A stretch of 64,000 nucleotides of DNA. Source: Janthinobacterium sp. PAMC25594. Lineage in GTDB: Bacteria; Pseudomonadota; Gammaproteobacteria; Burkholderiales; Burkholderiaceae_D. A model generated the notes under the pieces. That model saw only the letters and a list, made by a program, of their open reading frames with translations, made no database searches and was not told the origin of the DNA. The stretch lies in contig NZ_CP080377.1 in NCBI RefSeq assembly GCF_019443505.1, positions 5,952,001-6,016,000 of the forward strand. The letters are read 5' to 3'. Positions 1-64,000 of the stretch are shown in pieces; position 1 is the stretch's first letter, and each line of letters begins with the position of its first letter. The translations under genes and the position numbers were made by a program.

Positions 1-1992
1 GCCGGCATGGACCGTTTCAAGGCGGCCCTGCTGGGCGCGCGCGAAGTGGGTTTTACGGTGCTGTCGATCAGCCTGTCGCTGGTGGCCGTCTTCATCCCGC
101 TGCTGTTCATGGGCGGGCAGGTGGGGCGCTTGTTCCGCGAATTTGCCGTGACCCTGTCGGCCGCCGTGATGATTTCGCTGGTCATTTCATTGACCACCAC
201 GCCGATGATGTGCGCCTGGCTGCTGAAGAGCGGCGAGCAGCACAAGCCGCCCGGCCTGGTCGCGCGCTGGTTCGAACGCGGTTTCGAGCGCATGCTGAAA
301 GTGTATGAACACTGCCTGGACTGGGCGCTGTCCAGCGCCGCGCTGGTGATGACCATCCTCGTGTTCGTCGTCGGCCTGAACGTGTATCTGTTCGCGGCCG
401 CGCCCAAGGGCTTTTTCCCGCAGCAGGATACGGGCCAGATCAATGGCGGCATGCGCGCCGACCAGAGCATCTCGTTCCAGGCCATGCAGAGTAAATTGCG
501 CCAGCTGGTCGACATCATCAAGGACGATCCGGCCGTCGCCACCGTCGTGGGCTTCACGGGCGGCGGACGGGCAGGGGGCGGCTTCATGTTCATCGACCTG
601 AAACCCGCGTCGCAGCGCACCGACAAGGGCCAGGCCGTGATTGCCCGTCTGCGTCCGCAGCTGGCCAAGGTGACGGGCATTTCCCTGTTCCTCAACCCCG
701 TGCAGGATTTGCGCATGGGCGGGCGCTCCAGCAACTCGACCTACCAGTACACCCTGATCAGCGACAACCAGGCGGACCTGAAGAAATGGGCGGCGAAGCT
801 GGCCGACCAGATGAAGCTGCAGCCGGCCCTGATCGACGTCGATACGGACCAGGCGGAAAACGGCGTGGAAACCTTTGTTTCCATCGACAAGGACCGCGCC
901 ACGCAGCTGGGCGTGCAGGTGCGCGACATCGACAACGCGCTGTACAACAGCTTCGGCCAGCGCCAGGTGGCGACCATCTACGATGAGCTGAACCAGTACC
1001 ACGTGATCATGGAAGTGGCGCCGCGTTATGCGCAAAGTCCGGAAGCGCTGCGCTCCGTGTATGTGCCGGCGTCGATTGCCGCCAGCACTGCCACGACCAC
1101 CAGCGCAGCCGTGGCCACCAGCGCATCGGCGGTCACCGCGACGACGTCGAACACGACGGCCGCGCGCGATCCGTCCAGCGGCTCGGCCCTGTCCACGACC
1201 CTGGCGCACATGGTGCCGCTGTCCTCGTTCAGCACCTTCGCGGAAAGCTCGACGGCCACGTCGATCAACCACCAGGGCGGCGAGCTGGCCACCACCGTGT
1301 CGTTCAACCTGGCCGACGGTTATCCGCTCAGCGACGGGCAGGCGGCCGTGGCCCAGGCGGAGTCGGAAATCGGCATGCCGGTGAATGTGCGCGGCAGCTT
1401 CCAGGGTTCGGCGAAGAGCGCGCAGGACAGCAACAAGGAGCAGCCGCTCTTGATCCTGGCGGCCATCGTGGTGATCTACATCGTGCTGGGCATCCTGTAC
1501 GAAAGCCTGATCCACCCGATCACCGTGCTGTCGACCCTGCCCTCGGCGGGGGTGGGCGCCGTGCTGGCGCTGCTGCTGTTCCGCATGGAGTTTTCCATCA
1601 TCGCCCTGATCGGCGTGTTCCTGTTGATCGGTATCGTCAAGAAAAATGCTATATTGATCATCGACTTCGCGCTGGAGGCCGAGCGTTCGCGCGGCTTGAC
1701 AGCGGTGGAAGCGGTGCGCGAGGCATGTTTGCTGCGTTTCCGCCCCATTCTGATGACCACCCTGGCGGCGGCGCTTGGCGCCTTGCCGCTGGCGATCGGT
1801 TTCGGCGAGGGGTCCGAGCTACGCCAGCCCTTGGGGGTCGCCATCATCGGCGGCCTGATTGCCAGCCAGTTACTCACATTGCTGACCACCCCGGTGGTCT
1901 ACATCCTGCTCGACAAGCTGCGCACGCGCAGCGCCGACGAGCAGCAATTGAGCCGCATTCCTGGGCCAGATAACCCGAGCACACAATCATGA
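1..1992 (+). CDS. RND efflux pump inner-membrane permease, C-terminal part
   Basis: This is the last ~660 residues of a proton-driven RND pump (AcrB/MdtB-MdtC type); the gene begins before the window, and the first ATG at base 7 is internal. Visible parts are the TM4-TM6 block (FIPLLFMGG, LTTTPMMCAWLL), the second periplasmic loop with GFFPQQDTGQ, and the final TM helices with the GIVKKNAILIIDFA motif and RFRPILMTTLAA. These place it nearer the MdtB/MdtC/MuxB branch than MexB. An unusual run rich in Ala, Thr and Ser (residues ~350-400) sits just before the conserved MVPLSSF. The stop overlaps the start of the outer-membrane partner, so the two are translationally coupled. Substrates cannot be read from the sequence. 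Confidence 0.93.
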   Translation, partial: AGMDRFKAALLGAREVGFTVLSISLSLVAVFIPLLFMGGQVGRLFREFAVTLSAAVMISLVISLTTTPMMCAWLLKSGEQHKPPGLVARWFERGFERMLKVYEHCLDWALSSAALVMTILVFVVGLNVYLFAAAPKGFFPQQDTGQINGGMRADQSISFQAMQSKLRQLVDIIKDDPAVATVVGFTGGGRAGGGFMFIDLKPASQRTDKGQAVIARLRPQLAKVTGISLFLNPVQDLRMGGRSSNSTYQYTLISDNQADLKKWAAKLADQMKLQPALIDVDTDQAENGVETFVSIDKDRATQLGVQVRDIDNALYNSFGQRQVATIYDELNQYHVIMEVAPRYAQSPEALRSVYVPASIAASTATTTSAAVATSASAVTATTSNTTAARDPSSGSALSTTLAHMVPLSSFSTFAESSTATSINHQGGELATTVSFNLADGYPLSDGQAAVAQAESEIGMPVNVRGSFQGSAKSAQDSNKEQPLLILAAIVVIYIVLGILYESLIHPITVLSTLPSAGVGAVLALLLFRMEFSIIALIGVFLLIGIVKKNAILIIDFALEAERSRGLTAVEAVREACLLRFRPILMTTLAAALGALPLAIGFGEGSELRQPLGVAIIGGLIASQLLTLLTTPVVYILLDKLRTRSADEQQLSRIPGPDNPSTQS

Positions 1993-3413
1993 AGCAAATA
2001 AAACCTATCGTATCGACCGTCCCCGCACGCCACCTGCTGGCATTGGCGGCGGCCGCAGTTCTCCTGGCCGGCTGCGCCGTCAGTCCCGCGTATGAAACGC
2101 CGACGGCCGCCGCGCCGCAAACGTTCAAGGAGGCGGCCGGCTGGCAGCCAGCCGTGCCGGCCGACACGCTGGAGCGGGGCCCGTGGTGGACCCTGTTCGG
2201 CGACGCGCAGCTGAACCAGCTGGCCGAAGGCATCGACATATCAAACCAGAACGTGGCGGCCGCCATCGCCGCGTACGAGCAGGCGCGCGCGCTGGTGCGC
2301 GAACAGCGCGCCTCGCTGTTCCCGACCGTGAACCTGACGGGCAGCGGCGCGCGCTCCGGTGGCGGCGGCGAGCAGCAGACGAACAACAACTTCAAGGCCG
2401 CCATCGGCGCCTCGTGGGAACCGGATATCTGGGGCCGCTTGCGCGCCGGCGTGACGGGCGCCGATGCCAGCGCCAGCGCCAGCGCGGCGGACCTGGCAGC
2501 GGCGCGCCTGTCGGCGCAGGGCGAGCTGGCCACCAATTACTTTTCGCTGCGCCAGAGCGATGCGCAGATCGCGCTGCTCAATTCGACGATCGACGGCTAC
2601 AAGCGGGTGCTCGACATCACCGGCAACCGTTTCAACTCGGGCATCGCCGCCAGGTCCGACCTGCTGCAGGCGCAGACGCAGCTGGCCAATGCGCAGATCG
2701 ACCTGTCGAGCCAGACGCGCGCGCGCGCGCAGCTGGAACACGCGATCGCGATTTTGCTGGGCAAAGCACCGTCCGACTTCAGCCTGGCCGTGGCGCCGTG
2801 GACCCTGACCGTGCCCGAGGTGCCGCTGGGCGTGCCCTCGACCCTGCTGCAGCGCCGGCCCGACATCGCGGCCGCCGAGCGCAGGGTGGCCGTGGCCAAC
2901 GAGCAGATCGGCATCGCCCGCTCCGCCTACTATCCGAGCCTGAATTTGACGGGATCGTATGGTTCCGGTGCCAGCCGTGTGGGCGACCTGTTCAATGCAT
3001 CGTCGAGCCTGTGGTCGCTGGGCGTGTCGGCCGCGCAAACGCTGTTCAACGCGGGCGCCACCACGGCCAGCGTGGACGCGGCCAAGGCGGGGCATGAGGC
3101 GGCCGTGGCGCGCTACCGCCAGACGGTATTGAGTGCCTTTGGCGCCGTGGAAGACCAGTTGTCGGCCACGCGCGCGCTGGCCGAGCAGCTGGCCTTGCGC
3201 CAGCAGGCGTCGTCCGCCGCCGACCAGGTGGAGCAGCAGATGCTGAACCGCTACAACGCGGGCCAGGTCGGCTACACGGACGTGGTGACGGCGCAAGTGA
3301 CGGCCCTGTCGGCGCGCCGTTCGCTGGTGCAGGCGCAGGCGGACCGCCAGACGACGGCCGTGGCCCTGATCCAGTCGCTGGGCGGCGGCTGGCATGTGCC
3401 GCAGGCGCAGTAG
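1989..3413 (+). CDS. Outer-membrane efflux lipoprotein (NodT/OprM family)
   Basis: The outer-membrane channel partner of the RND pump just upstream; its ATG overlaps the pump stop as ATGA. The N-terminus has a lipoprotein signal (LLALAAAAVLLAGC) with the lipid-bearing Cys followed by AVSPAYETP, typical of NodT-type factors. Two OEP repeats follow, with the family sequences WWTLFGDAQLN, NLTGSGARSG, WEPDIWGR and LLQRRPDIAAAERR. The length (474 aa) is normal for the family. The protein should trimerise into a TolC-like tunnel. It is the last gene of the efflux operon, since the next gene is 130 bases on and unrelated. Confidence 0.95.
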   Translation: MKQIKPIVSTVPARHLLALAAAAVLLAGCAVSPAYETPTAAAPQTFKEAAGWQPAVPADTLERGPWWTLFGDAQLNQLAEGIDISNQNVAAAIAAYEQARALVREQRASLFPTVNLTGSGARSGGGGEQQTNNNFKAAIGASWEPDIWGRLRAGVTGADASASASAADLAAARLSAQGELATNYFSLRQSDAQIALLNSTIDGYKRVLDITGNRFNSGIAARSDLLQAQTQLANAQIDLSSQTRARAQLEHAIAILLGKAPSDFSLAVAPWTLTVPEVPLGVPSTLLQRRPDIAAAERRVAVANEQIGIARSAYYPSLNLTGSYGSGASRVGDLFNASSSLWSLGVSAAQTLFNAGATTASVDAAKAGHEAAVARYRQTVLSAFGAVEDQLSATRALAEQLALRQQASSAADQVEQQMLNRYNAGQVGYTDVVTAQVTALSARRSLVQAQADRQTTAVALIQSLGGGWHVPQAQ

Positions 3414-3550
3414 GCGCAGTAGGCGGCAGGCTGGCGCAGGCTGAAAAACCTGTGCCAAATTCGCGTTTTCCCGTGCATCTTGGGTGCTAGAATGCAAGAT
3501 TATCCATCCGCCAGCCTGGCGCACGTGCCGTGGCTGCATTCTTGCCGACG

Positions 3551-6145
3551 ATGACACGCAGCAAACACAGCAAAGCTCCAGCGCATGAGGTGGCCGCCAT
3601 CGATTTTCCCGTGGTGGCCATCGGCGCGTCGGCCGGTGGTCTCGACCCGATTGTCGCTTTCCTGACGAATGTGTCGCCGCAGAGCGGCATCGCCTATGTG
3701 GTGATCCAGCACCTGGATCCCACACAAAAAGCCATGTTGCCGGAACTGCTGCAGCGCGCCACCAGTATTCCCGTCACGGAAATCACGCAGCGCGCCGCAC
3801 TGCAGCCGAACCATATCTATGTGATCCCGTCCAATGCGGACCTGGGCCTGTCCAAGGGACACTTTGTGCTCAGCGAGCCGCTGCAGCTGCGCGGACACCG
3901 CCTGCCCATCAATGCCTTTTTCGAAAGCCTGGCGGCCGAGCTGGGCGAACTGGCCGTGGGCGTGATTCTGTCCGGCATGGGCAGCGACGGCACGCGCGGC
4001 TTGCAGGCCATCAAGCAGGCCGGTGGCCTGACCCTGGCCCAGCATCCCGATACGGCCAAGTTCGACATGATGCCGCAAAGCGCGATTTCCGCCGACGCGG
4101 TGGACCTCGTCGATTTTCCCGACAAGATGCCGGAAAAGATCGTCAGTTACCTGTTTCGCAGCAGCTTCCTGGCGGTGCCGGGCAAGGAGCCGAGCGGACG
4201 CAATGCATTGCAGGAAATTGTCGCCTTGCTGTCCGAACATACGGGCAACAGCTTCTCGGACTACAAGATCAATACGGTGCTGCGCCGCATCGAGCGCCGC
4301 ATGAGCTTGTACCAGATGACGTCGATGGAAGAGTACATTCCCTATCTGCGCAACAATCCTGCGGAAATCGACCTGCTGTTCAAGGAGTTGCTGATCGGCG
4401 TGACGAATTTTTTCCGCGACGCGAAGGTGTGGGAGTACCTGAAGATGGTGGTGGTGCCGCAAATGCTGGCGGCCCACCCGGACGGGCGCGCCTTCAAGGC
4501 CTGGATACCGGCCTGTTCCACGGGCGAGGAAGCCTATTCGCTGGCCATGGTCTTCCATGAAGTGGTGGCCAGCAGCAACCCGCCGTCGAAATACAGCCTG
4601 CAGATCTTTGCCACCGACCTGTCGGCCGACGCCATCGACCGCGCGCGCCAGGGCCGTTTTCCGCCAACGATCAGCAGCGAAGTGTCGACCGAGCGCCTGG
4701 AACGGTTTTTCATGCAGGACAAGAGCGATTACCTGGTCAGGAAAGAGATCCGCAACATGATCATCTTTGCCCAGCAAAATGTCATTTCCGATCCACCGTT
4801 CACCAAGCTCGATATCCTGTGCTGCCGCAACCTGTTGATTTATCTTAATGCCAAGCTGCAACAGCGCTTGATTCCCCTGTTTCATTACGCCTTGAACCGC
4901 GATGGCGTTTTACTGTTGGGCAGCGCCGACACGCCCGGACATTTTTCCGAGCTGTTCGCGCCGCTGACCACATCGACCCGGCTGTACCGGCGCCTCGACA
5001 ACCTGGCGCGCCAGCGCTTGCTGACGTACTTTCCCACGAAGGTATCGTCGGCCACTCCTCCTCCCCCCAGCGACACGAGAGACGTCAGCATGCCCGGAAA
5101 AATCCAATCCCATGTCGAGCAATTATTGCTCCAGAAATATTCGCCTGCGGCCGTGCTGCTGAACCAGGAGGGGGATATCCTGTATATCAACGGCCGCACG
5201 GGCGCCTTCCTCGAACCGGCGGCTGGCAAGGCCAACTGGAATATCCACGCGATGGCGCGCGAGGGCTTGCGCTACGAGCTGGCGGGGCTGATCACGCAGG
5301 CGCTGCAAAGCGACAGCCTGGTGCGCCTGACAGGCCTGGTGCTCAAGGATCACGCAGGGCCGGCGCAGGGCGTGGACTTGACGGCGGAAGCCTTGCGTCA
5401 GCCCGAAGCGCTCTGCGGCATGGTCTTCGTCACGTTTGCCAGCGTGCCGCTGGCGGCTACGCCGCGCCGGGGCCGCTCGTCGAGTCCCAAGATGCTGGAG
5501 CTGGAGCAGCAGTTGATCCAGGCGCGCAATGAAATCCAGGCCGTGCGCGACGAAATGCAGACCTCGCGCGAAGAGCTCAAATCGGCCAACGAGGAATTAC
5601 AGTCGACCAATGAAGAATTGCAATCGGCGAACGAAGAGCTGACGACGTCGAAGGAAGAGATGCAGTCGCTCAATGAGGAGTTGTACACCGTCAATGCCGA
5701 GCTGCAATCGAAGGTCGATGATTTGTCGCTGGTCAACAGCGACATGAAAAACCTGCTCAATAGTACCGATATCGCCACCATTTTCCTCGACAGCGAGCTG
5801 CGCATCCGCCGCTTCACGGCGCCGGCCACGCAAATCTACAAGCTGATCCAGACGGACTTGCGCCGCCCGCTCAGCGACATCGTCAACGACCTCGATTATC
5901 CGGGCCTGGAAGACGATGCGCTGGAAGTGATCCGCAGCCTGGTATTTTGCGAGCGGCAAGTGGAAACCAAGAACGGGCGCTGGTACAACGTGCGCATCAT
6001 GCCGTACCGCACGGTGGAAAATGTGATCGATGGCGTGGTGGTGACCTTCATCAACATTACAGAGTCGAAACTGCTGGAAGCCCAGTTGCGGCAAATCCAG
6101 TCCGGCGCCGCGGCAGACGGGAAAGCGGGAGAGAGCGCGTCATGA
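3551..6145 (+). CDS. CheB/CheR fusion protein with coiled coil and PAS domain
   Basis: A hybrid chemoreceptor-modification protein. In order it has a CheB methylesterase domain (GASAGG near the N-terminus, IQHLDP, VILSGMGSDGT), a CheR methyltransferase domain (ITNFFRD-like GVTNFFRD, IPACSTGEEAYS, IFATDLS, DILCCRNLLIYL), a linker with a PAS-like stretch (LLNQEGDILYING), a long heptad-rich coiled coil (repeats of SANEEL and STNEEL), and a C-terminal PAS domain (IFLDSELRIRRFT). The start is uncertain: I chose ATG 3551, but GTG 3530 is in frame and neither has a good ribosome site. Its stop overlaps the start of the histidine kinase, so the two probably form one signalling unit. Such fusions often act outside classical chemotaxis, and no receptor gene is adjacent. 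Confidence 0.93.
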   Translation: MTRSKHSKAPAHEVAAIDFPVVAIGASAGGLDPIVAFLTNVSPQSGIAYVVIQHLDPTQKAMLPELLQRATSIPVTEITQRAALQPNHIYVIPSNADLGLSKGHFVLSEPLQLRGHRLPINAFFESLAAELGELAVGVILSGMGSDGTRGLQAIKQAGGLTLAQHPDTAKFDMMPQSAISADAVDLVDFPDKMPEKIVSYLFRSSFLAVPGKEPSGRNALQEIVALLSEHTGNSFSDYKINTVLRRIERRMSLYQMTSMEEYIPYLRNNPAEIDLLFKELLIGVTNFFRDAKVWEYLKMVVVPQMLAAHPDGRAFKAWIPACSTGEEAYSLAMVFHEVVASSNPPSKYSLQIFATDLSADAIDRARQGRFPPTISSEVSTERLERFFMQDKSDYLVRKEIRNMIIFAQQNVISDPPFTKLDILCCRNLLIYLNAKLQQRLIPLFHYALNRDGVLLLGSADTPGHFSELFAPLTTSTRLYRRLDNLARQRLLTYFPTKVSSATPPPPSDTRDVSMPGKIQSHVEQLLLQKYSPAAVLLNQEGDILYINGRTGAFLEPAAGKANWNIHAMAREGLRYELAGLITQALQSDSLVRLTGLVLKDHAGPAQGVDLTAEALRQPEALCGMVFVTFASVPLAATPRRGRSSSPKMLELEQQLIQARNEIQAVRDEMQTSREELKSANEELQSTNEELQSANEELTTSKEEMQSLNEELYTVNAELQSKVDDLSLVNSDMKNLLNSTDIATIFLDSELRIRRFTAPATQIYKLIQTDLRRPLSDIVNDLDYPGLEDDALEVIRSLVFCERQVETKNGRWYNVRIMPYRTVENVIDGVVVTFINITESKLLEAQLRQIQSGAAADGKAGESAS

Positions 6146-8271
6146 GCGAACCATTCGACGACGGGTGCGGGCCGGCCAGGTTGCGAGAGCAGGCCGAGCA
6201 ATTGGCGGCGCTGCAGCGTCAGTCCATCGCGCCGCCGCAGTCGAATGAAGAGGTGATGCGCCAGCTGCATGAATTGCAGGTCAGCCAGATCGAGCTGGAA
6301 ATGCAGAGTGCGGCCCTGGCCGAGCTGGAACAGCTGAAGAATGAGTTTGAAAGCAGCCGCGACCGTTATGCGCAGCTGTATGAACAGGCGCCCGTCAGCT
6401 ATTTTTCGCTGGCGCGCGAGGGCGTCATCACGCGTGTCAATGTGGCGGCCTGCGGCTTGTTGCAGCGTGACAAGAACCAGCTGCTGGGGCGGCGCTTCGA
6501 GCAATTTGTCGCGCCGCAGGCGCAAGGCAGCTTCCGCCGCTTTCTCGATGCCGTCTTTGCCAGCGGCGCGCGCCAGGTGCTCGAGGCGCAACTGTTCGAA
6601 GGCGAAGCGGGCGGCATGGGCGGCATGGTGCGCATCGAGGCCAATTTCGACGCGGCCAGCGCCACGGCGCGCATGCTGGTGACGGACTTGGGCGACGAGC
6701 ATGCGCGCGAATCGGCCTTGCGGCGCGCTTTCGTCATCCTCGACAGCATCCGCGAAGGCGTGCTGGTGACGGACAGCGGCAACCGCATCATTTCCGTCAA
6801 TCCCGCCTTCACCACCATCACCGGCTACCAGGCGGAGGAAGCCATCGGGCGCGATCCGTCCTTCCTCGGCGGCGGCACGCATTTGCCGCATTTTTATGAA
6901 GCCATGTGGCGCAGCCTGCACCAGGATGGCAGCTGGTATGGCGAACTGGTGAACCGGCGCAAGAATGGCGAGCGCTTCGTCGAATCGCTGTCGATCACGC
7001 CCATGCGCAGCCCGGACGGCAGCATCAGCCACTTTGTCGGCGTGTTTTCCGATATCACGGAACGCAAGCTGGCCGAAGCGGACTTGCGCGAACTGCACCG
7101 CGAACTGGACCAGCGCGTCATCGACCGCACGGCCGAATTACTGCGCGCCAACCAGCATCTGCAGCTGGAAGTGCAGCAGCGCGAGCGGGCACAGGAAGCC
7201 TTGCGCGATGCCGAGCGCTTCTTTCACGCCACCATCGATTCGCTGACGGACCGGGTGCTGGTGCTGGACCAGGCGGGCAGCCTCGTGCATGCCAACCAGG
7301 CGTGCCTGGCCTTCGTCGGGCACACGCCACGGCCGCTGCAGTACCTGGAATTCTGCGAGACGGACCCGCGCTGGCAGCGCAGCGCCGGACGCGAGCTGTC
7401 CGCCGGCATCCGCGCCGTGATTGCCGGCACGGCCGACACGTTTGCGCTCGAGTATGAATTTACCACGCGCTCAGGCCCCCGCTGGTCGCAGGCCAGGATC
7501 AGCCGTTTCCTCGGTGAAGGGCCGCTGCGCGTGGTGGTGGCGCACACGGACATTACCGAGCGCAAGCTGATGGATGGCGCGTTGCGCCAGTCGCATGCGC
7601 AGTTGCGCCAGCTGGCGCTGCACCTGGAAACGGCCAAGGAAGACGAGCGCAAGCGCATTTCGCGCGATATCCACGATGAACTGGGGCAAAACCTGCTGGC
7701 GCTGCGCATCGATATTTCCATGCTCAGCGCGCGCACGGAAGGTTCCCATCCGCGCCTGCACCGGCGCGTTGGCGCCGTGCTCAGCAATGTCGACACCACT
7801 ATCAAGAGCGTGCGCGGCATTATGAACGAGCTGCGCCCGATGGCGCTGGACCTGGGCTTGCAGGCCGCCATCGAATGGCAGGTGGGAGACTTCCGCAAGC
7901 GCAGCGGCGTCGTTTGCCGCCTGCTGATACGCGACGAGGCCCTGTTTGCCGCCATCGGCAGCCAGGTCGAGATCGTGCTGTTCCGCATCGTGCAGGAAGC
8001 GCTCAGCAACGTCATGCGCCATGCGCAGGCCAGCCAGGTCGAGATCGAGCTCAGTTCGGATGCCTGCGCCGTGTATGTGGTCATCAGCGACAACGGCATC
8101 GGCATCACGCCGCAGCAGCAGCGCAAGAAGCAGTGCTTTGGCCTGATCGGCATCGCCGAACGCGTGACGGCGCTGGGCGGCCACTTCGAGGTGGGCATGC
8201 CGGCCTCGGGCGCCGGTTGCCGTTTGTCCCTGCAGATTCCCTTGCCGGGAGCGGGGCGGCCGGCCGCCTGA
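6142..8271 (+). CDS. Multi-PAS sensor histidine kinase (HisKA_3/NarL-type)
   Basis: A soluble histidine kinase of ~709 aa starting at ATG 6142, which overlaps the upstream stop (ATGA). An N-terminal helical segment is followed by three PAS/PAC modules (around YAQLYEQAPVSYFSL, AFVILDSIREGVLVT with GVFSDITERK, and FHATIDSLTDRVLVL with AHTDITERK). The phospho-acceptor helix is of the HisKA_3 type (ERKRISRDIHDELGQ), and the C-terminal ATPase has ALSNVMRHAQA and SDNGIGI. No transmembrane segment is evident, so it should sense an intracellular signal. HisKA_3 kinases normally pair with NarL-type regulators; none is beside it. The coupling to the CheB/CheR hybrid suggests a shared pathway. Confidence 0.92.
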   Translation: MSEPFDDGCGPARLREQAEQLAALQRQSIAPPQSNEEVMRQLHELQVSQIELEMQSAALAELEQLKNEFESSRDRYAQLYEQAPVSYFSLAREGVITRVNVAACGLLQRDKNQLLGRRFEQFVAPQAQGSFRRFLDAVFASGARQVLEAQLFEGEAGGMGGMVRIEANFDAASATARMLVTDLGDEHARESALRRAFVILDSIREGVLVTDSGNRIISVNPAFTTITGYQAEEAIGRDPSFLGGGTHLPHFYEAMWRSLHQDGSWYGELVNRRKNGERFVESLSITPMRSPDGSISHFVGVFSDITERKLAEADLRELHRELDQRVIDRTAELLRANQHLQLEVQQRERAQEALRDAERFFHATIDSLTDRVLVLDQAGSLVHANQACLAFVGHTPRPLQYLEFCETDPRWQRSAGRELSAGIRAVIAGTADTFALEYEFTTRSGPRWSQARISRFLGEGPLRVVVAHTDITERKLMDGALRQSHAQLRQLALHLETAKEDERKRISRDIHDELGQNLLALRIDISMLSARTEGSHPRLHRRVGAVLSNVDTTIKSVRGIMNELRPMALDLGLQAAIEWQVGDFRKRSGVVCRLLIRDEALFAAIGSQVEIVLFRIVQEALSNVMRHAQASQVEIELSSDACAVYVVISDNGIGITPQQQRKKQCFGLIGIAERVTALGGHFEVGMPASGAGCRLSLQIPLPGAGRPAA

Positions 8272-8359
8272 TACGGAAATTGCAATGGGTTAATTTTTTG
8301 CCGACCCGGCCCCCTTGGACAGGCTATACTTTCGCCTGCTTTTTATGGAGGAGCATATC

Positions 8360-10507
8360 TTGTTCAAGACAATCGTTTTACCAGTCGCCTTGTTGGGGGC
8401 GTTCGCCGGCGCACACGCCGACGAAGGGCAGTGGCAACCACACCAGCTGCCACAGCTGAAAGCCGAACTGAAACGGGTCGGCATCGAAATTCCTGCGGAA
8501 AAACTGGCCGACCTGAGCAAGCACCCGATGAGCGCCATCGTCTCGCTGGGCGGCTGCTCGGCCGCTTTCGTCTCCGACGCGGGCCTGGTGGTGACGAACC
8601 ACCATTGCGCGTATGGCGCCGTGCAGCGCAATTCCACGCCGGAACACAATTACATCACCAACGGCTTTCTGGCCAAGACGCGCGCCGCAGAGCTTCCGGG
8701 CGGTCCGAACAGCCTCGTGTATGTGACCGACAAGGTGGAGAACGTCAGCGAGCGCGTACTGAAAGGCTTGACGGCCGACATGAGCGGCCGCGCGCGCCAC
8801 GAAGCGGTGGAAAAGCGCGTCAAGGACTTGATCGCCGAATGCGAAACGGACAAGATGTACCGCTGCTCCGTGCCCGCCTTCCACCGCGGCCTCGAGTACT
8901 ACCGCATCCGCCAGATGATGATACGCGACGTGCGCCTGGTGTACGCGCCATCGGACAAGATCGGCAACTTCGGCGGCGACATCGACAACTACGAATGGCC
9001 GCGCCACACGGGCGATTATTCGTTCCTGCGCGCCTACGTGGGCAAGGACGGCCGTCCGGCCGACCCGTCGCCCGACAACGTGCCGTATAAATCGAAGGAC
9101 TTCCTGGTGGTCTCGGCCGAAGGCTTGAAAGCCGGCGACGGCATCTTGCTGGCGGGCTACCCCGGCCGCACCAGCCGCTACAAGCTGCCGGCGGAAATCC
9201 GCTTCGCGCGCGATACGGCCTTCCCCCTGAAAGTGTCCGAACTGCAAGCCGACCTGGCCGTGATGGCCGATGCGACGCAGGGCGACGCGGCCTCCGCGGT
9301 GCGCTATGCGAGCGTGGTGAAAAGCATCAACAACGTGCTGAAGAAAACCCAGGGCTTGCTCGACGGTTTCGCGCGCAAGGACATTGCCGCCATCAAGGAC
9401 GTGCAGGATGCCGAATTCCGCGCCTGGTACGCCAAGCAGCCGAATGTGTCGGCTACCCTGCTGGCCGAACTGGACGCGGCGATCGCCAGCGACATGGCCC
9501 TCAGCGAAGAAGAGTTCGCCTGGACGGTCGCCACCAACAGCGATCTGCTGAAAAGCGCGCGCACCGTCTACCGTTTGTCGCTGGAGCGCCAGAAAGCGGA
9601 CGCCGAGCGCGAATCGGGCTTCCAGCAGCGCGACCTGGCCTTCATCAAGGCCCGTCTGGCCCGCCTGGAACAGTCGTATGTCAACAAGGTCGACCAGGCG
9701 CGGTTTGAAGCGGGTCTGAAGCGTTACGCGCAACTGGCGGCGAAGAGCCATCCGCAAGGCCTGGACGCGCTGCTGCCGGCGCCAGCGGCCGTGGCGGCCC
9801 TGTACCAGCAGACGCAACTGGCTGACACGGCCAAGCGCCTGGCCTGGCTGGAAAAGGACCAGGCTGCCGTGGCCCGGTCCGACGACGCCTTCATGCAGCT
9901 GGCCGTCAAGTTGCAGCCGGTGGAAGCGGCGCTGGAAGAGCGCCGCAAGGAAATCGACGGCAACCTGGAACGCGTGATTCCGCAATACATGCAAGCCGTG
10001 ATCGCCTGGAAGAAAACACAAGGCAAGCCGGTGTATCCTGACGCCAACTCGACCCTGCGCGTCACGTATGGCACGGTCTCGCCATACTCGCCGCGCGATG
10101 GCATCACCAAGGGACCGTTCACGACCGTGGAAGGCATCGTCGAGAAAGTCACGGGCAAGGCCCCGTTCGAAGCGCCGCAAGCGCTGCTCGACGCCGTCAA
10201 GGAAAAACGCTACGGCCAGTTCCGCGATCCGGTGCTGGGCACGGTACCCGTCAACTTTTTGACCAGCGCGGACACCACGGGCGGCAATTCCGGCTCGGCC
10301 GTGATGAACAAGCGCGGCGAGCTGATCGGCCTGAACTTCGATTCCACGTATGAATCGATCACCAAGGACTGGTACTTCGACACGGCCATCACGCGCGCCA
10401 TCCACCTCGACATCCGCTACATGCTGTGGGTGATGCAGGAAGTGGACCATGCGGATAACTTGCTCAAGGAAATGACGATCAAGTATCCGAAAGCTGCCAA
10501 GAAGTAA
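8360..10507 (+). CDS. S46 family dipeptidyl-peptidase
   Basis: An exported serine exopeptidase of the S46 (DPP7/DPP11) family, which removes dipeptides from the N-termini of oligopeptides in the periplasm. The catalytic His lies in VVTNHHCAYGAVQ and the catalytic Ser in TGGNSGSAVMN, both well conserved, as is GNFGGDIDNYEWPRHTGD. I prefer TTG 8360 because GGAGGAG lies 6 bases upstream and it gives a clean signal peptide ending AGAHA; ATG 8345 and ATG 8315 are in-frame alternatives. The length of ~715 aa is normal. The gene stands alone, followed by a strong terminator. Confidence 0.92.
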   Translation: MFKTIVLPVALLGAFAGAHADEGQWQPHQLPQLKAELKRVGIEIPAEKLADLSKHPMSAIVSLGGCSAAFVSDAGLVVTNHHCAYGAVQRNSTPEHNYITNGFLAKTRAAELPGGPNSLVYVTDKVENVSERVLKGLTADMSGRARHEAVEKRVKDLIAECETDKMYRCSVPAFHRGLEYYRIRQMMIRDVRLVYAPSDKIGNFGGDIDNYEWPRHTGDYSFLRAYVGKDGRPADPSPDNVPYKSKDFLVVSAEGLKAGDGILLAGYPGRTSRYKLPAEIRFARDTAFPLKVSELQADLAVMADATQGDAASAVRYASVVKSINNVLKKTQGLLDGFARKDIAAIKDVQDAEFRAWYAKQPNVSATLLAELDAAIASDMALSEEEFAWTVATNSDLLKSARTVYRLSLERQKADAERESGFQQRDLAFIKARLARLEQSYVNKVDQARFEAGLKRYAQLAAKSHPQGLDALLPAPAAVAALYQQTQLADTAKRLAWLEKDQAAVARSDDAFMQLAVKLQPVEAALEERRKEIDGNLERVIPQYMQAVIAWKKTQGKPVYPDANSTLRVTYGTVSPYSPRDGITKGPFTTVEGIVEKVTGKAPFEAPQALLDAVKEKRYGQFRDPVLGTVPVNFLTSADTTGGNSGSAVMNKRGELIGLNFDSTYESITKDWYFDTAITRAIHLDIRYMLWVMQEVDHADNLLKEMTIKYPKAAKK

Positions 10508-10533
10508 GCTTCAACTTCAGCTTGCCCCAGCGC

Positions 10534-10569
10534 AAAGCCGCATCCGCCCCAGGGCCGATGCGGCTTTTT
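10534..10569 (+). terminator. Rho-independent terminator after the S46 peptidase
   Basis: An 11-bp perfect stem (AAAGCCGCATC pairing with GATGCGGCTTT) with a short GC-rich loop is followed by a run of T. It ends the peptidase transcript before the type VI module. Confidence 0.88.
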
Positions 10570-10657
10570 ACGTATGGGCAACTGGTTTGCGTTCCATCAA
10601 TATGCCAGCGTCCGCCATGGTTAGCATGGACCAGGGAAACTATCCGAAGGAGGCAAT

Positions 10658-13432
10658 ATGGATGATGGCGAGCTGGCAGCCGATCTGGCGCGTCTTTTCG
10701 GAGCGGGCTGGCGAACCCAGGACAGCCGTTTGCTGCGCATGGATTTTCCGCGCGAGGACGGTCCGCCCGATACCGCGCTGCTGGTCAACAGCTTGCGGGC
10801 ACACGAGGAAATGTCACGCGACTTCCGCTTCGACGTCGAACTGCTGTCCGACAATCTCCACGTTCCCCTGACAGCGATGATGGGACGCATGGTCACGATT
10901 TCGATGGTGCGCGATGACGGCAGCTTGCGCCATTTTAATGGTTATGTCGGCGAATTTCGCCTGTTGCGCAGCGATGGCGGTTTCGCGTTCTACCAGATGG
11001 TGCTGCAACCCTGGCTGGCGTTTTCCAGGCTGCGCATGGACAACGTCTCGTTCCACGAACGCACGGTCATCGACATCAGCGAAACGACCTTCGATCATTA
11101 TTTGCAGCGCGACTGGCAAAACCGGCTGCATGAGGAAAAAGCGATATTAAGCTGCGCCAACCAGCATAATGAAACTGATTACAACCATCTGCACCGGCGC
11201 TGGGAAGACCAGGGTATCCATTACTGGTATGAACATCGCGCCGATGGCCATACGCTCTGTTTGGGCGACAATACCTGGCTGAGCGACAGCATCGATCCAG
11301 GCGATGGCGATGCCAGCGAAGCCGACGAGATGGTGTTTCGCAGCGACACGGGCTCGCTGGAGCACGACGGCATACGCGATTGGCAGCCAATACGGAAGAT
11401 CGCGTCAGGCTCGCTCACGCTGGCCAGCTTCAACTACAAGCATCCGTATGCCAGCCGCGCCAGCGGCTATGCGCTGCACCAGCAGGGCGACGTGTTTGCC
11501 CATGAACTGTATCAAAACACCGGCTATGGCTATGCCGGCATGGGCGACGGCGAAGCGCTGGCGCAACGCCGCCTGGAGGCGCGGAACTGCCAGGCGCAAT
11601 ACTTCGAAGCTGGCGGCAATCACCGCGGCGCCCAGGCCGGGCGCAGTTTCACGCTGGGCGGACACTTCAGCGGCAAGCAAGCCATACCGGCCAGAGGTGA
11701 GGCGGCGCGCCCGGACATCGGCTCGCGCGAATACCTGATCCTGTCGGTCGATCATATCGCCAGCAATAATTACCAGGCAGGCACGGGCGCGAAGTCGCAG
11801 TATGAAAACCGTTTTAGCTGCATCCGCAAGAGCATCCGCTGGTATCCGGGGCGGCAGTTCAACAGCATGCCTTGTGCCTTGCCCGGCGTGCAGACGGCGA
11901 TCGTCACCGGGCCGGCAGGCGAAACCATCCATACCGACGCACTGGGCCGGGTGAAGGTGCAATTCCACTGGGACCGGCTGGGCAAGTTCGACGCGGGCAG
12001 TTCGCCATGGATCCGGGTCATGACGCCATGGGCGGGCCAGGCCTTCGGCCAGATCGCGTTGCCGCGCATCGGCCAGGAAGTGCTGATCCAGTTTCTCGAC
12101 GGCAATATCGACCGTCCCGTCATCGTCGGCGCGGTGTACAACGGCAACCATGCGCCGCCGTGGAATTTGCCGGGGCAACGCGTACTGGGCGGCTGGCGCA
12201 GCGCCGAGCTGATGCCTGGCGGCGGCTACGGCGTGCGCGGCAACCAGTTGGTGCTCGACGATACGCACCAGCGCATCCAGACGCAACTGAAAAGCGATCA
12301 TCAGCACAGCCAATTGTCGCTCGGCTGCATCAGCCGCATCGAAGACGCCAGCGGGCGCAAGGATGCGCGTGGCGAGGGCTGGGAACTGGCGTCAGACGCC
12401 TGGGGCGTGGCGCGCGCCGGCCGCGGCATGTTGCTGACCACCGAGGCGCGCCCTGGTGCCGCCTCGCATATCAAGAGCATGGATGAAACCTTGCGCCGGT
12501 TGGCCGAGGCTGCTGAGCGGCACAAGGCGCTTGCCGCCCTGGCGCAGCATTACGGTGCGCAAGAAAGCGCCGCTCAGCAGGGTGCCGCCGCCGATGTGCT
12601 CAATGCCCAGCATGCCGCGATCAAGGGCGGTGCCGGCAGTGGCGAAAACGCATTTCCCGAACTATCGAAGCCGCATCTGGTGCTGGCCAGTCCGGCCGGT
12701 ATCGAAACGACGACCGCGCAATCGACTCATATCGCCAGCGCCGAGCACACTGCGCTGACGACCGGGCGCGACCTGTCGCTGGCGGCCGGCGGCGGCCTGT
12801 TCGCCAGCATCGGCGCGGCGCTGCGCCTGTTCGTCCACAAGGCTGGCATGAAACTGATCGCCGCAGCTGGCCCGGTGCAGATCGCGGCGCAAACCGATGC
12901 GGTCGATATCGTCGCCAACAAGGTGCTGGAATTGATCAGCCAGGCCGACTGGGTGAATATTCGCGGCCGCAAAGGCGTGCGCCTGCATGGCGCCGATTGC
13001 ATGCTTGAAATTAGCGACAAGGTCCAGTTTTTTACCGCGTCGCCGACGCTGTTCCATGGAAACCTGGAAACGCTGGCGCCGAAGAACCGGCCGCAACCAG
13101 AGCTGGAACCGCCCATCGCGCCGGTAGCGGGGCAATTGCAGCATACGATACAGGCCCATGCGGATGGCGGCCAGTACGCCAATGTGCCTTACACGCTGTA
13201 CAACGGGGAGGCCGAAGTCGAGCAAGGCCTGACCGACGAATTCGGCCGCATCCTGATCGCGCACCAGGACGGCACGCCGCGCTACCGTGTCGTCCTTGGC
13301 AATGGCGAAGAGTTTTCATTGCAGGCGAGCGCACGCTTCGACCCGAACGCGGCGCCGGACGGCGAACATAAGCTGTCGAACCGCGGTTTGCGCGCGTTTG
13401 ACGACACCGCCGATGGCCGCGGGGTTCAATGA
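10658..13432 (+). CDS. vgrG: Type VI secretion spike protein VgrG
   Basis: The trimeric spike that tips the T6SS tube and carries effectors out of the cell. The N-terminal gp27-like domain includes LRAHEEMSRDFRFDVELLS and EDQGIHYWYEH. The gp5-like OB domain includes VTGPAGETIHTDALGRVKVQFHWDR and SPWIRVMTPWAGQAFG; DUF2345 and a further C-terminal extension follow (total 924 aa). AGGAGG sits 5-6 bases before ATG 10658. The phospholipase D gene starts 26 bases after the stop, so this VgrG most likely delivers that effector. Its last ~100 residues (ANVPYTLYNGEAEVEQGLTD) resemble the adaptor-like tail seen in effector-linked VgrGs. No other T6SS structural gene is in the window, so this is an orphan vgrG island. 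Confidence 0.95.
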   Translation: MDDGELAADLARLFGAGWRTQDSRLLRMDFPREDGPPDTALLVNSLRAHEEMSRDFRFDVELLSDNLHVPLTAMMGRMVTISMVRDDGSLRHFNGYVGEFRLLRSDGGFAFYQMVLQPWLAFSRLRMDNVSFHERTVIDISETTFDHYLQRDWQNRLHEEKAILSCANQHNETDYNHLHRRWEDQGIHYWYEHRADGHTLCLGDNTWLSDSIDPGDGDASEADEMVFRSDTGSLEHDGIRDWQPIRKIASGSLTLASFNYKHPYASRASGYALHQQGDVFAHELYQNTGYGYAGMGDGEALAQRRLEARNCQAQYFEAGGNHRGAQAGRSFTLGGHFSGKQAIPARGEAARPDIGSREYLILSVDHIASNNYQAGTGAKSQYENRFSCIRKSIRWYPGRQFNSMPCALPGVQTAIVTGPAGETIHTDALGRVKVQFHWDRLGKFDAGSSPWIRVMTPWAGQAFGQIALPRIGQEVLIQFLDGNIDRPVIVGAVYNGNHAPPWNLPGQRVLGGWRSAELMPGGGYGVRGNQLVLDDTHQRIQTQLKSDHQHSQLSLGCISRIEDASGRKDARGEGWELASDAWGVARAGRGMLLTTEARPGAASHIKSMDETLRRLAEAAERHKALAALAQHYGAQESAAQQGAAADVLNAQHAAIKGGAGSGENAFPELSKPHLVLASPAGIETTTAQSTHIASAEHTALTTGRDLSLAAGGGLFASIGAALRLFVHKAGMKLIAAAGPVQIAAQTDAVDIVANKVLELISQADWVNIRGRKGVRLHGADCMLEISDKVQFFTASPTLFHGNLETLAPKNRPQPELEPPIAPVAGQLQHTIQAHADGGQYANVPYTLYNGEAEVEQGLTDEFGRILIAHQDGTPRYRVVLGNGEEFSLQASARFDPNAAPDGEHKLSNRGLRAFDDTADGRGVQ

Positions 13433-13457
13433 TTCACGACACTGACGGGAGAGCACC

Positions 13458-15515
13458 ATGCCGGAATCGAGCGGCCGCATCGAAACCACCCATATCGACG
13501 AAGTCGGACGCACTGCGACCAGTTCGCTCCAGTGGCTGCTGGAAAACCGCAACCTGAAGGGCAAGGCCAGCCACCCGATCACGCACAACAACAAGCTGAC
13601 GCTGTTCATTTGCGGACAGGAGGGGTTCGCCGACATCGCCGCCGAGATCGCCAGGGCTAAAGATTCCATCGACCTGTGCTGCTGGGGCTTCGACCCGGGC
13701 ATGGAACTGGTGCGCGGCAACAGCGCCACCTGGCCGCGTGGCGACACGTTTGGCGACTTGCTGATCGACGCCACCACGAGGCGTCACGTCAGGGTGCGCC
13801 TGCTGATCTGGCATGACCGGATCGGTTCGCCGATGGTGCACAATATGCCGGGCCATTCGCACGGCACCTCGCCGTGGAAAACCGGTGGACAGCGCTTTGA
13901 GAACATCAGCGCAAAAGGCAGCCTGGCGATGTTGCAGGATGCGGTCGCCAGGAAAGAGATGTTCAGCGGCGGTTACAGGGGTGATAGGGTACCGCCCGAG
14001 GATATCCCTATGCTGGCGCGTGAAGAATATTGCTACAGCTGGTATGCGGCCGCGTTCCATGGCTTGTTGGGGCGCCTGACGATTCACCTGCGGCACGGCA
14101 ACAGCCATGCGATAGGCAAGAGTATCGCGACCGAAACCAGCCAGCCGCACGGCTTGACGATGGGGGAAATTGAAAAGCCTGGCATGAGCTACTTGGGCAC
14201 GCATCACCAGAAGACGATCCTGATCGATTTCTCCCACGAAAAGGGATCCAAGGCCGTCGGCTATGTAATGGGCCTGAACTCGGTGACCGATTATTGGGAC
14301 ACGACCGCCCATCTGCTCGACGACACGCGCCGCGAACAGGGCGGTGCCAACGAGCGGCGCGAGTGTTTGCAGGGAATGGCCGCGGACGGCGGGTTCTCCA
14401 CGCTGAAACCGTACCAGGATTATGCCTGCCGCATCGACGGCGGCAAGGCATTGATCGCGCTGTACAACAATTTCGTGAAGGCATGGGACCGCGCGATCGA
14501 CGACCGCACGCATCAGGCCGCCGGGGAATGCGTGAGTTGGTATTCGTCATGTAAAAACCCGCCGGCCCAGCTGTTGCGCGAGGCCGGGCCGGACGACTCC
14601 ACCGTGCAGATCGTCCTGACCCAGCCCGAGGAACAAGACAAGACGATCAAGGAAACCTATTTTCGCGCGGTGACCCAGGCCAGCCTGGCGGCCGGCTACC
14701 TGTATGTGGAAAACCAGTATTTCCAGTATGAAGAATGGGCCCGGCACTTGCTGGCCGAGCGCAAGAAGGTGGTCGCCGCCTGGAAGGCCGGAAGCCTGAA
14801 AGCGGGCAAGACCATGCGTGATATGCCGGTCATGCACGTGTTCATCGTCATCCCCGTGCCGGAACGCGCGCAGATGGTGCCGCGCACCCACGATACGCTG
14901 GCGGCACTGGGGCAGCACGCTGGCATGACGGGCCAAAACACCATGATCGACGACTACAACAAGCGACCGAAAACCCGGCGTGTCAGGGCAGGATTCGGCA
15001 TTTCCACCGAGGCGGAAGTCAAGTTGCCCGACGTGGTGCAGCATTCCAATGGCATCAACAAACCCGGCGTGATGACGCTCGAGAGCGAATTCGGGCTGAA
15101 GGTATCGGTGGCCATGCTCAATGTCAGCGCGTTTGACAACGACCGATGGCGCTACCGCGAAATCTACATCCATTCCAAATTGATGCTGGTCGACGACGTG
15201 TTCATGACCTTGGGCAGCGCCAACCTGAACCAGCGCAGCATGGCCGTCGACAGCGAAATCAATATCGCCACCATCGACCGCCGCGTGGCCCACGATTTGC
15301 GCAAGCGGGTGTGGCGCATGCATAGCGGGGGACTGGTCGATGGCGGGGAGGGGACGAAGGCGGAGATTGTGGATGCTTTTGAAAAGTGGGGAAACTTAAT
15401 GAAGGCCAATCGGACGAAAAAGCTGGCAAAACAAGGAGGAGCAAAATTAAAGAAAATGATTGGTTTTTTGTTGCCATTAGAAGATAGCCGAAGTTCTACC
15501 ATACGTCTGGGGTGA
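13458..15515 (+). CDS. Phospholipase D-type T6SS effector (Tle5-like)
   Basis: A 685-aa phospholipase D superfamily protein, predicted antibacterial lipase delivered by the adjacent VgrG. Both HKD motifs are intact: THHQKTILIDF (about residues 249-258) and IHSKLMLVDD (about 571-580), each followed by the downstream Gly/Ser-rich GSANLNQRS-type or similar segment. It would cut phosphodiester bonds of membrane phospholipids in target cells. There is no signal peptide, as expected for T6SS cargo. The gene order VgrG, PLD, then tandem Sel1-repeat proteins matches the known Pseudomonas VgrG5-PldB-immunity cluster. The stop overlaps the region of the following immunity gene start. Confidence 0.9.
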   Translation: MPESSGRIETTHIDEVGRTATSSLQWLLENRNLKGKASHPITHNNKLTLFICGQEGFADIAAEIARAKDSIDLCCWGFDPGMELVRGNSATWPRGDTFGDLLIDATTRRHVRVRLLIWHDRIGSPMVHNMPGHSHGTSPWKTGGQRFENISAKGSLAMLQDAVARKEMFSGGYRGDRVPPEDIPMLAREEYCYSWYAAAFHGLLGRLTIHLRHGNSHAIGKSIATETSQPHGLTMGEIEKPGMSYLGTHHQKTILIDFSHEKGSKAVGYVMGLNSVTDYWDTTAHLLDDTRREQGGANERRECLQGMAADGGFSTLKPYQDYACRIDGGKALIALYNNFVKAWDRAIDDRTHQAAGECVSWYSSCKNPPAQLLREAGPDDSTVQIVLTQPEEQDKTIKETYFRAVTQASLAAGYLYVENQYFQYEEWARHLLAERKKVVAAWKAGSLKAGKTMRDMPVMHVFIVIPVPERAQMVPRTHDTLAALGQHAGMTGQNTMIDDYNKRPKTRRVRAGFGISTEAEVKLPDVVQHSNGINKPGVMTLESEFGLKVSVAMLNVSAFDNDRWRYREIYIHSKLMLVDDVFMTLGSANLNQRSMAVDSEINIATIDRRVAHDLRKRVWRMHSGGLVDGGEGTKAEIVDAFEKWGNLMKANRTKKLAKQGGAKLKKMIGFLLPLEDSRSSTIRLG

Positions 15516-15517
15516 GC

Positions 15518-17116
15518 ATGAAAAAGTATCAAAATATATTCATTCGCCTGCCATGTTCCGTATTGGTGGTTTTCTTGTGTATCCCTTTATTCGCCTGCAA
15601 AATGCCAAACGACAAAGAAGAAGTCTTGCCACGCAACCAAAGCCTGCCCCTCTTCAATCCACATGTCCCTGATTTTATTTGTGAAATCGAATCGAACAAG
15701 GTGCCGCCCATCGATGCGCAAGCGGAAGACTGGTTTCTCGAAGCGCGCGCCATGGAAGATCCCGAAATTGCCGTGGAAGACCGCGATTACAAAAAAATCG
15801 TCGATCTGACGCGTCAAGCGGCAGAGAGGCTGCACTGGAAGGCGATGCTCAATCTGGCCAGCCTGTATGTGGAAGGACGCGATCCCTTGCATGGTGAGGA
15901 AGACGCGGTGCAACTGGTGGAAAAGGCGATGCGGCTGGGCATACCGGCAGCTTATGACCGGATGGGGACGTATTACGCGAATGGCACGGGTGTCAACGGC
16001 GACAGCACTCGCGCCTATGCTTTCTGGCAAAAGGCTGCCGTCATGGGGAATCCTCAGGCGATGGCATTTTTAGGAGAGAAATTAAGAGCGGGAACAGACG
16101 GTGCTATCCCTGGATATTGGGCCAATATTCCTGTAGCGATAAAAATGATGGCATGTGCGCTTTCTCAGGGATACGGGCCTGCTGCGTTTAACTTGCACTA
16201 TTTGTATGCAATACCAAGAGCTGCGAATGGTGATGAGATTGGCGATCGAACTCCCACAACCAAACAGCGTGCTCTAAATGTATTGCATGAGGGAGTCAAG
16301 TTTGGCTGCGCAGAATGTGCGAGCGCATTGGCAATTGAATTTGGTTCTCCTTTTGATCTTGCTGATATGCTGGCGCCATATGTGGATAAAGCTCGCGGCG
16401 AACGTTATGCGGTACTTAATCGTGAACTGGGATTCAATCCCAATGCGCGCTTTCCTAATCTGGACAAGGTCTTGCCGCTACCGCCCGCCGATCTGCCGCC
16501 TTGGAATGGCGACAGGGATACCTTGCTGCATGCCGCCAAGGGTGTGCGCCCGCCGCCAGCCATCCCGCAGCCAAGCGCCGCCTCGCTGTTACAAAAACCG
16601 TATTTCCTGGCCGCCCACTATGCGCTGCGTCCCACGGGCTTGCACAGCGACGCGCCGACTGCGCCGTTTTCCGCATACTGGCAACCGGCCGGTGGGCAGG
16701 GCTTGACGGAACCGGCCCGGCTGCTGCGCAAAGGCGAAGAGTTCCGCCATTTCAGCGTGCTCGATGCCGCTGGCAAGACCCGTTATGGCCCGGTGACATG
16801 GGAGCAGTGCCTGACGATACGGCACAACCATGGCGCCGTGGAACCGCGCGCGGTGCACGGCTTGCTGCACGAGGTGGCGCGGCCCGAGCCATGGTTGAGC
16901 TGTGCTTGCGGGCAAGCCTGTCCGGTCAGCGGCGTCTGGCAGCCGTGGGTAGCGGCCGACCATCCGCTGCAGGCCATCGTCAACCAGTACTGGCGCCAGG
17001 CGTGGCTTACCCAGGGCGCGCCGTTCCCGCGACCGCGCCGCGACTGGCTGCTCGATTTGCCTGACGACGAGGTGACGTGGCATTTGATGGATGCGTCCCT
17101 GCCTGATCTTGGATAA
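15518..17116 (+). CDS. Sel1-repeat lipoprotein, probable immunity to the PLD effector (copy 1)
   Basis: A lipoprotein with a signal peptide ending in LFACK, so the mature Cys anchors it on the periplasmic side. Sel1-like repeats occupy about residues 85-240 (AAERLHWKAMLNLASLYVEG, LGIPAAYDRMGTYYANGTGV, NPQAMAFLGEKL), followed by a Pro- and Trp-rich C-terminal domain. ATG 15518 is preferred; GTG 15512 is in frame and overlaps the effector stop. Position directly after the effector, periplasmic location and Sel1 repeats all match known immunity proteins of PldB-type effectors. The central part (roughly 16070-16330) is AT-richer and differs most from the second copy, so it may set specificity. 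The immunity role is inferred. Confidence 0.85.
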   Translation: MKKYQNIFIRLPCSVLVVFLCIPLFACKMPNDKEEVLPRNQSLPLFNPHVPDFICEIESNKVPPIDAQAEDWFLEARAMEDPEIAVEDRDYKKIVDLTRQAAERLHWKAMLNLASLYVEGRDPLHGEEDAVQLVEKAMRLGIPAAYDRMGTYYANGTGVNGDSTRAYAFWQKAAVMGNPQAMAFLGEKLRAGTDGAIPGYWANIPVAIKMMACALSQGYGPAAFNLHYLYAIPRAANGDEIGDRTPTTKQRALNVLHEGVKFGCAECASALAIEFGSPFDLADMLAPYVDKARGERYAVLNRELGFNPNARFPNLDKVLPLPPADLPPWNGDRDTLLHAAKGVRPPPAIPQPSAASLLQKPYFLAAHYALRPTGLHSDAPTAPFSAYWQPAGGQGLTEPARLLRKGEEFRHFSVLDAAGKTRYGPVTWEQCLTIRHNHGAVEPRAVHGLLHEVARPEPWLSCACGQACPVSGVWQPWVAADHPLQAIVNQYWRQAWLTQGAPFPRPRRDWLLDLPDDEVTWHLMDASLPDLG

Positions 17117-17120
17117 GGCA

Positions 17121-18713
17121 ATGGATAGCAATCACTCCAGCATGGCTGGCACAAGAGGACGCTTCGCGTCGCTGATTGTCTTGTGCTGCCTGCTTGCCTG
17201 CAAAATGCCAGACGACAAAGTCTTGCCGCGCAACCAAAGCCTGCCGCTCTTCAATCCGCATGCTCCTGACTTCATTTGCGAAATCGAGGCAAGCAAGGTG
17301 CCGCCCATCGATGCGCAAGCCGAGGACTGGTTCCTCGAAGCGCGCGCCATGGAAGATCCTGAAATTTTCGTGGAAGACCGCGATTACAAAAAAATCGTTG
17401 ATCTGACGCGTCAAGCGGCAGAGCGGTTGCACTGGAAGGCGATGCTCAATCTGGCCAGCTTGTATGTGGAAGGGCGCGATCCCTTGCATGGAGAGGAAGA
17501 AGCGGTGCAACTGGTGGAAAAGGCGATGCGGCTCGGGATACCGGCAGCTTATGACCGGATGGGGACGTTTTATGCTAATAGCACTGGCGTTGACGGCGAC
17601 ATCACTCGCGCCTATGTATTCTGGCAAAAGGCTGCTGTCATGGGAAATCCTCAGGCGATGACATTTTTGGCGGATAAATTAAATGTTGGACCCGCCAGTG
17701 AAGGGGCGGGCTATTGGTCCAATATTCCGGTAGCGACAAAAATGCTGGAATGTGCATTTGGGCAAGGATATGGTCCCGCAGCATTTGATTTGCATTATTT
17801 GTATGTATCTCCACGGGCTGCCAATGGGAAAATAAATGGCTCGCGTAACGCTGAAACAAAAAGTCGTGCATTAAAGGTGTTGCATGAAGGTGTTAAGTTT
17901 GGTTGTGAGGATTGTGCAAATGCATTGGCAATTGAATTCGGTTCACCTTTTGATCTTGCCGATATGCTGGCGCCATATGTGGACAAGGCTCGAGGAGAGC
18001 GATATCGTATGCTTAGTAGCGCCCTCGGCTTCAACCCCAATCGCCGCTTCCCCAACCTCGATAAAATCTTGCCATTGCCACCGGCTGATCTGCCGCCTTG
18101 GGATGGTCAACGAAAAAGCCTGCTTGACGCCGCCATGGGCGTCCGTCCGCCGCCAGCCACCCCGCAGCCAAGCGCCGCGTCGCTTTCAAAAGAGCCATAT
18201 TTCCTGGCCGCCGACTATGCACTGCATCCCACCGGCTTGCACAGCGACGCGCCGGCTGCGCCGTTTTCCGCATACTGGCAACCAGCCGGTGGGCAGGGCT
18301 TGACGGAACCGGCCCGGCTGCTGCGTAAAGGCGAAGAGTTCCGCCATTTCAGCATGCTCGATGCCGCTGGCAAGAGCCGTTACGGCCCCGTGACATGGGA
18401 ACAGTGCCTGACGATACGGCACAACCATGGCGCCGTGGAACCGCGTGCGGCGCGCGGCTTGCTGCGCGAGGTGGCGCGGCCCGAGCTATGGTTGAGCTGC
18501 GCTTGCGGGCAAGCCTGTCCGGTCAGCGGGGTCTGGCAACCGTGGGTGGCGGCCGACCATCCGCTGCAGGCCATCGTCAACCAGTACTGGCGCCAGGCGT
18601 GGCTGACCCAGGGCGCGTCGTTCCCGCGACCGCGCCGCGACTGGCTGCTCGACTTGCCAGACGACGACGTGACGTGGCATTTGATGGATGTGTCCATTGC
18701 AGGCCCCGGCTAA
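17121..18713 (+). CDS. Sel1-repeat lipoprotein, probable immunity (copy 2, paralogue of the preceding gene)
   Basis: A tandem duplicate of the previous gene, starting 5 bases after its stop (ATG 17121, with AAGG upstream; ATG 17091 is in frame but lies inside the previous gene). The lipoprotein signal ends LLACK. The Sel1 region and the C-terminal domain are almost residue-for-residue the same as copy 1, whereas the N-terminal signal and a segment around 17680-17900 have diverged. Duplicated immunity genes next to one PLD effector are known in Pseudomonas, where extra copies are thought to widen protection. It is the last gene of the vgrG operon. Confidence 0.85.
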   Translation: MDSNHSSMAGTRGRFASLIVLCCLLACKMPDDKVLPRNQSLPLFNPHAPDFICEIEASKVPPIDAQAEDWFLEARAMEDPEIFVEDRDYKKIVDLTRQAAERLHWKAMLNLASLYVEGRDPLHGEEEAVQLVEKAMRLGIPAAYDRMGTFYANSTGVDGDITRAYVFWQKAAVMGNPQAMTFLADKLNVGPASEGAGYWSNIPVATKMLECAFGQGYGPAAFDLHYLYVSPRAANGKINGSRNAETKSRALKVLHEGVKFGCEDCANALAIEFGSPFDLADMLAPYVDKARGERYRMLSSALGFNPNRRFPNLDKILPLPPADLPPWDGQRKSLLDAAMGVRPPPATPQPSAASLSKEPYFLAADYALHPTGLHSDAPAAPFSAYWQPAGGQGLTEPARLLRKGEEFRHFSMLDAAGKSRYGPVTWEQCLTIRHNHGAVEPRAARGLLREVARPELWLSCACGQACPVSGVWQPWVAADHPLQAIVNQYWRQAWLTQGASFPRPRRDWLLDLPDDDVTWHLMDVSIAGPG

Positions 18714-18764
18714 CGCTTAACGCTCACGATATTTCGCATAACGAATATGTACAGGACGGCGACA

Positions 18765-18830
18765 AATCATCGCCGCCGTCCGCCATGGCCGGGCGGCCAC
18801 TGATCAGCAGCATCACGTAAGAAATAGTGT
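18765..18830 (-). pseudogene. Fragment of a TetR-type regulator gene
   Basis: Read on the minus strand this short stretch encodes YVMLLISGRPAMADGGDD, which matches YVMLLLSGRLAMADGGDA in the intact TetR gene at 19619-20266. Only this piece of the C-terminal domain remains. The rest of the 320-base gap 18714-19033 holds a GC-rich inverted repeat (GGACGGCG...CGCCGTCC, 18756-18783) and a T-run near 18888, but no gene that I can support. Confidence 0.6.
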
Positions 18831-19033
18831 CTATCTGCATATCCGACCTGGCCCCGGCTCCCTAGGCGGGTGCGGTTTTTTTTCGCGGCGTTGGCGACGA
18901 AGGGTCGTATTGACTCGCCGGTTTGTGGTCTCCGCGTCACCCGCACCGTACACGGGGCCGCCGACTGCTGTTTCAGAAGCGCCACGTATAATTCCTCGCA
19001 CGATCCACCGCTATTTTTTTCGACAGGCCCCCC

Positions 19034-19567
19034 ATGCCCCAGACTCCCGATTTGCCGCCGGATTGGCACGCGTTTGAAACAGATTACGACGTCGAGGCAA
19101 CCTGGTTCAGGCTGGCCAGCGCCTCGCTGGCGCTGCTGGGCGCATCCGCTTTCAAGGATCAGGTATTTTCAGCCTTTGCCTTCAATGCTGTATCGTTTCC
19201 ATCGCTTTCGCTGAGCTTTGACACCGATCCCGGTAACAGGGAGCGCGATTACTATCCTCCGGACTGGTCGAACGAGTGCATGGAAGACGATGTACCGGAA
19301 ATTGGCCAACTGTGGGAGGAGGGCTACGCAAGGATCGAAGGCGCGCTGCGCGAGCTGATCGACGCGGCAGATGACGAACTGCTCTGCGCCATCGAGGAAG
19401 GCTATCTGCACAGTCTCAGGAAAACCATGGTGCGGCTGGAAACGCGCCATGCCTTCGAGCAGATCAAGACGTGCGCGCCGTTCTGGACCGTGGTCACGCA
19501 AGTCGATGCCGATACGGATGAAGAGGAGCGCCTGCTCGAGCAGGTGCGCCAGGGCTTTCTGGCGTGA
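19034..19567 (+). CDS. Hypothetical acidic protein
   Basis: A 177-aa acidic protein that I do not recognise. It has no signal peptide or transmembrane helix. The N-terminal half contains a hydrophobic stretch (ASLALLGASAFKDQVFSAFAF) followed by a charged region, and the C-terminal half is predicted helical (RKTMVRLETRHAFEQI). Codon use is like that of the surrounding core genes. It stands alone between the T6SS module and the tetR gene; the tetR remnant upstream suggests this boundary has been rearranged. Confidence 0.6.
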   Translation: MPQTPDLPPDWHAFETDYDVEATWFRLASASLALLGASAFKDQVFSAFAFNAVSFPSLSLSFDTDPGNRERDYYPPDWSNECMEDDVPEIGQLWEEGYARIEGALRELIDAADDELLCAIEEGYLHSLRKTMVRLETRHAFEQIKTCAPFWTVVTQVDADTDEEERLLEQVRQGFLA

Positions 19568-19618
19568 GCGCCATATCAGGGCTTGCCAGGCCCTGACTTC
19601 TGCCTGCCGATAACTGAG

Positions 19619-20266
19619 TCAATTCGACTGTATTGCGGTTGTCCCTCCTGGCAAGGCCGCCTGCCGCAGCGCCTCCACCGGCAACTGAAAAAAGCGCGGC
19701 ACCATGGCCGGCGACAGCGCGTCGCCGCCGTCCGCCATGGCCAGGCGACCGCTCAGCAACAGCATCACGTAGCCGTGGCCCAGCGACCAGCCGGCGCTGG
19801 CGGCGGCCTTGTCCCAGCGCGCATCGAGACCCGCTTCGCGCACGGCCGCGCCGGCCGTCTGCAGCACATACTGGAAGCACGCTTGCGCCGCTTCCTGCAG
19901 GGCGGGGAACTGGCGCACGTCCTGGTGCTCGAACATCAGCCGGTAGTGGGCGGGCGCGGCCAGGGCGAATTCGATGTATTGCTGGCCGAGCAGCTGAAAA
20001 CGCTGCTCGGCGGGCAGGCTGCCCGGCGGCGGCAGTTCTGCCTCCCATTTGGCGATCAGGCTGGCGAAGCCGGCCGCCGCCACGTCGGCCAGCAAGGCTT
20101 CCTTGCTGGGGAAGTGGCGGTACACGGCGGCGATCGATACGCCCACCGTGCGCGCCAGTTCGCGCAGCGACAGGGCGGCGTCGTGCTGCTGCGCCAGTTG
20201 CGCGATGGCGGTGGCGACCAGGGTGTCGCGCAAGTTGCCGTGATGATAGGTGCTCGTTGTTGTCAT
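19619..20266 (-). CDS. TetR/AcrR family transcriptional regulator
   Basis: A 215-aa one-component repressor. The N-terminal helix-turn-helix is classic for the family (LRELARTVGVSIAAVYRHFPSKEALLADVA), and the C-terminal ligand domain resembles the WHG-type TetR domain (FALAAPAHYRLMFEHQ). It is divergent from the DUF2867 gene; the 67-base gap between them holds two near-identical 19-base repeats that are good operator candidates. The likely regulon is therefore itself plus the DUF2867 gene. The inducer is unknown. Confidence 0.92.
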   Translation of the reverse strand: MTTTSTYHHGNLRDTLVATAIAQLAQQHDAALSLRELARTVGVSIAAVYRHFPSKEALLADVAAAGFASLIAKWEAELPPPGSLPAEQRFQLLGQQYIEFALAAPAHYRLMFEHQDVRQFPALQEAAQACFQYVLQTAGAAVREAGLDARWDKAAASAGWSLGHGYVMLLLSGRLAMADGGDALSPAMVPRFFQLPVEALRQAALPGGTTAIQSN

Positions 20267-20269
20267 TCT

Positions 20270-20324
20270 ATGTTATCGCTGTTCACATTGTCGTGTATGA
20301 TGGTCATGTTATCACTGAACACAT
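20270..20324. promoter_or_regulatory. Paired 19-base repeats, candidate TetR operators
   Basis: ATGTTATCGCTGTTCACAT (20270-20288) and ATGTTATCACTGAACACAT (20306-20324) differ at three positions and are spaced 36 bases start to start. They fill the gap between the divergent tetR and DUF2867 genes, the usual place for a TetR operator. The role is inferred from position and repetition. Confidence 0.55.
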
Positions 20325-20333
20325 GGAGAGCAC

Positions 20334-20873
20334 ATGCAAGAGATGAACATCGCCGTCCGCGCCGTGGCCTTGCCGCCCGGCGCCAGCATCGCCCCGTTGT
20401 ACCCGGGCAGCAACCTGGCCGATGCGTATGCCGTCGACCTGCCGACTGCGCGCGCCCGCGAACTGGACATGGAAAGCCTGGCGCGCCAGCTGCTGGGCAG
20501 CCAGCCGGGCTGGGCGCGCAAGCTGATGGTGCTGCGCGACGCCATCGTGGCGTGCTTCGGCATCAAGACGGCCAGGCAGATGGAAGCCAGGCCAGGCAAG
20601 CGCATCGGCATCTTTCGCATCTTTGCCGTCAGTGACGACGAAATCATCGTGGGCGAGGATGACAGCCACCTTGATTTTCGCATCTCGGTGCTGCGCCAGC
20701 GCGACGCGGGGCAGGAACAGTTCGGCAGCGTCACCGTGGCCAGCGTCGTGCATTGCCACAACTGGGTGGGGCGCGCCTACATCCTGCTGATCCGGCCTTT
20801 CCACAAGCTGATCGTGCGGCGTTCGCTGGCGCGCGCCGTCAAGGGGGCTTTGCCTGAGGGGGGAGGGGCGTGA
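20334..20873 (+). CDS. DUF2867 domain protein
   Basis: A 179-aa protein with the DUF2867 pattern: LAAR-like LARQLLGSQPGWARKLMVLRDAIVACFGIKT, then GIFRIFAVSDDEIIVGEDDSHLDFRISVL, ending VTVASVVHCHNWVGRAYILLIRPFHKLIV. The last part is the family hallmark (cytosolic, steroid- or lipid-binding-like fold has been suggested; no enzyme activity is established to my knowledge). GGAGAG precedes ATG 20334; ATG 20343 is an alternative. It is divergent from, and probably repressed by, the TetR regulator. Confidence 0.85.
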   Translation: MQEMNIAVRAVALPPGASIAPLYPGSNLADAYAVDLPTARARELDMESLARQLLGSQPGWARKLMVLRDAIVACFGIKTARQMEARPGKRIGIFRIFAVSDDEIIVGEDDSHLDFRISVLRQRDAGQEQFGSVTVASVVHCHNWVGRAYILLIRPFHKLIVRRSLARAVKGALPEGGGA

Positions 20874-20942
20874 CGGCGCGGGCAATCTTGCTTATTCATG
20901 GCCGGTATTGCATACTGCGCCACCAGCCTCATCACGATTCCC

Positions 20943-21554
20943 ATGAACGATACGCTTCTCCTGCTGGGTTTTGCCACCACGCCGCTTGAACTGATTTCCT
21001 TTGTCCTGGCACTGACAACCGTTGCGCTGAATATCCGCCAGAATCACTGGGCGTGGCTATTCGCCATCATTTCCTCGGCCGCCTACGGTTTCGTGTTTTT
21101 CGAGTCGCGCCTGTATGGCGACATGGCCTTGCAACTGCTGTTCATCAGCGTCTCGTTCTGGGGCTGGTACCAGTGGCTGCATCCGGCCAGCGGCGGCAAG
21201 ACGCTGCCCGTCACGCGTCTGAATGGACGCGGCTGGCTGGCTTGCGCCGCGGGCTGGCTGATCGGCTTCCTGCTGATTGCCTGGCTGCTGACGACGACGG
21301 ATACGGACGTGCCCCATGCGGATGGTTTCCTCACGGCAGGTAGCCTGGTGGGGCAATTCCTGTTGTCGCGCAAGAAACTGGAAAACTGGATTGCCTGGAT
21401 CGTCGTCGATGTGCTGTATGTCTGGCTGTACCTGCACAAGGGCCTGACCCTGACGGCCGTGCTGTATGGCTTCTTCGTCGTGATGGCCATTATCGGCTTG
21501 CTGGCGTGGAAAAAGTCGGCGCCGGCCGCGCCCGACGCGATGGTCCTCAAGTGA
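20943..21554 (+). CDS. pnuC: PnuC-family vitamin transporter (nicotinamide riboside or thiamine, PnuT-like)
   Basis: A ~203-aa inner-membrane protein with seven hydrophobic segments and the PnuC signatures NIRQNHWAWLFAIISSAAYGFVFFESRLYGDMALQ (abbreviated here) and SFWGWYQW. PnuC proteins move vitamins by facilitated diffusion and depend on a kinase to trap the substrate; here a NadR-like kinase overlaps the 3' end (GTGA). I chose ATG 20943, where the conserved part begins; an in-frame ATG lies at 20898. Related PnuT proteins carry thiamine. A TPP-riboswitch-controlled TonB receptor lies immediately downstream on the other strand, so thiamine is a real possibility. Substrate is not decided by sequence that I can see. 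Confidence 0.9.
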   Translation: MNDTLLLLGFATTPLELISFVLALTTVALNIRQNHWAWLFAIISSAAYGFVFFESRLYGDMALQLLFISVSFWGWYQWLHPASGGKTLPVTRLNGRGWLACAAGWLIGFLLIAWLLTTTDTDVPHADGFLTAGSLVGQFLLSRKKLENWIAWIVVDVLYVWLYLHKGLTLTAVLYGFFVVMAIIGLLAWKKSAPAAPDAMVLK

Positions 21555-22102
21555 GGGTGCCTTGCGTGCGCGTGGCGATCCTGGGCGCGGAATCGTCGGG
21601 CAAGTCGACCCTGGCGGCCGCACTGGCCGAGTGCTACGGCACCGTCTGGGTGCCGGAATACTTGCGCGAATTCGTGGCAACGCAGGGCAGGGTGCCCGTC
21701 GCGGCCGACCAATATGGTATTGCGCGTACGCAAGTCGAACGCGAAGCGGCAGCCGCCGCGCAAGCGCGTCAATTCCTGTTTTGCGACACCACGCCCTTGA
21801 TGACGGTGGTCTACAGCCGCCATTATTTTGATGGCGCCGACGTGCAGCTGGCGGCGCTGGCCGATGCCACGCAGTACGACGTGACGTTGGTGACGGCGCC
21901 CGACAGCCCGTGGGTAGCCGACGGCTTGCAGCGCGAGTCGGAAGCCGTGCGCCAGTTGATCTACCGCTACCTGCTCGACGAGCTCGACGCGCGCGGCATC
22001 GCCTACCACGTGCTGCGCGACAGCCTGGAGGCGCGCCTGGAACAGGCGGCGCCTTTGCTGCGGCAGGCGCTTGCCGCGGCGCCTGCCATTTCCCTCAATT
22101 AA
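21551..22102 (+). CDS. NadR-type P-loop vitamin kinase
   Basis: A ~183-aa ATP-binding protein like the ribosylnicotinamide kinase domain of NadR. It has the Walker A GAESSGKST, the WVPEYLREF motif that NadR kinases use for substrate, FCDTTPLMTVVYSRHYF (Walker B-like Asp), and the lid region DSPWVADGLQRES. GTG 21551 overlaps the pnuC stop, so the transporter and kinase are coupled: the kinase phosphorylates the incoming vitamin and traps it. With PnuC this would give nicotinamide mononucleotide; next to the TPP-regulated receptor it could instead be a thiamine kinase. The gene ends 4 bases inside the convergent receptor gene. Confidence 0.85.
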   Translation: MRVPCVRVAILGAESSGKSTLAAALAECYGTVWVPEYLREFVATQGRVPVAADQYGIARTQVEREAAAAAQARQFLFCDTTPLMTVVYSRHYFDGADVQLAALADATQYDVTLVTAPDSPWVADGLQRESEAVRQLIYRYLLDELDARGIAYHVLRDSLEARLEQAAPLLRQALAAAPAISLN

Positions 22103-24261
22103 AAGTCGAACTGGGCCGACACCTTGAACGTGCGGCTGGCGCCCGGGTACAGGTAACCGTCGGACTCAGGCGTCACGTCGCGCCAGTAGAACTTGTCGGC
22201 CACGTTGTTGACGGCGGCGCGCAGCACGGCGCGCGTGCCGGCAATGCGCGTGGCGTAAGCGGCGCCCAGGTTGAACACGTGGTACGACGGCACGAAGGTC
22301 GTGTTGTTGTACTCAAACGCTTTCTTGCCCGCATATTCCCAGCTGCCATTCACGCTCAAGCCCGCCACTTGCTGCACGGCGTAGTCCGCATGCACAGCCG
22401 CCTTGAAGGCGGGCACGTTCGGCACGCGCTTGCCGTCGAGGTCGGCACTGCCCGTGTTCGATTGCTGGCTGTTCAGGGCCGTCAGCGAGACGCCCAGGTT
22501 CAGGTCGCGGGTCGCCTTGCCTTGCGCGGACAATTCCAGGCCACGGTGCTGCGCCTGGCCTTCACGCACGAAGTAGCCGGCGGCATTCTGAAATTCCAGG
22601 CCCTTGCGGATCTGGAACAGGCTGGCTGCCAGCATGAAGTCCGGCGTCACATCCATCTTCACGCCCAATTCGATCTGCTTCGAGCGGCTCGGTGTCAGCT
22701 CTTCGTTGGCATTCATCGCCTTACGGTCGGCCGTGCCGCCATGTTCCATGCCTTGCGAATAGGCCGCATACACGGACACATTGTCGAGCGGGGTGTAGAC
22801 GAGCGAGACGTTGGGCAGCAGGAAGTCGTGCTTGGCGCGGATTTCCTTGTCGGCCTTCAACACATACTGGTAGCCGTCGACGTCGATATGACGCAAGCCG
22901 CCATGCAGCTTCCAGTTTTGGGCCAGGCTGACGATGTCCTGCACGAAGACGGAGTTTTCCGTATCCTTGCGCACCAGGCGCACGGGGCCCGTGACGCCGG
23001 GCGACGTGCCGACGATCTGCGGCTGATAGATGTTGCTCACGCCCACCCAGTCGTACACGTACAGGCCGGCGCGGTCCTTGCGGCGGAAGGTCGAGACGCC
23101 GGCCGTGAAGTCATGGCGCAGGGCACCGGTGGCGAACTTGCCCTGGATCATGGCTTGCGCGCTCAGCGGCTTTTTCGTCTCGCCCAGGCTACGGTAGTCA
23201 TACACGTCGTAGTCGCCATTGCCGCAGAAGCCAGGGTACAGGTCCTGTCCGCTGCAGCCATACGGGAAGGCCGTGTAGTCGTCGCGCTTGAACGAGTGCT
23301 GGTTGGCCGACAGGGTGGCGTGCCAGTCGTCGTTGAAGGCGTACTGGAAGCGCAGGCCGATGTTGCTGGTGACCGTTTCCACGGGGCGCGTCCACGGCTG
23401 CAGGTTGAGCATGGCGTCGGCGCTGATGCCGGTCGGTAAGGTGGTGTTATTCAGCAACTGGAAGCCGGGCGCCGTCGCCTGCGCCTTGTCCTGGTAGTCG
23501 GCATCGAGCTGCAGCAGCGCTTGCGGCGAAATCTGCCAGTCGAAGGCGCCGGAAATGAACTTGCGGTTGCCATCCGCACCCTTGATGTAGGAACGCAGGC
23601 GCTCGGCCGCCACGTTGATGCGGTAGCCGAAGCGCGTGTCTTCCAGGCGGCCGCCCAGGTCGATGGCGCCATACAGGGTGCCCCGTTCGCGCGCTTCCAC
23701 GGTGACGGTGCGCAATGGCGTGTTGGTCGGGCGCTTGACGATGAAGTCGATCACGCCGCCCGGCGCGGCCACGCCCGCTTGCAAGCCGGCCAGGCCCTTC
23801 AGCACTTCGATGCGTTCCTTGTTTTCCAGCGGAATTTGCGTGTCGCCAGGAATGGCCACGCCATCCTTGCGGTAGCTGGAATTGTTGTCGAGCTTGAAGC
23901 CACGGATGGAAAATTGCTCCGCATAGCCGACGGCGTTGTAGGCGTCGTTGATGCTGGCGTCGAGCTTGACGGCATCGCTGAGATTGCGGATCTGCAAGTC
24001 CTGCATGTCTTTTTGCGAAATGACGGTGACGGACGCGGGTGTCTGCAGCAGCGGCGCGTCGCTAAAGCCGCCCACGGAGGCGCGCTTGGCGGCCGGCGCC
24101 TTGCTGGCCGTGACGACGACTTCGGCCATGCTTGGCGTGTCGGCCTGCGCTTCGGCGCCGTCATGCGCGGCCAGGGCGGGCGCGGCAAACGCGTGCAGGA
24201 TGGCCAGGGTCAAAACGGAAACAGATAAATTCGGTGTGGACATAGAATGCTCGTGGTTCAA
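22099..24261 (-). CDS. TonB-dependent outer-membrane receptor under a TPP riboswitch (probable thiamine uptake)
   Basis: A 720-aa TonB-dependent receptor with signal peptide (HAFAAPALAAHDG), TonB box region (MAEVVVTASK), plug domain (TPASVTVISQKDMQDLQI, QFSIRGFKLD, ERIEVLKGLAGLQAG) and a beta-barrel ending SRTFKVSAQFDF with the terminal Phe. By homology it would be called a siderophore receptor, but the TPP riboswitch ~80 bases upstream points to thiamine or a thiamine precursor as substrate. TTG 24261 has AAGAGG upstream; ATG 24243 is the alternative start. The PnuC and kinase genes converge on it. Confidence 0.9.
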   Translation of the reverse strand: MNHEHSMSTPNLSVSVLTLAILHAFAAPALAAHDGAEAQADTPSMAEVVVTASKAPAAKRASVGGFSDAPLLQTPASVTVISQKDMQDLQIRNLSDAVKLDASINDAYNAVGYAEQFSIRGFKLDNNSSYRKDGVAIPGDTQIPLENKERIEVLKGLAGLQAGVAAPGGVIDFIVKRPTNTPLRTVTVEARERGTLYGAIDLGGRLEDTRFGYRINVAAERLRSYIKGADGNRKFISGAFDWQISPQALLQLDADYQDKAQATAPGFQLLNNTTLPTGISADAMLNLQPWTRPVETVTSNIGLRFQYAFNDDWHATLSANQHSFKRDDYTAFPYGCSGQDLYPGFCGNGDYDVYDYRSLGETKKPLSAQAMIQGKFATGALRHDFTAGVSTFRRKDRAGLYVYDWVGVSNIYQPQIVGTSPGVTGPVRLVRKDTENSVFVQDIVSLAQNWKLHGGLRHIDVDGYQYVLKADKEIRAKHDFLLPNVSLVYTPLDNVSVYAAYSQGMEHGGTADRKAMNANEELTPSRSKQIELGVKMDVTPDFMLAASLFQIRKGLEFQNAAGYFVREGQAQHRGLELSAQGKATRDLNLGVSLTALNSQQSNTGSADLDGKRVPNVPAFKAAVHADYAVQQVAGLSVNGSWEYAGKKAFEYNNTTFVPSYHVFNLGAAYATRIAGTRAVLRAAVNNVADKFYWRDVTPESDGYLYPGASRTFKVSAQFDF

Positions 24262-24342
24262 GCCGCCTCTTGGGAAAGAGCACGGCAGGCTGCTTGTTCG
24301 GCTGGCGCCAACGCAGGAGCTATCAAAGGAGGGAGGTACTTT

Positions 24343-24422
24343 GCGCTTTCCTTCGCTGGCATTATCCAGATCAGGTACGAAGGGTATCTCTCACCCGGAT
24401 GACTGCTCCAGGACCCCTAGCG
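24343..24422 (-). promoter_or_regulatory. TPP (thiamine pyrophosphate) riboswitch
   Basis: On the minus strand the conserved thi-box is complete: GGGGTCC at the 5' arm, GGGTGAGAGATACCC in the pyrimidine-sensing helix, then ACCTGATCTGGATAATGCC and AGCGAAGGAAAG. These match the universally conserved TPP aptamer positions. It lies in the leader of the TonB receptor gene and would shut off expression when TPP is plentiful. A GGAGGGAGG stretch lies just downstream and could be part of the expression platform. Confidence 0.95.
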
Positions 24423-24494
24423 AAATGACAGCTTAGCATGAAGCACGGCCAACTGTCCCGCTGGCTGACCGTTTTACAACAGTGTGGCGCGAAT

Positions 24495-25652
24495 CTACAA
24501 ACTGAGTTCCAGCACCTTGCGGCTGACGGTGGGCGTCACCTCGCGCTGTTCGCCCAGCGCCGTCATGCCGTGCGCTTCCAGGGCGGCGACGACGGCGTCC
24601 ACGCTGGCATGGTTCAGGCCATAGTCGGCCAGGCGCGTCTTGACGCCCATGTGGCGGAAGAAAAATTCCGTGCGCGCGATGGCCGCCTCGATGCGGCCAT
24701 CCTCGTCGCCGCCATCGAGGCCCCAGACGCGGGCCGCGTATTGCAGCAGCTTGGCGCGCTTGGCCTGCTTGCGCACGCGCAACATGCTGGGCAGGATGAT
24801 GGCCAGGGTTTGCGCGTGATCAAGTTCATACAGGGCCGTCAATTCGTGGCCGATGGCGTGCGTGGACCAGTCTTGCGGCACGCCCACGCCGATCAGGCCG
24901 TTCAAGGCCAGGGTGGCGCTCCACATCACGTTGGCGCGCACGTCGTAGTCGTCCGGGTGCGACAGGGCTTTCGGGCCTTCCTCGATCAGGGTCAATAAAA
25001 TGCCTTCGGCGAAGCGGTCCTGCACGGACGCGTTCACAGGGTAGGTCAGGTATTGCTCCATCACATGCGCAAACGCATCGACGACGCCATTGCCCACTTG
25101 GCGCAGCGGCAAGGTGAACGTTTTCGACGGGTCCAGCACGGAAAATTTCGGGTATACCTTGCGGCTCATGAACGAGCGCTTTTCCTGCGTGGCCTTGCGC
25201 GTGATCACGGCTGAACCATTCATTTCGGAACCCGTGGCCGGCAAAGTGAGCACCGTGCCGAAGGGCAGGGCGGCCTCGACGATCTTGCCACCTTTCGCCA
25301 GGATGTCCCACGCCTCGCCCTCATGCAGGGCGGCGGCGGCGATGAACTTGGTGCCATCGACCACGGAACCGCCGCCGACGGCCAGCAGGAAATCGATGCG
25401 CTCGCTTTTCACGAGGGCCACGGCCTGCATCAGGGTTTCATAGCTGGGATTGGGTTCGATGCCGGCAAATTCGAGCACCGTGTGGCCGGCCAGCGCCGCC
25501 CTGACTTCATCGTAGACGCCGTTGCGCTTGATGCTGCCGCCGCCGTAGGTCATCAGGACCCGCGCCTGCGGCGGGATCAGGCCGGCGATGGCGGCGATCT
25601 GGCCCTGGCCGAAGAGGATTTGCGTCGGATTGTAAAAGTCGAAATTGAACAT
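24495..25652 (-). CDS. Iron-containing alcohol dehydrogenase (YqhD/BDH-like)
   Basis: A 385-aa group III alcohol dehydrogenase that reduces aldehydes with NAD(P)H. The nucleotide-binding part shows MTYGGGSIKRNG, FLLAVGGGSVVDGTKF and LPATGSEMNGSAVI; the metal site lies in the helical domain with VVDAFAHVMEQYL and STHAIGHELTALYELDHAQTLAI, which supplies the His ligands. The strong similarity in FNFDFYNPTQILFG to YqhD suggests NADPH-dependent detoxification of short-chain aldehydes. It is divergent from the small ferritin-like gene at 25795 and not part of an operon. Confidence 0.93.
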   Translation of the reverse strand: MFNFDFYNPTQILFGQGQIAAIAGLIPPQARVLMTYGGGSIKRNGVYDEVRAALAGHTVLEFAGIEPNPSYETLMQAVALVKSERIDFLLAVGGGSVVDGTKFIAAAALHEGEAWDILAKGGKIVEAALPFGTVLTLPATGSEMNGSAVITRKATQEKRSFMSRKVYPKFSVLDPSKTFTLPLRQVGNGVVDAFAHVMEQYLTYPVNASVQDRFAEGILLTLIEEGPKALSHPDDYDVRANVMWSATLALNGLIGVGVPQDWSTHAIGHELTALYELDHAQTLAIILPSMLRVRKQAKRAKLLQYAARVWGLDGGDEDGRIEAAIARTEFFFRHMGVKTRLADYGLNHASVDAVVAALEAHGMTALGEQREVTPTVSRKVLELSL

Positions 25653-25794
25653 GGGGCTCCCGCTGCCGAGGTTTAGGCTGTTGCTGAGCCATGATTATGG
25701 CCGAACGGGTGAAATCGTGTCGTGGACGCTTGAGCTTTTCGCCCGCGCGGTGGAGAATGCAGCCGATGTCACCACCACGCGAAAAGGAATGCGC

Positions 25795-26100
25795 ATGACC
25801 ACCGTCCCACTGGAAGAATCGGGTTTGCCGGCCACGGCACTCGACATGCACCGCGCCATCGGCGCCACCATCGCCGCGCTGCACGCGCTGGACTTGAACA
25901 GCCAGCGTTTCGAGGCGTGCACGGACCCGGAACTGCGCCGCGTGCTCGCGCATGCGGGCGACACCAGCCGCAAGGAAGCGGCCATGCTGCTCGAATGGAT
26001 GCGCCGCCGCGACGCGCGCCTGGATACGGCCATGAAGGAAGCGCTGTTCAAGGCGGGGCCGATTGTTGCTCAGTATCACTATGACGAGAAAATTGTGTAA
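25795..26100 (+). CDS. Encapsulated-ferritin-like small protein lacking the metal ligands
   Basis: A 101-aa two-helix protein that aligns with encapsulated ferritins (EncFtn) through shared HRAI, STDPEL-like CTDPELRRVLAH, and AAMLLEWMRRRDA. Against the Rhodospirillum rubrum EncFtn as I remember it, the ferroxidase ligands Glu32, Glu62 and His65 become Ala, Ser and Glu, and Trp38/Tyr39 become Leu/Asn. It is therefore likely a fold relative without ferroxidase activity. AAGGAA lies ~7 bases before ATG 25795; longer in-frame starts exist. No encapsulin shell gene is in the window. The function is unknown. Confidence 0.7.
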   Translation: MTTVPLEESGLPATALDMHRAIGATIAALHALDLNSQRFEACTDPELRRVLAHAGDTSRKEAAMLLEWMRRRDARLDTAMKEALFKAGPIVAQYHYDEKIV

Positions 26101-26193
26101 CTATTGGTTTGTTGCTGTGGCGTACCATGCGCCACATTCGTATCGTTTCGCGTAGACTGTGCCCCGAACACGATTTTGGGGGAGTTTGCAACG

Positions 26194-26673
26194 ATGAGAT
26201 CATTACCATACCGAGAAGGCAGCTGGTTTGCCGTGCCCCTGCCGGGCGGCGGCTATGCCGTCGGCGTGGTGGCGCGCCGCGCCCCTGCCGGGCGCATCAT
26301 GCTGGCGTATATGTTCGGGCCGAAGCGCGACAGCCTGCCTGCGCTGGAAGAACTGGAAGGCTTGCGGCCGGAACAGGCCGTGCGCCGCCTGCGCACGGGC
26401 GACATGGCCCTGCTCAACGAGCGCTGGCCCCTGCTGGGCGACAGCCCCCACTGGGAGCGCGATGCCTGGCCCATGCCGGCCTTTATCCGCCGCAATGAGT
26501 CTCTGCAACGCGCCTGGCGCGCCAGCTATGCGGATGCCGACCCTGCCAAGCTGAACCGTGAGGAATCGATCCCCTTCGATACGCCGGGCATGGAAAGCGA
26601 TTCCCTGTATGGCTACGGGGCGACGGAATTGTTGATGAATAAATTGCTGGCGCAGGAGCAGGCGCCAGCCTGA
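26194..26673 (+). CDS. Imm26-like protein
   Basis: A 159-aa cytosolic protein resembling the Imm26 immunity family: the start REGSWFAVPLPGGGYAVGVV is the typical beginning, followed by an acidic helical part and PHWERDAWPMPAFIRR. GGGGGAG lies ~10 bases before ATG 26194. Imm26 proteins protect against polymorphic toxins, but many occur without a nearby toxin, and none is present here. Its role is uncertain. Confidence 0.6.
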   Translation: MRSLPYREGSWFAVPLPGGGYAVGVVARRAPAGRIMLAYMFGPKRDSLPALEELEGLRPEQAVRRLRTGDMALLNERWPLLGDSPHWERDAWPMPAFIRRNESLQRAWRASYADADPAKLNREESIPFDTPGMESDSLYGYGATELLMNKLLAQEQAPA

Positions 26674-26688
26674 CCGTTGTTGGGCAGC

Positions 26689-26796
26689 GTAGGTCGGATT
26701 AGGCCGTAAGGCCGTAATCCGACAACATTGTTGGCCAAGGCCGCTGGTGGTGTCGGCTTACGCGCTTTGCGCTAAGCCGACCTACGCCGACCTACG
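26689..26796. repeat. REP-like palindromic repeats (GTAGGTCGG family)
   Basis: Two imperfect palindromes lie between convergent gene ends: GTAGGTCGGATTA...TAATCCGAC (26689-26723) and GTCGGCTTA...TAAGCCGACCTAC (26752-26785), plus a partial extra copy. The same family recurs at 63121-63202. These look like dispersed intergenic REP elements. Confidence 0.75.
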
Positions 26797-26810
26797 CCGA
26801 TCAACGCCGC

Positions 26811-28169
26811 TTATGCTGCCGGCAAGCTGATCTGAAACGCCAGGCCGCCGCCTTCGCGGTTGCGCACCTGCAATTCGGCGCCGTGGCGCAGCAGCACGCG
26901 GTCGACGATGGCCAGGCCCAGGCCGGCACCGTTGGCTTGCCCGCGCGCCGTGTCGAGGCGGGTGAACGGTTTCATCAGTTGCTCGATCTTTTCCGTCGGC
27001 ACGCCTGTGCCGTGGTCTTGCACCTCGATAATCACCTTTTTCGCGCCGTGGCTGGTGCGCAGATGGCAGGCGATATCGATTTCCGTCACGTCGCTGCCCG
27101 GCGTCTTGCCATAGCGGCGCGCATTCTCGATCAGGTTGTTCAGCACGCGGCGCAAGTCGGTGGGGTTGCCCATCGCATGCGCGCTTTCGGCGATGCTGGC
27201 ATTGATTTTCACGTCCGGCAGGCGCATCGCTTCGCGCGTCATGTCGAGCAGCAAGCCGCTCAAGTCCACGTCCGTAAAGCTCGACGTTTCCGTCGGCTTG
27301 GCATAGTCGAGGAACTGGCCGATGATGGCGTCCATCTGCCCGATGTCGGACTGGATGCCTTCGCGTGCCTCGTCCGACAGGTTGGCCATTTCCACTTCCA
27401 ACTGCATGCGCGCCAGCGGCGTGCGCAAGTCGTGCGAAATGCCGGCCAAAATCACGGCGCGGTCCGATTCCACCTGTTTCAAATCGTCGACCATCTGGTT
27501 GAAGCTGCGGTTCGCCTCGATGATTTCGATCGGGCCTTTTTCCGGCAGCGGCGCCGGCTGCTTGCCCTTGGCGATGTCGCGCGCGGCCGCCGTCAGGCGC
27601 GACAGCGGTAAATTGATCAGGCTGGAAATGATGGCCGCGCCCAGCAGCGACAGCAGGGACACCAGGCTGGCCCAGCCCAGCCACTGGAAGCCCGTCAGGC
27701 CGCGCAGGCGCTCGCGGTCCAGCATCAGCCAGTACTCGTCGTCATCGATCTTGAAGCTGACCCAGAAACCGGCCACGCCGTTGACGCGCGCGGAAAAGCG
27801 CGTGTCCTTGCCCAGCTTGGCTTTCACCTGCGCCTCGATCTCGGGCATCAGGTAATTGTCGGGCGGCGGCTCGATGCGGTCGTCCTCTTCCAGCGAGAAG
27901 ATGCGGATGCCTTCATTGCTGACGAGGTCGAACAGCAGCTCGCGCCGCAGCTCGGGCGCCGAGTGCGTGAGGGCCGCATGCGTGATGGTAACGACGGAAA
28001 TGATCTGGGCGGAAATCTGCTGCGCCTGCGGCTCGCGCTGGATGACGGAAATCATGCCGATCCAGGTGATCATGCTGACCGTGGTCAAGGTGCCGAGCAG
28101 CAAAAAGGTGCGCCAGAACAGGCCGCTTTTCAGCCGCGCCAGGCTGATATCGGGAACAAGCTTCATCAT
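26811..28169 (-). CDS. envZ: EnvZ-type sensor histidine kinase
   Basis: A 452-aa membrane kinase. A first TM helix (TFLLLGTLTTVSMITWIGMI) is followed by a periplasmic domain, a second TM (WASLVSLLSLLGAAIISSLI), HAMP (PLSRLTAAARDIAKG), the HisKA box (AGISHDLRTPLARMQLEVEM) and the ATPase domain (NLIENARRYG, DHGTGVP, GLGLAIVDRVLLRHGG-like). It lies 13 bases after the OmpR-type regulator gene on the same strand, forming the ompR-envZ operon for osmotic or envelope sensing. The assignment is by domain and order; exact signal unknown. Confidence 0.93.
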   Translation of the reverse strand: MMKLVPDISLARLKSGLFWRTFLLLGTLTTVSMITWIGMISVIQREPQAQQISAQIISVVTITHAALTHSAPELRRELLFDLVSNEGIRIFSLEEDDRIEPPPDNYLMPEIEAQVKAKLGKDTRFSARVNGVAGFWVSFKIDDDEYWLMLDRERLRGLTGFQWLGWASLVSLLSLLGAAIISSLINLPLSRLTAAARDIAKGKQPAPLPEKGPIEIIEANRSFNQMVDDLKQVESDRAVILAGISHDLRTPLARMQLEVEMANLSDEAREGIQSDIGQMDAIIGQFLDYAKPTETSSFTDVDLSGLLLDMTREAMRLPDVKINASIAESAHAMGNPTDLRRVLNNLIENARRYGKTPGSDVTEIDIACHLRTSHGAKKVIIEVQDHGTGVPTEKIEQLMKPFTRLDTARGQANGAGLGLAIVDRVLLRHGAELQVRNREGGGLAFQISLPAA

Positions 28170-28182
28170 GCCTCGCCTGCGA

Positions 28183-28953
28183 TCAGCGCGGCTGTCCGTC
28201 CGGGATGAAGACGTAACCGAGGCCCCACACGGTCTGGATGAACAGCGGGCTCGACGGGTCTGGTTCGATCAGTTTGCGCAGGCGCGAGATTTGCACGTCC
28301 AGGCTGCGGTCGAACACTTCGTATTCGCGGCCGCGCGCCAGTTCCATCAGTTTTTCGCGCGACAGCGGCTGGCGCGCATGGCGGGCAAACACTTTGAGTA
28401 CGGAAAACTCGCCTGTTGTCAGCGGCACCGTTTCGCCATTCTTTTTCAAGGTGCGCGTGCCCAGGTCCAGCACGAAGTCGCCGAATTCGAAGGTTTGCGG
28501 TGTTTCCGACGGTGCGCCCGGGATTTCATCGGGACCCTTGCGGCGCAGCACGGCGCCGATGCGGGCCACCAGTTCGCGCGGGTTGAACGGTTTTGGCAGG
28601 TAGTCGTCGGCACCCATTTCCAGGCCCACGATGCGGTCCACGTCCTCGCCCTTGGCCGTCAGCATGATGATCGGCGTCTGGTCGCCCGCGCCGCGCAGGC
28701 GGCGGCAGATCGACAGGCCGTCTTCGCCGGGCAGCATCAAATCGAGCACCAGCAAGTCGTAGCGTTCGCGCAGCCACAGCTTGTTCATGGCCGTCGCGCT
28801 CTCTGCCGTGAAGACATTGAAACCCTGTTCGGTCAGGTAGCGGCGCAGCAGGTCGCGCAGGCGCACATCGTCATCAACCACCATGATTTTTGCCTGGTGG
28901 CCGTGGATCGATTGCGTAGTCGTGTTGCTGCCGGAAGTGGAGGTTGTGGTCAT
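28183..28953 (-). CDS. ompR: OmpR-type response regulator
   Basis: A 256-aa two-component regulator. The receiver has the acidic pair VVDDDVRLRD, the phospho-Asp in LLVLDLMLPGEDG, Thr in IMLTAKGED and Lys in DYLPKPFNPREL. The winged-helix output domain has LTTGEFSVLKVFARHARQPLSREKLMELARGREY-type sequence and RLRKLIEPDPSSPLFIQTVWGLGYVF. A Ser/Thr-rich extension of ~20 residues precedes the receiver. First gene of the ompR-envZ operon; tandem 10-base repeats upstream may be its own binding site. Confidence 0.95.
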   Translation of the reverse strand: MTTTSTSGSNTTTQSIHGHQAKIMVVDDDVRLRDLLRRYLTEQGFNVFTAESATAMNKLWLRERYDLLVLDLMLPGEDGLSICRRLRGAGDQTPIIMLTAKGEDVDRIVGLEMGADDYLPKPFNPRELVARIGAVLRRKGPDEIPGAPSETPQTFEFGDFVLDLGTRTLKKNGETVPLTTGEFSVLKVFARHARQPLSREKLMELARGREYEVFDRSLDVQISRLRKLIEPDPSSPLFIQTVWGLGYVFIPDGQPR

Positions 28954-29030
28954 TTAAGGTGTCGTGTTATCTTATATTAGTTGCTATAGTAACGCCTCGC
29001 GCGGCGTCGGCAAGGGGGGATGGCGACCCA

Positions 29031-29050
29031 TTACAAAGTGTTACAAACTT
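29031..29050. promoter_or_regulatory. Tandem TTACAAA repeats, candidate OmpR box
   Basis: TTACAAAGTG followed directly by TTACAAACTT gives two half-sites with a 10-base period, as OmpR-family dimers need, and continues with a weaker TACCCAATTA. It lies in the gap between the divergent ompR and the small exported-protein gene, so it could control either. Inferred from pattern. Confidence 0.45.
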
Positions 29051-29148
29051 TACCCAATTACTCTTACTGCACCGTGTAAAGCATCATACACTGGGGCCAC
29101 AGTGGAAATCAGCTTTAAGTTTATACGGCATCGCGGAAGAGGAACTCA

Positions 29149-29544
29149 ATGAATATCTTTACTAAAAAAATTCACACCGCTCCCAGCGCAGCTATTGCCG
29201 CACGTACGACTGTGCTGTCCGCATTCGCCGTTTGCTCCGTGTTTGCCGCCAGCCTGGCGCTGGCACAGAACCAGCCGCCGCCACGCCGTGACGACCAGCC
29301 GCAAGTGCAGGCCCAGCGCTATGAACAGGTACAGCGCAGCAATAGCAATAGCAATGATACGCGACTGCGCGAACAGCGTGACGCACGCAGCTTCGACACG
29401 CGTGCCGAAGAGCAGCGTCGCGCCAGCGAAGGCGCCGACGCCTCGCGCCGCACGGGCCGCATGACGCCCGACGAGCGGCGCGACCTGCGCCGCCAGATCA
29501 ATGAAGTGGGGCAGGATATTTACTCGAATCCGCCGCGCCGCTAG
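29149..29544 (+). CDS. Small exported basic protein
   Basis: A 131-aa protein with a signal peptide (about residues 1-40, ending SLALAQ), a Pro/Gln-rich and Ser-Asn-repeat linker (SNSNSND), and a charged Arg-rich tail with the segment MTPDERRDLRRQINE. That tail recurs in small exported proteins of Oxalobacteraceae as I recall, without known function. AGAGGAA precedes ATG 29149. It is divergent from ompR and may be under OmpR control. Confidence 0.75.
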   Translation: MNIFTKKIHTAPSAAIAARTTVLSAFAVCSVFAASLALAQNQPPPRRDDQPQVQAQRYEQVQRSNSNSNDTRLREQRDARSFDTRAEEQRRASEGADASRRTGRMTPDERRDLRRQINEVGQDIYSNPPRR

Positions 29545-29711
29545 TTACTTAGGCATCGCGCACCCCATCCGACAGGGCCATCTCGCAAGACATGGCCCTG
29601 TTGGCATCTGGCAAGCACATTTTTGCCGAGTCGGGCACATCGCCACGCCCCGTGATATTGTTCTAGTGCACTGAAACAATTCTCTGAATGTGTTGCCGGG
29701 GGAGGCAAGGC

Positions 29712-31571
29712 GTGAGCGACGACGACACACCCGTTCCTGAGGCGGCCCCCGCAGGCTGCCTGCCGCACGGCATCGTCCAGCGCGACGAGGGCGTGTTTTT
29801 GGACCTGTCGCTGGCGCCCGCGCAGTTGCGCGCCGCCGTCGACCAGTTGTTCCAGTCGGGGCAGCTGCTGGCCGGTCTCGACTACGCTTTGTTCCTGCTG
29901 ACCCTGTTCCATGCCCCCGCGCCCCGCGCCGCGCCCAAGAGCGACGCCTTGCTGCGCATTGCCGCCCGTGTGGCGCCATTCCCGCCCCAGCGCCGCGCGC
30001 TGTATAAACAGGTCAAGATCCGCGGCGACAGCGCCGAATTTTACTTTGAAGCGCTCTCTGCCGACTCGGATGGCCAGGTGCCGGCACGCCGCGAGTTTGA
30101 CGAGCTGGTAGCCGACCTGTGGTGCAAGGGCGTGCGCTATGGCATCGATGGCGCGGCCGTGCGCGCCATTCTCGGCAGCGGCAAGGCCGAGCGCATCACG
30201 GTGGCGCGGGCGCTGCCGCCGCAGCCGGGGCGCGACGCCCGGCTGATGGAAGTGTCGCAAGGCATCCACCGCGACGATGCGCCGCGCGAACGCTCCGATG
30301 GCCGCCTGGATTTGCTCAGTTTCAAGAACCGTTTTCCGCAAGTGAAAAAACACGCGCGCCTGTTGCGGCTGCTGCCCGGTGCACCCGGCTTGCCCGGCTA
30401 CGACCTGGACGGCACGCTGCTGCCGCCGCCCGCGCCGCTGGAGCTGGACCCGGCGGCGGTGGCAGGGGTGGGCATGGCCGTCGAACGCTTCAGCGATGGC
30501 GATTACGTGGTCGCCACCCAGAATGGCTATGTGAATGTCGATGCGCACGGCAAGCTCTCCATCGAAAACAAGATCGTCAGCCGCGAAGGCGTCAGCAGCC
30601 GTACCACGGGCAATTTGAAGTTGCGCGCCGCGTACGAGGAATATGGCGATGTGCAGGAGCAGCGCCAGCTCGACGGCAGCGACATCACCATCCATGGCGA
30701 CGTGTACGGCCATCTGCACTCGCATGGCGGGCTGATATGGCTGCAGCGCAATCTGGTGGGCGGCACGGCCTTCAACGAGCACGGCGACGTGCGCGTCGAG
30801 GGCGTCGCTTCCGGTTCCGTGTTGCAGGCGCTGAGCGGCGAAGTCCGCGTGAAGCGCGCGGAAAGCTGCGTCATCGCCGGCACGCGCGTGGTGATCGACA
30901 GCGCCAGCAATTGCGAGATCATCGCCGACGAGGTCGTCATCGAGCTGGCCGAAGGCTGCGCCGTGGCGGCACGCACCATCCGCATCGGCAGCGCCGGTCC
31001 CCGCAAGCAGGTGGAGATGCTGCTGTTCCCGCTGGCGCCCGATTTGAGCGCGCTGGAGCAACAGATCGCGGAAAGCCTGGCGAAGGCCGCGCACTACCAG
31101 CAGCTGCAGCACAAGCGCCAGCAGGAAATCGATGCCATCGCGCAATTGCCGGAAGTGCGCAACTACCTGGCCCTGGCGGGCCAGCTGCGGCGCGGCGAGC
31201 TGCAGCTGCAGCCGGCGCAGCAGTTGCAGTACGACAAGCTGGCGGCGCGCATCGCCCCCGTATTGAAGGAAGTGGCGCGCCTGCGCGTGGAAGTGAAACA
31301 GTCGGAAATCCTGCACGCGCAGATGCTGGCCCTGGTGGCGCAAGTGCGCCAGCAGCGGCAAGCGACGGCCGGCCAGTCGCGCTGCAGCCTGGGGCTGGTC
31401 GACGGTGAAACGGCCGTGCGCGCCATGGTCGTGCCGCCCGGCCCGGCCAAGGTCTACGACCGGCCGCCGAAGGAGATCAAGGCGCTGTTGCGCAGCGCCA
31501 CGCCGGCCACGCAGAGCGTGTTTGCGGACAGCACAGGCAGCCTGGAGTGGACCTACCAGCCGCCACCCTGA
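29712..31571 (+). CDS. FapA/DUF342 family protein
   Basis: A 619-aa protein of the FapA (DUF342) family. The N-terminal FapA domain contains GIVQRDEGVFLDL and GTLLP-like DGTLLPPPAPLEL; the middle carries a right-handed beta-helix type repeat region (VNVDAHGKLSIENKIVS, ITIHGDVYGHLHSHGGLIW, VRVEGVASGSVLQAL, CEIIADEVVIELAEGC), and the C-terminus is a coiled coil (about residues 445-560). GTG 29712 has GGGGGAGG 7 bases upstream. Family members are cytosolic and linked to surface structures or cell-shape signalling; the precise role here is unknown. Confidence 0.85.
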   Translation: MSDDDTPVPEAAPAGCLPHGIVQRDEGVFLDLSLAPAQLRAAVDQLFQSGQLLAGLDYALFLLTLFHAPAPRAAPKSDALLRIAARVAPFPPQRRALYKQVKIRGDSAEFYFEALSADSDGQVPARREFDELVADLWCKGVRYGIDGAAVRAILGSGKAERITVARALPPQPGRDARLMEVSQGIHRDDAPRERSDGRLDLLSFKNRFPQVKKHARLLRLLPGAPGLPGYDLDGTLLPPPAPLELDPAAVAGVGMAVERFSDGDYVVATQNGYVNVDAHGKLSIENKIVSREGVSSRTTGNLKLRAAYEEYGDVQEQRQLDGSDITIHGDVYGHLHSHGGLIWLQRNLVGGTAFNEHGDVRVEGVASGSVLQALSGEVRVKRAESCVIAGTRVVIDSASNCEIIADEVVIELAEGCAVAARTIRIGSAGPRKQVEMLLFPLAPDLSALEQQIAESLAKAAHYQQLQHKRQQEIDAIAQLPEVRNYLALAGQLRRGELQLQPAQQLQYDKLAARIAPVLKEVARLRVEVKQSEILHAQMLALVAQVRQQRQATAGQSRCSLGLVDGETAVRAMVVPPGPAKVYDRPPKEIKALLRSATPATQSVFADSTGSLEWTYQPPP

Positions 31572-31970
31572 TCAGTCGATCACCTTGCCACGTGATTGCT
31601 TGAGCACGCTGTGCGTGCTCTTGCTGTCGAGGCGGCGCCGCTGCGAGCTGCGCGTGGGCTTGGTGGCGCGGCGCACGGCGGGCAAAAAGGTGACGCTGTC
31701 GATGATTTCCTGCAAGCGCCGCAAGGCTTCTTCCTTGTTCTGTTCCTGGCTGCGCGACTGCTGCGCCTTGAGCACCAGCACGCCATCCTTGCTGATGCGG
31801 CTGTCGCGCAGGGCCAGCAGGCGCTCCTTGTACGCTTCCGGCAGCGACGAGGCGGCGATGGGGAAGCGCAAATGGATGGCGCTGGACACCTTGTTGACAT
31901 TCTGCCCGCCCGGCCCTTGGGCGCGGATGGCGGAAAATTCAACTTCAGCGGGATTGACGAGGTGTTGCAT
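31572..31970 (-). CDS. arfB: Alternative ribosome-rescue factor ArfB (peptidyl-tRNA hydrolase)
   Basis: A 132-aa protein with the release-factor GGQ motif (RAQGPGGQNVNKV) and the Lys/Arg-rich C-terminal tail (RRATKPTRSSQRRRLDSKSTHSVLKQSRGK) that reaches into the empty mRNA channel. It frees stalled ribosomes by hydrolysing peptidyl-tRNA. ATG 31970 fits the family start (MQHLVNPAEVEF); a longer in-frame ORF upstream is not needed. Converges on the FapA-like gene with no gap. Confidence 0.95.
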   Translation of the reverse strand: MQHLVNPAEVEFSAIRAQGPGGQNVNKVSSAIHLRFPIAASSLPEAYKERLLALRDSRISKDGVLVLKAQQSRSQEQNKEEALRRLQEIIDSVTFLPAVRRATKPTRSSQRRRLDSKSTHSVLKQSRGKVID

Positions 31971-32166
31971 GGCCTGCCTGTGGGGAAACGATGTGGGTAT
32001 TGTAAGGGAAGTTGGCTGCGCCGGCGCAAGCCTGGGCAGTGAGGGTACGCATGCCTTCCGGGAAAGTTGATGTTTCTCAACGCCGCCTGCGGTGATGCTG
32101 GTTAGCATGGGGCCAACGTTGCGCCACTGCGCATCCTGGCAGCGCTTACCGGATGAAAGGAACACC

Positions 32167-32319
32167 ATGCAGCCCACGACGACGCCTGATGCCGCAACCG
32201 CGCAATACCTGACGCAGTACTTGAGCTTCCGGTTGGGCGGCCTGGAATACGGCCTCGATTACCGCTGCGTGCGGGAATTGCGCCCGCTGAAGGAACTCGA
32301 CCGCTTTTCCGAGGAAAAT
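32167..32319 (+). pseudogene. cheW: cheW, 5' part, interrupted by the island
   Basis: The first 51 codons of a CheW coupling protein (YLSFRLGGLEYGLDYRCVREL), which links chemoreceptors to CheA. After the codons for LDRFSE the reading frame enters the mobile element and meets a stop at 32358. The remaining two thirds of the gene begins at about 60697 with FSEGEVL. ATG 32167 has GAAAGGA upstream. The truncated product lacks most of the two CheW barrels and should be inactive. Confidence 0.92.
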
Positions 32320-32434
32320 GTAACCTCAAATAGATGTTACAAGCGATTTCAACTATGAAAAATTACGGTATCAAAAAATAGTGTTACCGTAAATTGTCAT
32401 AGAAGATGAGATTATTGTCACAGAAGATGAGATT
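32320..32434. repeat. Left-end repeat structure of the island
   Basis: Three nested signals occur within 115 bases: GTAAC/GTTAC arms (32320-32324, 32336-32340), an inverted repeat TTACGGTA/TACCGTAA (32363-32370, 32385-32392), and two tandem 21-base units (32393-32413 and 32414-32434) that differ at one base. This resembles core and arm sites for tyrosine recombinases. The roles are inferred. Confidence 0.6.
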
Positions 32435-32755
32435 GGGATCATCATTTAAATGCGATCTATCTCCTATGAGAACCTGTTCAGATTCGTCGAAAATGCCGTG
32501 TTAGGTAGGTGTAACCACGCCGAAATTGGGGGGTAATTAGGTGGGTAGTTAAGAAGGTGAATTTGCTGGCGAGCCGGCAGACATTTAGCACCAGAGTGCC
32601 TGCTTTCCCTATTCTTGCGTGGAGACCACGCCGATGATCAGCTGCAGGAACAACCTGGCGCCGGCCAGGCGCTGGCCAGCAGCATGCGCACGCCGTCGAC
32701 GTGGTGCTGGACACTGCGGCGCGCCGACCGCGCGGACTGCGGATCCCGCCGCTGA
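32435..32755. other. Left-end non-coding stretch with a GC-rich fragment
   Basis: No supported gene. Bases 32632-32720 are GC-rich and align with 35280-35370 further inside the island at roughly three bases in four (shared CAGGAACAA, CCGGCCAGGCGC, CGCCGTCGAC). They look like remnants of one chromosomal sequence carried twice. Confidence 0.5.
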
Positions 32756-34060
32756 CTATTGTGCCCCGACTTTGCTTATCAAACCAGAGGGCCACAAAGA
32801 TCTGGATACTATCGTAAATGTTTTTTGCTGATTATCCATTTCGCCTGATTCTATATCGTAGTAATGGTGTGTTATTTCATACTTATTGAATGCCTCAGGA
32901 GGAAGCTTATGGATAGCGAAAGGGTTGTGATAAATCTGCAAACCATCAACATGCGTTTCGAAATACATGGAATTTTCCGTTAGTTCATACAATGCCCCAA
33001 TTTGTTCATGATACCGACAACACCTGATTGAACGAGGTGTATTGGTTTGAGAAATAGCTTTCCCAATTGTGGCTATTGTGGAGAAAATTACGGCGCTGAT
33101 ATGCTTATATTTATCACTTGTGAATATGCCGAGCGGCAGCGATACATTCTCTTTTTTTATAACGGTAGGAATATCTATTTCCTCCCAAGTGTTGTTTTTA
33201 TATATTCCCTTGCCATACAGAACTCTAATAATAGCTTCGTTATTTTTGGTGGAGAACATAGGCTGTTCAAACGGCGCAACGGCGACTATAAAGGGGGCGC
33301 CTTCGACATGGTTGAGCTTGGAGTAAGATGACATAAATTTTTTATGCTTTCCATCAACGGCATTAAGAATTCTGACGCACGCGAAATTCAAGAAATCCGT
33401 ATCATTCTTTATCTTTTGAGGTTCCCACTCAGGCGGTGAATCATTAGCGTGGTTTGCAGTAACCGCTTCAATATTGAGTACTTTACCAGTCTTGGTTTTT
33501 ACTGAGAAGTCAGGGGCCGGCTTGGAAAAGTCAACTTCCATCTCCAAATCTTTGAAGCATTGAAAAAGATATATTTCCCAAAAAGATGAGTTGAAAGTTG
33601 TCTGAAACTCCTTGTCAAGTTTATTGTCTCTATCTTCAAATCCGCTGGCCCACCGAGATATGATTTGCCGTTCTTCCTCGTACTCTTCACTCATCAAAGT
33701 CTTGAAGTGCGGATGAATCATATTCACATCACACTTCAAAGCCCCGAAGAGGTTTAGCGGTTTTTTTTCTATTCTAAATTCAGGATTAATGTAGAATCTT
33801 CCCAGATTGAAATGACGGGCTACGAATTTCAGAATGTCGAATCTTGCAAGATCGGCCTTGTCTGCTCCAAAATCCTGATTCAGCCTAACAAGGTGTTTAA
33901 ACATGAGTTGCTTAGGTCCAGAACCGCCGCTAACGTCAATCCACGTGTGATTCATAGCACCGGCAAACTCAGTCTCTTCAAAATAGAGGCTCCTAAGCAT
34001 GTCTCTAAATTTCGCATTTCCCCAACGAGCCGCATCGAGCTCTTCAAGGATAAATTGCAA
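32756..34060 (-). CDS. Hypothetical protein, possible PD-(D/E)xK nuclease fold
   Basis: A 434-aa protein unknown to me. The middle has FNSSFWEIYLFQCFKDLEME followed by APDF and LNIEAVTAN. This order (helix, Asp in a beta-hairpin, Glu on the next strand) recalls PD-(D/E)xK nucleases, although the Lys is not obvious. The ORF begins at a TTG. The 21 codons before it read on in the same frame from an ATG at 34137 or 34134 (MREISEPISLEII...) but are cut off by a TAA at 34077, so the gene may carry an early nonsense mutation. AT-rich, like the rest of the island. A defence role is possible but unproven. Confidence 0.6.
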   Translation of the reverse strand: MQFILEELDAARWGNAKFRDMLRSLYFEETEFAGAMNHTWIDVSGGSGPKQLMFKHLVRLNQDFGADKADLARFDILKFVARHFNLGRFYINPEFRIEKKPLNLFGALKCDVNMIHPHFKTLMSEEYEEERQIISRWASGFEDRDNKLDKEFQTTFNSSFWEIYLFQCFKDLEMEVDFSKPAPDFSVKTKTGKVLNIEAVTANHANDSPPEWEPQKIKNDTDFLNFACVRILNAVDGKHKKFMSSYSKLNHVEGAPFIVAVAPFEQPMFSTKNNEAIIRVLYGKGIYKNNTWEEIDIPTVIKKENVSLPLGIFTSDKYKHISAVIFSTIATIGKAISQTNTPRSIRCCRYHEQIGALYELTENSMYFETHVDGLQIYHNPFAIHKLPPEAFNKYEITHHYYDIESGEMDNQQKTFTIVSRSLWPSGLISKVGAQ

Positions 34061-34325
34061 GGCAACTTGAGAGCTACGTTATTTAGATTTTATGTTCTCA
34101 ATGATTTCTAACGAAATAGGTTCAGAAATTTCTCTCATCATTTGTTCTTAACTTTCTTGAAATTTATCAAGCTCGCTTCCCTCATATCTTCATTGCAAGT
34201 CATGTCTTGCGGAATTTTGCATTTCGAGTATCATACCTAAGTCAGCCTCATTCAGATAAATGTATTTGGTAATTCTGCTAAAATTTAGTAAAGTGCAATC
34301 AATCATTAACCGAACGAAGGAACTC

Positions 34326-34622
34326 ATGTCTACTTATCAGGAATACATGGCAAAAATCGCCGAACTTCAACAACTCGCGGAAATTTCACGTGGAAAAGAA
34401 ATCGCAGGTGCAAAAGAACAAATTGCTTCGATCATGAAGGAGTATGGTTTGACTGTAGATGATCTTAGAGATGGCCGGTCTAAGCCCGTAAAGGCATTGA
34501 AGGCTCATAAGCCCGTCGTAGCAAAGTATCGTGACGACGCAACAGGCGACACCTGGTCTGGCCGAGGACGTGCCCCGCGTTGGCTCGCCGGCAAAGATAA
34601 GAACGATTTCCTGATCAAGTGA
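34326..34622 (+). CDS. H-NS-family nucleoid protein
   Basis: A 98-aa H-NS homologue: an N-terminal dimerising coiled coil ([20 protein letters not shown]) and a C-terminal DNA-binding domain ending [20 protein letters not shown], the proteobacterial H-NS signature. It binds AT-rich DNA in the minor groove and would silence foreign genes, here probably the AT-rich cargo of its own island. GAAGGA precedes ATG 34326. Single-gene unit with its own terminator. Confidence 0.93.
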
Positions 34623-34647
34623 TCACGACTCAGTTGATACGAACATG

Positions 34648-34671
34648 AAAAGCATCTAAGGGTGCTTTTTT
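34648..34671 (+). terminator. Terminator after the H-NS-like gene
   Basis: AAAGCATC pairs with GGTGCTTT (one G-T pair) around a 4-base loop, followed by a T-run, 26 bases after the stop codon. Confidence 0.8.
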
Positions 34672-36051
34672 CACGTCAGCCGTCTTGGTTGCACCACTTA
34701 ATTGTTCAAGGCAAACTCTGGGTCGCAAAGGTCCTCGTCGGCAGTGAGAGCATATAAAATATCACAAAGCGCAACGAAGTCCACTTGTGCGAGGTAGGCG
34801 GTTTTTACATCAATCGGACTTCGCTTAAGACTTTGAGAATAGGATTCTTTTGTATCTCTAAGAAATTTTCGCAAAGTATCTTCATCCTGAGTTCCAACCT
34901 CCTTATCTTAAGAAGATATAAATATAAAAGTCCTATCTCTACTGTAGCAGGTTGGCAATCTACGTTTTATGAATTCAGGAGCACTTAATCTAAGCTCTTT
35001 AAAGGTAATATCGGAATATAATTTATCCCAATCCACATCGTTTTCTTTCATTTGGATGCCTCAAAATTGCCGGGTTATTCAAAAAAATCAGCATTGGTCA
35101 GTGTACGAGATTGTTGCTTTAAGCACAAACCCAAACTGCAGCAGTTCGTTGCCTTACACCTGGTTGCTCGTTTGCTTGCAAGGATGAGCCGGGACGGTGG
35201 GCGCTTTTCTTATCGGTGCAACCAAGCGTGCGCCATTGCGGCGATCTCACGCGGCGCACTGGCGGCGCGGGCGAGGAGCCGGCCGGTGAGCAGTTGAAGG
35301 AACAAGTTGGCACCGGCCAGGCGCCGGGCAGCCGGTGGCGCCCGCCGTCGACCTGGAACTGGCCATTGCGACGGCCGCGCGCGGCGCGCCGGCGGCACCC
35401 GGGTTGGGGCCGGCCGGTGATCAACTGCAGGAAGCCCAACGGTTACAAAGTGGGAAAGTTAGTTGAAAGGCACGCAATCCGTGCTAATCTGCATTTATGG
35501 AATTTGATGCGGCACGCTGATTATTATTGGGCATAGAACTCCTTGAACGGGAGTTTCTATACGGGTTCTAGGTGAGAGTGAAGCTTCAAAGGTAGCAGCT
35601 AACTTTGGATAGCTGCGATTGAAGTGGAGCGTACCGACCCAGGGAGTTAATGCAGAGCTGTTTTCCCGACATGAGGCCCTCTCCAGAATGCCAGAAATCA
35701 TATTTGTCGTAGGAGCGAAAACCACTCCAAGTATGGAGTAATGCCTCGCTACTGGACCGAAGTTGAAAAGTTTAAATGGCTTGGTGTTCTCAACTGTAAC
35801 GTGGTGGATGGAAAGCAGAATAACGACCAATGTGTTTTTTTTGCGAGGGTGATGTTTTTAGACGCGGAGCAGCCCCCGCCAGAACTTCCGCCACCCCAGC
35901 CAGCAAATTTTAGCGGAAGGCTAATAGATTATGGTCTCGTCCTTTGGTGAAAAATTACTTGAAGAAGGCGCAACCACGTAGCTGAGATCGAGAACAGGCT
36001 TTTCCTAATGTCAGGGATTACGAAAGCGTGAAACCTTTGCTAAAGGAATGT
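34672..36051. other. Gene-poor stretch of the island
   Basis: Mostly AT-rich DNA with short ORFs that I cannot support. A GC-rich patch at 35200-35440 resembles 32632-32720 and may be a chromosomal relic. A small hairpin (AACTCC...GGAGTT, near 35538-35556) lies upstream of the integrase-like gene. Confidence 0.4.
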
Positions 36052-36711
36052 ATGGCGAAAACACCGTACGTACAGGATCATGATCTACAACAGATGTTTA
36101 ATATTGCGGCGGTCAGCTATGGGCAACCGCTTCGTAACGTCGCGATGCTCCACGTTATATACGGAACCGGCATGACTCTGCAAGAGGTTGCGAAAATTCC
36201 AGTTAAAGCATACTTGAGGATTGATGGCCGGATCATGGAAGAGTCTGCGATCACGTCCGACATCGCGTTTAACGCTAACGAACGCCCCCTGTACTGGACA
36301 AATTCAAAATTGGTAGTGGCTATCGACGCATATCTTGCTTATAGAATTGAACATAGCCACATGCTCACTACGAGCAAGTCGGCATATCGCCGACTGGATC
36401 CCGACTCCCCTATTTTCCTGACTGACGAAGGAGGAATATATAAACTCACAAAACGCATAACAAAGACCGGCGCTATCAGCTATTCATGCGATTCTTTGAG
36501 TCAGCTTTTTCGTAAAATGCATGCGCAGGCCGGAATCGCTGGAGCTAGTGCAGAAAGCGGACGCAGAACTTGCGCTATTCGTCTGACCAAACAAGGCGCA
36601 AGTTTAGATCAAATTATGTCGTTATTCGGCCTACAATCGCTTCGTGCAGCGAGGGATTTAGTGGACATTGGCAAAGTGCATCTGGGTGCTATTGCTGCGC
36701 GAGTTTTTTAA
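36052..36711 (+). CDS. Integrase-like protein without catalytic residues
   Basis: A ~219-aa protein shaped like the catalytic half of a tyrosine recombinase: LHVIYGTGMTLQEVAKIPV corresponds to box I but has Thr where the catalytic Arg should be, SGRRTCAIRLTKQGASLDQIMSLFGLQS corresponds to box II, and no C-terminal Tyr is found at the expected distance. It therefore should not recombine DNA, but may bind it, perhaps as an accessory or regulator. ATG 36052 is preferred over GTG 36028. It stands alone. Confidence 0.6.
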   Translation: MAKTPYVQDHDLQQMFNIAAVSYGQPLRNVAMLHVIYGTGMTLQEVAKIPVKAYLRIDGRIMEESAITSDIAFNANERPLYWTNSKLVVAIDAYLAYRIEHSHMLTTSKSAYRRLDPDSPIFLTDEGGIYKLTKRITKTGAISYSCDSLSQLFRKMHAQAGIAGASAESGRRTCAIRLTKQGASLDQIMSLFGLQSLRAARDLVDIGKVHLGAIAARVF

Positions 36712-36870
36712 TGTGGCAAGGACTCTTAACTGTGCCAAGCGGGGCCATAGATCGTTGCACAAAGCTGTATCAATAGCGTCGTGAGCTGCAACAGGTTTCT
36801 GCAACGGGCAAGGGTATCATTCCCTTACTTAGCCGTGGCGCAGGCCTTAGCGTACTATTTTCCTATGTGC

Positions 36871-37383
36871 TTACGGTTGTTGGTCAACGAGCATACGAGA
36901 AAGTTTTTCCCGCGCGCGGGTATCTTTTTCAGGATCAGCTTCGAGGTCGCTCAAGAACCAGACTATTGCTGCAGCAAATGCGCTTCCTAACCATTCCAGG
37001 GATAAAGTCAGAACAGTCGGATCATTCGAACCGACTTGGCCATAATTGGAAGCATATAAAATTCGACGCGCATAGCCTTTTCGGAAGTCATTCGATTCCG
37101 CTACGCCAGTGTGCAATACCCCGCATCGGGCACCCCAAAGATCCGCGGCGGTCGCGCCGGAAAGGAGTTCTGGATTTTTTTCGACCATGTATTGCTGTAC
37201 CCAGGCTTTGAAGCCTTCGTTGCCGACCGTTTCCTTGTCACCTGCTACCCAGGCTAATTGGTCTATAGCAGCGAAAAGTAAAACAAGCGTGGCTTGTTTG
37301 TATCCTTTCTCGCGAAGACATGCAATTGCCTCTGACTGACGCATGCCAAAGTCCATCACAGGGTGTAGATTCGATATTCCCAT
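36871..37383 (-). CDS. Hypothetical protein with a HEPN-like RxxxxH motif
   Basis: A 170-aa helical protein. It contains QATLVLLFAAIDQLAWVAG, FKAWVQQYM and WGARCGVLHTG; the last gives R-x4-H, the signature of HEPN ribonucleases in toxins and phage-defence systems, in the usual place near the centre of a helical bundle. AGGA lies 5 bases before ATG 37383. No antitoxin partner is adjacent. Codon use is closer to the host than that of the lanthipeptide genes. The nuclease role is inference. Confidence 0.65.
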   Translation of the reverse strand: MGISNLHPVMDFGMRQSEAIACLREKGYKQATLVLLFAAIDQLAWVAGDKETVGNEGFKAWVQQYMVEKNPELLSGATAADLWGARCGVLHTGVAESNDFRKGYARRILYASNYGQVGSNDPTVLTLSLEWLGSAFAAAIVWFLSDLEADPEKDTRAREKLSRMLVDQQP

Positions 37384-37968
37384 TTTTCCTGGTCGGTGAT
37401 TTTTTCTCGGTACTACGTGGAAAAAGAAACTTTATTAGTGGGGCCTTGAATTCAAGCGCTTACCGGCCCCGCCCAGTTCGTGGGCAGGGCGTAAATCCTT
37501 GAACCGCAGCTTTTCTGAGCATCTCTTTGATACACAATTTTATTATATTCTTGAATGACAGTCTCGAACAGAAAGACGAATTGTTTTTTCGATGGTCGGA
37601 GGGATAGTGGGGCCACGGCAGCACGTCGTTGCGTATTTCGATACCTGCCACATCCGCAGGTGCGAACGGCAGCTTCCTCCCCCGTAAGCGCCGTTCAGGT
37701 TTTTCGCCCCAATGACAGCAGTGCAGCGACGGCAGACGATCGATTTCGCAAGCAGACGACAAGCTCTGTCCATGGAATGAGATTTACCGCTGTTAGCGAA
37801 GCGTTCTTCCAAAGCGGACGTCCGGGCCAATAAACTAGGTTCAGTCAAAAGGGCAGGCCGGCTCATCAAAGAGCATTCAATGCGCGATTAGCTGCGCGTC
37901 GTTCAGTTGATCCACGCTAAATGCGTACTCTTTCAAGCCCGGAATAGCTGGGCAAAACAGCGTGCTAA
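37384..37968. other. Gap without a supported gene
   Basis: A mixed-composition stretch between the HEPN-like gene and an IS element. Short ORFs on both strands show no recognisable family. It may contain degraded mobile DNA. Confidence 0.4.
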
Positions 37969-38004
37969 AGTGGATCCATCAGTCAAGACACTTTGCCGAC
38001 TAAT

Positions 38005-38970
38005 TTAAGCTGTATCTGTTTCCGCTGCTTCAGCTGCTCGGCGCTGACCCGTATTGCTCTTTTCCTGTGACTTCTTCTTGTCGTCACCAAACCTGTCGAC
38101 GATCAGGGCACCGCCGCCGATCCCGTCGCGGTAGACTTGGTCGGGCGTCTGGTAGCCCAGCGACTGGTGAGGTCGCTCGGCGTTATAGAACGCGAAGTAC
38201 TGCGCCAGGCCCACCATCAATTCCGCCATGTTGGCGTACCCCTTCAGGTACACATCCTCGTACTTCACGTTGCGCCACAGCCGCTCGACGAAGATGTTGT
38301 CCAGCGCCCGACCGCGCCCGTCCATGCTGATGGTCACGCCTTCGCGTTTGAGCACGTCGGTAATGGCCGTGCTGGTGAACTGCGAACCCTGATCGCTGTT
38401 GAACACCTCCGGCTTGCCATGGTGGCGCAAGGCGTCCTCCAGGCAGTCCACGCAGAACGACGCGTCCATTCTGTTGCTGAGGCGCCAGGACAGCACCTTG
38501 CGGCTATACCAGTCAATAATGGCCACCAGATACGCGAAGCCCCGCGCCAACCGGATGTAGGTGATATCGGTCGACCACACCTGGTTAGGGCGCGTCACCG
38601 GCACGCCGCGCAACAGGTACGGATAGACCTTGTGCCGGGGATGCGCACAGCTCGTGTTCGGCCCCGGCGCCATGCCCGCCAACCCCATGCCGCGCATCAG
38701 GCGCTGCACGCGCTTGCGGTTGACCACATGGCCCGCCGCGCGCAGGAACACGACCATGCGCCTGCTGCCATAAAAAGGCCGGCTCGTGTATTGCTCGTCA
38801 ATCAGCGCGCTCAGCTTCAGGTCGCTCTCGTCCTCGCATGCCTGCCGGGATGCCGCATCGATCCGGCGGTACACGGTCGCGCGTGGCACGCTTGCCAGCT
38901 CGCATTGACGCGTCAGCGGCAGCTTCTCGTGCCCGGCTTCGATCCAGCCCAAGCGCGCCTCCTGGCTCAC
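38005..38970 (-). CDS. IS3-family transposase OrfB (DDE integrase)
   Basis: The 321-aa catalytic subunit. It has an N-terminal HTH_21 region and an rve-type DDE core: the first Asp in VWSTDITYIRL, the second in VFNSDQGSQFTS and the Glu in DNIFVERLWRNVKYE. GTG 38970 overlaps orfA by 4 bases. A run of eight A on the minus strand (38980-38987) lies at the end of orfA and would allow the -1 frameshift that makes the fused OrfAB transposase. Confidence 0.92.
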   Translation of the reverse strand: MSQEARLGWIEAGHEKLPLTRQCELASVPRATVYRRIDAASRQACEDESDLKLSALIDEQYTSRPFYGSRRMVVFLRAAGHVVNRKRVQRLMRGMGLAGMAPGPNTSCAHPRHKVYPYLLRGVPVTRPNQVWSTDITYIRLARGFAYLVAIIDWYSRKVLSWRLSNRMDASFCVDCLEDALRHHGKPEVFNSDQGSQFTSTAITDVLKREGVTISMDGRGRALDNIFVERLWRNVKYEDVYLKGYANMAELMVGLAQYFAFYNAERPHQSLGYQTPDQVYRDGIGGGALIVDRFGDDKKKSQEKSNTGQRRAAEAAETDTA

Positions 38971-39275
38971 GGCCCCAGCTTTTTTTTAAGCCAGTCCACT
39001 TCCATCTTCAGCCGACCGATCTCGCCGTACAGCTTGTCCTCGGGGCTGCTTTCATCGATCGGCTTGGGGCCGCGCTTGGTGTCGAACAGCGCGTCGGCGT
39101 TCTCCAGGATTTCCTTTTTCCACTGCCCCACCAGCACCGGATGCACGTCGAACTCTTGCGCGATCTCCGTCACCGTCTTGACGCCGCGAACGGCCTCCAG
39201 ACCGACCTTGGCCTTGAACTCGGCCGTGTGTACCCGGCGTTTTTTACCTTCACTCATTTGCTGCCATCCTTTCAC
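38967..39275 (-). CDS. IS3-family transposase OrfA (helix-turn-helix)
   Basis: The 102-aa DNA-binding subunit: HTAEFKAKVGLEAVRGVKTV and IAQEFDVHPVLVGQWKKEIL form the HTH_8-type domain, and RLKMEVDWLKKKL the leucine-zipper end where the frameshift into orfB occurs. Confidence 0.92.
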   Translation of the reverse strand: MKGWQQMSEGKKRRVHTAEFKAKVGLEAVRGVKTVTEIAQEFDVHPVLVGQWKKEILENADALFDTKRGPKPIDESSPEDKLYGEIGRLKMEVDWLKKKLGP

Positions 39276-39316
39276 GGACCACAGCTTAAACCATCGTCTC
39301 AGATTCGGGATCCACT

Positions 39317-39659
39317 ATACGGCCCTGCTCGACAATCACACACGCTGCGCGCTCGATTGCGCATTTCAGATGTTGCTGGTGCTAAATTGCGGGCTTCGTT
39401 ACCCCGCGACTATGTCCCTAGTCGGGAAATCGGTCCCGTTAAAACAGAGATATTTTTGAGCGAGATGGTTCTCTGATTGAACAAAATCTGTGTGTAAAGA
39501 GCACGCGTCAATAAACTTGATGTATCGACTGTAGCGTCACGCTAGCTGTTTTTGGAGCAGTGGATCTGTGACCAACAATGACTGGCGCTAGCAGAGGCGA
39601 AATTTACTTAGCAAGCGCCATATTAGTCATTAGATCAACTTAGAAATTGACGAAAATTA
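39317..39659. other. Gap between IS element and lanthipeptide cluster
   Basis: Composition falls from GC-rich (to about 39440) to AT-rich. I see no supported gene; a short hairpin (TAGCG/CGCTA, ~39531-39543) is too weak to call as a terminator for the precursor gene at 39660. Confidence 0.4.
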
Positions 39660-39896
39660 TCAGTCACCCGTATTGGGACAACATTTTCTTGAATCCGTGA
39701 CAATACATCCCGCCATTGATGGGCTTGGGCACTGCTCACTTGCACAGACGCATTCGCTCGCTTGAGTCTTTTTTGGATCTTTAACTGGCGGTTCGACCGG
39801 ATCCTCGTCACCATCCTCGCTCGCACCACCAACCATGGTCAGTTCACTCATCGACAACGTACGGAGTGTGCGCTTATTTAACTCAATTTTGTACAT
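39660..39896 (-). CDS. Lanthipeptide precursor peptide 1
   Basis: A 78-aa precursor starting at ATG 39896 (a longer in-frame ORF has no leader-like extension). The leader IELNKRTLRTLSMSELTM-VGG matches precursor 2 almost exactly and ends in GG, the cutting site of C39 peptidases. After GG comes an acidic Pro-rich spacer (ASEDGDEDPVEPP), then a core with six Cys and several Ser/Thr (SECVCASEQC, SMAGC, RKCCPNTGD). Ser/Thr dehydrated by LanB and joined to Cys by LanC would give several rings. It is transcribed away from precursor 2, alone on the minus strand. Confidence 0.88.
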   Translation of the reverse strand: MYKIELNKRTLRTLSMSELTMVGGASEDGDEDPVEPPVKDPKKTQASECVCASEQCPSPSMAGCIVTDSRKCCPNTGD

Positions 39897-40523
39897 TTTA
39901 GCCTTATAAAATTTTGTTTTTTTCAAAAACTTCAAATTAAATAATAAAAAGTCATCATGTGAAATTTTTTGTGGCCAGAACTTGAAAGCTATCTGTTCCA
40001 AAAATTACTAACACCGGACGCTACAATATCATAAAAATAACAAAATGCAAAAAATCAGTAATTATATATTTGAAAAGATTGTCTATTAACAAACTTTGCT
40101 TCTGATGATAAGGGTAGCCTAGAAAAATCTGCACTACACAAAGGCTGAAGTATTTTCCTGAAAGTAAGCAAAGTGATATACAAAATTTATAATTGTTGTT
40201 ATAGTATGTATCCAGTGACGAAATTTCGATAAATTTTCAACAGTAAATCAAAAAATTGAGATGCAGTAAGAATTACTGATTTTCGTCATCTGACTGAGTA
40301 GGCACAACCGCCAAAAATTCTTAGTCATTCCCATAGCTATGCCAAAATTCATTTGAAGACTCTGTTAATAGAGACCAATTAACCATATTATTTTATTTAC
40401 ATTTTTAAGAAAAATGTATACCATCCGCATTCCGTTAATTTAAAGCGGAAAATGGGGTCAAGTATCGATTTAAAATAGAAAATCGGTATTGACTTTTTGA
40501 AAAATGTGATATGGGAATGAAAA
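39897..40523. promoter_or_regulatory. Divergent control region of the lanthipeptide cluster
   Basis: A very AT-rich 627-base gap between the two divergent precursor genes. It must hold both promoters. It contains an inverted repeat TCCG...CGGA around AATTTAAAG (~40433-40449) close to precursor 2. I cannot assign -35/-10 boxes safely. No gene is seen. AT-rich DNA here is a likely target of the island's H-NS homologue. Confidence 0.5.
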
Positions 40524-40778
40524 ATGGAAAAAATTGAATTGAACAAACGGACGCTCCGTACATTGTCAATGAGTGAGCTGACAATGATCGGCGGGGCGAG
40601 CGAAGACGGTGACGAGGAACCTGCGCAACCGATTGACAATGGTGATCAGAATGCAGCCACCAAGACCAAGCCTGCTCCTCCGTATACAACTAATTGTCCA
40701 ACTTCGAAATGCCCGTTAGCATCGGAAATCTGTCCGCCTACGAACGATCGTAAATGTTGCCCTAACACCGGTTCATAA
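40524..40778 (+). CDS. Lanthipeptide precursor peptide 2
   Basis: An 84-aa precursor. The leader IELNKRTLRTLSMSELTM-IGG differs from precursor 1 by one conservative change, then ASEDGDEEPAQP and a core with five Cys (TTNCPTSKC, ASEIC, RKCCPNTGS) and many Thr/Ser. The last eight residues before the end, RKCCPNTG, are the same in both peptides, so that ring is probably essential, while the middle varies. The two differing cores suggest a two-component product. Followed by a strong hairpin, then lanC. Confidence 0.9.
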   Translation: MEKIELNKRTLRTLSMSELTMIGGASEDGDEEPAQPIDNGDQNAATKTKPAPPYTTNCPTSKCPLASEICPPTNDRKCCPNTGS

Positions 40779-40790
40779 CAGACTGGATGG

Positions 40791-40830
40791 TACTGCCGGA
40801 TCGGTAAAATTCCAATCCGGCAGTATTTTT
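40791..40830 (+). terminator. Hairpin terminator/attenuator between precursor 2 and lanC
   Basis: A perfect 11-bp stem (TACTGCCGGAT with ATCCGGCAGTA) with a 13-base loop is followed by five T. It lies between the precursor gene and the modification genes on the same strand. A partial terminator here is known in lantibiotic operons, where it keeps precursor mRNA in excess; that role is inferred. Confidence 0.85.
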
Positions 40831-40879
40831 AATAATGCAGATGAGTAAGCAAAAATATATTTTGGAAAAATTGAAGTAA

Positions 40880-42025
40880 ATGAAGATCGACCATTACCTG
40901 TTAGAAAAAAAGTGCTTTATCGAACTACTGTCAAGACCAAAAAATGTGTGTTTAGCTGACGGTGTTGCTGGAGCTCTCTTACTTGAGTCACAACTTTATT
41001 CTCAAGCTCCCTCTAAGGAGCGACGTGAAAATATTGTTAAAGTAATTAATATTCTAATTCATTCCATTCAATTCGAACCATTGGAGATCGGTCTCTGGAT
41101 AGGTCTTACGGGGATTCTGTATTCAATCGAGTTTACAAGATCGATCTGCCCGGAATTAGTGTCCCCAGAAGTTCAAACATTTGTTTCGGAAATGGACGAA
41201 CATTTAATAAATTACTTAGACAGCAGGAAAAACGATCTAAATTTTGATCTAATTAGTGGAACAGTAGGCATCGGCGCATATGCATTGATGCGTACGGACA
41301 TAATTGCAGCTCGACGAATTTACAGTTCTGTAGAAAGATCTCTAATTACTTCCTCCGAACATGTGGGAAATGGACGTATCTGGCGTTCAAACATGCCTCG
41401 ATCATCGTTGGCTTTCACTCCCGGTATTACACGGATAGATTTAGGGTTAGCTCATGGGCTTCCTGGTGTAGTTTTATTGATGGCCGGCGCTGTAAAGCAC
41501 ACTCTAGCGACAGAAATTACACAGAATGTTTTGCAAGAAGCAGTCGTCGCCTTGATTGGATATCAAGCCGAACAGAAAAATGGCTCCAAATACCCCTACT
41601 TCGATCCTCAACACGAATGGGCTGGAAGTAGACTAGGGTGGTGTTACGGTGATCTGGGAGTAGGTTTTGCTATCGCATCTGCCGGATCGGCCACTTCCAA
41701 TCAGTCGTGGATAAATTTTGGAAAAGAATTGGTGGAGCAAAGAATATCACAACCCACTTCAACTTTCCTTATCAGTGACAATTCTCTGTGTCATGGACGA
41801 TCAGGAGTACTGCATATATTGAAAAAGCTTAAGCAATATTTTTCTATAGAAGATTATACTTTCGTAGCAGAATGGATTGCACATGATACCGAAAAAGATA
41901 GTGTTAATGATAGTTTGGCCTCATATGGTTTATTAGAGGGAATGACGGGCGTTCTAATAAGTCTCTATGACAACTCAAGTCAAGAGCGGCAACATTGGGA
42001 TACCTGCTTGTGCTTAGGATTTTAA
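40880..42025 (+). CDS. lanC: Lanthionine synthetase LanC
   Basis: The 381-aa cyclase that adds Cys thiols to dehydrated residues. All zinc ligands are visible: Cys255 in GWCYGD and Cys304-His305 in LCHGRSG. The GxxG-type repeats of the alpha/alpha toroid are present (GLWIGLTGILYS, GTVGIGAYAL, GLAHGLPGVVLL, SLASYGLLEGMTGVLIS). The gene is very AT-rich compared with the chromosome. It starts 50 bases after the hairpin and is followed 43 bases on by lanB. Confidence 0.93.
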   Translation: MKIDHYLLEKKCFIELLSRPKNVCLADGVAGALLLESQLYSQAPSKERRENIVKVINILIHSIQFEPLEIGLWIGLTGILYSIEFTRSICPELVSPEVQTFVSEMDEHLINYLDSRKNDLNFDLISGTVGIGAYALMRTDIIAARRIYSSVERSLITSSEHVGNGRIWRSNMPRSSLAFTPGITRIDLGLAHGLPGVVLLMAGAVKHTLATEITQNVLQEAVVALIGYQAEQKNGSKYPYFDPQHEWAGSRLGWCYGDLGVGFAIASAGSATSNQSWINFGKELVEQRISQPTSTFLISDNSLCHGRSGVLHILKKLKQYFSIEDYTFVAEWIAHDTEKDSVNDSLASYGLLEGMTGVLISLYDNSSQERQHWDTCLCLGF

Positions 42026-42068
42026 TTAATACAAAAATACACAATATATAAAATAACCACCAATTCCG

Positions 42069-45000
42069 ATGACAAAATCCGCCAAGTTTTCAAACGACAA
42101 ATTTTTTATATTGCGCTCACCATTCTTGCCAGAAAATACATGGAAAGAGTACAAAGATCATGCGCATTCACTTGAAATTTCGACACCGCTCGACCAATGG
42201 GACGCACGCGCACAGTCGGCGAAAAAACAATTCGCGCATGGTGTCGTGGCTGAAGCGATATTTATTGCAAGCCAAAACTTATACCACCGATTGAGTGAGT
42301 CGACTTGGGAAACAAAAACCGAATCGGGCCGGAAGTTGCTGCTAGCATTTGAACGCTATCTTAACAGGATGTGCTTCCGATCAACTCCATTTGGATTATT
42401 TTCATCAGTGTCACACGGTACTGTCAAAAATACAGAAGAGAAAAGAATATACTCGACGTTTTCTGGAGACTCAACTGGGACGAAAAAAGTACGAATTGAT
42501 GTGGCCTACCTACAAGAACTTCGAAACTATATTTTATTGAAGTTCGGTGAAAAATTCAAATATAGCGCAAACCGCTCAATATGGTATCAGGGAAATAATA
42601 TAAAATTTACGGAATGGATGGACGCGTCTGGCAGTGGCAGAAATTATTCATCGGCAGAGATCGATTATCATCCGATAATAGAGAGCATTATTATTTATTG
42701 CACAAATGAAAAATTTTATGCGAAAGAAATAGCAATTGAAATATCAAAAAATTACAATAGTTATTCGAGCCAAGTGATAGATGCACTAATTAAAGATTTG
42801 ATTGCATCGCAGCTGCTATTACCCGCACTGTCAATTGATCTTTTTTCTCCCAATCCGACAATCCCGTTTTCTGAACACTTATTGAAAATTTCAGAATGTC
42901 GGGAAATTGGAGAAAAATTAATGGAGATAGATCAAGAGATTGCCACTATCTCTTGTGGCGGACTAGAGGCTATTAATATTTATAAAAATATTAATAAAAA
43001 ATTATCAGGGATATTTCCGGTAAAAAAAAATACACCATTGCTTCGAATTGATTGTTTTCGTACTAAACCTGAGTTTTCCCTTAGTGAAGATTATTGCAAA
43101 AAATTGACGGCTGATCTTGAAGAATTGATGATTCGGTTTGCAGAAAAAGATCTTTCATTAAACTCAATTGAACAGACGTTCAAAGAAAAATACGGCAGTA
43201 GCGCAGTTCCTATTTCCGAGATGCTCGATGACTCCGACTTTATCAGTAAATTGGGGAACGTATTTGTTCCTGATTCAATTGGAAAATTTGGCATTAATAG
43301 TAGCGAAAATGCGCAGAACTACTCAAGAAATTATGGTCTGCGTCAGTTTGACCAATTTCTCGTCGAGAGATTGCTGGCAGCACAATCATCTTCTAATAAT
43401 GCAGTGATCAATATCACAAAGGAAGACGTTCTTAAATGGCCAAAACGTGGAAGCAATTTTTGTGAAAACATATTCACCATTATGACCGTATTACCGAAAA
43501 CGGGAGGTGATCTGATTGACACTAAAACATGGTTACAAGGAATTTCTAATTCGGATGTCGGAACATGGGGCGGCAGATTTTGCTACGGCAACGCCGATTT
43601 AGAGAGTTCATTAAGAAATTCAAAATTCAAAGACGATACAAGTTCCGATGCGCCTATTCACGCTGAAATATGTTATATGCCATCTGGAACCATCGGAAAT
43701 GTTCTGAACCGACCGCTCATTTATCCTTATCGAATAAATTTAATAGAGGGAGACATTCAGGACATCAATTTCGAAATAGCGCTTTCAGATCTGTTGATAA
43801 AATTCAACAATGGGGAGATGCAACTTTGGTCGAAAAAAATTGATAAAAGAGTCATACCACATATGACCTCTGCACACAGCCAGGATCACTCGGGAAATAT
43901 TGCGGCGTATTCATTTCTCCGTAGTTTAGAGTCATACTCAAAATATGTCGTATATTTTGGTTGGAGTAATTTTTTTTCCCAGTACTCTTATTTGCCGAGA
44001 ATCGAATATGAAAATATAATACTTGCACCAGCGAGATGGTTAGTTGGGCCAAATGATATCAAGATAAAGAAAACGTCAACCGAGGATGAAAATAAGAAGA
44101 AATTTCGTTCATATTTAGAAGAAATAAAGATAGCAAATAGCGTAGAATTGAAAGAGTTTGATAATACGCTTATTCTAAATTATAAAGATGAGATCGATTT
44201 CGAGCAGATTTATAAAAGCTATAAAAAATTCAGAAAACTAATTTTAAGAGAAGTTGTTGTGCAGGATGAATCAAATTTGGTTCGTCATGAAGTGTTGCTT
44301 CCGATAAAAACACAGACCCTCCTGAAGGATGTCACTGCCGTCGATAATATGGCAGCTAAAAACCGTGTTCAAGCGGACGCAGAAAAAGCGAGAGATTTAG
44401 TACACGCGCCGATGAGTGAGGTAGTTTATGTAAAAATTTACATGAAAGAAAGCAGCATAGATAAGTTCCTGAGCGAAGAATGTGCCGAAATTATCAGTAG
44501 CTGTCGACAACATAAATTAGCAGACGACTGGTTCTTTATTCGTTATGCAGATCCTAAGCCACATATTAGATTAAGAATATTTACAAATACGGTAGGTTCA
44601 ATTTCCAAGATAGTCGAAGCGATTATTGTTAAGCTAGATCAGCTGAACGATCAAAATATGATAGAAAGCTATTGTTTTTCACTGTACGAACGAGAGATCG
44701 CTCGTTATGGCGGAGCTAAATTAATTTCTTTTAGTGAAAAATTATTTAGTTTAGATAGTGATATTGCTATAAATATTATTTCAAAGTCAGATATTTTTCG
44801 CAATCGTCTTGTTGCAGCTGCTTGGTCATGCACATCTTTTTTAAACGATCTTGGTTGTAATCCTGAGGCAGCGTATGCAATTGTAAAAAATAAAGCTGAA
44901 TCTTATCGTTCCGAATTTAGAATCACAAGATGGCAACGAGAATTGATGGGTAAAGACTTCAGAGAAAACTATCGAGAAACTATTTCGACTATCGAGGACG

Positions 45001-45284
45001 GTATTTTTCACTTCGGGGTAGACAAGAAATTAGACGCATTATCAGAGTCAACAAGGGTGCGGCGCAGACTAGTTGTTGAGGACGCCAAAGAAAAATTTGG
45101 ATTCTCATTCTCGAAGCAGGAGTTCCAAAGTATTATTCATAGTCATTTACATATGATATGTATCCGGCTTATTGAAAATAATCCCCGTGCACATGAGGTG
45201 CTGGTTTACGATATTTTAGAGCGAATATATAGAGCTGCGATTGGAAAGGCTAAATCGTCATTTTCATTGCGGGTGCAATCTTGA
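42069..45284 (+). CDS. lanB: Full-length lantibiotic dehydratase LanB
   Basis: A 1071-aa class I dehydratase that activates Ser/Thr with glutamyl-tRNA and eliminates glutamate. The N-terminal glutamylation domain is recognised by RYLNRMCFRSTPFGLFSSVS and later HAEICYMPSGTIGNVLNRP; the C-terminal elimination (SpaB_C) domain by DDWFFIRYADPKPHIRLRIF and YEREIARYGGAKLI. Both domains are in one protein, so this is not a split LanB. Very AT-rich. Its stop overlaps the TTG start of the HlyD-type gene, confirming one operon. Confidence 0.95.
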   Translation: MTKSAKFSNDKFFILRSPFLPENTWKEYKDHAHSLEISTPLDQWDARAQSAKKQFAHGVVAEAIFIASQNLYHRLSESTWETKTESGRKLLLAFERYLNRMCFRSTPFGLFSSVSHGTVKNTEEKRIYSTFSGDSTGTKKVRIDVAYLQELRNYILLKFGEKFKYSANRSIWYQGNNIKFTEWMDASGSGRNYSSAEIDYHPIIESIIIYCTNEKFYAKEIAIEISKNYNSYSSQVIDALIKDLIASQLLLPALSIDLFSPNPTIPFSEHLLKISECREIGEKLMEIDQEIATISCGGLEAINIYKNINKKLSGIFPVKKNTPLLRIDCFRTKPEFSLSEDYCKKLTADLEELMIRFAEKDLSLNSIEQTFKEKYGSSAVPISEMLDDSDFISKLGNVFVPDSIGKFGINSSENAQNYSRNYGLRQFDQFLVERLLAAQSSSNNAVINITKEDVLKWPKRGSNFCENIFTIMTVLPKTGGDLIDTKTWLQGISNSDVGTWGGRFCYGNADLESSLRNSKFKDDTSSDAPIHAEICYMPSGTIGNVLNRPLIYPYRINLIEGDIQDINFEIALSDLLIKFNNGEMQLWSKKIDKRVIPHMTSAHSQDHSGNIAAYSFLRSLESYSKYVVYFGWSNFFSQYSYLPRIEYENIILAPARWLVGPNDIKIKKTSTEDENKKKFRSYLEEIKIANSVELKEFDNTLILNYKDEIDFEQIYKSYKKFRKLILREVVVQDESNLVRHEVLLPIKTQTLLKDVTAVDNMAAKNRVQADAEKARDLVHAPMSEVVYVKIYMKESSIDKFLSEECAEIISSCRQHKLADDWFFIRYADPKPHIRLRIFTNTVGSISKIVEAIIVKLDQLNDQNMIESYCFSLYEREIARYGGAKLISFSEKLFSLDSDIAINIISKSDIFRNRLVAAAWSCTSFLNDLGCNPEAAYAIVKNKAESYRSEFRITRWQRELMGKDFRENYRETISTIEDGIFHFGVDKKLDALSESTRVRRRLVVEDAKEKFGFSFSKQEFQSIIHSHLHMICIRLIENNPRAHEVLVYDILERIYRAAIGKAKSSFSLRVQS

Positions 45285-46543
45285 ACGAATTGTTTCGTAA
45301 AGAGGCTGTTGAGGCACGCAAGCCTAAGTGGCTGGGTGAAATTATCGTTATTCAGCCGCCATCGTCACGGATTGTTAGCATTTTGACGTTAATAATATTA
45401 ACAGCACTATTCTTTCTTTTATTTTTTGGAACGTATACTCGTCGAACAACAGTTCCAGGAAAGCTAATGCCTGTCGAAGGTCTGGTTCAAATTTTCGCTA
45501 TCCAATCTGGTATAGTTGCCGAAAAGAGATTTAAAGAAGGAGAGTTACTGGAAAAGGGACAACCGATGTACCTTATATCTGGAGAAAGAAGAAATGAAGC
45601 TCAGGTTGAATCACAAATGGCGATTAGTCATGAGCTAATGAATAGACAAAAATTTCTGGAAAATGAAATTAATTCTAAGAGCCTAGTTTTGCGCGATTAT
45701 GATCGTAGGATCGGCAGAACTATTTCGAATATCCGGTTAGAGCTACAGAAAGTCGAAGAACAGATTCAAGTCCAAGCCGAGAGAATTGAATTAGAAAACG
45801 CTGCTCTATCAAGATTTCGACAACTTTTTGAGACAGGATATTTTTCAAAAGAACAATGGAGACAAAAACAAGGGGAATATTTGGATCAGAAAAATAGGAT
45901 CAGCGCTCTGGAACGGGAACGTATGATCCTGTTGCGCAATATAGAAGAGAAGAATGATGAGTTAGTAGTTGCAAAAGAAAATAATATTGCCGAGGCTTCT
46001 GTCTTAAGTCGACAGTTATCTTTGAATATTCAGGAATTAGGTGAAAGCGAAGTGCGAAGGATGCAAATAGTGACTGCTCCGGTAGCTGGTATCGCTACGG
46101 CGATTATTGCAAACGTGGGTCAGACTACGAATGGAAATTCACTGATGGCAAGTATCGTTCCTAAGAATTCCAAGCTGGAGGCACGGCTGTATGCACCAAG
46201 TAGTGCGATTGGCTTTATTAAATCCGGAATGATTGTACGTTTGCGCTATGAAGCGTATCCATTCCAGCGATTTGGGCAAGCTATTGGAAAAGTGATTTCT
46301 GTTTCCAGAGCGCCATCAGTGACGTCTGAGTTAAAGGAAATCCAGCGTGAGAATTCTCAAGCATTAATTTCAAATTATGAAATAATAGTTGAGTTGGAAA
46401 AACAAAGCATTTTGGTCGATGGACACAATGTCCCTTTACCACCAGGTATGACATTGCAAGCGGATATTCTAGCAGAGACTCGTAAGTTGTATCAATGGAT
46501 GTTTGTACCATTTGCTGAGCTGAATGCCATTCGTAGTAACTAA
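45281..46543 (+). CDS. HlyD-family periplasmic adaptor for peptide export
   Basis: A 420-aa membrane-fusion protein that joins the C39-ABC exporter to an outer-membrane channel. It has one N-terminal TM helix (IVSILTLIILTALFFLLFFG), a beta/lipoyl half (GIVAEKRFKEGELLEKGQPM), a long helical hairpin (about residues 105-250) and the second half with VTAPVAGIATAIIANVGQ. The start is TTG 45281, overlapping the lanB stop as TTGA. The cluster has no TolC gene, so a host TolC must be used. Confidence 0.92.
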   Translation: MNELFRKEAVEARKPKWLGEIIVIQPPSSRIVSILTLIILTALFFLLFFGTYTRRTTVPGKLMPVEGLVQIFAIQSGIVAEKRFKEGELLEKGQPMYLISGERRNEAQVESQMAISHELMNRQKFLENEINSKSLVLRDYDRRIGRTISNIRLELQKVEEQIQVQAERIELENAALSRFRQLFETGYFSKEQWRQKQGEYLDQKNRISALERERMILLRNIEEKNDELVVAKENNIAEASVLSRQLSLNIQELGESEVRRMQIVTAPVAGIATAIIANVGQTTNGNSLMASIVPKNSKLEARLYAPSSAIGFIKSGMIVRLRYEAYPFQRFGQAIGKVISVSRAPSVTSELKEIQRENSQALISNYEIIVELEKQSILVDGHNVPLPPGMTLQADILAETRKLYQWMFVPFAELNAIRSN

Positions 46544-46587
46544 AGTAGAGTTAGCAATATTAATGTAAATTCAGGTTAATTAAAACG

Positions 46588-48690
46588 ATGTCAATTTTTG
46601 AAAAAATTTCCCTGGGGAAATCCTCTAAAACTCCGCTTATTTTGCAAATCGAAGCTGCTGAATGTGGATTGGCATGTTTGGCAATGATCTCAGGTCACTA
46701 TCAAAATCATTTAGATTTATCCACTATGAGAGGAAAATATACGTTTTCCTTGAAAGGAGCGTCGCTAGCACAGGTGATTCATGTGGCCGAGAAACTTAAA
46801 TTAGGAACACGTCCAGTTCGGTTAGAAATAGAAGATCTTCCAGAGTTACGCCTGCCATGTATTTTACATTGGAACTTTAATCATTTTGTAGTTCTGACAA
46901 ATGTATCGAAAGATCGAATAACGATATTAGATCCAGCATTCGGTGAGCGAATAATAGGTCGGGCCGAAGTTGGCCTTTCATTTACGGGAATCGCATTGGA
47001 GTTATGGCCCAATCCTGAGTTTGAGAAGAAAAATCCGGTTGCTCGCGTGCGTTTGAGGGATCTTATTGGATCAGTGCATGGTTTAGGAAAGTCACTATTT
47101 CAAATTCTACTGCTAGCATTTGCAATTGAAGCTTTTTCGCTAATAAGTCCATTCTTTATGACATGGGTTATAGATGACGTAGTCCTGAGTCATGATAAAT
47201 CTCTTCTGCAAGTTTTGACATTTTCATTTTTAATATTACTTATAATGCAAGTATCTATTAATACCATGCGTTCATGGTTGATAATATTTATGTCCACCTC
47301 TATAAATTTGCACTGGCGATCAAATATTTTTTCACATTTGCTGAAACTACCGATCAATTATTTTGAAAAAAGAACCTTGGGTGATGTTGTTTCTAGGTTC
47401 GAATCCATAGATCAAATACAAAGAACTTTAACCACTTCATTTTTAGAGGCTCTCCTCGATGGAGTAATGGCGACGTTAACACTATTTTTGATGTTTTACT
47501 ATAGCCCTAAAATGGCTTTAGTATCCATATCAACTGCAATTTTGTATGGAATTATTCGATGGATTTGGTTTTATCCTACCCGCATAGCCAATGAAAAACA
47601 GATAATTTGTTCAGCGAAGCAGCACACGCATTTCTTGGAGACCGTTCGTGGAGTAAAAGCGATTAAACTATTTTTAAAAAATGAAGGTAGACGCGCTGCT
47701 TGGCTTACGCTCGTAACAAACGAAATTAATGCCGGCTTACGGCTTCAAAAACTAAATCTATATTTTCGGGTAGTGAATTCGGTTGCATTTGGAGTTGAGA
47801 ATTTATTAGTCGTTGCATTAGGCGCGGTATACGTAATGGAAGGCTCGTTTACGATCGGCATTTTAATTGCTTTCATGGCATATAAAAACCAATTTTTAGG
47901 TCGTGCAAGTTCTCTTATTGACAAGGCGTTGGAGTTCAAAATGTTGCAGGTTTATGGCGAGCGGCTAGGCGATATTGTGCTCACTGAACCTGAGAATTCT
48001 GAAGTTGACGTAGTTTCCTGGCAAGGTATTGAGCTGGTCCCATCCCTCTCTGTGAGAGGTCTCAAATTTAGGTATGGTGAACAGGAACCGTGGATATTGA
48101 ATGGGGTCGATTTTGATGTAGCGTCGGGTGAGTCTGTCGCGATTGTAGGTCCGTCCGGATGTGGAAAATCGACATTGATTAATGTGTTGATAGGAACATC
48201 AACAAATAGTAGAGGAAATATTTATATCGGCGACCAAGATATAAAGAAGGTGGGAGTGAATTCGTTCAGGGAAATCGTTGGCACTGTTCTGCAAGATGAT
48301 GTACTTTTCGCCGGCTCGATCCAAGATAATATCAGTTTTTTTGATCCCGATGCTGACTCAAATTGGATTGAAGAATGCGCAAGTATTGCTGCGGTTTTGG
48401 AAGATATCAAAGCGATGCCTATGGGCTTCAATTCACTTGTGGGAGATATGGGAACGGTTCTTTCTGGTGGTCAGAAACAGCGTGTGTTATTGGCTCGAGC
48501 CTTGTATAAAAGACCAAAAATACTTTTGCTTGATGAAGCTACTAGTCATTTAGACGTCGCCTGTGAGAAAAAAGTGAATTTAGCGATATCTAAATTAAAG
48601 ATGACGAAAATAATTATAGCTCACAGGCCTGAGACAATCGCATCTGCAGACAGAGTATTAGTAATGGAAAATGGAAAGATAAAAATCTAA
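46588..48690 (+). CDS. lanT: C39-peptidase ABC exporter (bacteriocin/lanthipeptide, LanT-like)
   Basis: A 700-aa fused exporter. The N-terminal C39 protease has Gln20, catalytic Cys26 in EAAECGLACLAM, His99 in HWNFNHFVVL and Asp115 in ILDPAFG; it cuts leaders after GG, which both precursors have. Five to six TM helices follow (about residues 170-430), then the ABC domain with Walker A GPSGCGKST, signature LSGGQKQR, Walker B ILLLDEAT and the H-loop IIAHRP. All functional residues seem intact. Use of a C39 exporter with a class I LanB is typical of Gram-negative lanthipeptide clusters. Confidence 0.95.
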   Translation: MSIFEKISLGKSSKTPLILQIEAAECGLACLAMISGHYQNHLDLSTMRGKYTFSLKGASLAQVIHVAEKLKLGTRPVRLEIEDLPELRLPCILHWNFNHFVVLTNVSKDRITILDPAFGERIIGRAEVGLSFTGIALELWPNPEFEKKNPVARVRLRDLIGSVHGLGKSLFQILLLAFAIEAFSLISPFFMTWVIDDVVLSHDKSLLQVLTFSFLILLIMQVSINTMRSWLIIFMSTSINLHWRSNIFSHLLKLPINYFEKRTLGDVVSRFESIDQIQRTLTTSFLEALLDGVMATLTLFLMFYYSPKMALVSISTAILYGIIRWIWFYPTRIANEKQIICSAKQHTHFLETVRGVKAIKLFLKNEGRRAAWLTLVTNEINAGLRLQKLNLYFRVVNSVAFGVENLLVVALGAVYVMEGSFTIGILIAFMAYKNQFLGRASSLIDKALEFKMLQVYGERLGDIVLTEPENSEVDVVSWQGIELVPSLSVRGLKFRYGEQEPWILNGVDFDVASGESVAIVGPSGCGKSTLINVLIGTSTNSRGNIYIGDQDIKKVGVNSFREIVGTVLQDDVLFAGSIQDNISFFDPDADSNWIEECASIAAVLEDIKAMPMGFNSLVGDMGTVLSGGQKQRVLLARALYKRPKILLLDEATSHLDVACEKKVNLAISKLKMTKIIIAHRPETIASADRVLVMENGKIKI

Positions 48691-48724
48691 CAGATTTGTT
48701 TAAATAAATTATAATAGGAATGAT

Positions 48725-49876
48725 ATGTTAAATTTTGGAATGACAAAAGATATTTTCTTCAGTGATTTTTATGAAAAAAAGCCGTTTATAAAACGTGGTG
48801 GATACATTTCTAAGTCTATTGGATGGGATGAGGTAGATAAATGTCTATATATTGCCGAGAGTATCGGGGCAAATCTTAGAGTGCACAAAAATGGATTTGT
48901 TGAAGATTCTGCGTACATGGAGGTTTGTTCAGAGTTGGGATCTGTTAAAAACAAGTTAATAAAAATTAATTTAGCTCAATTACTGGGTGCCGGTGCATCG
49001 ATTATATATAATCGGATGGAGATATCTTCCCTTGAAATCCGATCGCTATGTAATCAGGTATCCCGATTTTCTGGTGCTGAAGCCGTTGCAAACGGATATA
49101 TCTCTTTCGGAGATAAGGAAACATTTGGTAATCATTGGGATACGCACGATGTGTTTGCAGTACAACTGTTGGGACGAAAGCGTTGGTTAGTCTATGAGCC
49201 CACTTTTCCACTTCCGTTGCCCGGCCAAACAAGTTTGAATTGCAAAGGTGATTGTCCTAGTGAGCCAGTAATTGATGAGATTCTTGAGGCTGGGGACATT
49301 TTATATATTCCTAGGGGGTGGTGGCATACGGCTGTTCCTCTTGATGAAGAGACTTTTCATGTTGCAATTGGTACCCATCCACCTAAAATTATTGATTATA
49401 TAAACTGGATTTCGAAAAATTCTCTCCCAGATTTACTGTCTTGTCGAACATCTATCCGATTAGACGATTTTAGTGCTGATAGTATGAAAAATGTAGTGGG
49501 TGATTTAGTTTCTCTTATGTTGGATGCATCCAATATACGAAACTTCCAAGAGAGTGCCGTTAGAAATGAACGATTCTCATCTGATTTTGATATATCCCGG
49601 AATTTTAGAAAGAATTCTTTGTCCGAGGTCAATAATGGAATATATAGTTTGAATTCAAAATTTCGTGGAAATCTCATAAAGTCAGCTGCGACTGTGAATG
49701 GGGTGTTTGTGAAGCAGGAACCGTTGGTTAAAAGCATAATTGAAATGCTGGCAGATTCAGAAGGTTCAATCTCTTTTGATAATTTCTGCTTGAGTAATGA
49801 AAAATATTCAAAACAGGAGGTTAGGATTGCAATTGATGATTTGTTGCATCGTGATATTGTTCAGAAGGTTAATTAA
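48725..49876 (+). CDS. JmjC/cupin Fe(II)/2-oxoglutarate oxygenase (peptide-tailoring)
   Basis: A 383-aa protein of the ribosomal-oxygenase/JmjC cupin type. The iron triad is His137-x-Asp139 in GNHWDTHD and His201 in GWWHTAVPL, within a double-stranded beta-helix that also has VQLLGRKRWLVYEP and DILYIPRGWW. The C-terminal ~120 residues are a winged-helix-like segment, as in ROX proteins. These enzymes hydroxylate side chains; placed between exporter and S41 genes in the lanthipeptide operon, the likely substrate is the precursor peptide (Asp, Asn, Pro or Arg are possible targets). It could instead modify a host protein for immunity. Confidence 0.88.
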   Translation: MLNFGMTKDIFFSDFYEKKPFIKRGGYISKSIGWDEVDKCLYIAESIGANLRVHKNGFVEDSAYMEVCSELGSVKNKLIKINLAQLLGAGASIIYNRMEISSLEIRSLCNQVSRFSGAEAVANGYISFGDKETFGNHWDTHDVFAVQLLGRKRWLVYEPTFPLPLPGQTSLNCKGDCPSEPVIDEILEAGDILYIPRGWWHTAVPLDEETFHVAIGTHPPKIIDYINWISKNSLPDLLSCRTSIRLDDFSADSMKNVVGDLVSLMLDASNIRNFQESAVRNERFSSDFDISRNFRKNSLSEVNNGIYSLNSKFRGNLIKSAATVNGVFVKQEPLVKSIIEMLADSEGSISFDNFCLSNEKYSKQEVRIAIDDLLHRDIVQKVN

Positions 49877-49878
49877 TA

Positions 49879-52128
49879 ATGAATATGGGTTATTCTCTGG
49901 AAAATTATCGTGTTATTAAATTAATAGATAGTAGATTTATTTTATTTATTTTTTCATTTTTTTTTTGCTGTCCGCCTGCTATTTCTGCCAAGTCAGATTT
50001 ACTTGATGTGGCTAGATTATGGCGCGACATAAATTATGGCCATCCTAATCTGGCAGAGGATAGGAGAATCTGGGATGTTTCCTTGATAGATGCAATACCG
50101 AAAATAGCTGCCGCTGATAATTTAACTTCGTTGGAGTCGGGGATTCGATCGCTAATGAAACCTCTTTCGGATCCTGGGGTTCGGGTTGGTTCTGACCTAC
50201 CAGACGAAAGTGATCTTGTGCAACGAAGAGAAAAATTTAAATTGATTGAGTGGATTAACCCGACTACTGCATTAATTAATTTGCATATCGGACACCCGTT
50301 AAGCGAGTCGGAATTTGAAGAAGCATTATTAAATTTGAGAAAATCTAACAATCTAATAGTTGATATTAGACCGTCTTCATATAATGAATTTTCGGTTGAT
50401 AATTTATTGATAAAATTAATTGAAGATTTAATTTCAAAGGAAATAGATATTCCAGCAGAGCAATATCGATTCAGTAGTGGGGAACGACCTATGGTTGACA
50501 ACGTACAGTCTGGTCTTTACGGCGGTGCAATTACATTAGACACTCGCCGTATTTTTCCAAGCGCTTTTGCCAGGAAAAAAAATGTCGTATTTATAGTTAA
50601 TGACGTCGGAATTATACCAAAAGCTCTTATCGCTATGCAAAAGCGCGGCAAAGCTGTTGTTATAGCAGAATTTGATAAGAATTTTCCAAGAGCCGACCCA
50701 GTAGCTACATCCTATATCGGTCCCGTTCGTGTGGAGTATTCTTCAGGACGATTAGTGGATAGGGAGGGGGTCATATCCTTCAAGCCAGACATTATATTGA
50801 AAAAAAATAGAGATGCTGGTAAATCGAGTGTTTCAGTTAAAATTGCGTTACGTTATTTTGGAAAAATTCCATCTCCATATAAATCTCGTGGCGGCCAGTT
50901 ATTTCCAATCGGCACGGAAAGATCTAAATATCTTGCTGCTCCCTATCCATCAATCGAGATACGACAGTTAGCGGCGATAAAGCTCTGGGCAGATATAGAC
51001 CAGTACAGTCCGACAAGGGAAAGTCTCGGAATATCTTGGGACGAGGCGCTGATTCAGTGTTTGAATGAAATGGAGATGGTCAATAGCGAGCTTGATTATG
51101 GAATTGCTCTCCAAAAGATGACTGCAAAAATTGGTGACAGCCATGTGCGCGTATGGAGTAAAGCCTTAAATAAATATTGGGGTCAAGGCGATTTGGGGGT
51201 GCAGTTAAGATTTATTGAAAATTCTGCAATCGTGACTGGATTAGATAATGCCTCATCCGAGGAGAAATCCTTATTTCAGATCGGCGATGAGATACTGGAG
51301 GTCAATGGAATAAAAGTTGAGAGCCAGCTAAAACGTATTTTGCCATTGGTGTCCGGTTCGACGAATGAGCGCCGAATCTTTGATGCATTAGGAAAAATGC
51401 TTAAAGGATCTGTGAATGATAACCTGAAAATTACGATAAAAAGGGGTGTGGAAAAGCGCCAGATTGATTTAAGTAGACGGGAGGTGAAGGATACGTCCAA
51501 TTCCGTGAAGTCCTCCCCTTCCACCGTGCGGTTTCTTTCGGAGACAGTCGCATACGTTGATTTGGCAAAATTAGAAAAAAGAGATGTTGATTCTATGTTT
51601 TCTAATATCGAGAAATCAGATGGTGTTATCTTCGATTTGCGAGGATATCCACTTGGTACCGCTTGGGAAATTGCTCCGCGATTGAATGTGCGTGACACAT
51701 ACGGAGGACCAAATATCTTGCAAAATTTTATTACTGCCTATTCTGGCGTAGAAAAATTAAAAATTGGCTATACTCAAAGTATTAAACGTACTGATAAGTC
51801 TATCTATCAGGGAAAAGTTGTTGTGCTTATTGATGAGGGGACTATTAGTCAAGCTGAACAATCTGCTTTGATGTTTGAGGCAGCAAATCCTGTGACATTT
51901 GTAGGAAGTCGTAGCGCTGGCACAAATGGGGATATCCGACACATTGTGCTTCCCGGGAGCGTAACAGTTTCTTTCTCAGGTTTTGAAGTACGTCATGCGG
52001 ATGGGCGGCAGCTACAGCGTGTCGGGGTCCAACCAAGCATTATTATAAAGCCCACAATAAATGGAATCCGATCTGGGCGTGATGAAGTTTTGGAGGGCGG
52101 CGTGCGATTTCTTCAAACTAGACAATAG
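49879..52128 (+). CDS. Secreted S41 peptidase with two S41-like halves
   Basis: A 749-aa exported protein: signal helix FILFIFSFFFCCPPAISA, then two related halves. The C-terminal half (about residues 355-749) is a full S41 unit with N-domain (KLWADIDQYSPTRESLG), DSHVRVW, PDZ (FQIGDEILEVNGIKV) and catalytic Ser in DEGTISQAEQ followed by GSRSAGTNGD and HADGRQLQRVGVQPSI. The N-terminal half repeats the pattern (RLWRDINYGHPNL, DPGVRVG, VVFIVNDVGIIPKAL, GRLVDREGVISFKPDI) but has no PDZ and no Ser at the nucleophile place. Last gene of the lanthipeptide operon, 2 bases after the oxygenase stop. It may trim the exported peptide or act in self-protection. Confidence 0.88.
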   Translation: MNMGYSLENYRVIKLIDSRFILFIFSFFFCCPPAISAKSDLLDVARLWRDINYGHPNLAEDRRIWDVSLIDAIPKIAAADNLTSLESGIRSLMKPLSDPGVRVGSDLPDESDLVQRREKFKLIEWINPTTALINLHIGHPLSESEFEEALLNLRKSNNLIVDIRPSSYNEFSVDNLLIKLIEDLISKEIDIPAEQYRFSSGERPMVDNVQSGLYGGAITLDTRRIFPSAFARKKNVVFIVNDVGIIPKALIAMQKRGKAVVIAEFDKNFPRADPVATSYIGPVRVEYSSGRLVDREGVISFKPDIILKKNRDAGKSSVSVKIALRYFGKIPSPYKSRGGQLFPIGTERSKYLAAPYPSIEIRQLAAIKLWADIDQYSPTRESLGISWDEALIQCLNEMEMVNSELDYGIALQKMTAKIGDSHVRVWSKALNKYWGQGDLGVQLRFIENSAIVTGLDNASSEEKSLFQIGDEILEVNGIKVESQLKRILPLVSGSTNERRIFDALGKMLKGSVNDNLKITIKRGVEKRQIDLSRREVKDTSNSVKSSPSTVRFLSETVAYVDLAKLEKRDVDSMFSNIEKSDGVIFDLRGYPLGTAWEIAPRLNVRDTYGGPNILQNFITAYSGVEKLKIGYTQSIKRTDKSIYQGKVVVLIDEGTISQAEQSALMFEAANPVTFVGSRSAGTNGDIRHIVLPGSVTVSFSGFEVRHADGRQLQRVGVQPSIIIKPTINGIRSGRDEVLEGGVRFLQTRQ

Positions 52129-52348
52129 AATTTGATTCAATCGCGGTCATTTTTACACAATTGTGATGGTTGTCTGGCCAGGTCTTGCAGACCTTCGGTA
52201 TGCGTTGACTGCTGCGGGGAGTGGTCCAGGGTTCTGTCGCATTGTTGATCAAACGGCGGAATCTTTCTGGGAGATGCGAACCGGCTTCTGGTCATCCACC
52301 AGGCAATGAGTTCCAGTCTCGATATGCCGAAGCAGATCGAGGTCGAGG
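52129..52348. other. Short stretch between the cluster and the next IS
   Basis: Contains GGTTCTGTCGCATTGTTGAT (from ~52229), which looks like an IS terminal repeat plus the start of a transposase reading frame (IS6-like by appearance), so a relic of another IS is probable. No intact gene. Confidence 0.4.
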
Positions 52349-53215
52349 GGTAATCCCCCCATTTTTAACGTGGGCTTTGAGTAGAGGCGATGCGGCAAGT
52401 GCGAGTTTCTGTTTCGGGGTAATACCGCCGATGCCCGTGTTGGGTCGGTCGTGATTGTAAGTCCATAGCCAGCTGGTGGCAAAATCTTGGATCTCTTCGA
52501 GCGAATCAAACAGGGGGTGCGCCAGCCAATCATAGCGCACCGTCCGGTTGTAGCGTTCAACGTAGGCGTTCTGTTGCGGCTGTCCTGGCTGAATAAATTC
52601 GATGTGAATGCCGCGCTTCTTGGCCCAAGCCAGCGTGACTGCGCTGATGTATTCCGGCCCATTGTCGCAGCGAATCATCCGGGGCTAGCCGCGCCATTCG
52701 ATGACCTGGTCGAGCGATCGAACAACGCGCTCGGACGGCAGCGAAAAATCCATGTCGATCACCAAGCCTTCGCGATTAAAATCATCGATCACGTTGAACA
52801 GGCGGATGCTGCGACCATCGCTCAATTGGTCGTGCATGAAGTCCATCGACCAGACCTGATTTATCGCCGTGGGAACAGCTAGAGGCAATGGCCGTTCGCG
52901 CACAAGACGCTTGCGCGGCTTGACGCGCAGGTTCAATTCGAGTATCCGGTAGATCCTGTAGACGCGCTTGTGGTTCCATTGAAAGCCCTTCACATTGCGC
53001 AGATATAGGAAGCACAGGCCGAAGCCCCAGTTGCGCTGATTGGTGGTCAGACGGACCAGCCAGTCTGCGATTACCTCGTTCTTGGCGTTGAGCTTGGCCT
53101 GGTAACGGAAGCAGGTCTGGCTGATGTCAAACGCCAGGCAAGCAAGGCTGATCGCTGCGCGCCCTTGGTCGACTACCCAGCGCGCCATCTCACGACGCTG
53201 AGATGGCGCTACCAC
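52349..53215 (-). pseudogene. IS3-family orfB with a nonsense codon
   Basis: Reads from [18 protein letters not shown] with DDE motifs in [23 protein letters not shown] and NAYVERYNRTVR. A TAG at 52685-52687 interrupts the frame between EWRG and PRMIRCDNG, where related transposases usually have Lys, so one base change explains it. The frame is open before and after. Confidence 0.85.
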
Positions 53216-53419
53216 TTTTTTGCGAGGGCCTCGGCGACGATCTCAGCTTTGAGGCGCTCTTCGGCGTACATCTTCTTCAGGCGCTTGTTCTCTTCCTCCA
53301 ATTCCTTCATACGGGCCATAAGCGAGGCATCCATGCCCCCAAACTTGGCTCGCCACTTGTAGAACGTGGCCGTACTCATGCCGTGTTCGCGGCACAGTTC
53401 TGGGATGGGGGAGCCAGCC

Positions 53420-54873
53420 CAATCCACCCAAGTTAAGGAGCAAGCCCGCGCAATTGCTGGCAAATCAATGAAATAGTGCTTGACGTGGCACTGGCTTTGC
53501 GCGGCCGCCGCCTTGCTGACCTCTCTTTTTTCGACAGCGGCAAGGCGGCGGCCAATGAAGGTCTTTTGATCTTCATTGGCCTTTCATGTCGCTCGCTTCC
53601 TTGCTGTCCGATTTCTCCGATCATCTTCAATCCGAGCAGTTCCGTCTTGCCGCCCGCCATCCTGATCATCCGACAGCGTTTCAACGGCGCCGCAAACTGC
53701 CGCTACCGTCCTTGGTGGCGCTCATGCTTACCGGCATGCGCAAGAGCGTGCAAACCGAACTTGATGAATTCTTTGGCCATCTGCAACAGCAGGCGCAACT
53801 GACGCACCAGGTGAGCGCACAGGCTTTCGCTCAGGCACGCTCAAAACTTGCTACCACGGCCATGCCAGAGCTTAACGACTGGCTCATTGCTCAAGCACAG
53901 CAGCATGGCTACCTGCCGCGCTGGCACGGTTTCAGGCTGGTCGCCGCTGACGCCTCGACCGTTCGCTTTGGCTTGCGCGCCAGCCATGTCAAACGTGCCG
54001 CCGTGGCCGATCAGCTGGTGTTTGGCTTGTTTCTGCCCGGTGCCGAATTGATGCTCTCGGCCTCGCTATACAGCACCGACGTCGGTGAACGCCAGATGCT
54101 GTTCGAACAGCTCGACCGGCTTGGCAAGGATGATCTGCTGTTGCTCGACCGAGGCTACCCATGCTATTGGATGCCTGCCGTATTGAACCAGCGCCGCATT
54201 GCCTTCTGCATGCGTGTCGAGCAGGCGCGCGGTGGCGGCTTTCCGTGCGTCAATCAGTTTCTGAAGTCGGGGCTGCAGGAGCAGATCGTCACGCTGCGGG
54301 CGCCGGATCGACGCGATGCGCTTGACTATGAATGTCCCATTGCGCCGCAGACCGTGCGCCTGATACGCCACGTTGCCTCGACCGGCAAGGTGCGTGTTCT
54401 GATGACCAATTTACTGGACGTTGAACAATTCCCTGCCGCATTGTTCGGAGACCTCTACCACCAACGCTGGCGCATTGAGGAAGCCTTCAAGCGCCTCAAA
54501 CACCGCCTCCATCTGGAGCACGTGACGGGACTGTCACAGCAGGCCCTGATGCAGGATCTGGCCGCCAAGGTACTATGCGATAACCTGCAGGCGTTGGCGA
54601 GCTGTGCTGCCGGCCAGCAAGATACATTGCCGACGGACAGACGCATCAACCGCGCCTATGTCCATTCGGTGCTCAAGCCGCTCTTGCCATCGTTGCTGCT
54701 TGGGCTGGCAGCAGCCCACTTGCTTGCCGACGCGCTGGCTCTGATCGCCAAGCGAACGTTTTTACATCGCCCAGGACAATCAAGGTCACGGCAAACCAAC
54801 GCCTACAAGCCCCATAAACACATGGCCTACAAGGCTGCTTGATGGCAGCCTGTTGCTTAACTTGGGTGGATTG
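53420..54873 (+). mobile_element. IS4-family insertion sequence with 10-bp target duplication
   Basis: Perfect 17-base inverted ends (CAATCCACCCAAGTTAA at 53420-53436 and its complement at 54857-54873). The target duplication GGAGCCAGCC is present at 53410-53419 and 54874-54883. The intact duplication and transposase show a recent insertion, inside the older IS3 element. Confidence 0.93.
53586..54842 (+). CDS. IS4-family transposase
   Basis: A 418-aa DDE transposase. Seen are the first Asp in FRLVAADASTVRFG, the second in DDLLLLDRGYPCYW and the Glu in the YREK-type motif YHQRWRIEEAFKRLKHRL. The length is normal and no frameshift is found, so it is probably active. Confidence 0.93.
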   Translation: MSLASLLSDFSDHLQSEQFRLAARHPDHPTAFQRRRKLPLPSLVALMLTGMRKSVQTELDEFFGHLQQQAQLTHQVSAQAFAQARSKLATTAMPELNDWLIAQAQQHGYLPRWHGFRLVAADASTVRFGLRASHVKRAAVADQLVFGLFLPGAELMLSASLYSTDVGERQMLFEQLDRLGKDDLLLLDRGYPCYWMPAVLNQRRIAFCMRVEQARGGGFPCVNQFLKSGLQEQIVTLRAPDRRDALDYECPIAPQTVRLIRHVASTGKVRVLMTNLLDVEQFPAALFGDLYHQRWRIEEAFKRLKHRLHLEHVTGLSQQALMQDLAAKVLCDNLQALASCAAGQQDTLPTDRRINRAYVHSVLKPLLPSLLLGLAAAHLLADALALIAKRTFLHRPGQSRSRQTNAYKPHKHMAYKAA

Positions 54874-55015
54874 GGAGCCAGCCTCAGCCTGCTTGAGGAT
54901 GGCGATGATCTGGCTGTCGGTGTAACGGGAAGGCTTCATGCAGAACTTTCAAAAAATCATATTTAGAAAATTCTACTCATTCCCACGCTTGTTCGCTGGG
55001 GGGATTACCACCGAA

Positions 55016-55438
55016 TCAAGTCTTTTTCCGCACACTGCCTTTGCCGATCACCGTTACTTTATTGTTGGCGTTCTGTTCATGTAGTGCCGCCTTCAATATG
55101 TTGATCTCTTGAGCCATGCGCAGGTTGATAATTGCTATTTTGCGCAACGCTTTCTCACTTTCATTGAATTGTTTACGAACTTCGCTGATTTTCCGACGCA
55201 TCTCACCAAGCTCTGTCTGTTTCTTTTCTACATCTGCCTTGATGCCTTCTTTTTGAAGTTTTCGAATTTCATCAGCGAGTTTAGGGTAGCGATTGTGAAT
55301 CGTTGCGTTGCTGATGCCGGCTTCATCAGCGACGGCAGCAATGCTCAGTTTTCTATTTGGTTCGATTCGTTTCTGTTTCCCATGGCGGATTCGAGCAATT
55401 GAAAGCTTGATCTCGCGTTCGGTATTCTTAGTCGCCAT
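55016..55438 (-). CDS. Small recombination accessory protein (TnpC-like)
   Basis: A 140-aa protein with an N-terminal helix-turn-helix (LSIAAVADEAGISNATIHNR) and a long coiled coil (about residues 60-120, LQKEGIKADVEKKQTELGEM). Its ATG 55438 overlaps the stop of the third recombinase by 11 bases, so it is the last gene of the recombinase operon. In Tn554 the small TnpC has the same place and shape and helps orient or regulate integration. Confidence 0.8.
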   Translation of the reverse strand: MATKNTEREIKLSIARIRHGKQKRIEPNRKLSIAAVADEAGISNATIHNRYPKLADEIRKLQKEGIKADVEKKQTELGEMRRKISEVRKQFNESEKALRKIAIINLRMAQEINILKAALHEQNANNKVTVIGKGSVRKKT

Positions 55439-57515
55439 CGATTGATCTCTCAAATTGGTGGGGTGCGATAGTCTGTCCCAAATTTTCCAGAACATCTTCT
55501 GCTTCGCGAATATGTGCCTTCGCTCGCTCCTTTGCAGGAACACCCATGTCAGGCCAGTCCAGTGCCTCGATTTGCTGTTTGCGAATTTCACTCCAAATTC
55601 CAATGTGGCTTTGGTCAATCACACTTTCGCTGCATCTGACGCATCGAATTGCATCGTATAACCCCTCACCGCCACATCCTGACGCGGTGGCCAGGCACCA
55701 ACTGTGGCCGGTTCCGCGAATGAAAACTCCGTCGCCAACTGATTTTGCCAAGGCGATTGGGTCTTTGGCCGTTTTCACACTACCACGCTGGCGAAACTGG
55801 ATGATATGAGGGCCGCGGCCCCCGGCCAGCGGCTGGTCACCACTCAGCCAGTTAGAAAATACCGTGGCTTGGAGCTGATCCCTGGCGGTGAGGGTGGACT
55901 CAAGTAGAGAATCATCAAACAGAGGGTCACTTGCATAATAGAGGGTCATATCAATCGACCAATGCTTAAAATGGTGCCGTAGATACCGTACGTCACCAAG
56001 CATATTGCGAGCGACAAAAATGGCGAAGGATCGCCTGAACTGGTGTGTGGCAAGTGGCCATAGTTCGCCAGGGCGTATTCTTTTACGATCTCTGATTTCA
56101 TCAAGATCCTCTTGCTCAACGACCAATTCAAAATGTTGTACTAACGCTTTCATAGAGCTGTTTGAGGTCCCATTGTCAAGGCTCCTTGGGCCCATTGCTG
56201 GTCCGAGCCAGTCAGCGAACAGGTTGTTGCGCAACTTCGATAATTCAATAATCCGAATGGCTCTGGCACGGTTGGCGTCAGGTGTAGCATCGTCTCGTGG
56301 AAGCCCTTTCAGGTGGTGAAGTTCGATTTCCAATAGATCGTTTAGGGGTGCCGCGAGACGGGCCGCAATTTTGACTGCGTTTTCCACTATCTCAGGCACC
56401 ATCCATCGTGCTGGCTTCGGATCAGCTTCGAGTTTGAATGTTGTGCCAGATAGCCAGCAATACTCTTCGTTGTCAAATCCGAGAGATCGGTAAAAGGATC
56501 CAGTTTTCAGTGAGCACAGCTCTGAATCGCGCATCCCGCTGAACTGCGCACAGACGACATAGCAGCATGATCGTAGTAGAGTCAACTCAGAAAAATATTG
56601 CTTAATGGAACCGAGTTTGTGCTTTTTTCGAAATGGTTCAAATAGCGTCCTAACGCGATCGCTGATTTCTTTTTGAGTTTGATCATAGTCCGCCGGCTTC
56701 TGATTCTTCAATTTATGGTTGAATCGGAGGTCGAGATAATGACGGGCGCTTTGACCCGCTTTGTTTCGTAGTGACATGAATTCATCAAAGATCACAAGTA
56801 TTTCTTCGGCACGTTGTTCGATGAAATCTAATGAAGATTTTCCCAGTTTAATATACAAACGTCGAGGAATGATCTCGGTAGTTGCGTCACGATACCCTTG
56901 ACGGCGGCTCATACCCATTAAAAGAAGGGAGCTTTGTTCGGGCCAAGGGTGTTCTGGAAGAGCATCTTCGAGAAAATCTCTGAATTCAAAAAATTTGTAG
57001 ACGATGTCGAGAGACTTGGCGCCTGTTCTGGTGGATAATCCTTCTCTAGCGACCTTATCTTTTATGTGAAGTACATAGCGCATACATTGCACTGGTGACA
57101 TATTTTTAAAGCAGGTTATGCCATTTTCCGTCATCCATGACAATAATGGTTTGATAGTTGACCATTCGCCGACCAGAGTTGCAGCAGATATGAATATTTT
57201 AGAAGCTTGTCCTCTTTGCACCCATCTGACATACAGATATGCTTTGACGGACTCTAGCAATGACACGTGGTGAGGATGAAGCAGAGAGGTACCGTCCGGC
57301 AATGTGTAATCGAAATCAATTAGAGCAGCATTTTTCGAAGCATTTGATCTTTGCAAATAGCTGGTGAAATTCCACGTACTATCGCCGTACGAAGAAATTG
57401 AAACGTAATGACCATCCTCAAATTGGAAACCAGCGATGCTCAGAAATTGGCGATCGCCCGCATTAAGGAGGTGTATAAGCGCCCCAAGAGGTCGGATTGG
57501 TTGAACATGGCTCAT
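55428..57515 (-). CDS. Tyrosine recombinase 3 of the trio
   Basis: A 695-aa recombinase. The C-terminal catalytic domain has box I SGMRDSELCSL, box II HQFRRSFAIFVARN, then LRHHFKHWSIDMTLYYA with the His/Trp and catalytic Tyr. After the Tyr a ~140-residue extension contains Cys/His pairs (CLATASGCGGEGLYDAIRCVRC), possibly a zinc-binding segment. Its ATG overlaps the stop of recombinase 2 by 4 bases. Confidence 0.9.
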   Translation of the reverse strand: MSHVQPIRPLGALIHLLNAGDRQFLSIAGFQFEDGHYVSISSYGDSTWNFTSYLQRSNASKNAALIDFDYTLPDGTSLLHPHHVSLLESVKAYLYVRWVQRGQASKIFISAATLVGEWSTIKPLLSWMTENGITCFKNMSPVQCMRYVLHIKDKVAREGLSTRTGAKSLDIVYKFFEFRDFLEDALPEHPWPEQSSLLLMGMSRRQGYRDATTEIIPRRLYIKLGKSSLDFIEQRAEEILVIFDEFMSLRNKAGQSARHYLDLRFNHKLKNQKPADYDQTQKEISDRVRTLFEPFRKKHKLGSIKQYFSELTLLRSCCYVVCAQFSGMRDSELCSLKTGSFYRSLGFDNEEYCWLSGTTFKLEADPKPARWMVPEIVENAVKIAARLAAPLNDLLEIELHHLKGLPRDDATPDANRARAIRIIELSKLRNNLFADWLGPAMGPRSLDNGTSNSSMKALVQHFELVVEQEDLDEIRDRKRIRPGELWPLATHQFRRSFAIFVARNMLGDVRYLRHHFKHWSIDMTLYYASDPLFDDSLLESTLTARDQLQATVFSNWLSGDQPLAGGRGPHIIQFRQRGSVKTAKDPIALAKSVGDGVFIRGTGHSWCLATASGCGGEGLYDAIRCVRCSESVIDQSHIGIWSEIRKQQIEALDWPDMGVPAKERAKAHIREAEDVLENLGQTIAPHQFERSIDGD

Positions 57516-59239
57516 TGGTCTACTGCCATTCCTAACATGCTCCGGTCACGCCACATCGGATGCGGGGATGTGCGTGCACGCTCCTTTTCTCGCGCCACGG
57601 TTGAGTGGGGGAAGTTGGGAACAATACTATTATCGATTTCACGGATGACCCAGCTATACACGTTCTTCCACCTCGTACGGCCGAGTATTCTACGTTCCTT
57701 GAGTAGCAACCAGTAGAAGCTAAAGAGCCTGTGTAGGTCAGACTCCATGACGACCTGATTCGGGCATCTGAAGCAATGTAGGAACCGCGTGCAGACGTCT
57801 CGGCCGTTGCGGGGTGAAAAACGACCATGCATATGGTCGGTACAGCGGCCGACGCCAGTATTGGCGTCGCCGTGCAGTATTTGGACCGCTCGTTCGATCG
57901 GTACCTTCATTTGTTTCGCGAACGTTTCAGTAAAATCGGTACTTTCAACCGTACCGTCGAGAGTGGCATGAAGTACCAGCCCGAGAAATTTATGATTCCG
58001 TTCCATCTCTGGAGTCACTGCTAGATAGTGTGAATCTGTTATGCGGGGAAGGTTTCCAAGTAAGTCGGCGGTTCTAAGTAAATTCCCGCCCGACAGGTCC
58101 CACATTCTCTGTCCAAATGTCTTCCGAAAACGACTAACATTTAGTACGATTGGCATGCTGGTGCCATCCGGACGTGATAGATCCGCGACCAGGGTGTGGC
58201 GATTGACGAATCGATGGATGCTTATCGCGAGGGTTGCGTTATTGAGTAGAGTAACATCGGTTTTACCTTTGCTCGGCAATAGCCATAATCGAGACCTGAT
58301 GTCTGGAGCAGCGGATTCCCTGAATATTGAAGTGAAGGCGATGACTTCATTTATAAGGAGTGTGACATTGGATGGGACGGATGTTGAAACTCCGTTGAGC
58401 TCTCCAAATCTAAAGGCCATCGTATGCTTCTTAAATCCTCTCCGTTTATAAAGTTCAAGAATCATCATGTCATCCCGTAGTGGATGCGGGTGTAGGCTAT
58501 CTAATGTCATTTCCAGTAGTGGAGTGGTATTCCGGCCAGATCGGATAGCAATTAGCATGAAATAAATAATCAATCTATCCTCCGGATTTCCCTCAAAGCT
58601 GCCTGACCGGATATCGAGCAGATCAGCTCCGAGGCATCCAACAACCTGCTCCATTTCTGCCTTGCTCAAAGCCTGCTGTCCATGGTAGGCTCGTTTTACG
58701 TTAGGAAATGGGTTCAGCGGAAAGATATCAGGCGCAACTCTCCCCATCCGTACAAGTTGCATGAGAACTGACTTGGTGGCGGAATAAATTGCCTTTACTG
58801 ATGTGTACCGGATCTGAGTACCTGAGAGTCGGGATGGTCTCCGCCTCAACCAATCTATGTAGTGGTTGATATGGGTAGTAGTGATTTGGCGAGGTGTGAC
58901 GATTGGCTTTTGTTTGAGCAGAAGTTCATCTAAAAAAATAAACCAATGTCGTATGCCGGATCGACAAAAATTCAGGATTGTAGAATCGGTGGCGCCGTCT
59001 TGTTTTAAATCCCAGACAGCCTCTTTGACGAGCTCGACAAGATCATTTCGATCCGCGTGGACAACCACGCCAATTGGGTTACCTTCTAGATCTACTTGTG
59101 GCTGGTCCACGTACTTCCAGCGCCGGAAGTCGATCACTGCTCCGCGCGCCTGAATCATCCATGATCTACCTTCGACGGAATGCAGTTGAACAACATTCGG
59201 TGATGATAGTGCTTCAGCGTAAGTTTTTTTGGTTCTCAT
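57512..59239 (-). CDS. Tyrosine recombinase 2 of the trio (TnpB-like)
   Basis: A 575-aa recombinase. Box I is RSGRNTTPLLEM; box II reads VSRFRKTFGQRMW (Ser in place of the usual His); the last motif is LLGNLPRITDSHYLAV with a Tyr. A Cys-rich end follows (NTGVGRCTDHMHG, CTRFLHCFRCPNQ), as in TnpB of Tn554-like elements. The active-site variation may mean reduced or dependent activity. It overlaps both neighbours by 4 bases. Confidence 0.88.
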   Translation of the reverse strand: MRTKKTYAEALSSPNVVQLHSVEGRSWMIQARGAVIDFRRWKYVDQPQVDLEGNPIGVVVHADRNDLVELVKEAVWDLKQDGATDSTILNFCRSGIRHWFIFLDELLLKQKPIVTPRQITTTHINHYIDWLRRRPSRLSGTQIRYTSVKAIYSATKSVLMQLVRMGRVAPDIFPLNPFPNVKRAYHGQQALSKAEMEQVVGCLGADLLDIRSGSFEGNPEDRLIIYFMLIAIRSGRNTTPLLEMTLDSLHPHPLRDDMMILELYKRRGFKKHTMAFRFGELNGVSTSVPSNVTLLINEVIAFTSIFRESAAPDIRSRLWLLPSKGKTDVTLLNNATLAISIHRFVNRHTLVADLSRPDGTSMPIVLNVSRFRKTFGQRMWDLSGGNLLRTADLLGNLPRITDSHYLAVTPEMERNHKFLGLVLHATLDGTVESTDFTETFAKQMKVPIERAVQILHGDANTGVGRCTDHMHGRFSPRNGRDVCTRFLHCFRCPNQVVMESDLHRLFSFYWLLLKERRILGRTRWKNVYSWVIREIDNSIVPNFPHSTVAREKERARTSPHPMWRDRSMLGMAVDQ

Positions 59240-60432
59240 GTGTCGGCACTCCTTGAAATCATGGTATCAAGTTGTACTTGATAATCATTCAACTCATTGT
59301 CGTCCATTAGTTCAATACAATGGAGATAGACGCTCGTCGTCTGAAGTGAATTATGGCCAAGTCGATCACGGACCCACGCGAGCGCTTGGGCGGTCGGCAT
59401 ACGCGTACTCTGATGATACAGTTCCAATGTTGCGAAGGTGTGCCGAAGCATGTGAGGCGTGACTTTGAATGTGAGGGCCAGTCGCCCCGTGTTCAATTGT
59501 CGATACGCATTATTCAACGCTTTTTCGCTAAAGTCGTTGCCGAATTTGTTTAGGAAAACCGAATGCTGTGTTGTCTTTGCCTTTTGCCACCGCAGATTCG
59601 CCCGCCTTGCACCTTCTCCGAAGTTTAAATAGTCAAATAGTTCGCGCATCAATTGCCAGGTTACGAAAACCGTTCGAGGTCTGCTGTTCTTGAGATCCAT
59701 GTCGCTTGGACTAAGATCGATGCGAATTCTCTTTCTGTAATTCAGCCCAGTAGGATCAATTACATATTTTCGCGGAAAAGTACGGCACTCTTCGTTCCGC
59801 AACCCTGACTGGAGCATCAAGATCGTCATCAAACGAAGGGTCGGCGTCCTGCATCTGGAAAGCAAAATTCTGCTTTGATCGAGCGACAGCAATTTCGGGG
59901 GTTCTTTGAAGACCTTGAGACGAACATCGTCTTTTTCCACGTATCTTGCGCCATGGGTATGGCGTAAGAAATCGGTGTGCCCTTCGGGAGCTTTATGTAG
60001 TTCGGAGTCCCACGGCACATCTTCAATCAGCCCTCGTTTCTTCGCCCATCGGTAGAATCCGATAAGGCATGTCAGTCGCTGATTAATTGTGGAATATTTA
60101 AGTTTGCGAAGACCTGCCCCTTCGGAGACAAGCGCCATAGACCAGTTTCGATATGATGCCAATGGGCTTATACGCTGACCAGTTACTGCGCTTCTGGTGT
60201 CTTCGTTCCATTGCCTGGAATTTGCCTCCAGCCAAGAAAAATAGTCATACATGGCTTCACCATGGTTGCGCCATGTCTTTGGGCTTCTGGTTGCTCCCCT
60301 TTCGGCGGCAACGTAGAGCAAGTAGTCGTTTGCGATATTGACCAGTTCGCAATAGTCGTCGACAAGGAACGGAATGTCCGGGGATGATCCTCCTCCTACG
60401 CAAAATGTCTGATCGGTGAAGAACAATTTCAT
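59236..60432 (-). CDS. Tyrosine recombinase 1 of the trio (TnpA-like)
   Basis: A 398-aa integrase with a SAM-like core-binding domain (about residues 45-140) and a complete catalytic set: Arg in SGLRNEECRTF, His327 and Arg330 in HMLRHTFAT, His360 in LGHNSLQTT and Tyr369. First gene of the operon and nearest the right end of the island; promoter presumably in 60433-60675. Probably the enzyme that performs strand exchange at the ends. Confidence 0.92.
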   Translation of the reverse strand: MKLFFTDQTFCVGGGSSPDIPFLVDDYCELVNIANDYLLYVAAERGATRSPKTWRNHGEAMYDYFSWLEANSRQWNEDTRSAVTGQRISPLASYRNWSMALVSEGAGLRKLKYSTINQRLTCLIGFYRWAKKRGLIEDVPWDSELHKAPEGHTDFLRHTHGARYVEKDDVRLKVFKEPPKLLSLDQSRILLSRCRTPTLRLMTILMLQSGLRNEECRTFPRKYVIDPTGLNYRKRIRIDLSPSDMDLKNSRPRTVFVTWQLMRELFDYLNFGEGARRANLRWQKAKTTQHSVFLNKFGNDFSEKALNNAYRQLNTGRLALTFKVTPHMLRHTFATLELYHQSTRMPTAQALAWVRDRLGHNSLQTTSVYLHCIELMDDNELNDYQVQLDTMISRSADT

Positions 60433-60694
60433 GTGTAGAAATTCAAGGATACTTCGCGCAACGACCTATGGGTCGCCTCTTTGTGGGGAAGTCGTGCATA
60501 TCGCTGGATAACATGAGGGTGTTGCCCACACCTGCGCACCGCTTACCCACATGCCCAAGGGCGTGGCACTAGGATGTCCATGCGTTTCCTGACGCTCTTT
60601 GTTTGTATTACCAGTTTTTTAGAAATTCTCCCACAATCCCGCGCCTAAGTGTTTGTTTTTTAGCAGAACTCAGGTGTAACAAAGACATGGTTAC
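60433..60694. repeat. Right end of the island
   Basis: The recombinase promoter region, then the terminal inverted motif GTAAC (60676-60680) and GGTTAC (60689-60694). Read on the other strand it starts GTAACC like the left end. No gene. Confidence 0.65.
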
Positions 60695-61038
60695 CCTTCT
60701 CGGAAGGGGAGGTGCTGCGCAGCGTGGCCGTCTCGCGCGGCGTGATCATCCCCATCGTCGACATGCGCGCCGCGTTCGGTAGCGCCCAGGGTACGCCCGA
60801 CCCGTCCACCGACGTGATCATCTTGCAGCTGAGCAATGGCGTGATGGGCATGGTGGTCGATGGCGTCACCGATATCGTCAGCCTGGCCGCCAGCGACATC
60901 GCCGCCGTGCCCGGCCTGGGCGCGGCGGAAGCCGATTATCTGCTGGGCCTGGGCACGGTGGCGGGACGCAGATTGATCCTCGTCGACATCGACCGCCTGA
61001 TGGCCATCCGCAGCCCCGGCCCCATGCAGGCAGCCTGA
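60695..61038 (+). pseudogene. cheW: cheW, 3' part, interrupted by the island
   Basis: The frame resumes as FSEGEVLRSVAVSRGVIIPIVDMRAAFG and continues with LQLSNGVMGMVVDGVTDIVSL to the normal CheW end (LVDIDRLMAIRS). Joined to the 5' part at FSE it gives an ordinary CheW of ~160 aa with nothing missing. GTG 60712 could start a fragment, but that would lack the first strands. Confidence 0.9.
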
Positions 61039-61042
61039 AAAA

Positions 61043-61066
61043 AAAGACGACCCGGAGGTCGTCTTT
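61043..61066. terminator. Bidirectional terminator between cheW and the ABC-F gene
   Basis: AAAGACGACC pairs perfectly with GGTCGTCTTT around CGGA; A-runs on the left and T on the right let it work for both convergent genes. Confidence 0.88.
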
Positions 61067-61076
61067 GTGTTGTGCG

Positions 61077-63071
61077 TTAGCCGAGTTTCTCTAACTGATC
61101 CTGCAGATCGAGCCATTCCGCTTCCAGCTGCGCCAGGTCCTTGGTGAAGAAGGTCTGGTCGGCCAGCAACTGCTTCAGCTTGGCCTTGTTGGCGGCGTCG
61201 TAGATGGTCGGCTCGCCCAGCTTGGCTTCCGTTTCCGCCTTTTGCGCGTTGCGCTTGGCGATCTGCTCTTCCTGGCGCTTGATCTTGTTTTCGATCGGCT
61301 TGCGCAAGGCGGCGGCCTTCTGGCGGTCTTCCGCTTCCTGGCGCTTGTCGCGCACGGGCGCGGCAGGAGCGGCGGCCGCTACCGCTACCGGTGAGACGAC
61401 AGGGAAGTCCGTCTTGTTGGCCTTGCCGGCGGCCGGCAGCACATCGGTACCTTTACCCAGCTTGGTCTTGAACAGCCAATCCTTGTAGTCGTCCAGGTCG
61501 CCGTCGAACGGTTGCAGCTTGCCGTCGGCCACGATGATGAATTCGTCGGTGGTGGCGCGCAGCAAATGGCGATCATGGGAAACGACGACCAAGGTGCCTT
61601 CGAACTGCGCCAGCGCTTCCGTCAGTGCTTCGCGCGTTTCCAGATCCAAGTGGTTGGTCGGTTCATCGAGCAGCAGCAGGTTCGGACGCTGCCAGACGAT
61701 CAGGGCCAGCGCCAAACGGGCTTTTTCGCCGCCCGAGAATGGGGCGATCGAGGCGGTGACCATGTTGCCGGGGAAGTTGAAGCCACCCAGGAAGTTGCGC
61801 AGTTCCTGCTCGCGCACGGTAGGGGCGATCTTCGACAGATGCCACAGCGGCGATTCGTCGTGGCGCAGCATTTCCACCTGGTGCTGGGCGAAGTAGCCGA
61901 TGTTGAGGCCCTTGCCCATGGTGGCGTCGCCCGTCAGCGGCATCAGTTCGCCGGCGATGGTCTTGATCAGGGTCGATTTGCCGGCGCCGTTCTGGCCCAG
62001 CAAGCCGATACGCTGGCCGATCTGCAGCGAAAACTTGATGCCGTTGACGATGGTTTTATGCGTGATTTCGCCCGTCGCTTCGTTTTCGATCTTGTAGCCC
62101 GCGTCGACGTCTTCCATCACCATCAGCGGATTCGGCGCGCTCAATGGCTCGCGGAATTCGAACGAGAATTCGGCGGCGGCGCGCAATGGCGCCAACTCTT
62201 CCATCTTCGCCAGCGCCTTCATGCGGCTTTGCGCCTGGCGCGCCTTCGAGGCTTGCGCCTTGAAGCGGTTCACGAACGATTCCAGATGGGCACGCTTGCG
62301 CTGCTGCTTTTCCAGCGCGCCGGCGGCCAGGATCATCTGCGCCGCGCGCTGGCGCTCGAAGCTCGAATAGTTGCCCGAATAGCGTTTCAGCTTGCGTTCG
62401 TCGATATGCACGACCACGTTGACCACTTCATCGAGGAAGTCGCGATCATGGGAAATGATTAATAAGGTGCCGGCATAGCGCTTGAGCCAGTCTTCCAGCC
62501 AGATGATGGCGTCCAGATCCAAGTGGTTGGTCGGTTCATCGAGCAGCAGCAGGTCGGACGGGCACATCAGCGCTTGCGCCAGGTTCAAGCGCATGCGCCA
62601 GCCGCCGGAGAAGCTGGCGACCGGTTGCTGCATCTGGTCCAGCGTGAAGCCCAGGCCCAGCAGCAACTGTTCGCCGCGCGATTGCACGGTATAGGCGTCG
62701 GCATCGGCCAGCGCGCTGTACATGTTGCCGATGGCGATGCCGTTTTCCGTGCTTTCCGGTTGCGACTCGAGATGCGCCAGCTCCGCTTCCAGTTTGCGCA
62801 GGGTGATGTCGCCATCGATCGCGTAGTCGAGCGCGGCACGGTCCAGCGGCGGCGTTTCCTGCGCCACGTAAGCCACGCGCCATTTGGCGGGGAAATCGAT
62901 CTCGCCCTGGTCAGGGTGCAATTCGCCACGCATCATGGCGAACAGGCTCGATTTGCCCGCGCCATTGGCGCCGATCAGGCCGATCTTGTCGCCCGGATTG
63001 AGGGTGACATCGACTTGTTCGAGCAACGGTTTGATGCCGCGCATCAGGCTTACTTGTAGGAAACGTATCAT
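61077..63071 (-). CDS. ABC-F family ATPase (YheS/Uup-like)
   Basis: A 664-aa soluble ABC protein with two ATPase domains: Walker A GANGAGKSS and GQNGAGKST, signatures SFSGGWRMRL and FSGGEKARLAL, and Walker B LLLLDEPTNHLDL twice. The linker (ERQRAAQMILAAGALEKQQRKR) is the ABC-F interdomain helix pair, and a C-terminal Lys-rich coiled coil (about residues 585-660) is like YheS. Such proteins act on ribosomes at the E site. No membrane domain. Followed (convergent) by the terminator shared with cheW. Confidence 0.93.
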   Translation of the reverse strand: MIRFLQVSLMRGIKPLLEQVDVTLNPGDKIGLIGANGAGKSSLFAMMRGELHPDQGEIDFPAKWRVAYVAQETPPLDRAALDYAIDGDITLRKLEAELAHLESQPESTENGIAIGNMYSALADADAYTVQSRGEQLLLGLGFTLDQMQQPVASFSGGWRMRLNLAQALMCPSDLLLLDEPTNHLDLDAIIWLEDWLKRYAGTLLIISHDRDFLDEVVNVVVHIDERKLKRYSGNYSSFERQRAAQMILAAGALEKQQRKRAHLESFVNRFKAQASKARQAQSRMKALAKMEELAPLRAAAEFSFEFREPLSAPNPLMVMEDVDAGYKIENEATGEITHKTIVNGIKFSLQIGQRIGLLGQNGAGKSTLIKTIAGELMPLTGDATMGKGLNIGYFAQHQVEMLRHDESPLWHLSKIAPTVREQELRNFLGGFNFPGNMVTASIAPFSGGEKARLALALIVWQRPNLLLLDEPTNHLDLETREALTEALAQFEGTLVVVSHDRHLLRATTDEFIIVADGKLQPFDGDLDDYKDWLFKTKLGKGTDVLPAAGKANKTDFPVVSPVAVAAAAPAAPVRDKRQEAEDRQKAAALRKPIENKIKRQEEQIAKRNAQKAETEAKLGEPTIYDAANKAKLKQLLADQTFFTKDLAQLEAEWLDLQDQLEKLG

Positions 63072-63120
63072 TTTTTTCTTTGTAGAGGCTGGGGTTTAAC
63101 CCTCGCCGTAAAAACATCGT

Positions 63121-63202
63121 GTAGGTCGGATTAGCCCGAAGGGCGTAATCCGACGGGTGCCGCACAGGCATGTCGGATTACGCTACGCTAATCCGACCTA
63201 CC
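63121..63202. repeat. REP-like palindrome (GTAGGTCGG family)
   Basis: Outer arms GTAGGTCGGATTAG (63121-63134) and CTAATCCGACCTAC (63188-63201) enclose two inner arms (GTAATCCGAC and GTCGGATTAC). Same family as 26689-26796. Lies between prmB and the ABC-F gene. Confidence 0.8.
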
Positions 63203-63209
63203 AAGTCGA

Positions 63210-64000
63210 TTAAACCAATTTGAGCTGCTCGGCCGTCAGCAGGAACACCATGTCGTCGCCGGCGCTGGTCGTCAGCCAGGTCAGGCCCAGCTCGCCGAAG
63301 GCCGCTTCCGCGTAGGCGCGTTCGTTGCCGATTTCAATCATCAGGATGCCATCGTCCGTCAGGCGTTCGGCCGCGCCGGCGATGATCTTGCGCACCAGGT
63401 CCATGCCGTCGCTGCCGCCGTCGAGGGCGATTTGCGGTTCGGCCAGGTATTCCTGGGGCAGCGTGCCCATCGACGCGGAATTCACGTACGGCGGGTTGCT
63501 GATGATCAAATCATATTTCTTGGCCGGCACGTTGGTGTACAGGTCCGATTCGATCAGGGTCACGCGATCCTGCAGCTTGTACGTGTCGACGTTGCGCTTG
63601 GCCACGGCTAGCGCGTCGGCGGAAATGTCCACCGCGTCCACTGCTGCGTTCGGGAAGGCGTCGGCCATCATGATAGCCAGGCAGCCCGAACCGGTGCACA
63701 GTTCCAGGATGTTTTCCACGGCTTCCGGTTCCGCCACCCATGGCGAAAAGTATTCAGGGATCAGTTCGGCGATGAAGGAGCGGGGCACGATCACGCGCTC
63801 GTCGACATAAAAGTTGTAGGTGCCCAGCCAGCCTTCCTTGGTGATGTAGGCGGCCGGCACGCGGTCGATGCTGCGGCGGTCGATGACCGTCATCACGTTG
63901 GCGATTTCCGACGGCAGCAGCTTGGCGTCGAGAAACGGTTCGAGCTTGTCGAGCGGCAACTTCAAGGTGTGCAGGATCAGATAGGCCGCTTCGTCGAACG
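63210..64000 (-). CDS. prmB: Ribosomal protein L3 glutamine methyltransferase PrmB (5' end outside window)
   Basis: An N5-glutamine SAM-dependent methyltransferase. It has the L3-specific region YITKEGWLGTYNFYVDERVIVPRSFIAELI, the SAM motif LELCTGSGCLAIMMA, and the substrate motif IISNPPYVNSASM. The reading frame is open to the window edge (FDEAAYLILHTLKLPL), so the start is beyond base 64000; an apparent TTG start at 63965 is internal. Confidence 0.94.
   Translation of the reverse strand, partial: FDEAAYLILHTLKLPLDKLEPFLDAKLLPSEIANVMTVIDRRSIDRVPAAYITKEGWLGTYNFYVDERVIVPRSFIAELIPEYFSPWVAEPEAVENILELCTGSGCLAIMMADAFPNAAVDAVDISADALAVAKRNVDTYKLQDRVTLIESDLYTNVPAKKYDLIISNPPYVNSASMGTLPQEYLAEPQIALDGGSDGMDLVRKIIAGAAERLTDDGILMIEIGNERAYAEAAFGELGLTWLTTSAGDDMVFLLTAEQLKLV

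Follow-up and report, generated by a model that had tools for sequence, protein, structure and literature searches.

The window analysed here, a 64,000-nucleotide stretch of DNA from Janthinobacterium sp. PAMC25594 (contig NZ_CP080377.1), contains what the sequence supports as a complete gene set for class I lanthipeptide biosynthesis with a predicted product, best explained as a rare Oxalobacteraceae class I lanthipeptide family that includes a microcin-type maturation and export module and is carried on a GInt-like genomic island. What is new is that, by homology, the HlyD, C39 exporter and JmjC genes of this lanthipeptide cluster match modules of bacteriocin loci that have no LanB or LanC. 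A first-pass annotation had placed eight genes at 39660-52128, and all of them (two precursors, LanC, a full-length LanB, HlyD, C39-ABC, JmjC and S41) were recovered at those positions with catalytic residues present and no internal stop in any of the eight reading frames. The complete class I cluster that it proposed was thus borne out at the sequence level, with LanB, LanC and precursors all present:

39660..39896, minus strand: lanA1, 78-residue precursor with a six-Cys core (profile score 131.8 bits)
40524..40778, plus strand: lanA2, 84-residue precursor with a five-Cys core, leader and EDGDE tag as in lanA1
40791..40830, plus strand: terminator-like hairpin with a T-run between lanA2 and lanC, a possible attenuator
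40880..42025, plus strand: LanC cyclase with C255/C304/H305
42069..45284, plus strand: LanB dehydratase, full length, with both Pfam halves
45281..46543, plus strand: HlyD-type adaptor
46588..48690, plus strand: C39-peptidase ABC exporter
48725..49876, plus strand: JmjC (PF08007) oxygenase, Fe(II)/2-oxoglutarate type
49879..52128, plus strand: S41 peptidase with a PDZ domain; N-terminus hydrophobic, by eye a signal peptide

Pfam models were matched by LanC (PF05147, 6e-37), by the glutamylation and elimination domains of the 1071-residue LanB (PF04738, 1.2e-76, and PF14028, 2.4e-48), by the HlyD adaptor (HlyD_3, 2e-12), by the exporter (Peptidase_C39, 3.9e-33, with ABC_membrane and ABC_tran), by the oxygenase (JmjC_2, PF08007, 6.1e-30) and by the S41 protein (Peptidase_S41, 2.5e-13, with PDZ_2). 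LanC had been described as having all its zinc ligands, and C255, C304 and H305 indeed align with those of NisC and are retained, together with H192, in the relatives from [Empedobacter] haloabium and Massilia terrae. LanB residues R100, R104, T106, R834, R836, E876, R879 and H1028 align with NisB positions that have roles in its catalysis. The C39 catalytic residues are likewise intact (C26, H99, D115), the JmjC triad H137-x-D139...H201 is invariant in all 16 aligned sequences, and H422 and S657 of the S41 protein, whose first half weakly resembles its second (BLAST E 0.001), are retained in the window and in three homologues (4/4). RNA folding of 40779-40850 gave -25.6 kcal/mol (z -4.15), with none of 200 shuffles equally stable.

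Both LanA proteins combine a leader with a Ser/Thr- and Cys-containing core. In lanA1, the leader MYKIELNKRTLRTLSMSELTMVGG is followed by an ASEDGDEDP tag, a Pro-rich linker and the Cys/Ser/Thr core, and comparison with its relatives makes the ATG at 39896, not an upstream TTG, its most likely start. The leader fits IxLxKx5L...GG, with Ile in place of the first Leu of LxLxKx5L. A database search of the precursors, as the first pass had proposed, found no Pfam or NCBIfam model for either at E 0.1, and lanA2 drew seven matches among 5.8 billion proteins, the window's own lanA1 (P0070) included; no LanA match was found in 72,556 plasmid records at E 1. EDGDE lies just behind the leader in all eight aligned LanA proteins and is absent from the LanA of M. 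terrae, whose cluster lacks JmjC and S41. Within the core, C, P, N and G are invariant and the Arg of DRKCC is found in seven of eight sequences, being Leu in P0071, the precursor from Undibacterium rugosum. The U. rugosum cluster was sought to test the Arg hypothesis, but 43 genomes from a single low-GC genus, the one that includes G361, gave no match.

A colinear cluster is present in the Oxalobacteraceae species [Empedobacter] haloabium (G315/L036), with all genes, order, leader, tag, JmjC and S41 as in the window, and gene order is kept at 39-68% identity. This gene-for-gene recurrence in a second species indicates that the cluster is more than a chance assembly. The haloabium cluster differs from that of the window in having one LanA seen rather than two and in its 66% GC. 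The cluster had been called undescribed, which holds for the literature searched, where neither such a cluster nor its product was found and no study of the haloabium cluster appeared; it does not hold for public genomes, since that of haloabium has the colinear cluster with its LanB already annotated as a lantibiotic dehydratase.

The module shared with bacteriocin loci consists of a PF08007 gene with the HxD...H triad adjoining HlyD and C39-ABC genes, and such loci were found in Acinetobacter, Moraxella, Neisseria and Oxalobacteraceae. Mcc17978 of Acinetobacter baumannii (mcaABCD, PMC10333792) shares microcin, cupin-like, HlyD and C39-type exporter genes with the window; the identities to the window (JmjC 30.6%, HlyD 35%, exporter 54%) come from the similar locus of pMC23.1 and not from the ATCC 17978 genes. 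Gene order is HlyD-C39-JmjC in the window versus JmjC-HlyD-C39 in pMC23.1, and the mca-type locus lacks LanB, LanC and S41, its pMC23.1 precursor ending in EDGGNY. McbABCI on Moraxella catarrhalis pLQ510 (PMC2761928) shares HlyD and the C39 exporter, with a cupin gene adjoining in the record, but has no lanthionine enzymes, its cupin gene is cut short by the record and McbC has no tail. For Mcc1229 of E. coli (mctABC, PMC8853679), activity is reported to require the cupin gene and entry to require CirA and TonB; its cupin is distant and its precursor unlike those of the window. On the Mcc1229-like plasmid locus L152, the ABC transporter has no C39 domain by eye and the cupin, equated with MctC, is 25% identical to the window JmjC over 55% of the query, so that by sequence MctC is no more than distantly related. 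Entry through catecholate-siderophore receptors is reported for two microcins whose loci have cupin genes, and one of the two requires its cupin gene. At E 1e-40, the JmjC profile matched one of 369 genomes of the class (the window's own) and six of 255 of the order, again including the window's own. Orthology with RoxA (YcfD) is disfavoured: an E. coli roxA aligned with 70% of the query at just 24% identity. The idea that the JmjC C-terminal region serves as a RiPP recognition element is suggested by PMC12710340. The best candidate Fur box upstream of lanA scored 13/19, which does not stand out from other matches across the AT-rich island; the Fur box reported for Mcc1229 is also 13/19 (PMC8853679).

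An acidic-glycine tail occurred in 12 of 21 candidate ORFs beside JmjC versus 0 of 14 in JmjC-less C39 loci, under a pattern that was fitted during the analysis (in its first form, DG followed by D, T or G and a loose fourth residue, E, D or N). The sample comprised 24 JmjC loci, 17 of them with candidate ORFs, and 19 JmjC-less C39 loci, 11 with candidates; L178 (its JmjC truncated where the record stops), L164 (another plasmid of A. baumannii), both lanthipeptide clusters and the LanB loci lacking JmjC were excluded, and L141 and L147, which have DGT tails but no standard leader, were not counted. No believable precursor was picked out in L133, L138-L140, L144, L146 or L149. The tail is missing from 9 of the 21 ORFs, some of which are surely chance ORFs, while McbC, L143, L145, L148 and two of N. 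gonorrhoeae are believable tail-less precursors. Two of the 12 tailed ORFs have doubtful starts, L142 and L151 (7454-7726, out of frame with a GG leader). Oxalobacteraceae precursors with DG tails occur in L134-L137. Without these two the comparison is 10/19 vs 0/14 (p 0.0014), a three-letter pattern gives 10/21 (p 0.002) and a four-letter pattern 6/21 vs 0/14 (p 0.06), all of which are optimistic because the loci are related. In four loci added later, DG was present in 4/4, the first three positions in 2/4 and all four in 0/4. The acidic motif is N-terminal in the lanthipeptide and C-terminal in the microcins, and in one LanA of the genus from a locus without JmjC (L035), DGG lies inside a low-complexity run. 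A precursor motif that tends to accompany JmjC across dissimilar peptides points to a likely substrate.

These observations suggest, short of proof, an acidic tag on the peptide that is modified by an enzyme and serves for entry into rival cells. LanB would dehydrate Ser/Thr in the C-terminal core of both precursors and LanC would close the thioether rings, as expected from their families, while JmjC would hydroxylate an Asp or an adjacent residue of the invariant EDGDE after the GG site. The C39 exporter would cleave after GG and secrete the peptide through HlyD and a TolC encoded elsewhere, and because of this cut the mature peptide would consist of tag, Pro-rich linker and ring core. The tag, perhaps a receptor or metal-binding handle, would probably let a TonB-type receptor in the outer membrane of rivals recognise the peptide, or let the peptide dock there in a metal-dependent way. 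The S41 protein, probably periplasmic, may trim the peptide; alternatively, as export in one step avoids the periplasm, it may destroy re-entering peptide as immunity. We give this microcin-like mechanism as a whole, with JmjC acting on EDGDE, about an even chance of being correct.

The cluster had also been described as one mobile block; the mobile unit is larger, at about 32311-60699. The lanthipeptide block is cargo of this 28.4-kb island, which also has an H-NS-like gene:

32311..60699, no strand: GInt-like genomic island within a cheW-like gene; both ends accurate only to a few nucleotides
38005..39275, minus strand: transposase genes adjoining lanA1, presumably IS3 type, with rve and HTH_21 in 38005-38970
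52292..54842, both strands: pieces of transposase genes beyond the opposite end of the cluster, namely rve-type 52292-53463 (minus) and DDE_Tnp_1 53586-54842 (plus)
55016..55618, minus strand: ginD-like small gene, start uncertain, by position, with weak helix-turn-helix matches (best E 0.017)
55428..57515, minus strand: ginC-like gene, by position, with a weak PF00589 match below cut-off (E 0.013)
57512..59239, minus strand: ginB-like gene, with a weak integrase SAM-like match only (E 0.039)
59236..60432, minus strand: ginA-like tyrosine recombinase (PF00589, 2.9e-12)

Insertion is precise: of 39 further genomes from the genus, 30 show the empty site, located within 10-12 bp. As in GInt islands (PMC5385486), three large, putatively recombinase-like genes and a small gene lie at one end, followed by cargo and an AT-rich other end. 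The four ginABCD-like genes have the right order and sizes, with a clear integrase domain in ginA and weak matches in the others; a ginB homologue lies within a four-gene recombinase set on pBPHYT01. The window's island differs in its cheW target, in the weak domain support for ginB-D and in its candidate junction repeats, a 12-nt alignment by eye that is about half identical, where GInt junctions have imperfect direct repeats of 10-17 nt (PMC5385486).

Among other roles for JmjC, hydroxylation of a ring-core residue (such as the Arg of DRKCC, the Pro after Cys or the Asn of CCPN), with EDGDE as an acidic spacer or S41 site, is unlikely but deserves weight. Core conservation is consistent with it, the nearest solved folds of JmjC include His and Arg hydroxylases, and in a RiPP pathway the JmjC enzyme BipG acts on a core ornithine (PMC12707348). 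Moreover, the two lanthipeptide clusters with the tag (window and haloabium) each have S41 as well as JmjC, so EDGDE could belong to S41. Against this, JmjC-bearing microcin loci have unlike cores, often share acidic-glycine tails and gave no S41 match. We doubt more strongly that JmjC is an immunity factor that leaves the peptide unmodified during biosynthesis, an assignment made for the Mcc17978 cupin in PMC10333792, where mcaB alone protected a microcin-sensitive strain; by eye, no other dedicated immunity gene was recognised in the cluster. The Fe-binding triad and protein-hydroxylase fold argue otherwise, as do the tail motif that follows JmjC and Mcc1229, whose activity requires the cupin gene and whose immunity is mctDE (PMC8853679). 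Modification and immunity roles could coexist.

That the cluster is a decayed or silent passenger, giving no lanthionine product or only a dehydrated or disulfide-bonded peptide, appears very unlikely: flanking transposase genes and the H-NS-like gene could keep it silent and the neighbouring cysteines of CC could form a disulfide, but all frames are open with conserved residues and gene order is kept despite wide sequence divergence. Least credible is an ordinary class I cluster acquired from Bacteroidota, the donor inferred in the first-pass annotation from leader type, S41 subfamily and AT-rich DNA. The leader is indeed of the LxLxKx5L...GG type reported from Bacteroidetes (PMC7268733), whose lanthipeptides also share GG, C39, LanB and LanC with the window, but it is common to the Oxalobacteraceae relatives too, and the available text of that source makes no mention of JmjC or EDGDE. 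The AT-richness is real (38.7% GC vs host flanks mostly at 58-70% per kb), but the haloabium cluster is GC-rich, with 66% in the surrounding 20 kb and a GC3 of about 0.69-0.86, where the enzyme and transport genes of the window have 0.31-0.35. The donor phylum therefore cannot be read from base composition. The inference fails because LanB groups with Oxalobacteraceae. In the LanB tree that the first pass had called for, built by a quick method from 40 of 65 proteins found plus eight locus LanBs, and with warnings for several long branches and for uneven composition, the window LanB lies inside an eight-row clade (SH-aLRT 100) whose named members, haloabium, M. terrae and a Telluria MAG, are all Oxalobacteraceae, and Bacteroidota LanBs form their own separate clade (support 99). 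The S41 relatives point the same way: besides the window's own, matches among 7997 candidates scored were Pseudoduganella violaceinigra (P0075; 38% identity over 97%, His/Ser retained) and one other, with a further homologue in haloabium. For the exporter, the best 40 of 1066 plasmid-record matches are all Pseudomonadota by name.

The cluster links class I lanthipeptides with Gram-negative microcins, which are usually handled separately, and raises a testable question on the role of the cupin/JmjC gene in mcaABCD and mctABC and on the route of such peptides to catecholate receptors. If the proposed reading is right, the motif is a genetically encoded import tag. Beta-hydroxy-Asp is a known iron ligand. 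A speculative extension, which we consider improbable, is that JmjC oxygenases of Gram-negative bacteriocins write a ribosomal siderophore-like tag, in which Asp hydroxylated in an acidic-glycine motif would let the exported peptide dock on TonB-type iron receptors, the tag being a movable module that is C-terminal in microcins and N-terminal in the lanthipeptide family of the window. If true, the family would be, to our knowledge, the first Trojan-horse lanthipeptide.

The first-pass annotation had placed a class I lanthipeptide cluster in this part of the window (bases 5952001-6016000 in a genome of 6.55 Mb on one contig, where PF05147 matched once), and both the cluster and its class were confirmed, with eight open reading frames found at 39660-52128 in the following order:

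lanA1, minus strand, precursor
lanA2, plus strand, precursor
lanC, plus strand
lanB, plus strand
hlyD, plus strand, overlapping lanB by 4 bases
C39-ABC exporter gene, plus strand
jmjC, plus strand, PF08007 oxygenase
S41 gene, plus strand

Both halves of LanB are present, and R100, R104, T106, R834, R836, E876, R879, and H1028 align with functional residues of NisB; LanC retains C255, C304, and H305. A strong hairpin followed by a T-run (-25.6 kcal/mol, z -4.15) lies between lanA2 and lanC and may favor an excess of precursor over enzyme production.

The leader (Y/E)KIELNKRTLRTLSMSELTM(V/I)GG is common to the lanA1 and lanA2 products, whose cores differ, with six and five cysteines after GG, respectively. 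The precursor database search proposed at first pass, run with lanA2, returned seven matches among 5.8 billion proteins, including lanA1 itself, and a LanA profile matched 2 of 392 family genomes, the window genome counted. An alignment of eight LanA sequences, both window precursors and six others, showed E27-D28-G29-D30-E31, P33, the C-terminal C78-C79-P80-N81, and G83 to be invariant, with the site preceding the EDGDE tag being GG in seven and AG in protein P0071. Two of the matched proteins, P0067 and P0068, likely represent a second locus with two precursors, because they come from the same source and the longest contig recorded for each measures 3953 bases.

The [Empedobacter] haloabium locus (P0003 and P0069; Oxalobacteraceae per NCBI) encodes LanA, LanC, LanB, HlyD, C39-ABC, JmjC, and S41 in the order of the window, at 66% GC over a 20-kb stretch versus 38.7% in the window cluster. 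Identity between the two is 68% for the exporter, far above the 39% for LanB. The Massilia terrae LanA has the same leader type without an EDGDE-like motif, and its cluster, which includes LanC, LanB, HlyD, and C39, gave no JmjC or S41 match across 23 kb. The core of this LanA (L002:8497) contains ALPATQGCLSVNC twice with a Thr-rich stretch in between. Genes of the LanB type are in themselves not rare: PF04738 matched 30 of 392 family genomes (29 over the cut-off) and 5 of 40 in the genus. A same-genus genome carries a different LanB, HlyD, and C39 locus (L035:11158-14737) with a Cys-containing, Gly/Asp-rich GG precursor and no LanC match up to the contig end, and a Cupriavidus oxalaticus megaplasmid record contains a LanB without gene annotation (L110:9001-12117; 23% to the window LanB).

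A Bacteroidota donor had been suggested at first pass. A tree was built from 48 LanBs, eight taken from loci and 40 chosen from the 65 proteins of a LanB database search (quick method, long branches flagged). In it, the window LanB falls in an eight-row clade (support 100) that also contains Massilia terrae, haloabium, a Telluria MAG, and four metagenomic proteins; this clade is nested in a 12-row clade (96) that adds four LanBs from same-family genomes, and Bacteroidota LanBs are part of a separate 12-row clade (99). Among the matches listed for S41 (7997 candidates scored) were, beyond the window's own, Pseudoduganella violaceinigra and one further protein, and the best 40 of 1066 plasmid records for the exporter start with Paraburkholderia, Acinetobacter, Klebsiella, and Moraxella. 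These placements therefore do not support a Bacteroidota donor; a possible candidate is an intermediate host with AT-rich DNA that belongs to the Burkholderiales or stands close to them.

The cluster is cargo of a mobile island. By hand count from flank-search listings, its left and right flanks lie 10-12 bases apart in 30 of 39 other genus genomes and within about 50 bases in six more, the remaining three (G022, G024, G037) not being so placed. Relatives' empty sites define the junctions, with host CTTTTCC up to 32310 and host sequence resuming as (C)TCGGAAGG at about 60699. Insertion at 32310 / 60699 interrupts a cheW-like chemotaxis gene, whose uninterrupted form in a relative matches PF01584 at 3.9e-24; most relatives keep the gene whole, and the host may therefore have lost this CheW. 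The right end carries:

one clear tyrosine recombinase
two large genes that overlap and show weak integrase-like matches only
one small gene with weak helix-turn-helix matches

Four genes in the same order on a Paraburkholderia plasmid are annotated integrase, hypothetical, phage integrase, and TetR family. GInts, in the sections of PMC5385486 consulted, comprise ginABCD, cargo, an AT-rich end, and imperfect att repeats of 10-17 nt; the island resembles these elements. Its junction repeats are weak. Within the island, the lanthipeptide genes have transposase genes on either side. An H-NS-type gene at 34260-34622 (PF00816 1.2e-14) could silence AT-rich cargo, and a further tyrosine-recombinase-like frame at 36028-36711 (PF00589 at cut-off) may be left over from an older element.

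When plasmid records were searched by tblastn with JmjC, relatives of nearly full length turned up in A. baumannii and N. gonorrhoeae, along with a truncated one in M. catarrhalis pLQ510; all three are adjoined by HlyD and C39-ABC genes. In the parts of the cited reports consulted, pLQ510 encodes the bacteriocin locus McbABCI (PMC2761928), and Mcc17978, whose gene order is identical to that of the A. baumannii locus, is iron-regulated with Fiu or PiuA as receptor (PMC10333792). JmjC of this type occurs in 14 of 392 family genomes at E 1e-20. Among 17 family JmjC loci fetched, HlyD and ABC matches were nearby in 12 and the C39 part in eight, and none had LanB, LanC, or S41 matches above 45 bits. 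The window genome has a second JmjC of the same family (33%; L133:6837-7979, G000:C1:3207843-3208979) with partial HlyD and ABC matches nearby, without a C39 part.

That JmjC is an immunity factor instead of a biosynthetic modifier seems improbable, the more so in view of E. coli Mcc1229, which requires CirA and TonB: in the available portion of that report (PMC8853679), deletion of the cupin gene mctC abolished activity, complementation was possible, and immunity was located in mctDE. Judged by gene order and gene size, mctC would be the cupin of plasmid L152; the match of that cupin to the window JmjC is 25% over 55%.

Among the endings of precursors encoded beside these JmjC genes are LDGDEG, EDGDEGS, RDGDE, NDGDG, ADGTDYHAH, TDGTDYC, and EDGGNY. 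Under identical rules for both groups, DG[DTSCG] within the C-terminal 12 residues, a pattern fitted while loci accumulated, was found in 12 of 21 candidate frames at JmjC loci versus 0 of 14 at JmjC-less C39 loci (p 6e-4; per locus, 11/17 versus 0/11, p 9e-4), with a background of 9/479 in long frames. Dropping two matches with doubtful starts left 10/19 (p 0.0014). The first form of the pattern, DG[DTG] followed by a loosely defined fourth position, gave 10/21 (p 0.002) over three letters and 6/21 (p 0.06) over four; in four loci fetched afterward, DG was present in 4/4, three letters in 2/4, and four letters in 0/4. There are genuine exceptions: the tails at L143 and L145 are of the SG type, and McbC has no such tail, nor do two precursor frames of N. 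gonorrhoeae. At L148:6171-7480, jmjC is in two pieces and the adjoining precursor is without the tail that its close relative L137 keeps, a single suggestive case. Frames beside JmjC at L141:6113-6481 and L147:7520-7810 have another N-terminal motif, KNP(L/Q)IPGGGL, and ADGT(D/A)Y tails.

The lanthipeptide family carries the same EDGDE motif directly after the leader; a linker, rich in Pro in several members, comes next, and this tag-linker-core order mirrors the core-linker-tail arrangement of some of the microcins. Searches of open-access papers showed no account of this cluster, of the tail motif, or of any lanthipeptide modified by a JmjC enzyme. What distinguishes the cluster is the union of lanthipeptide machinery with a microcin JmjC-export module and with a motif that would mark the likely substrate of JmjC.
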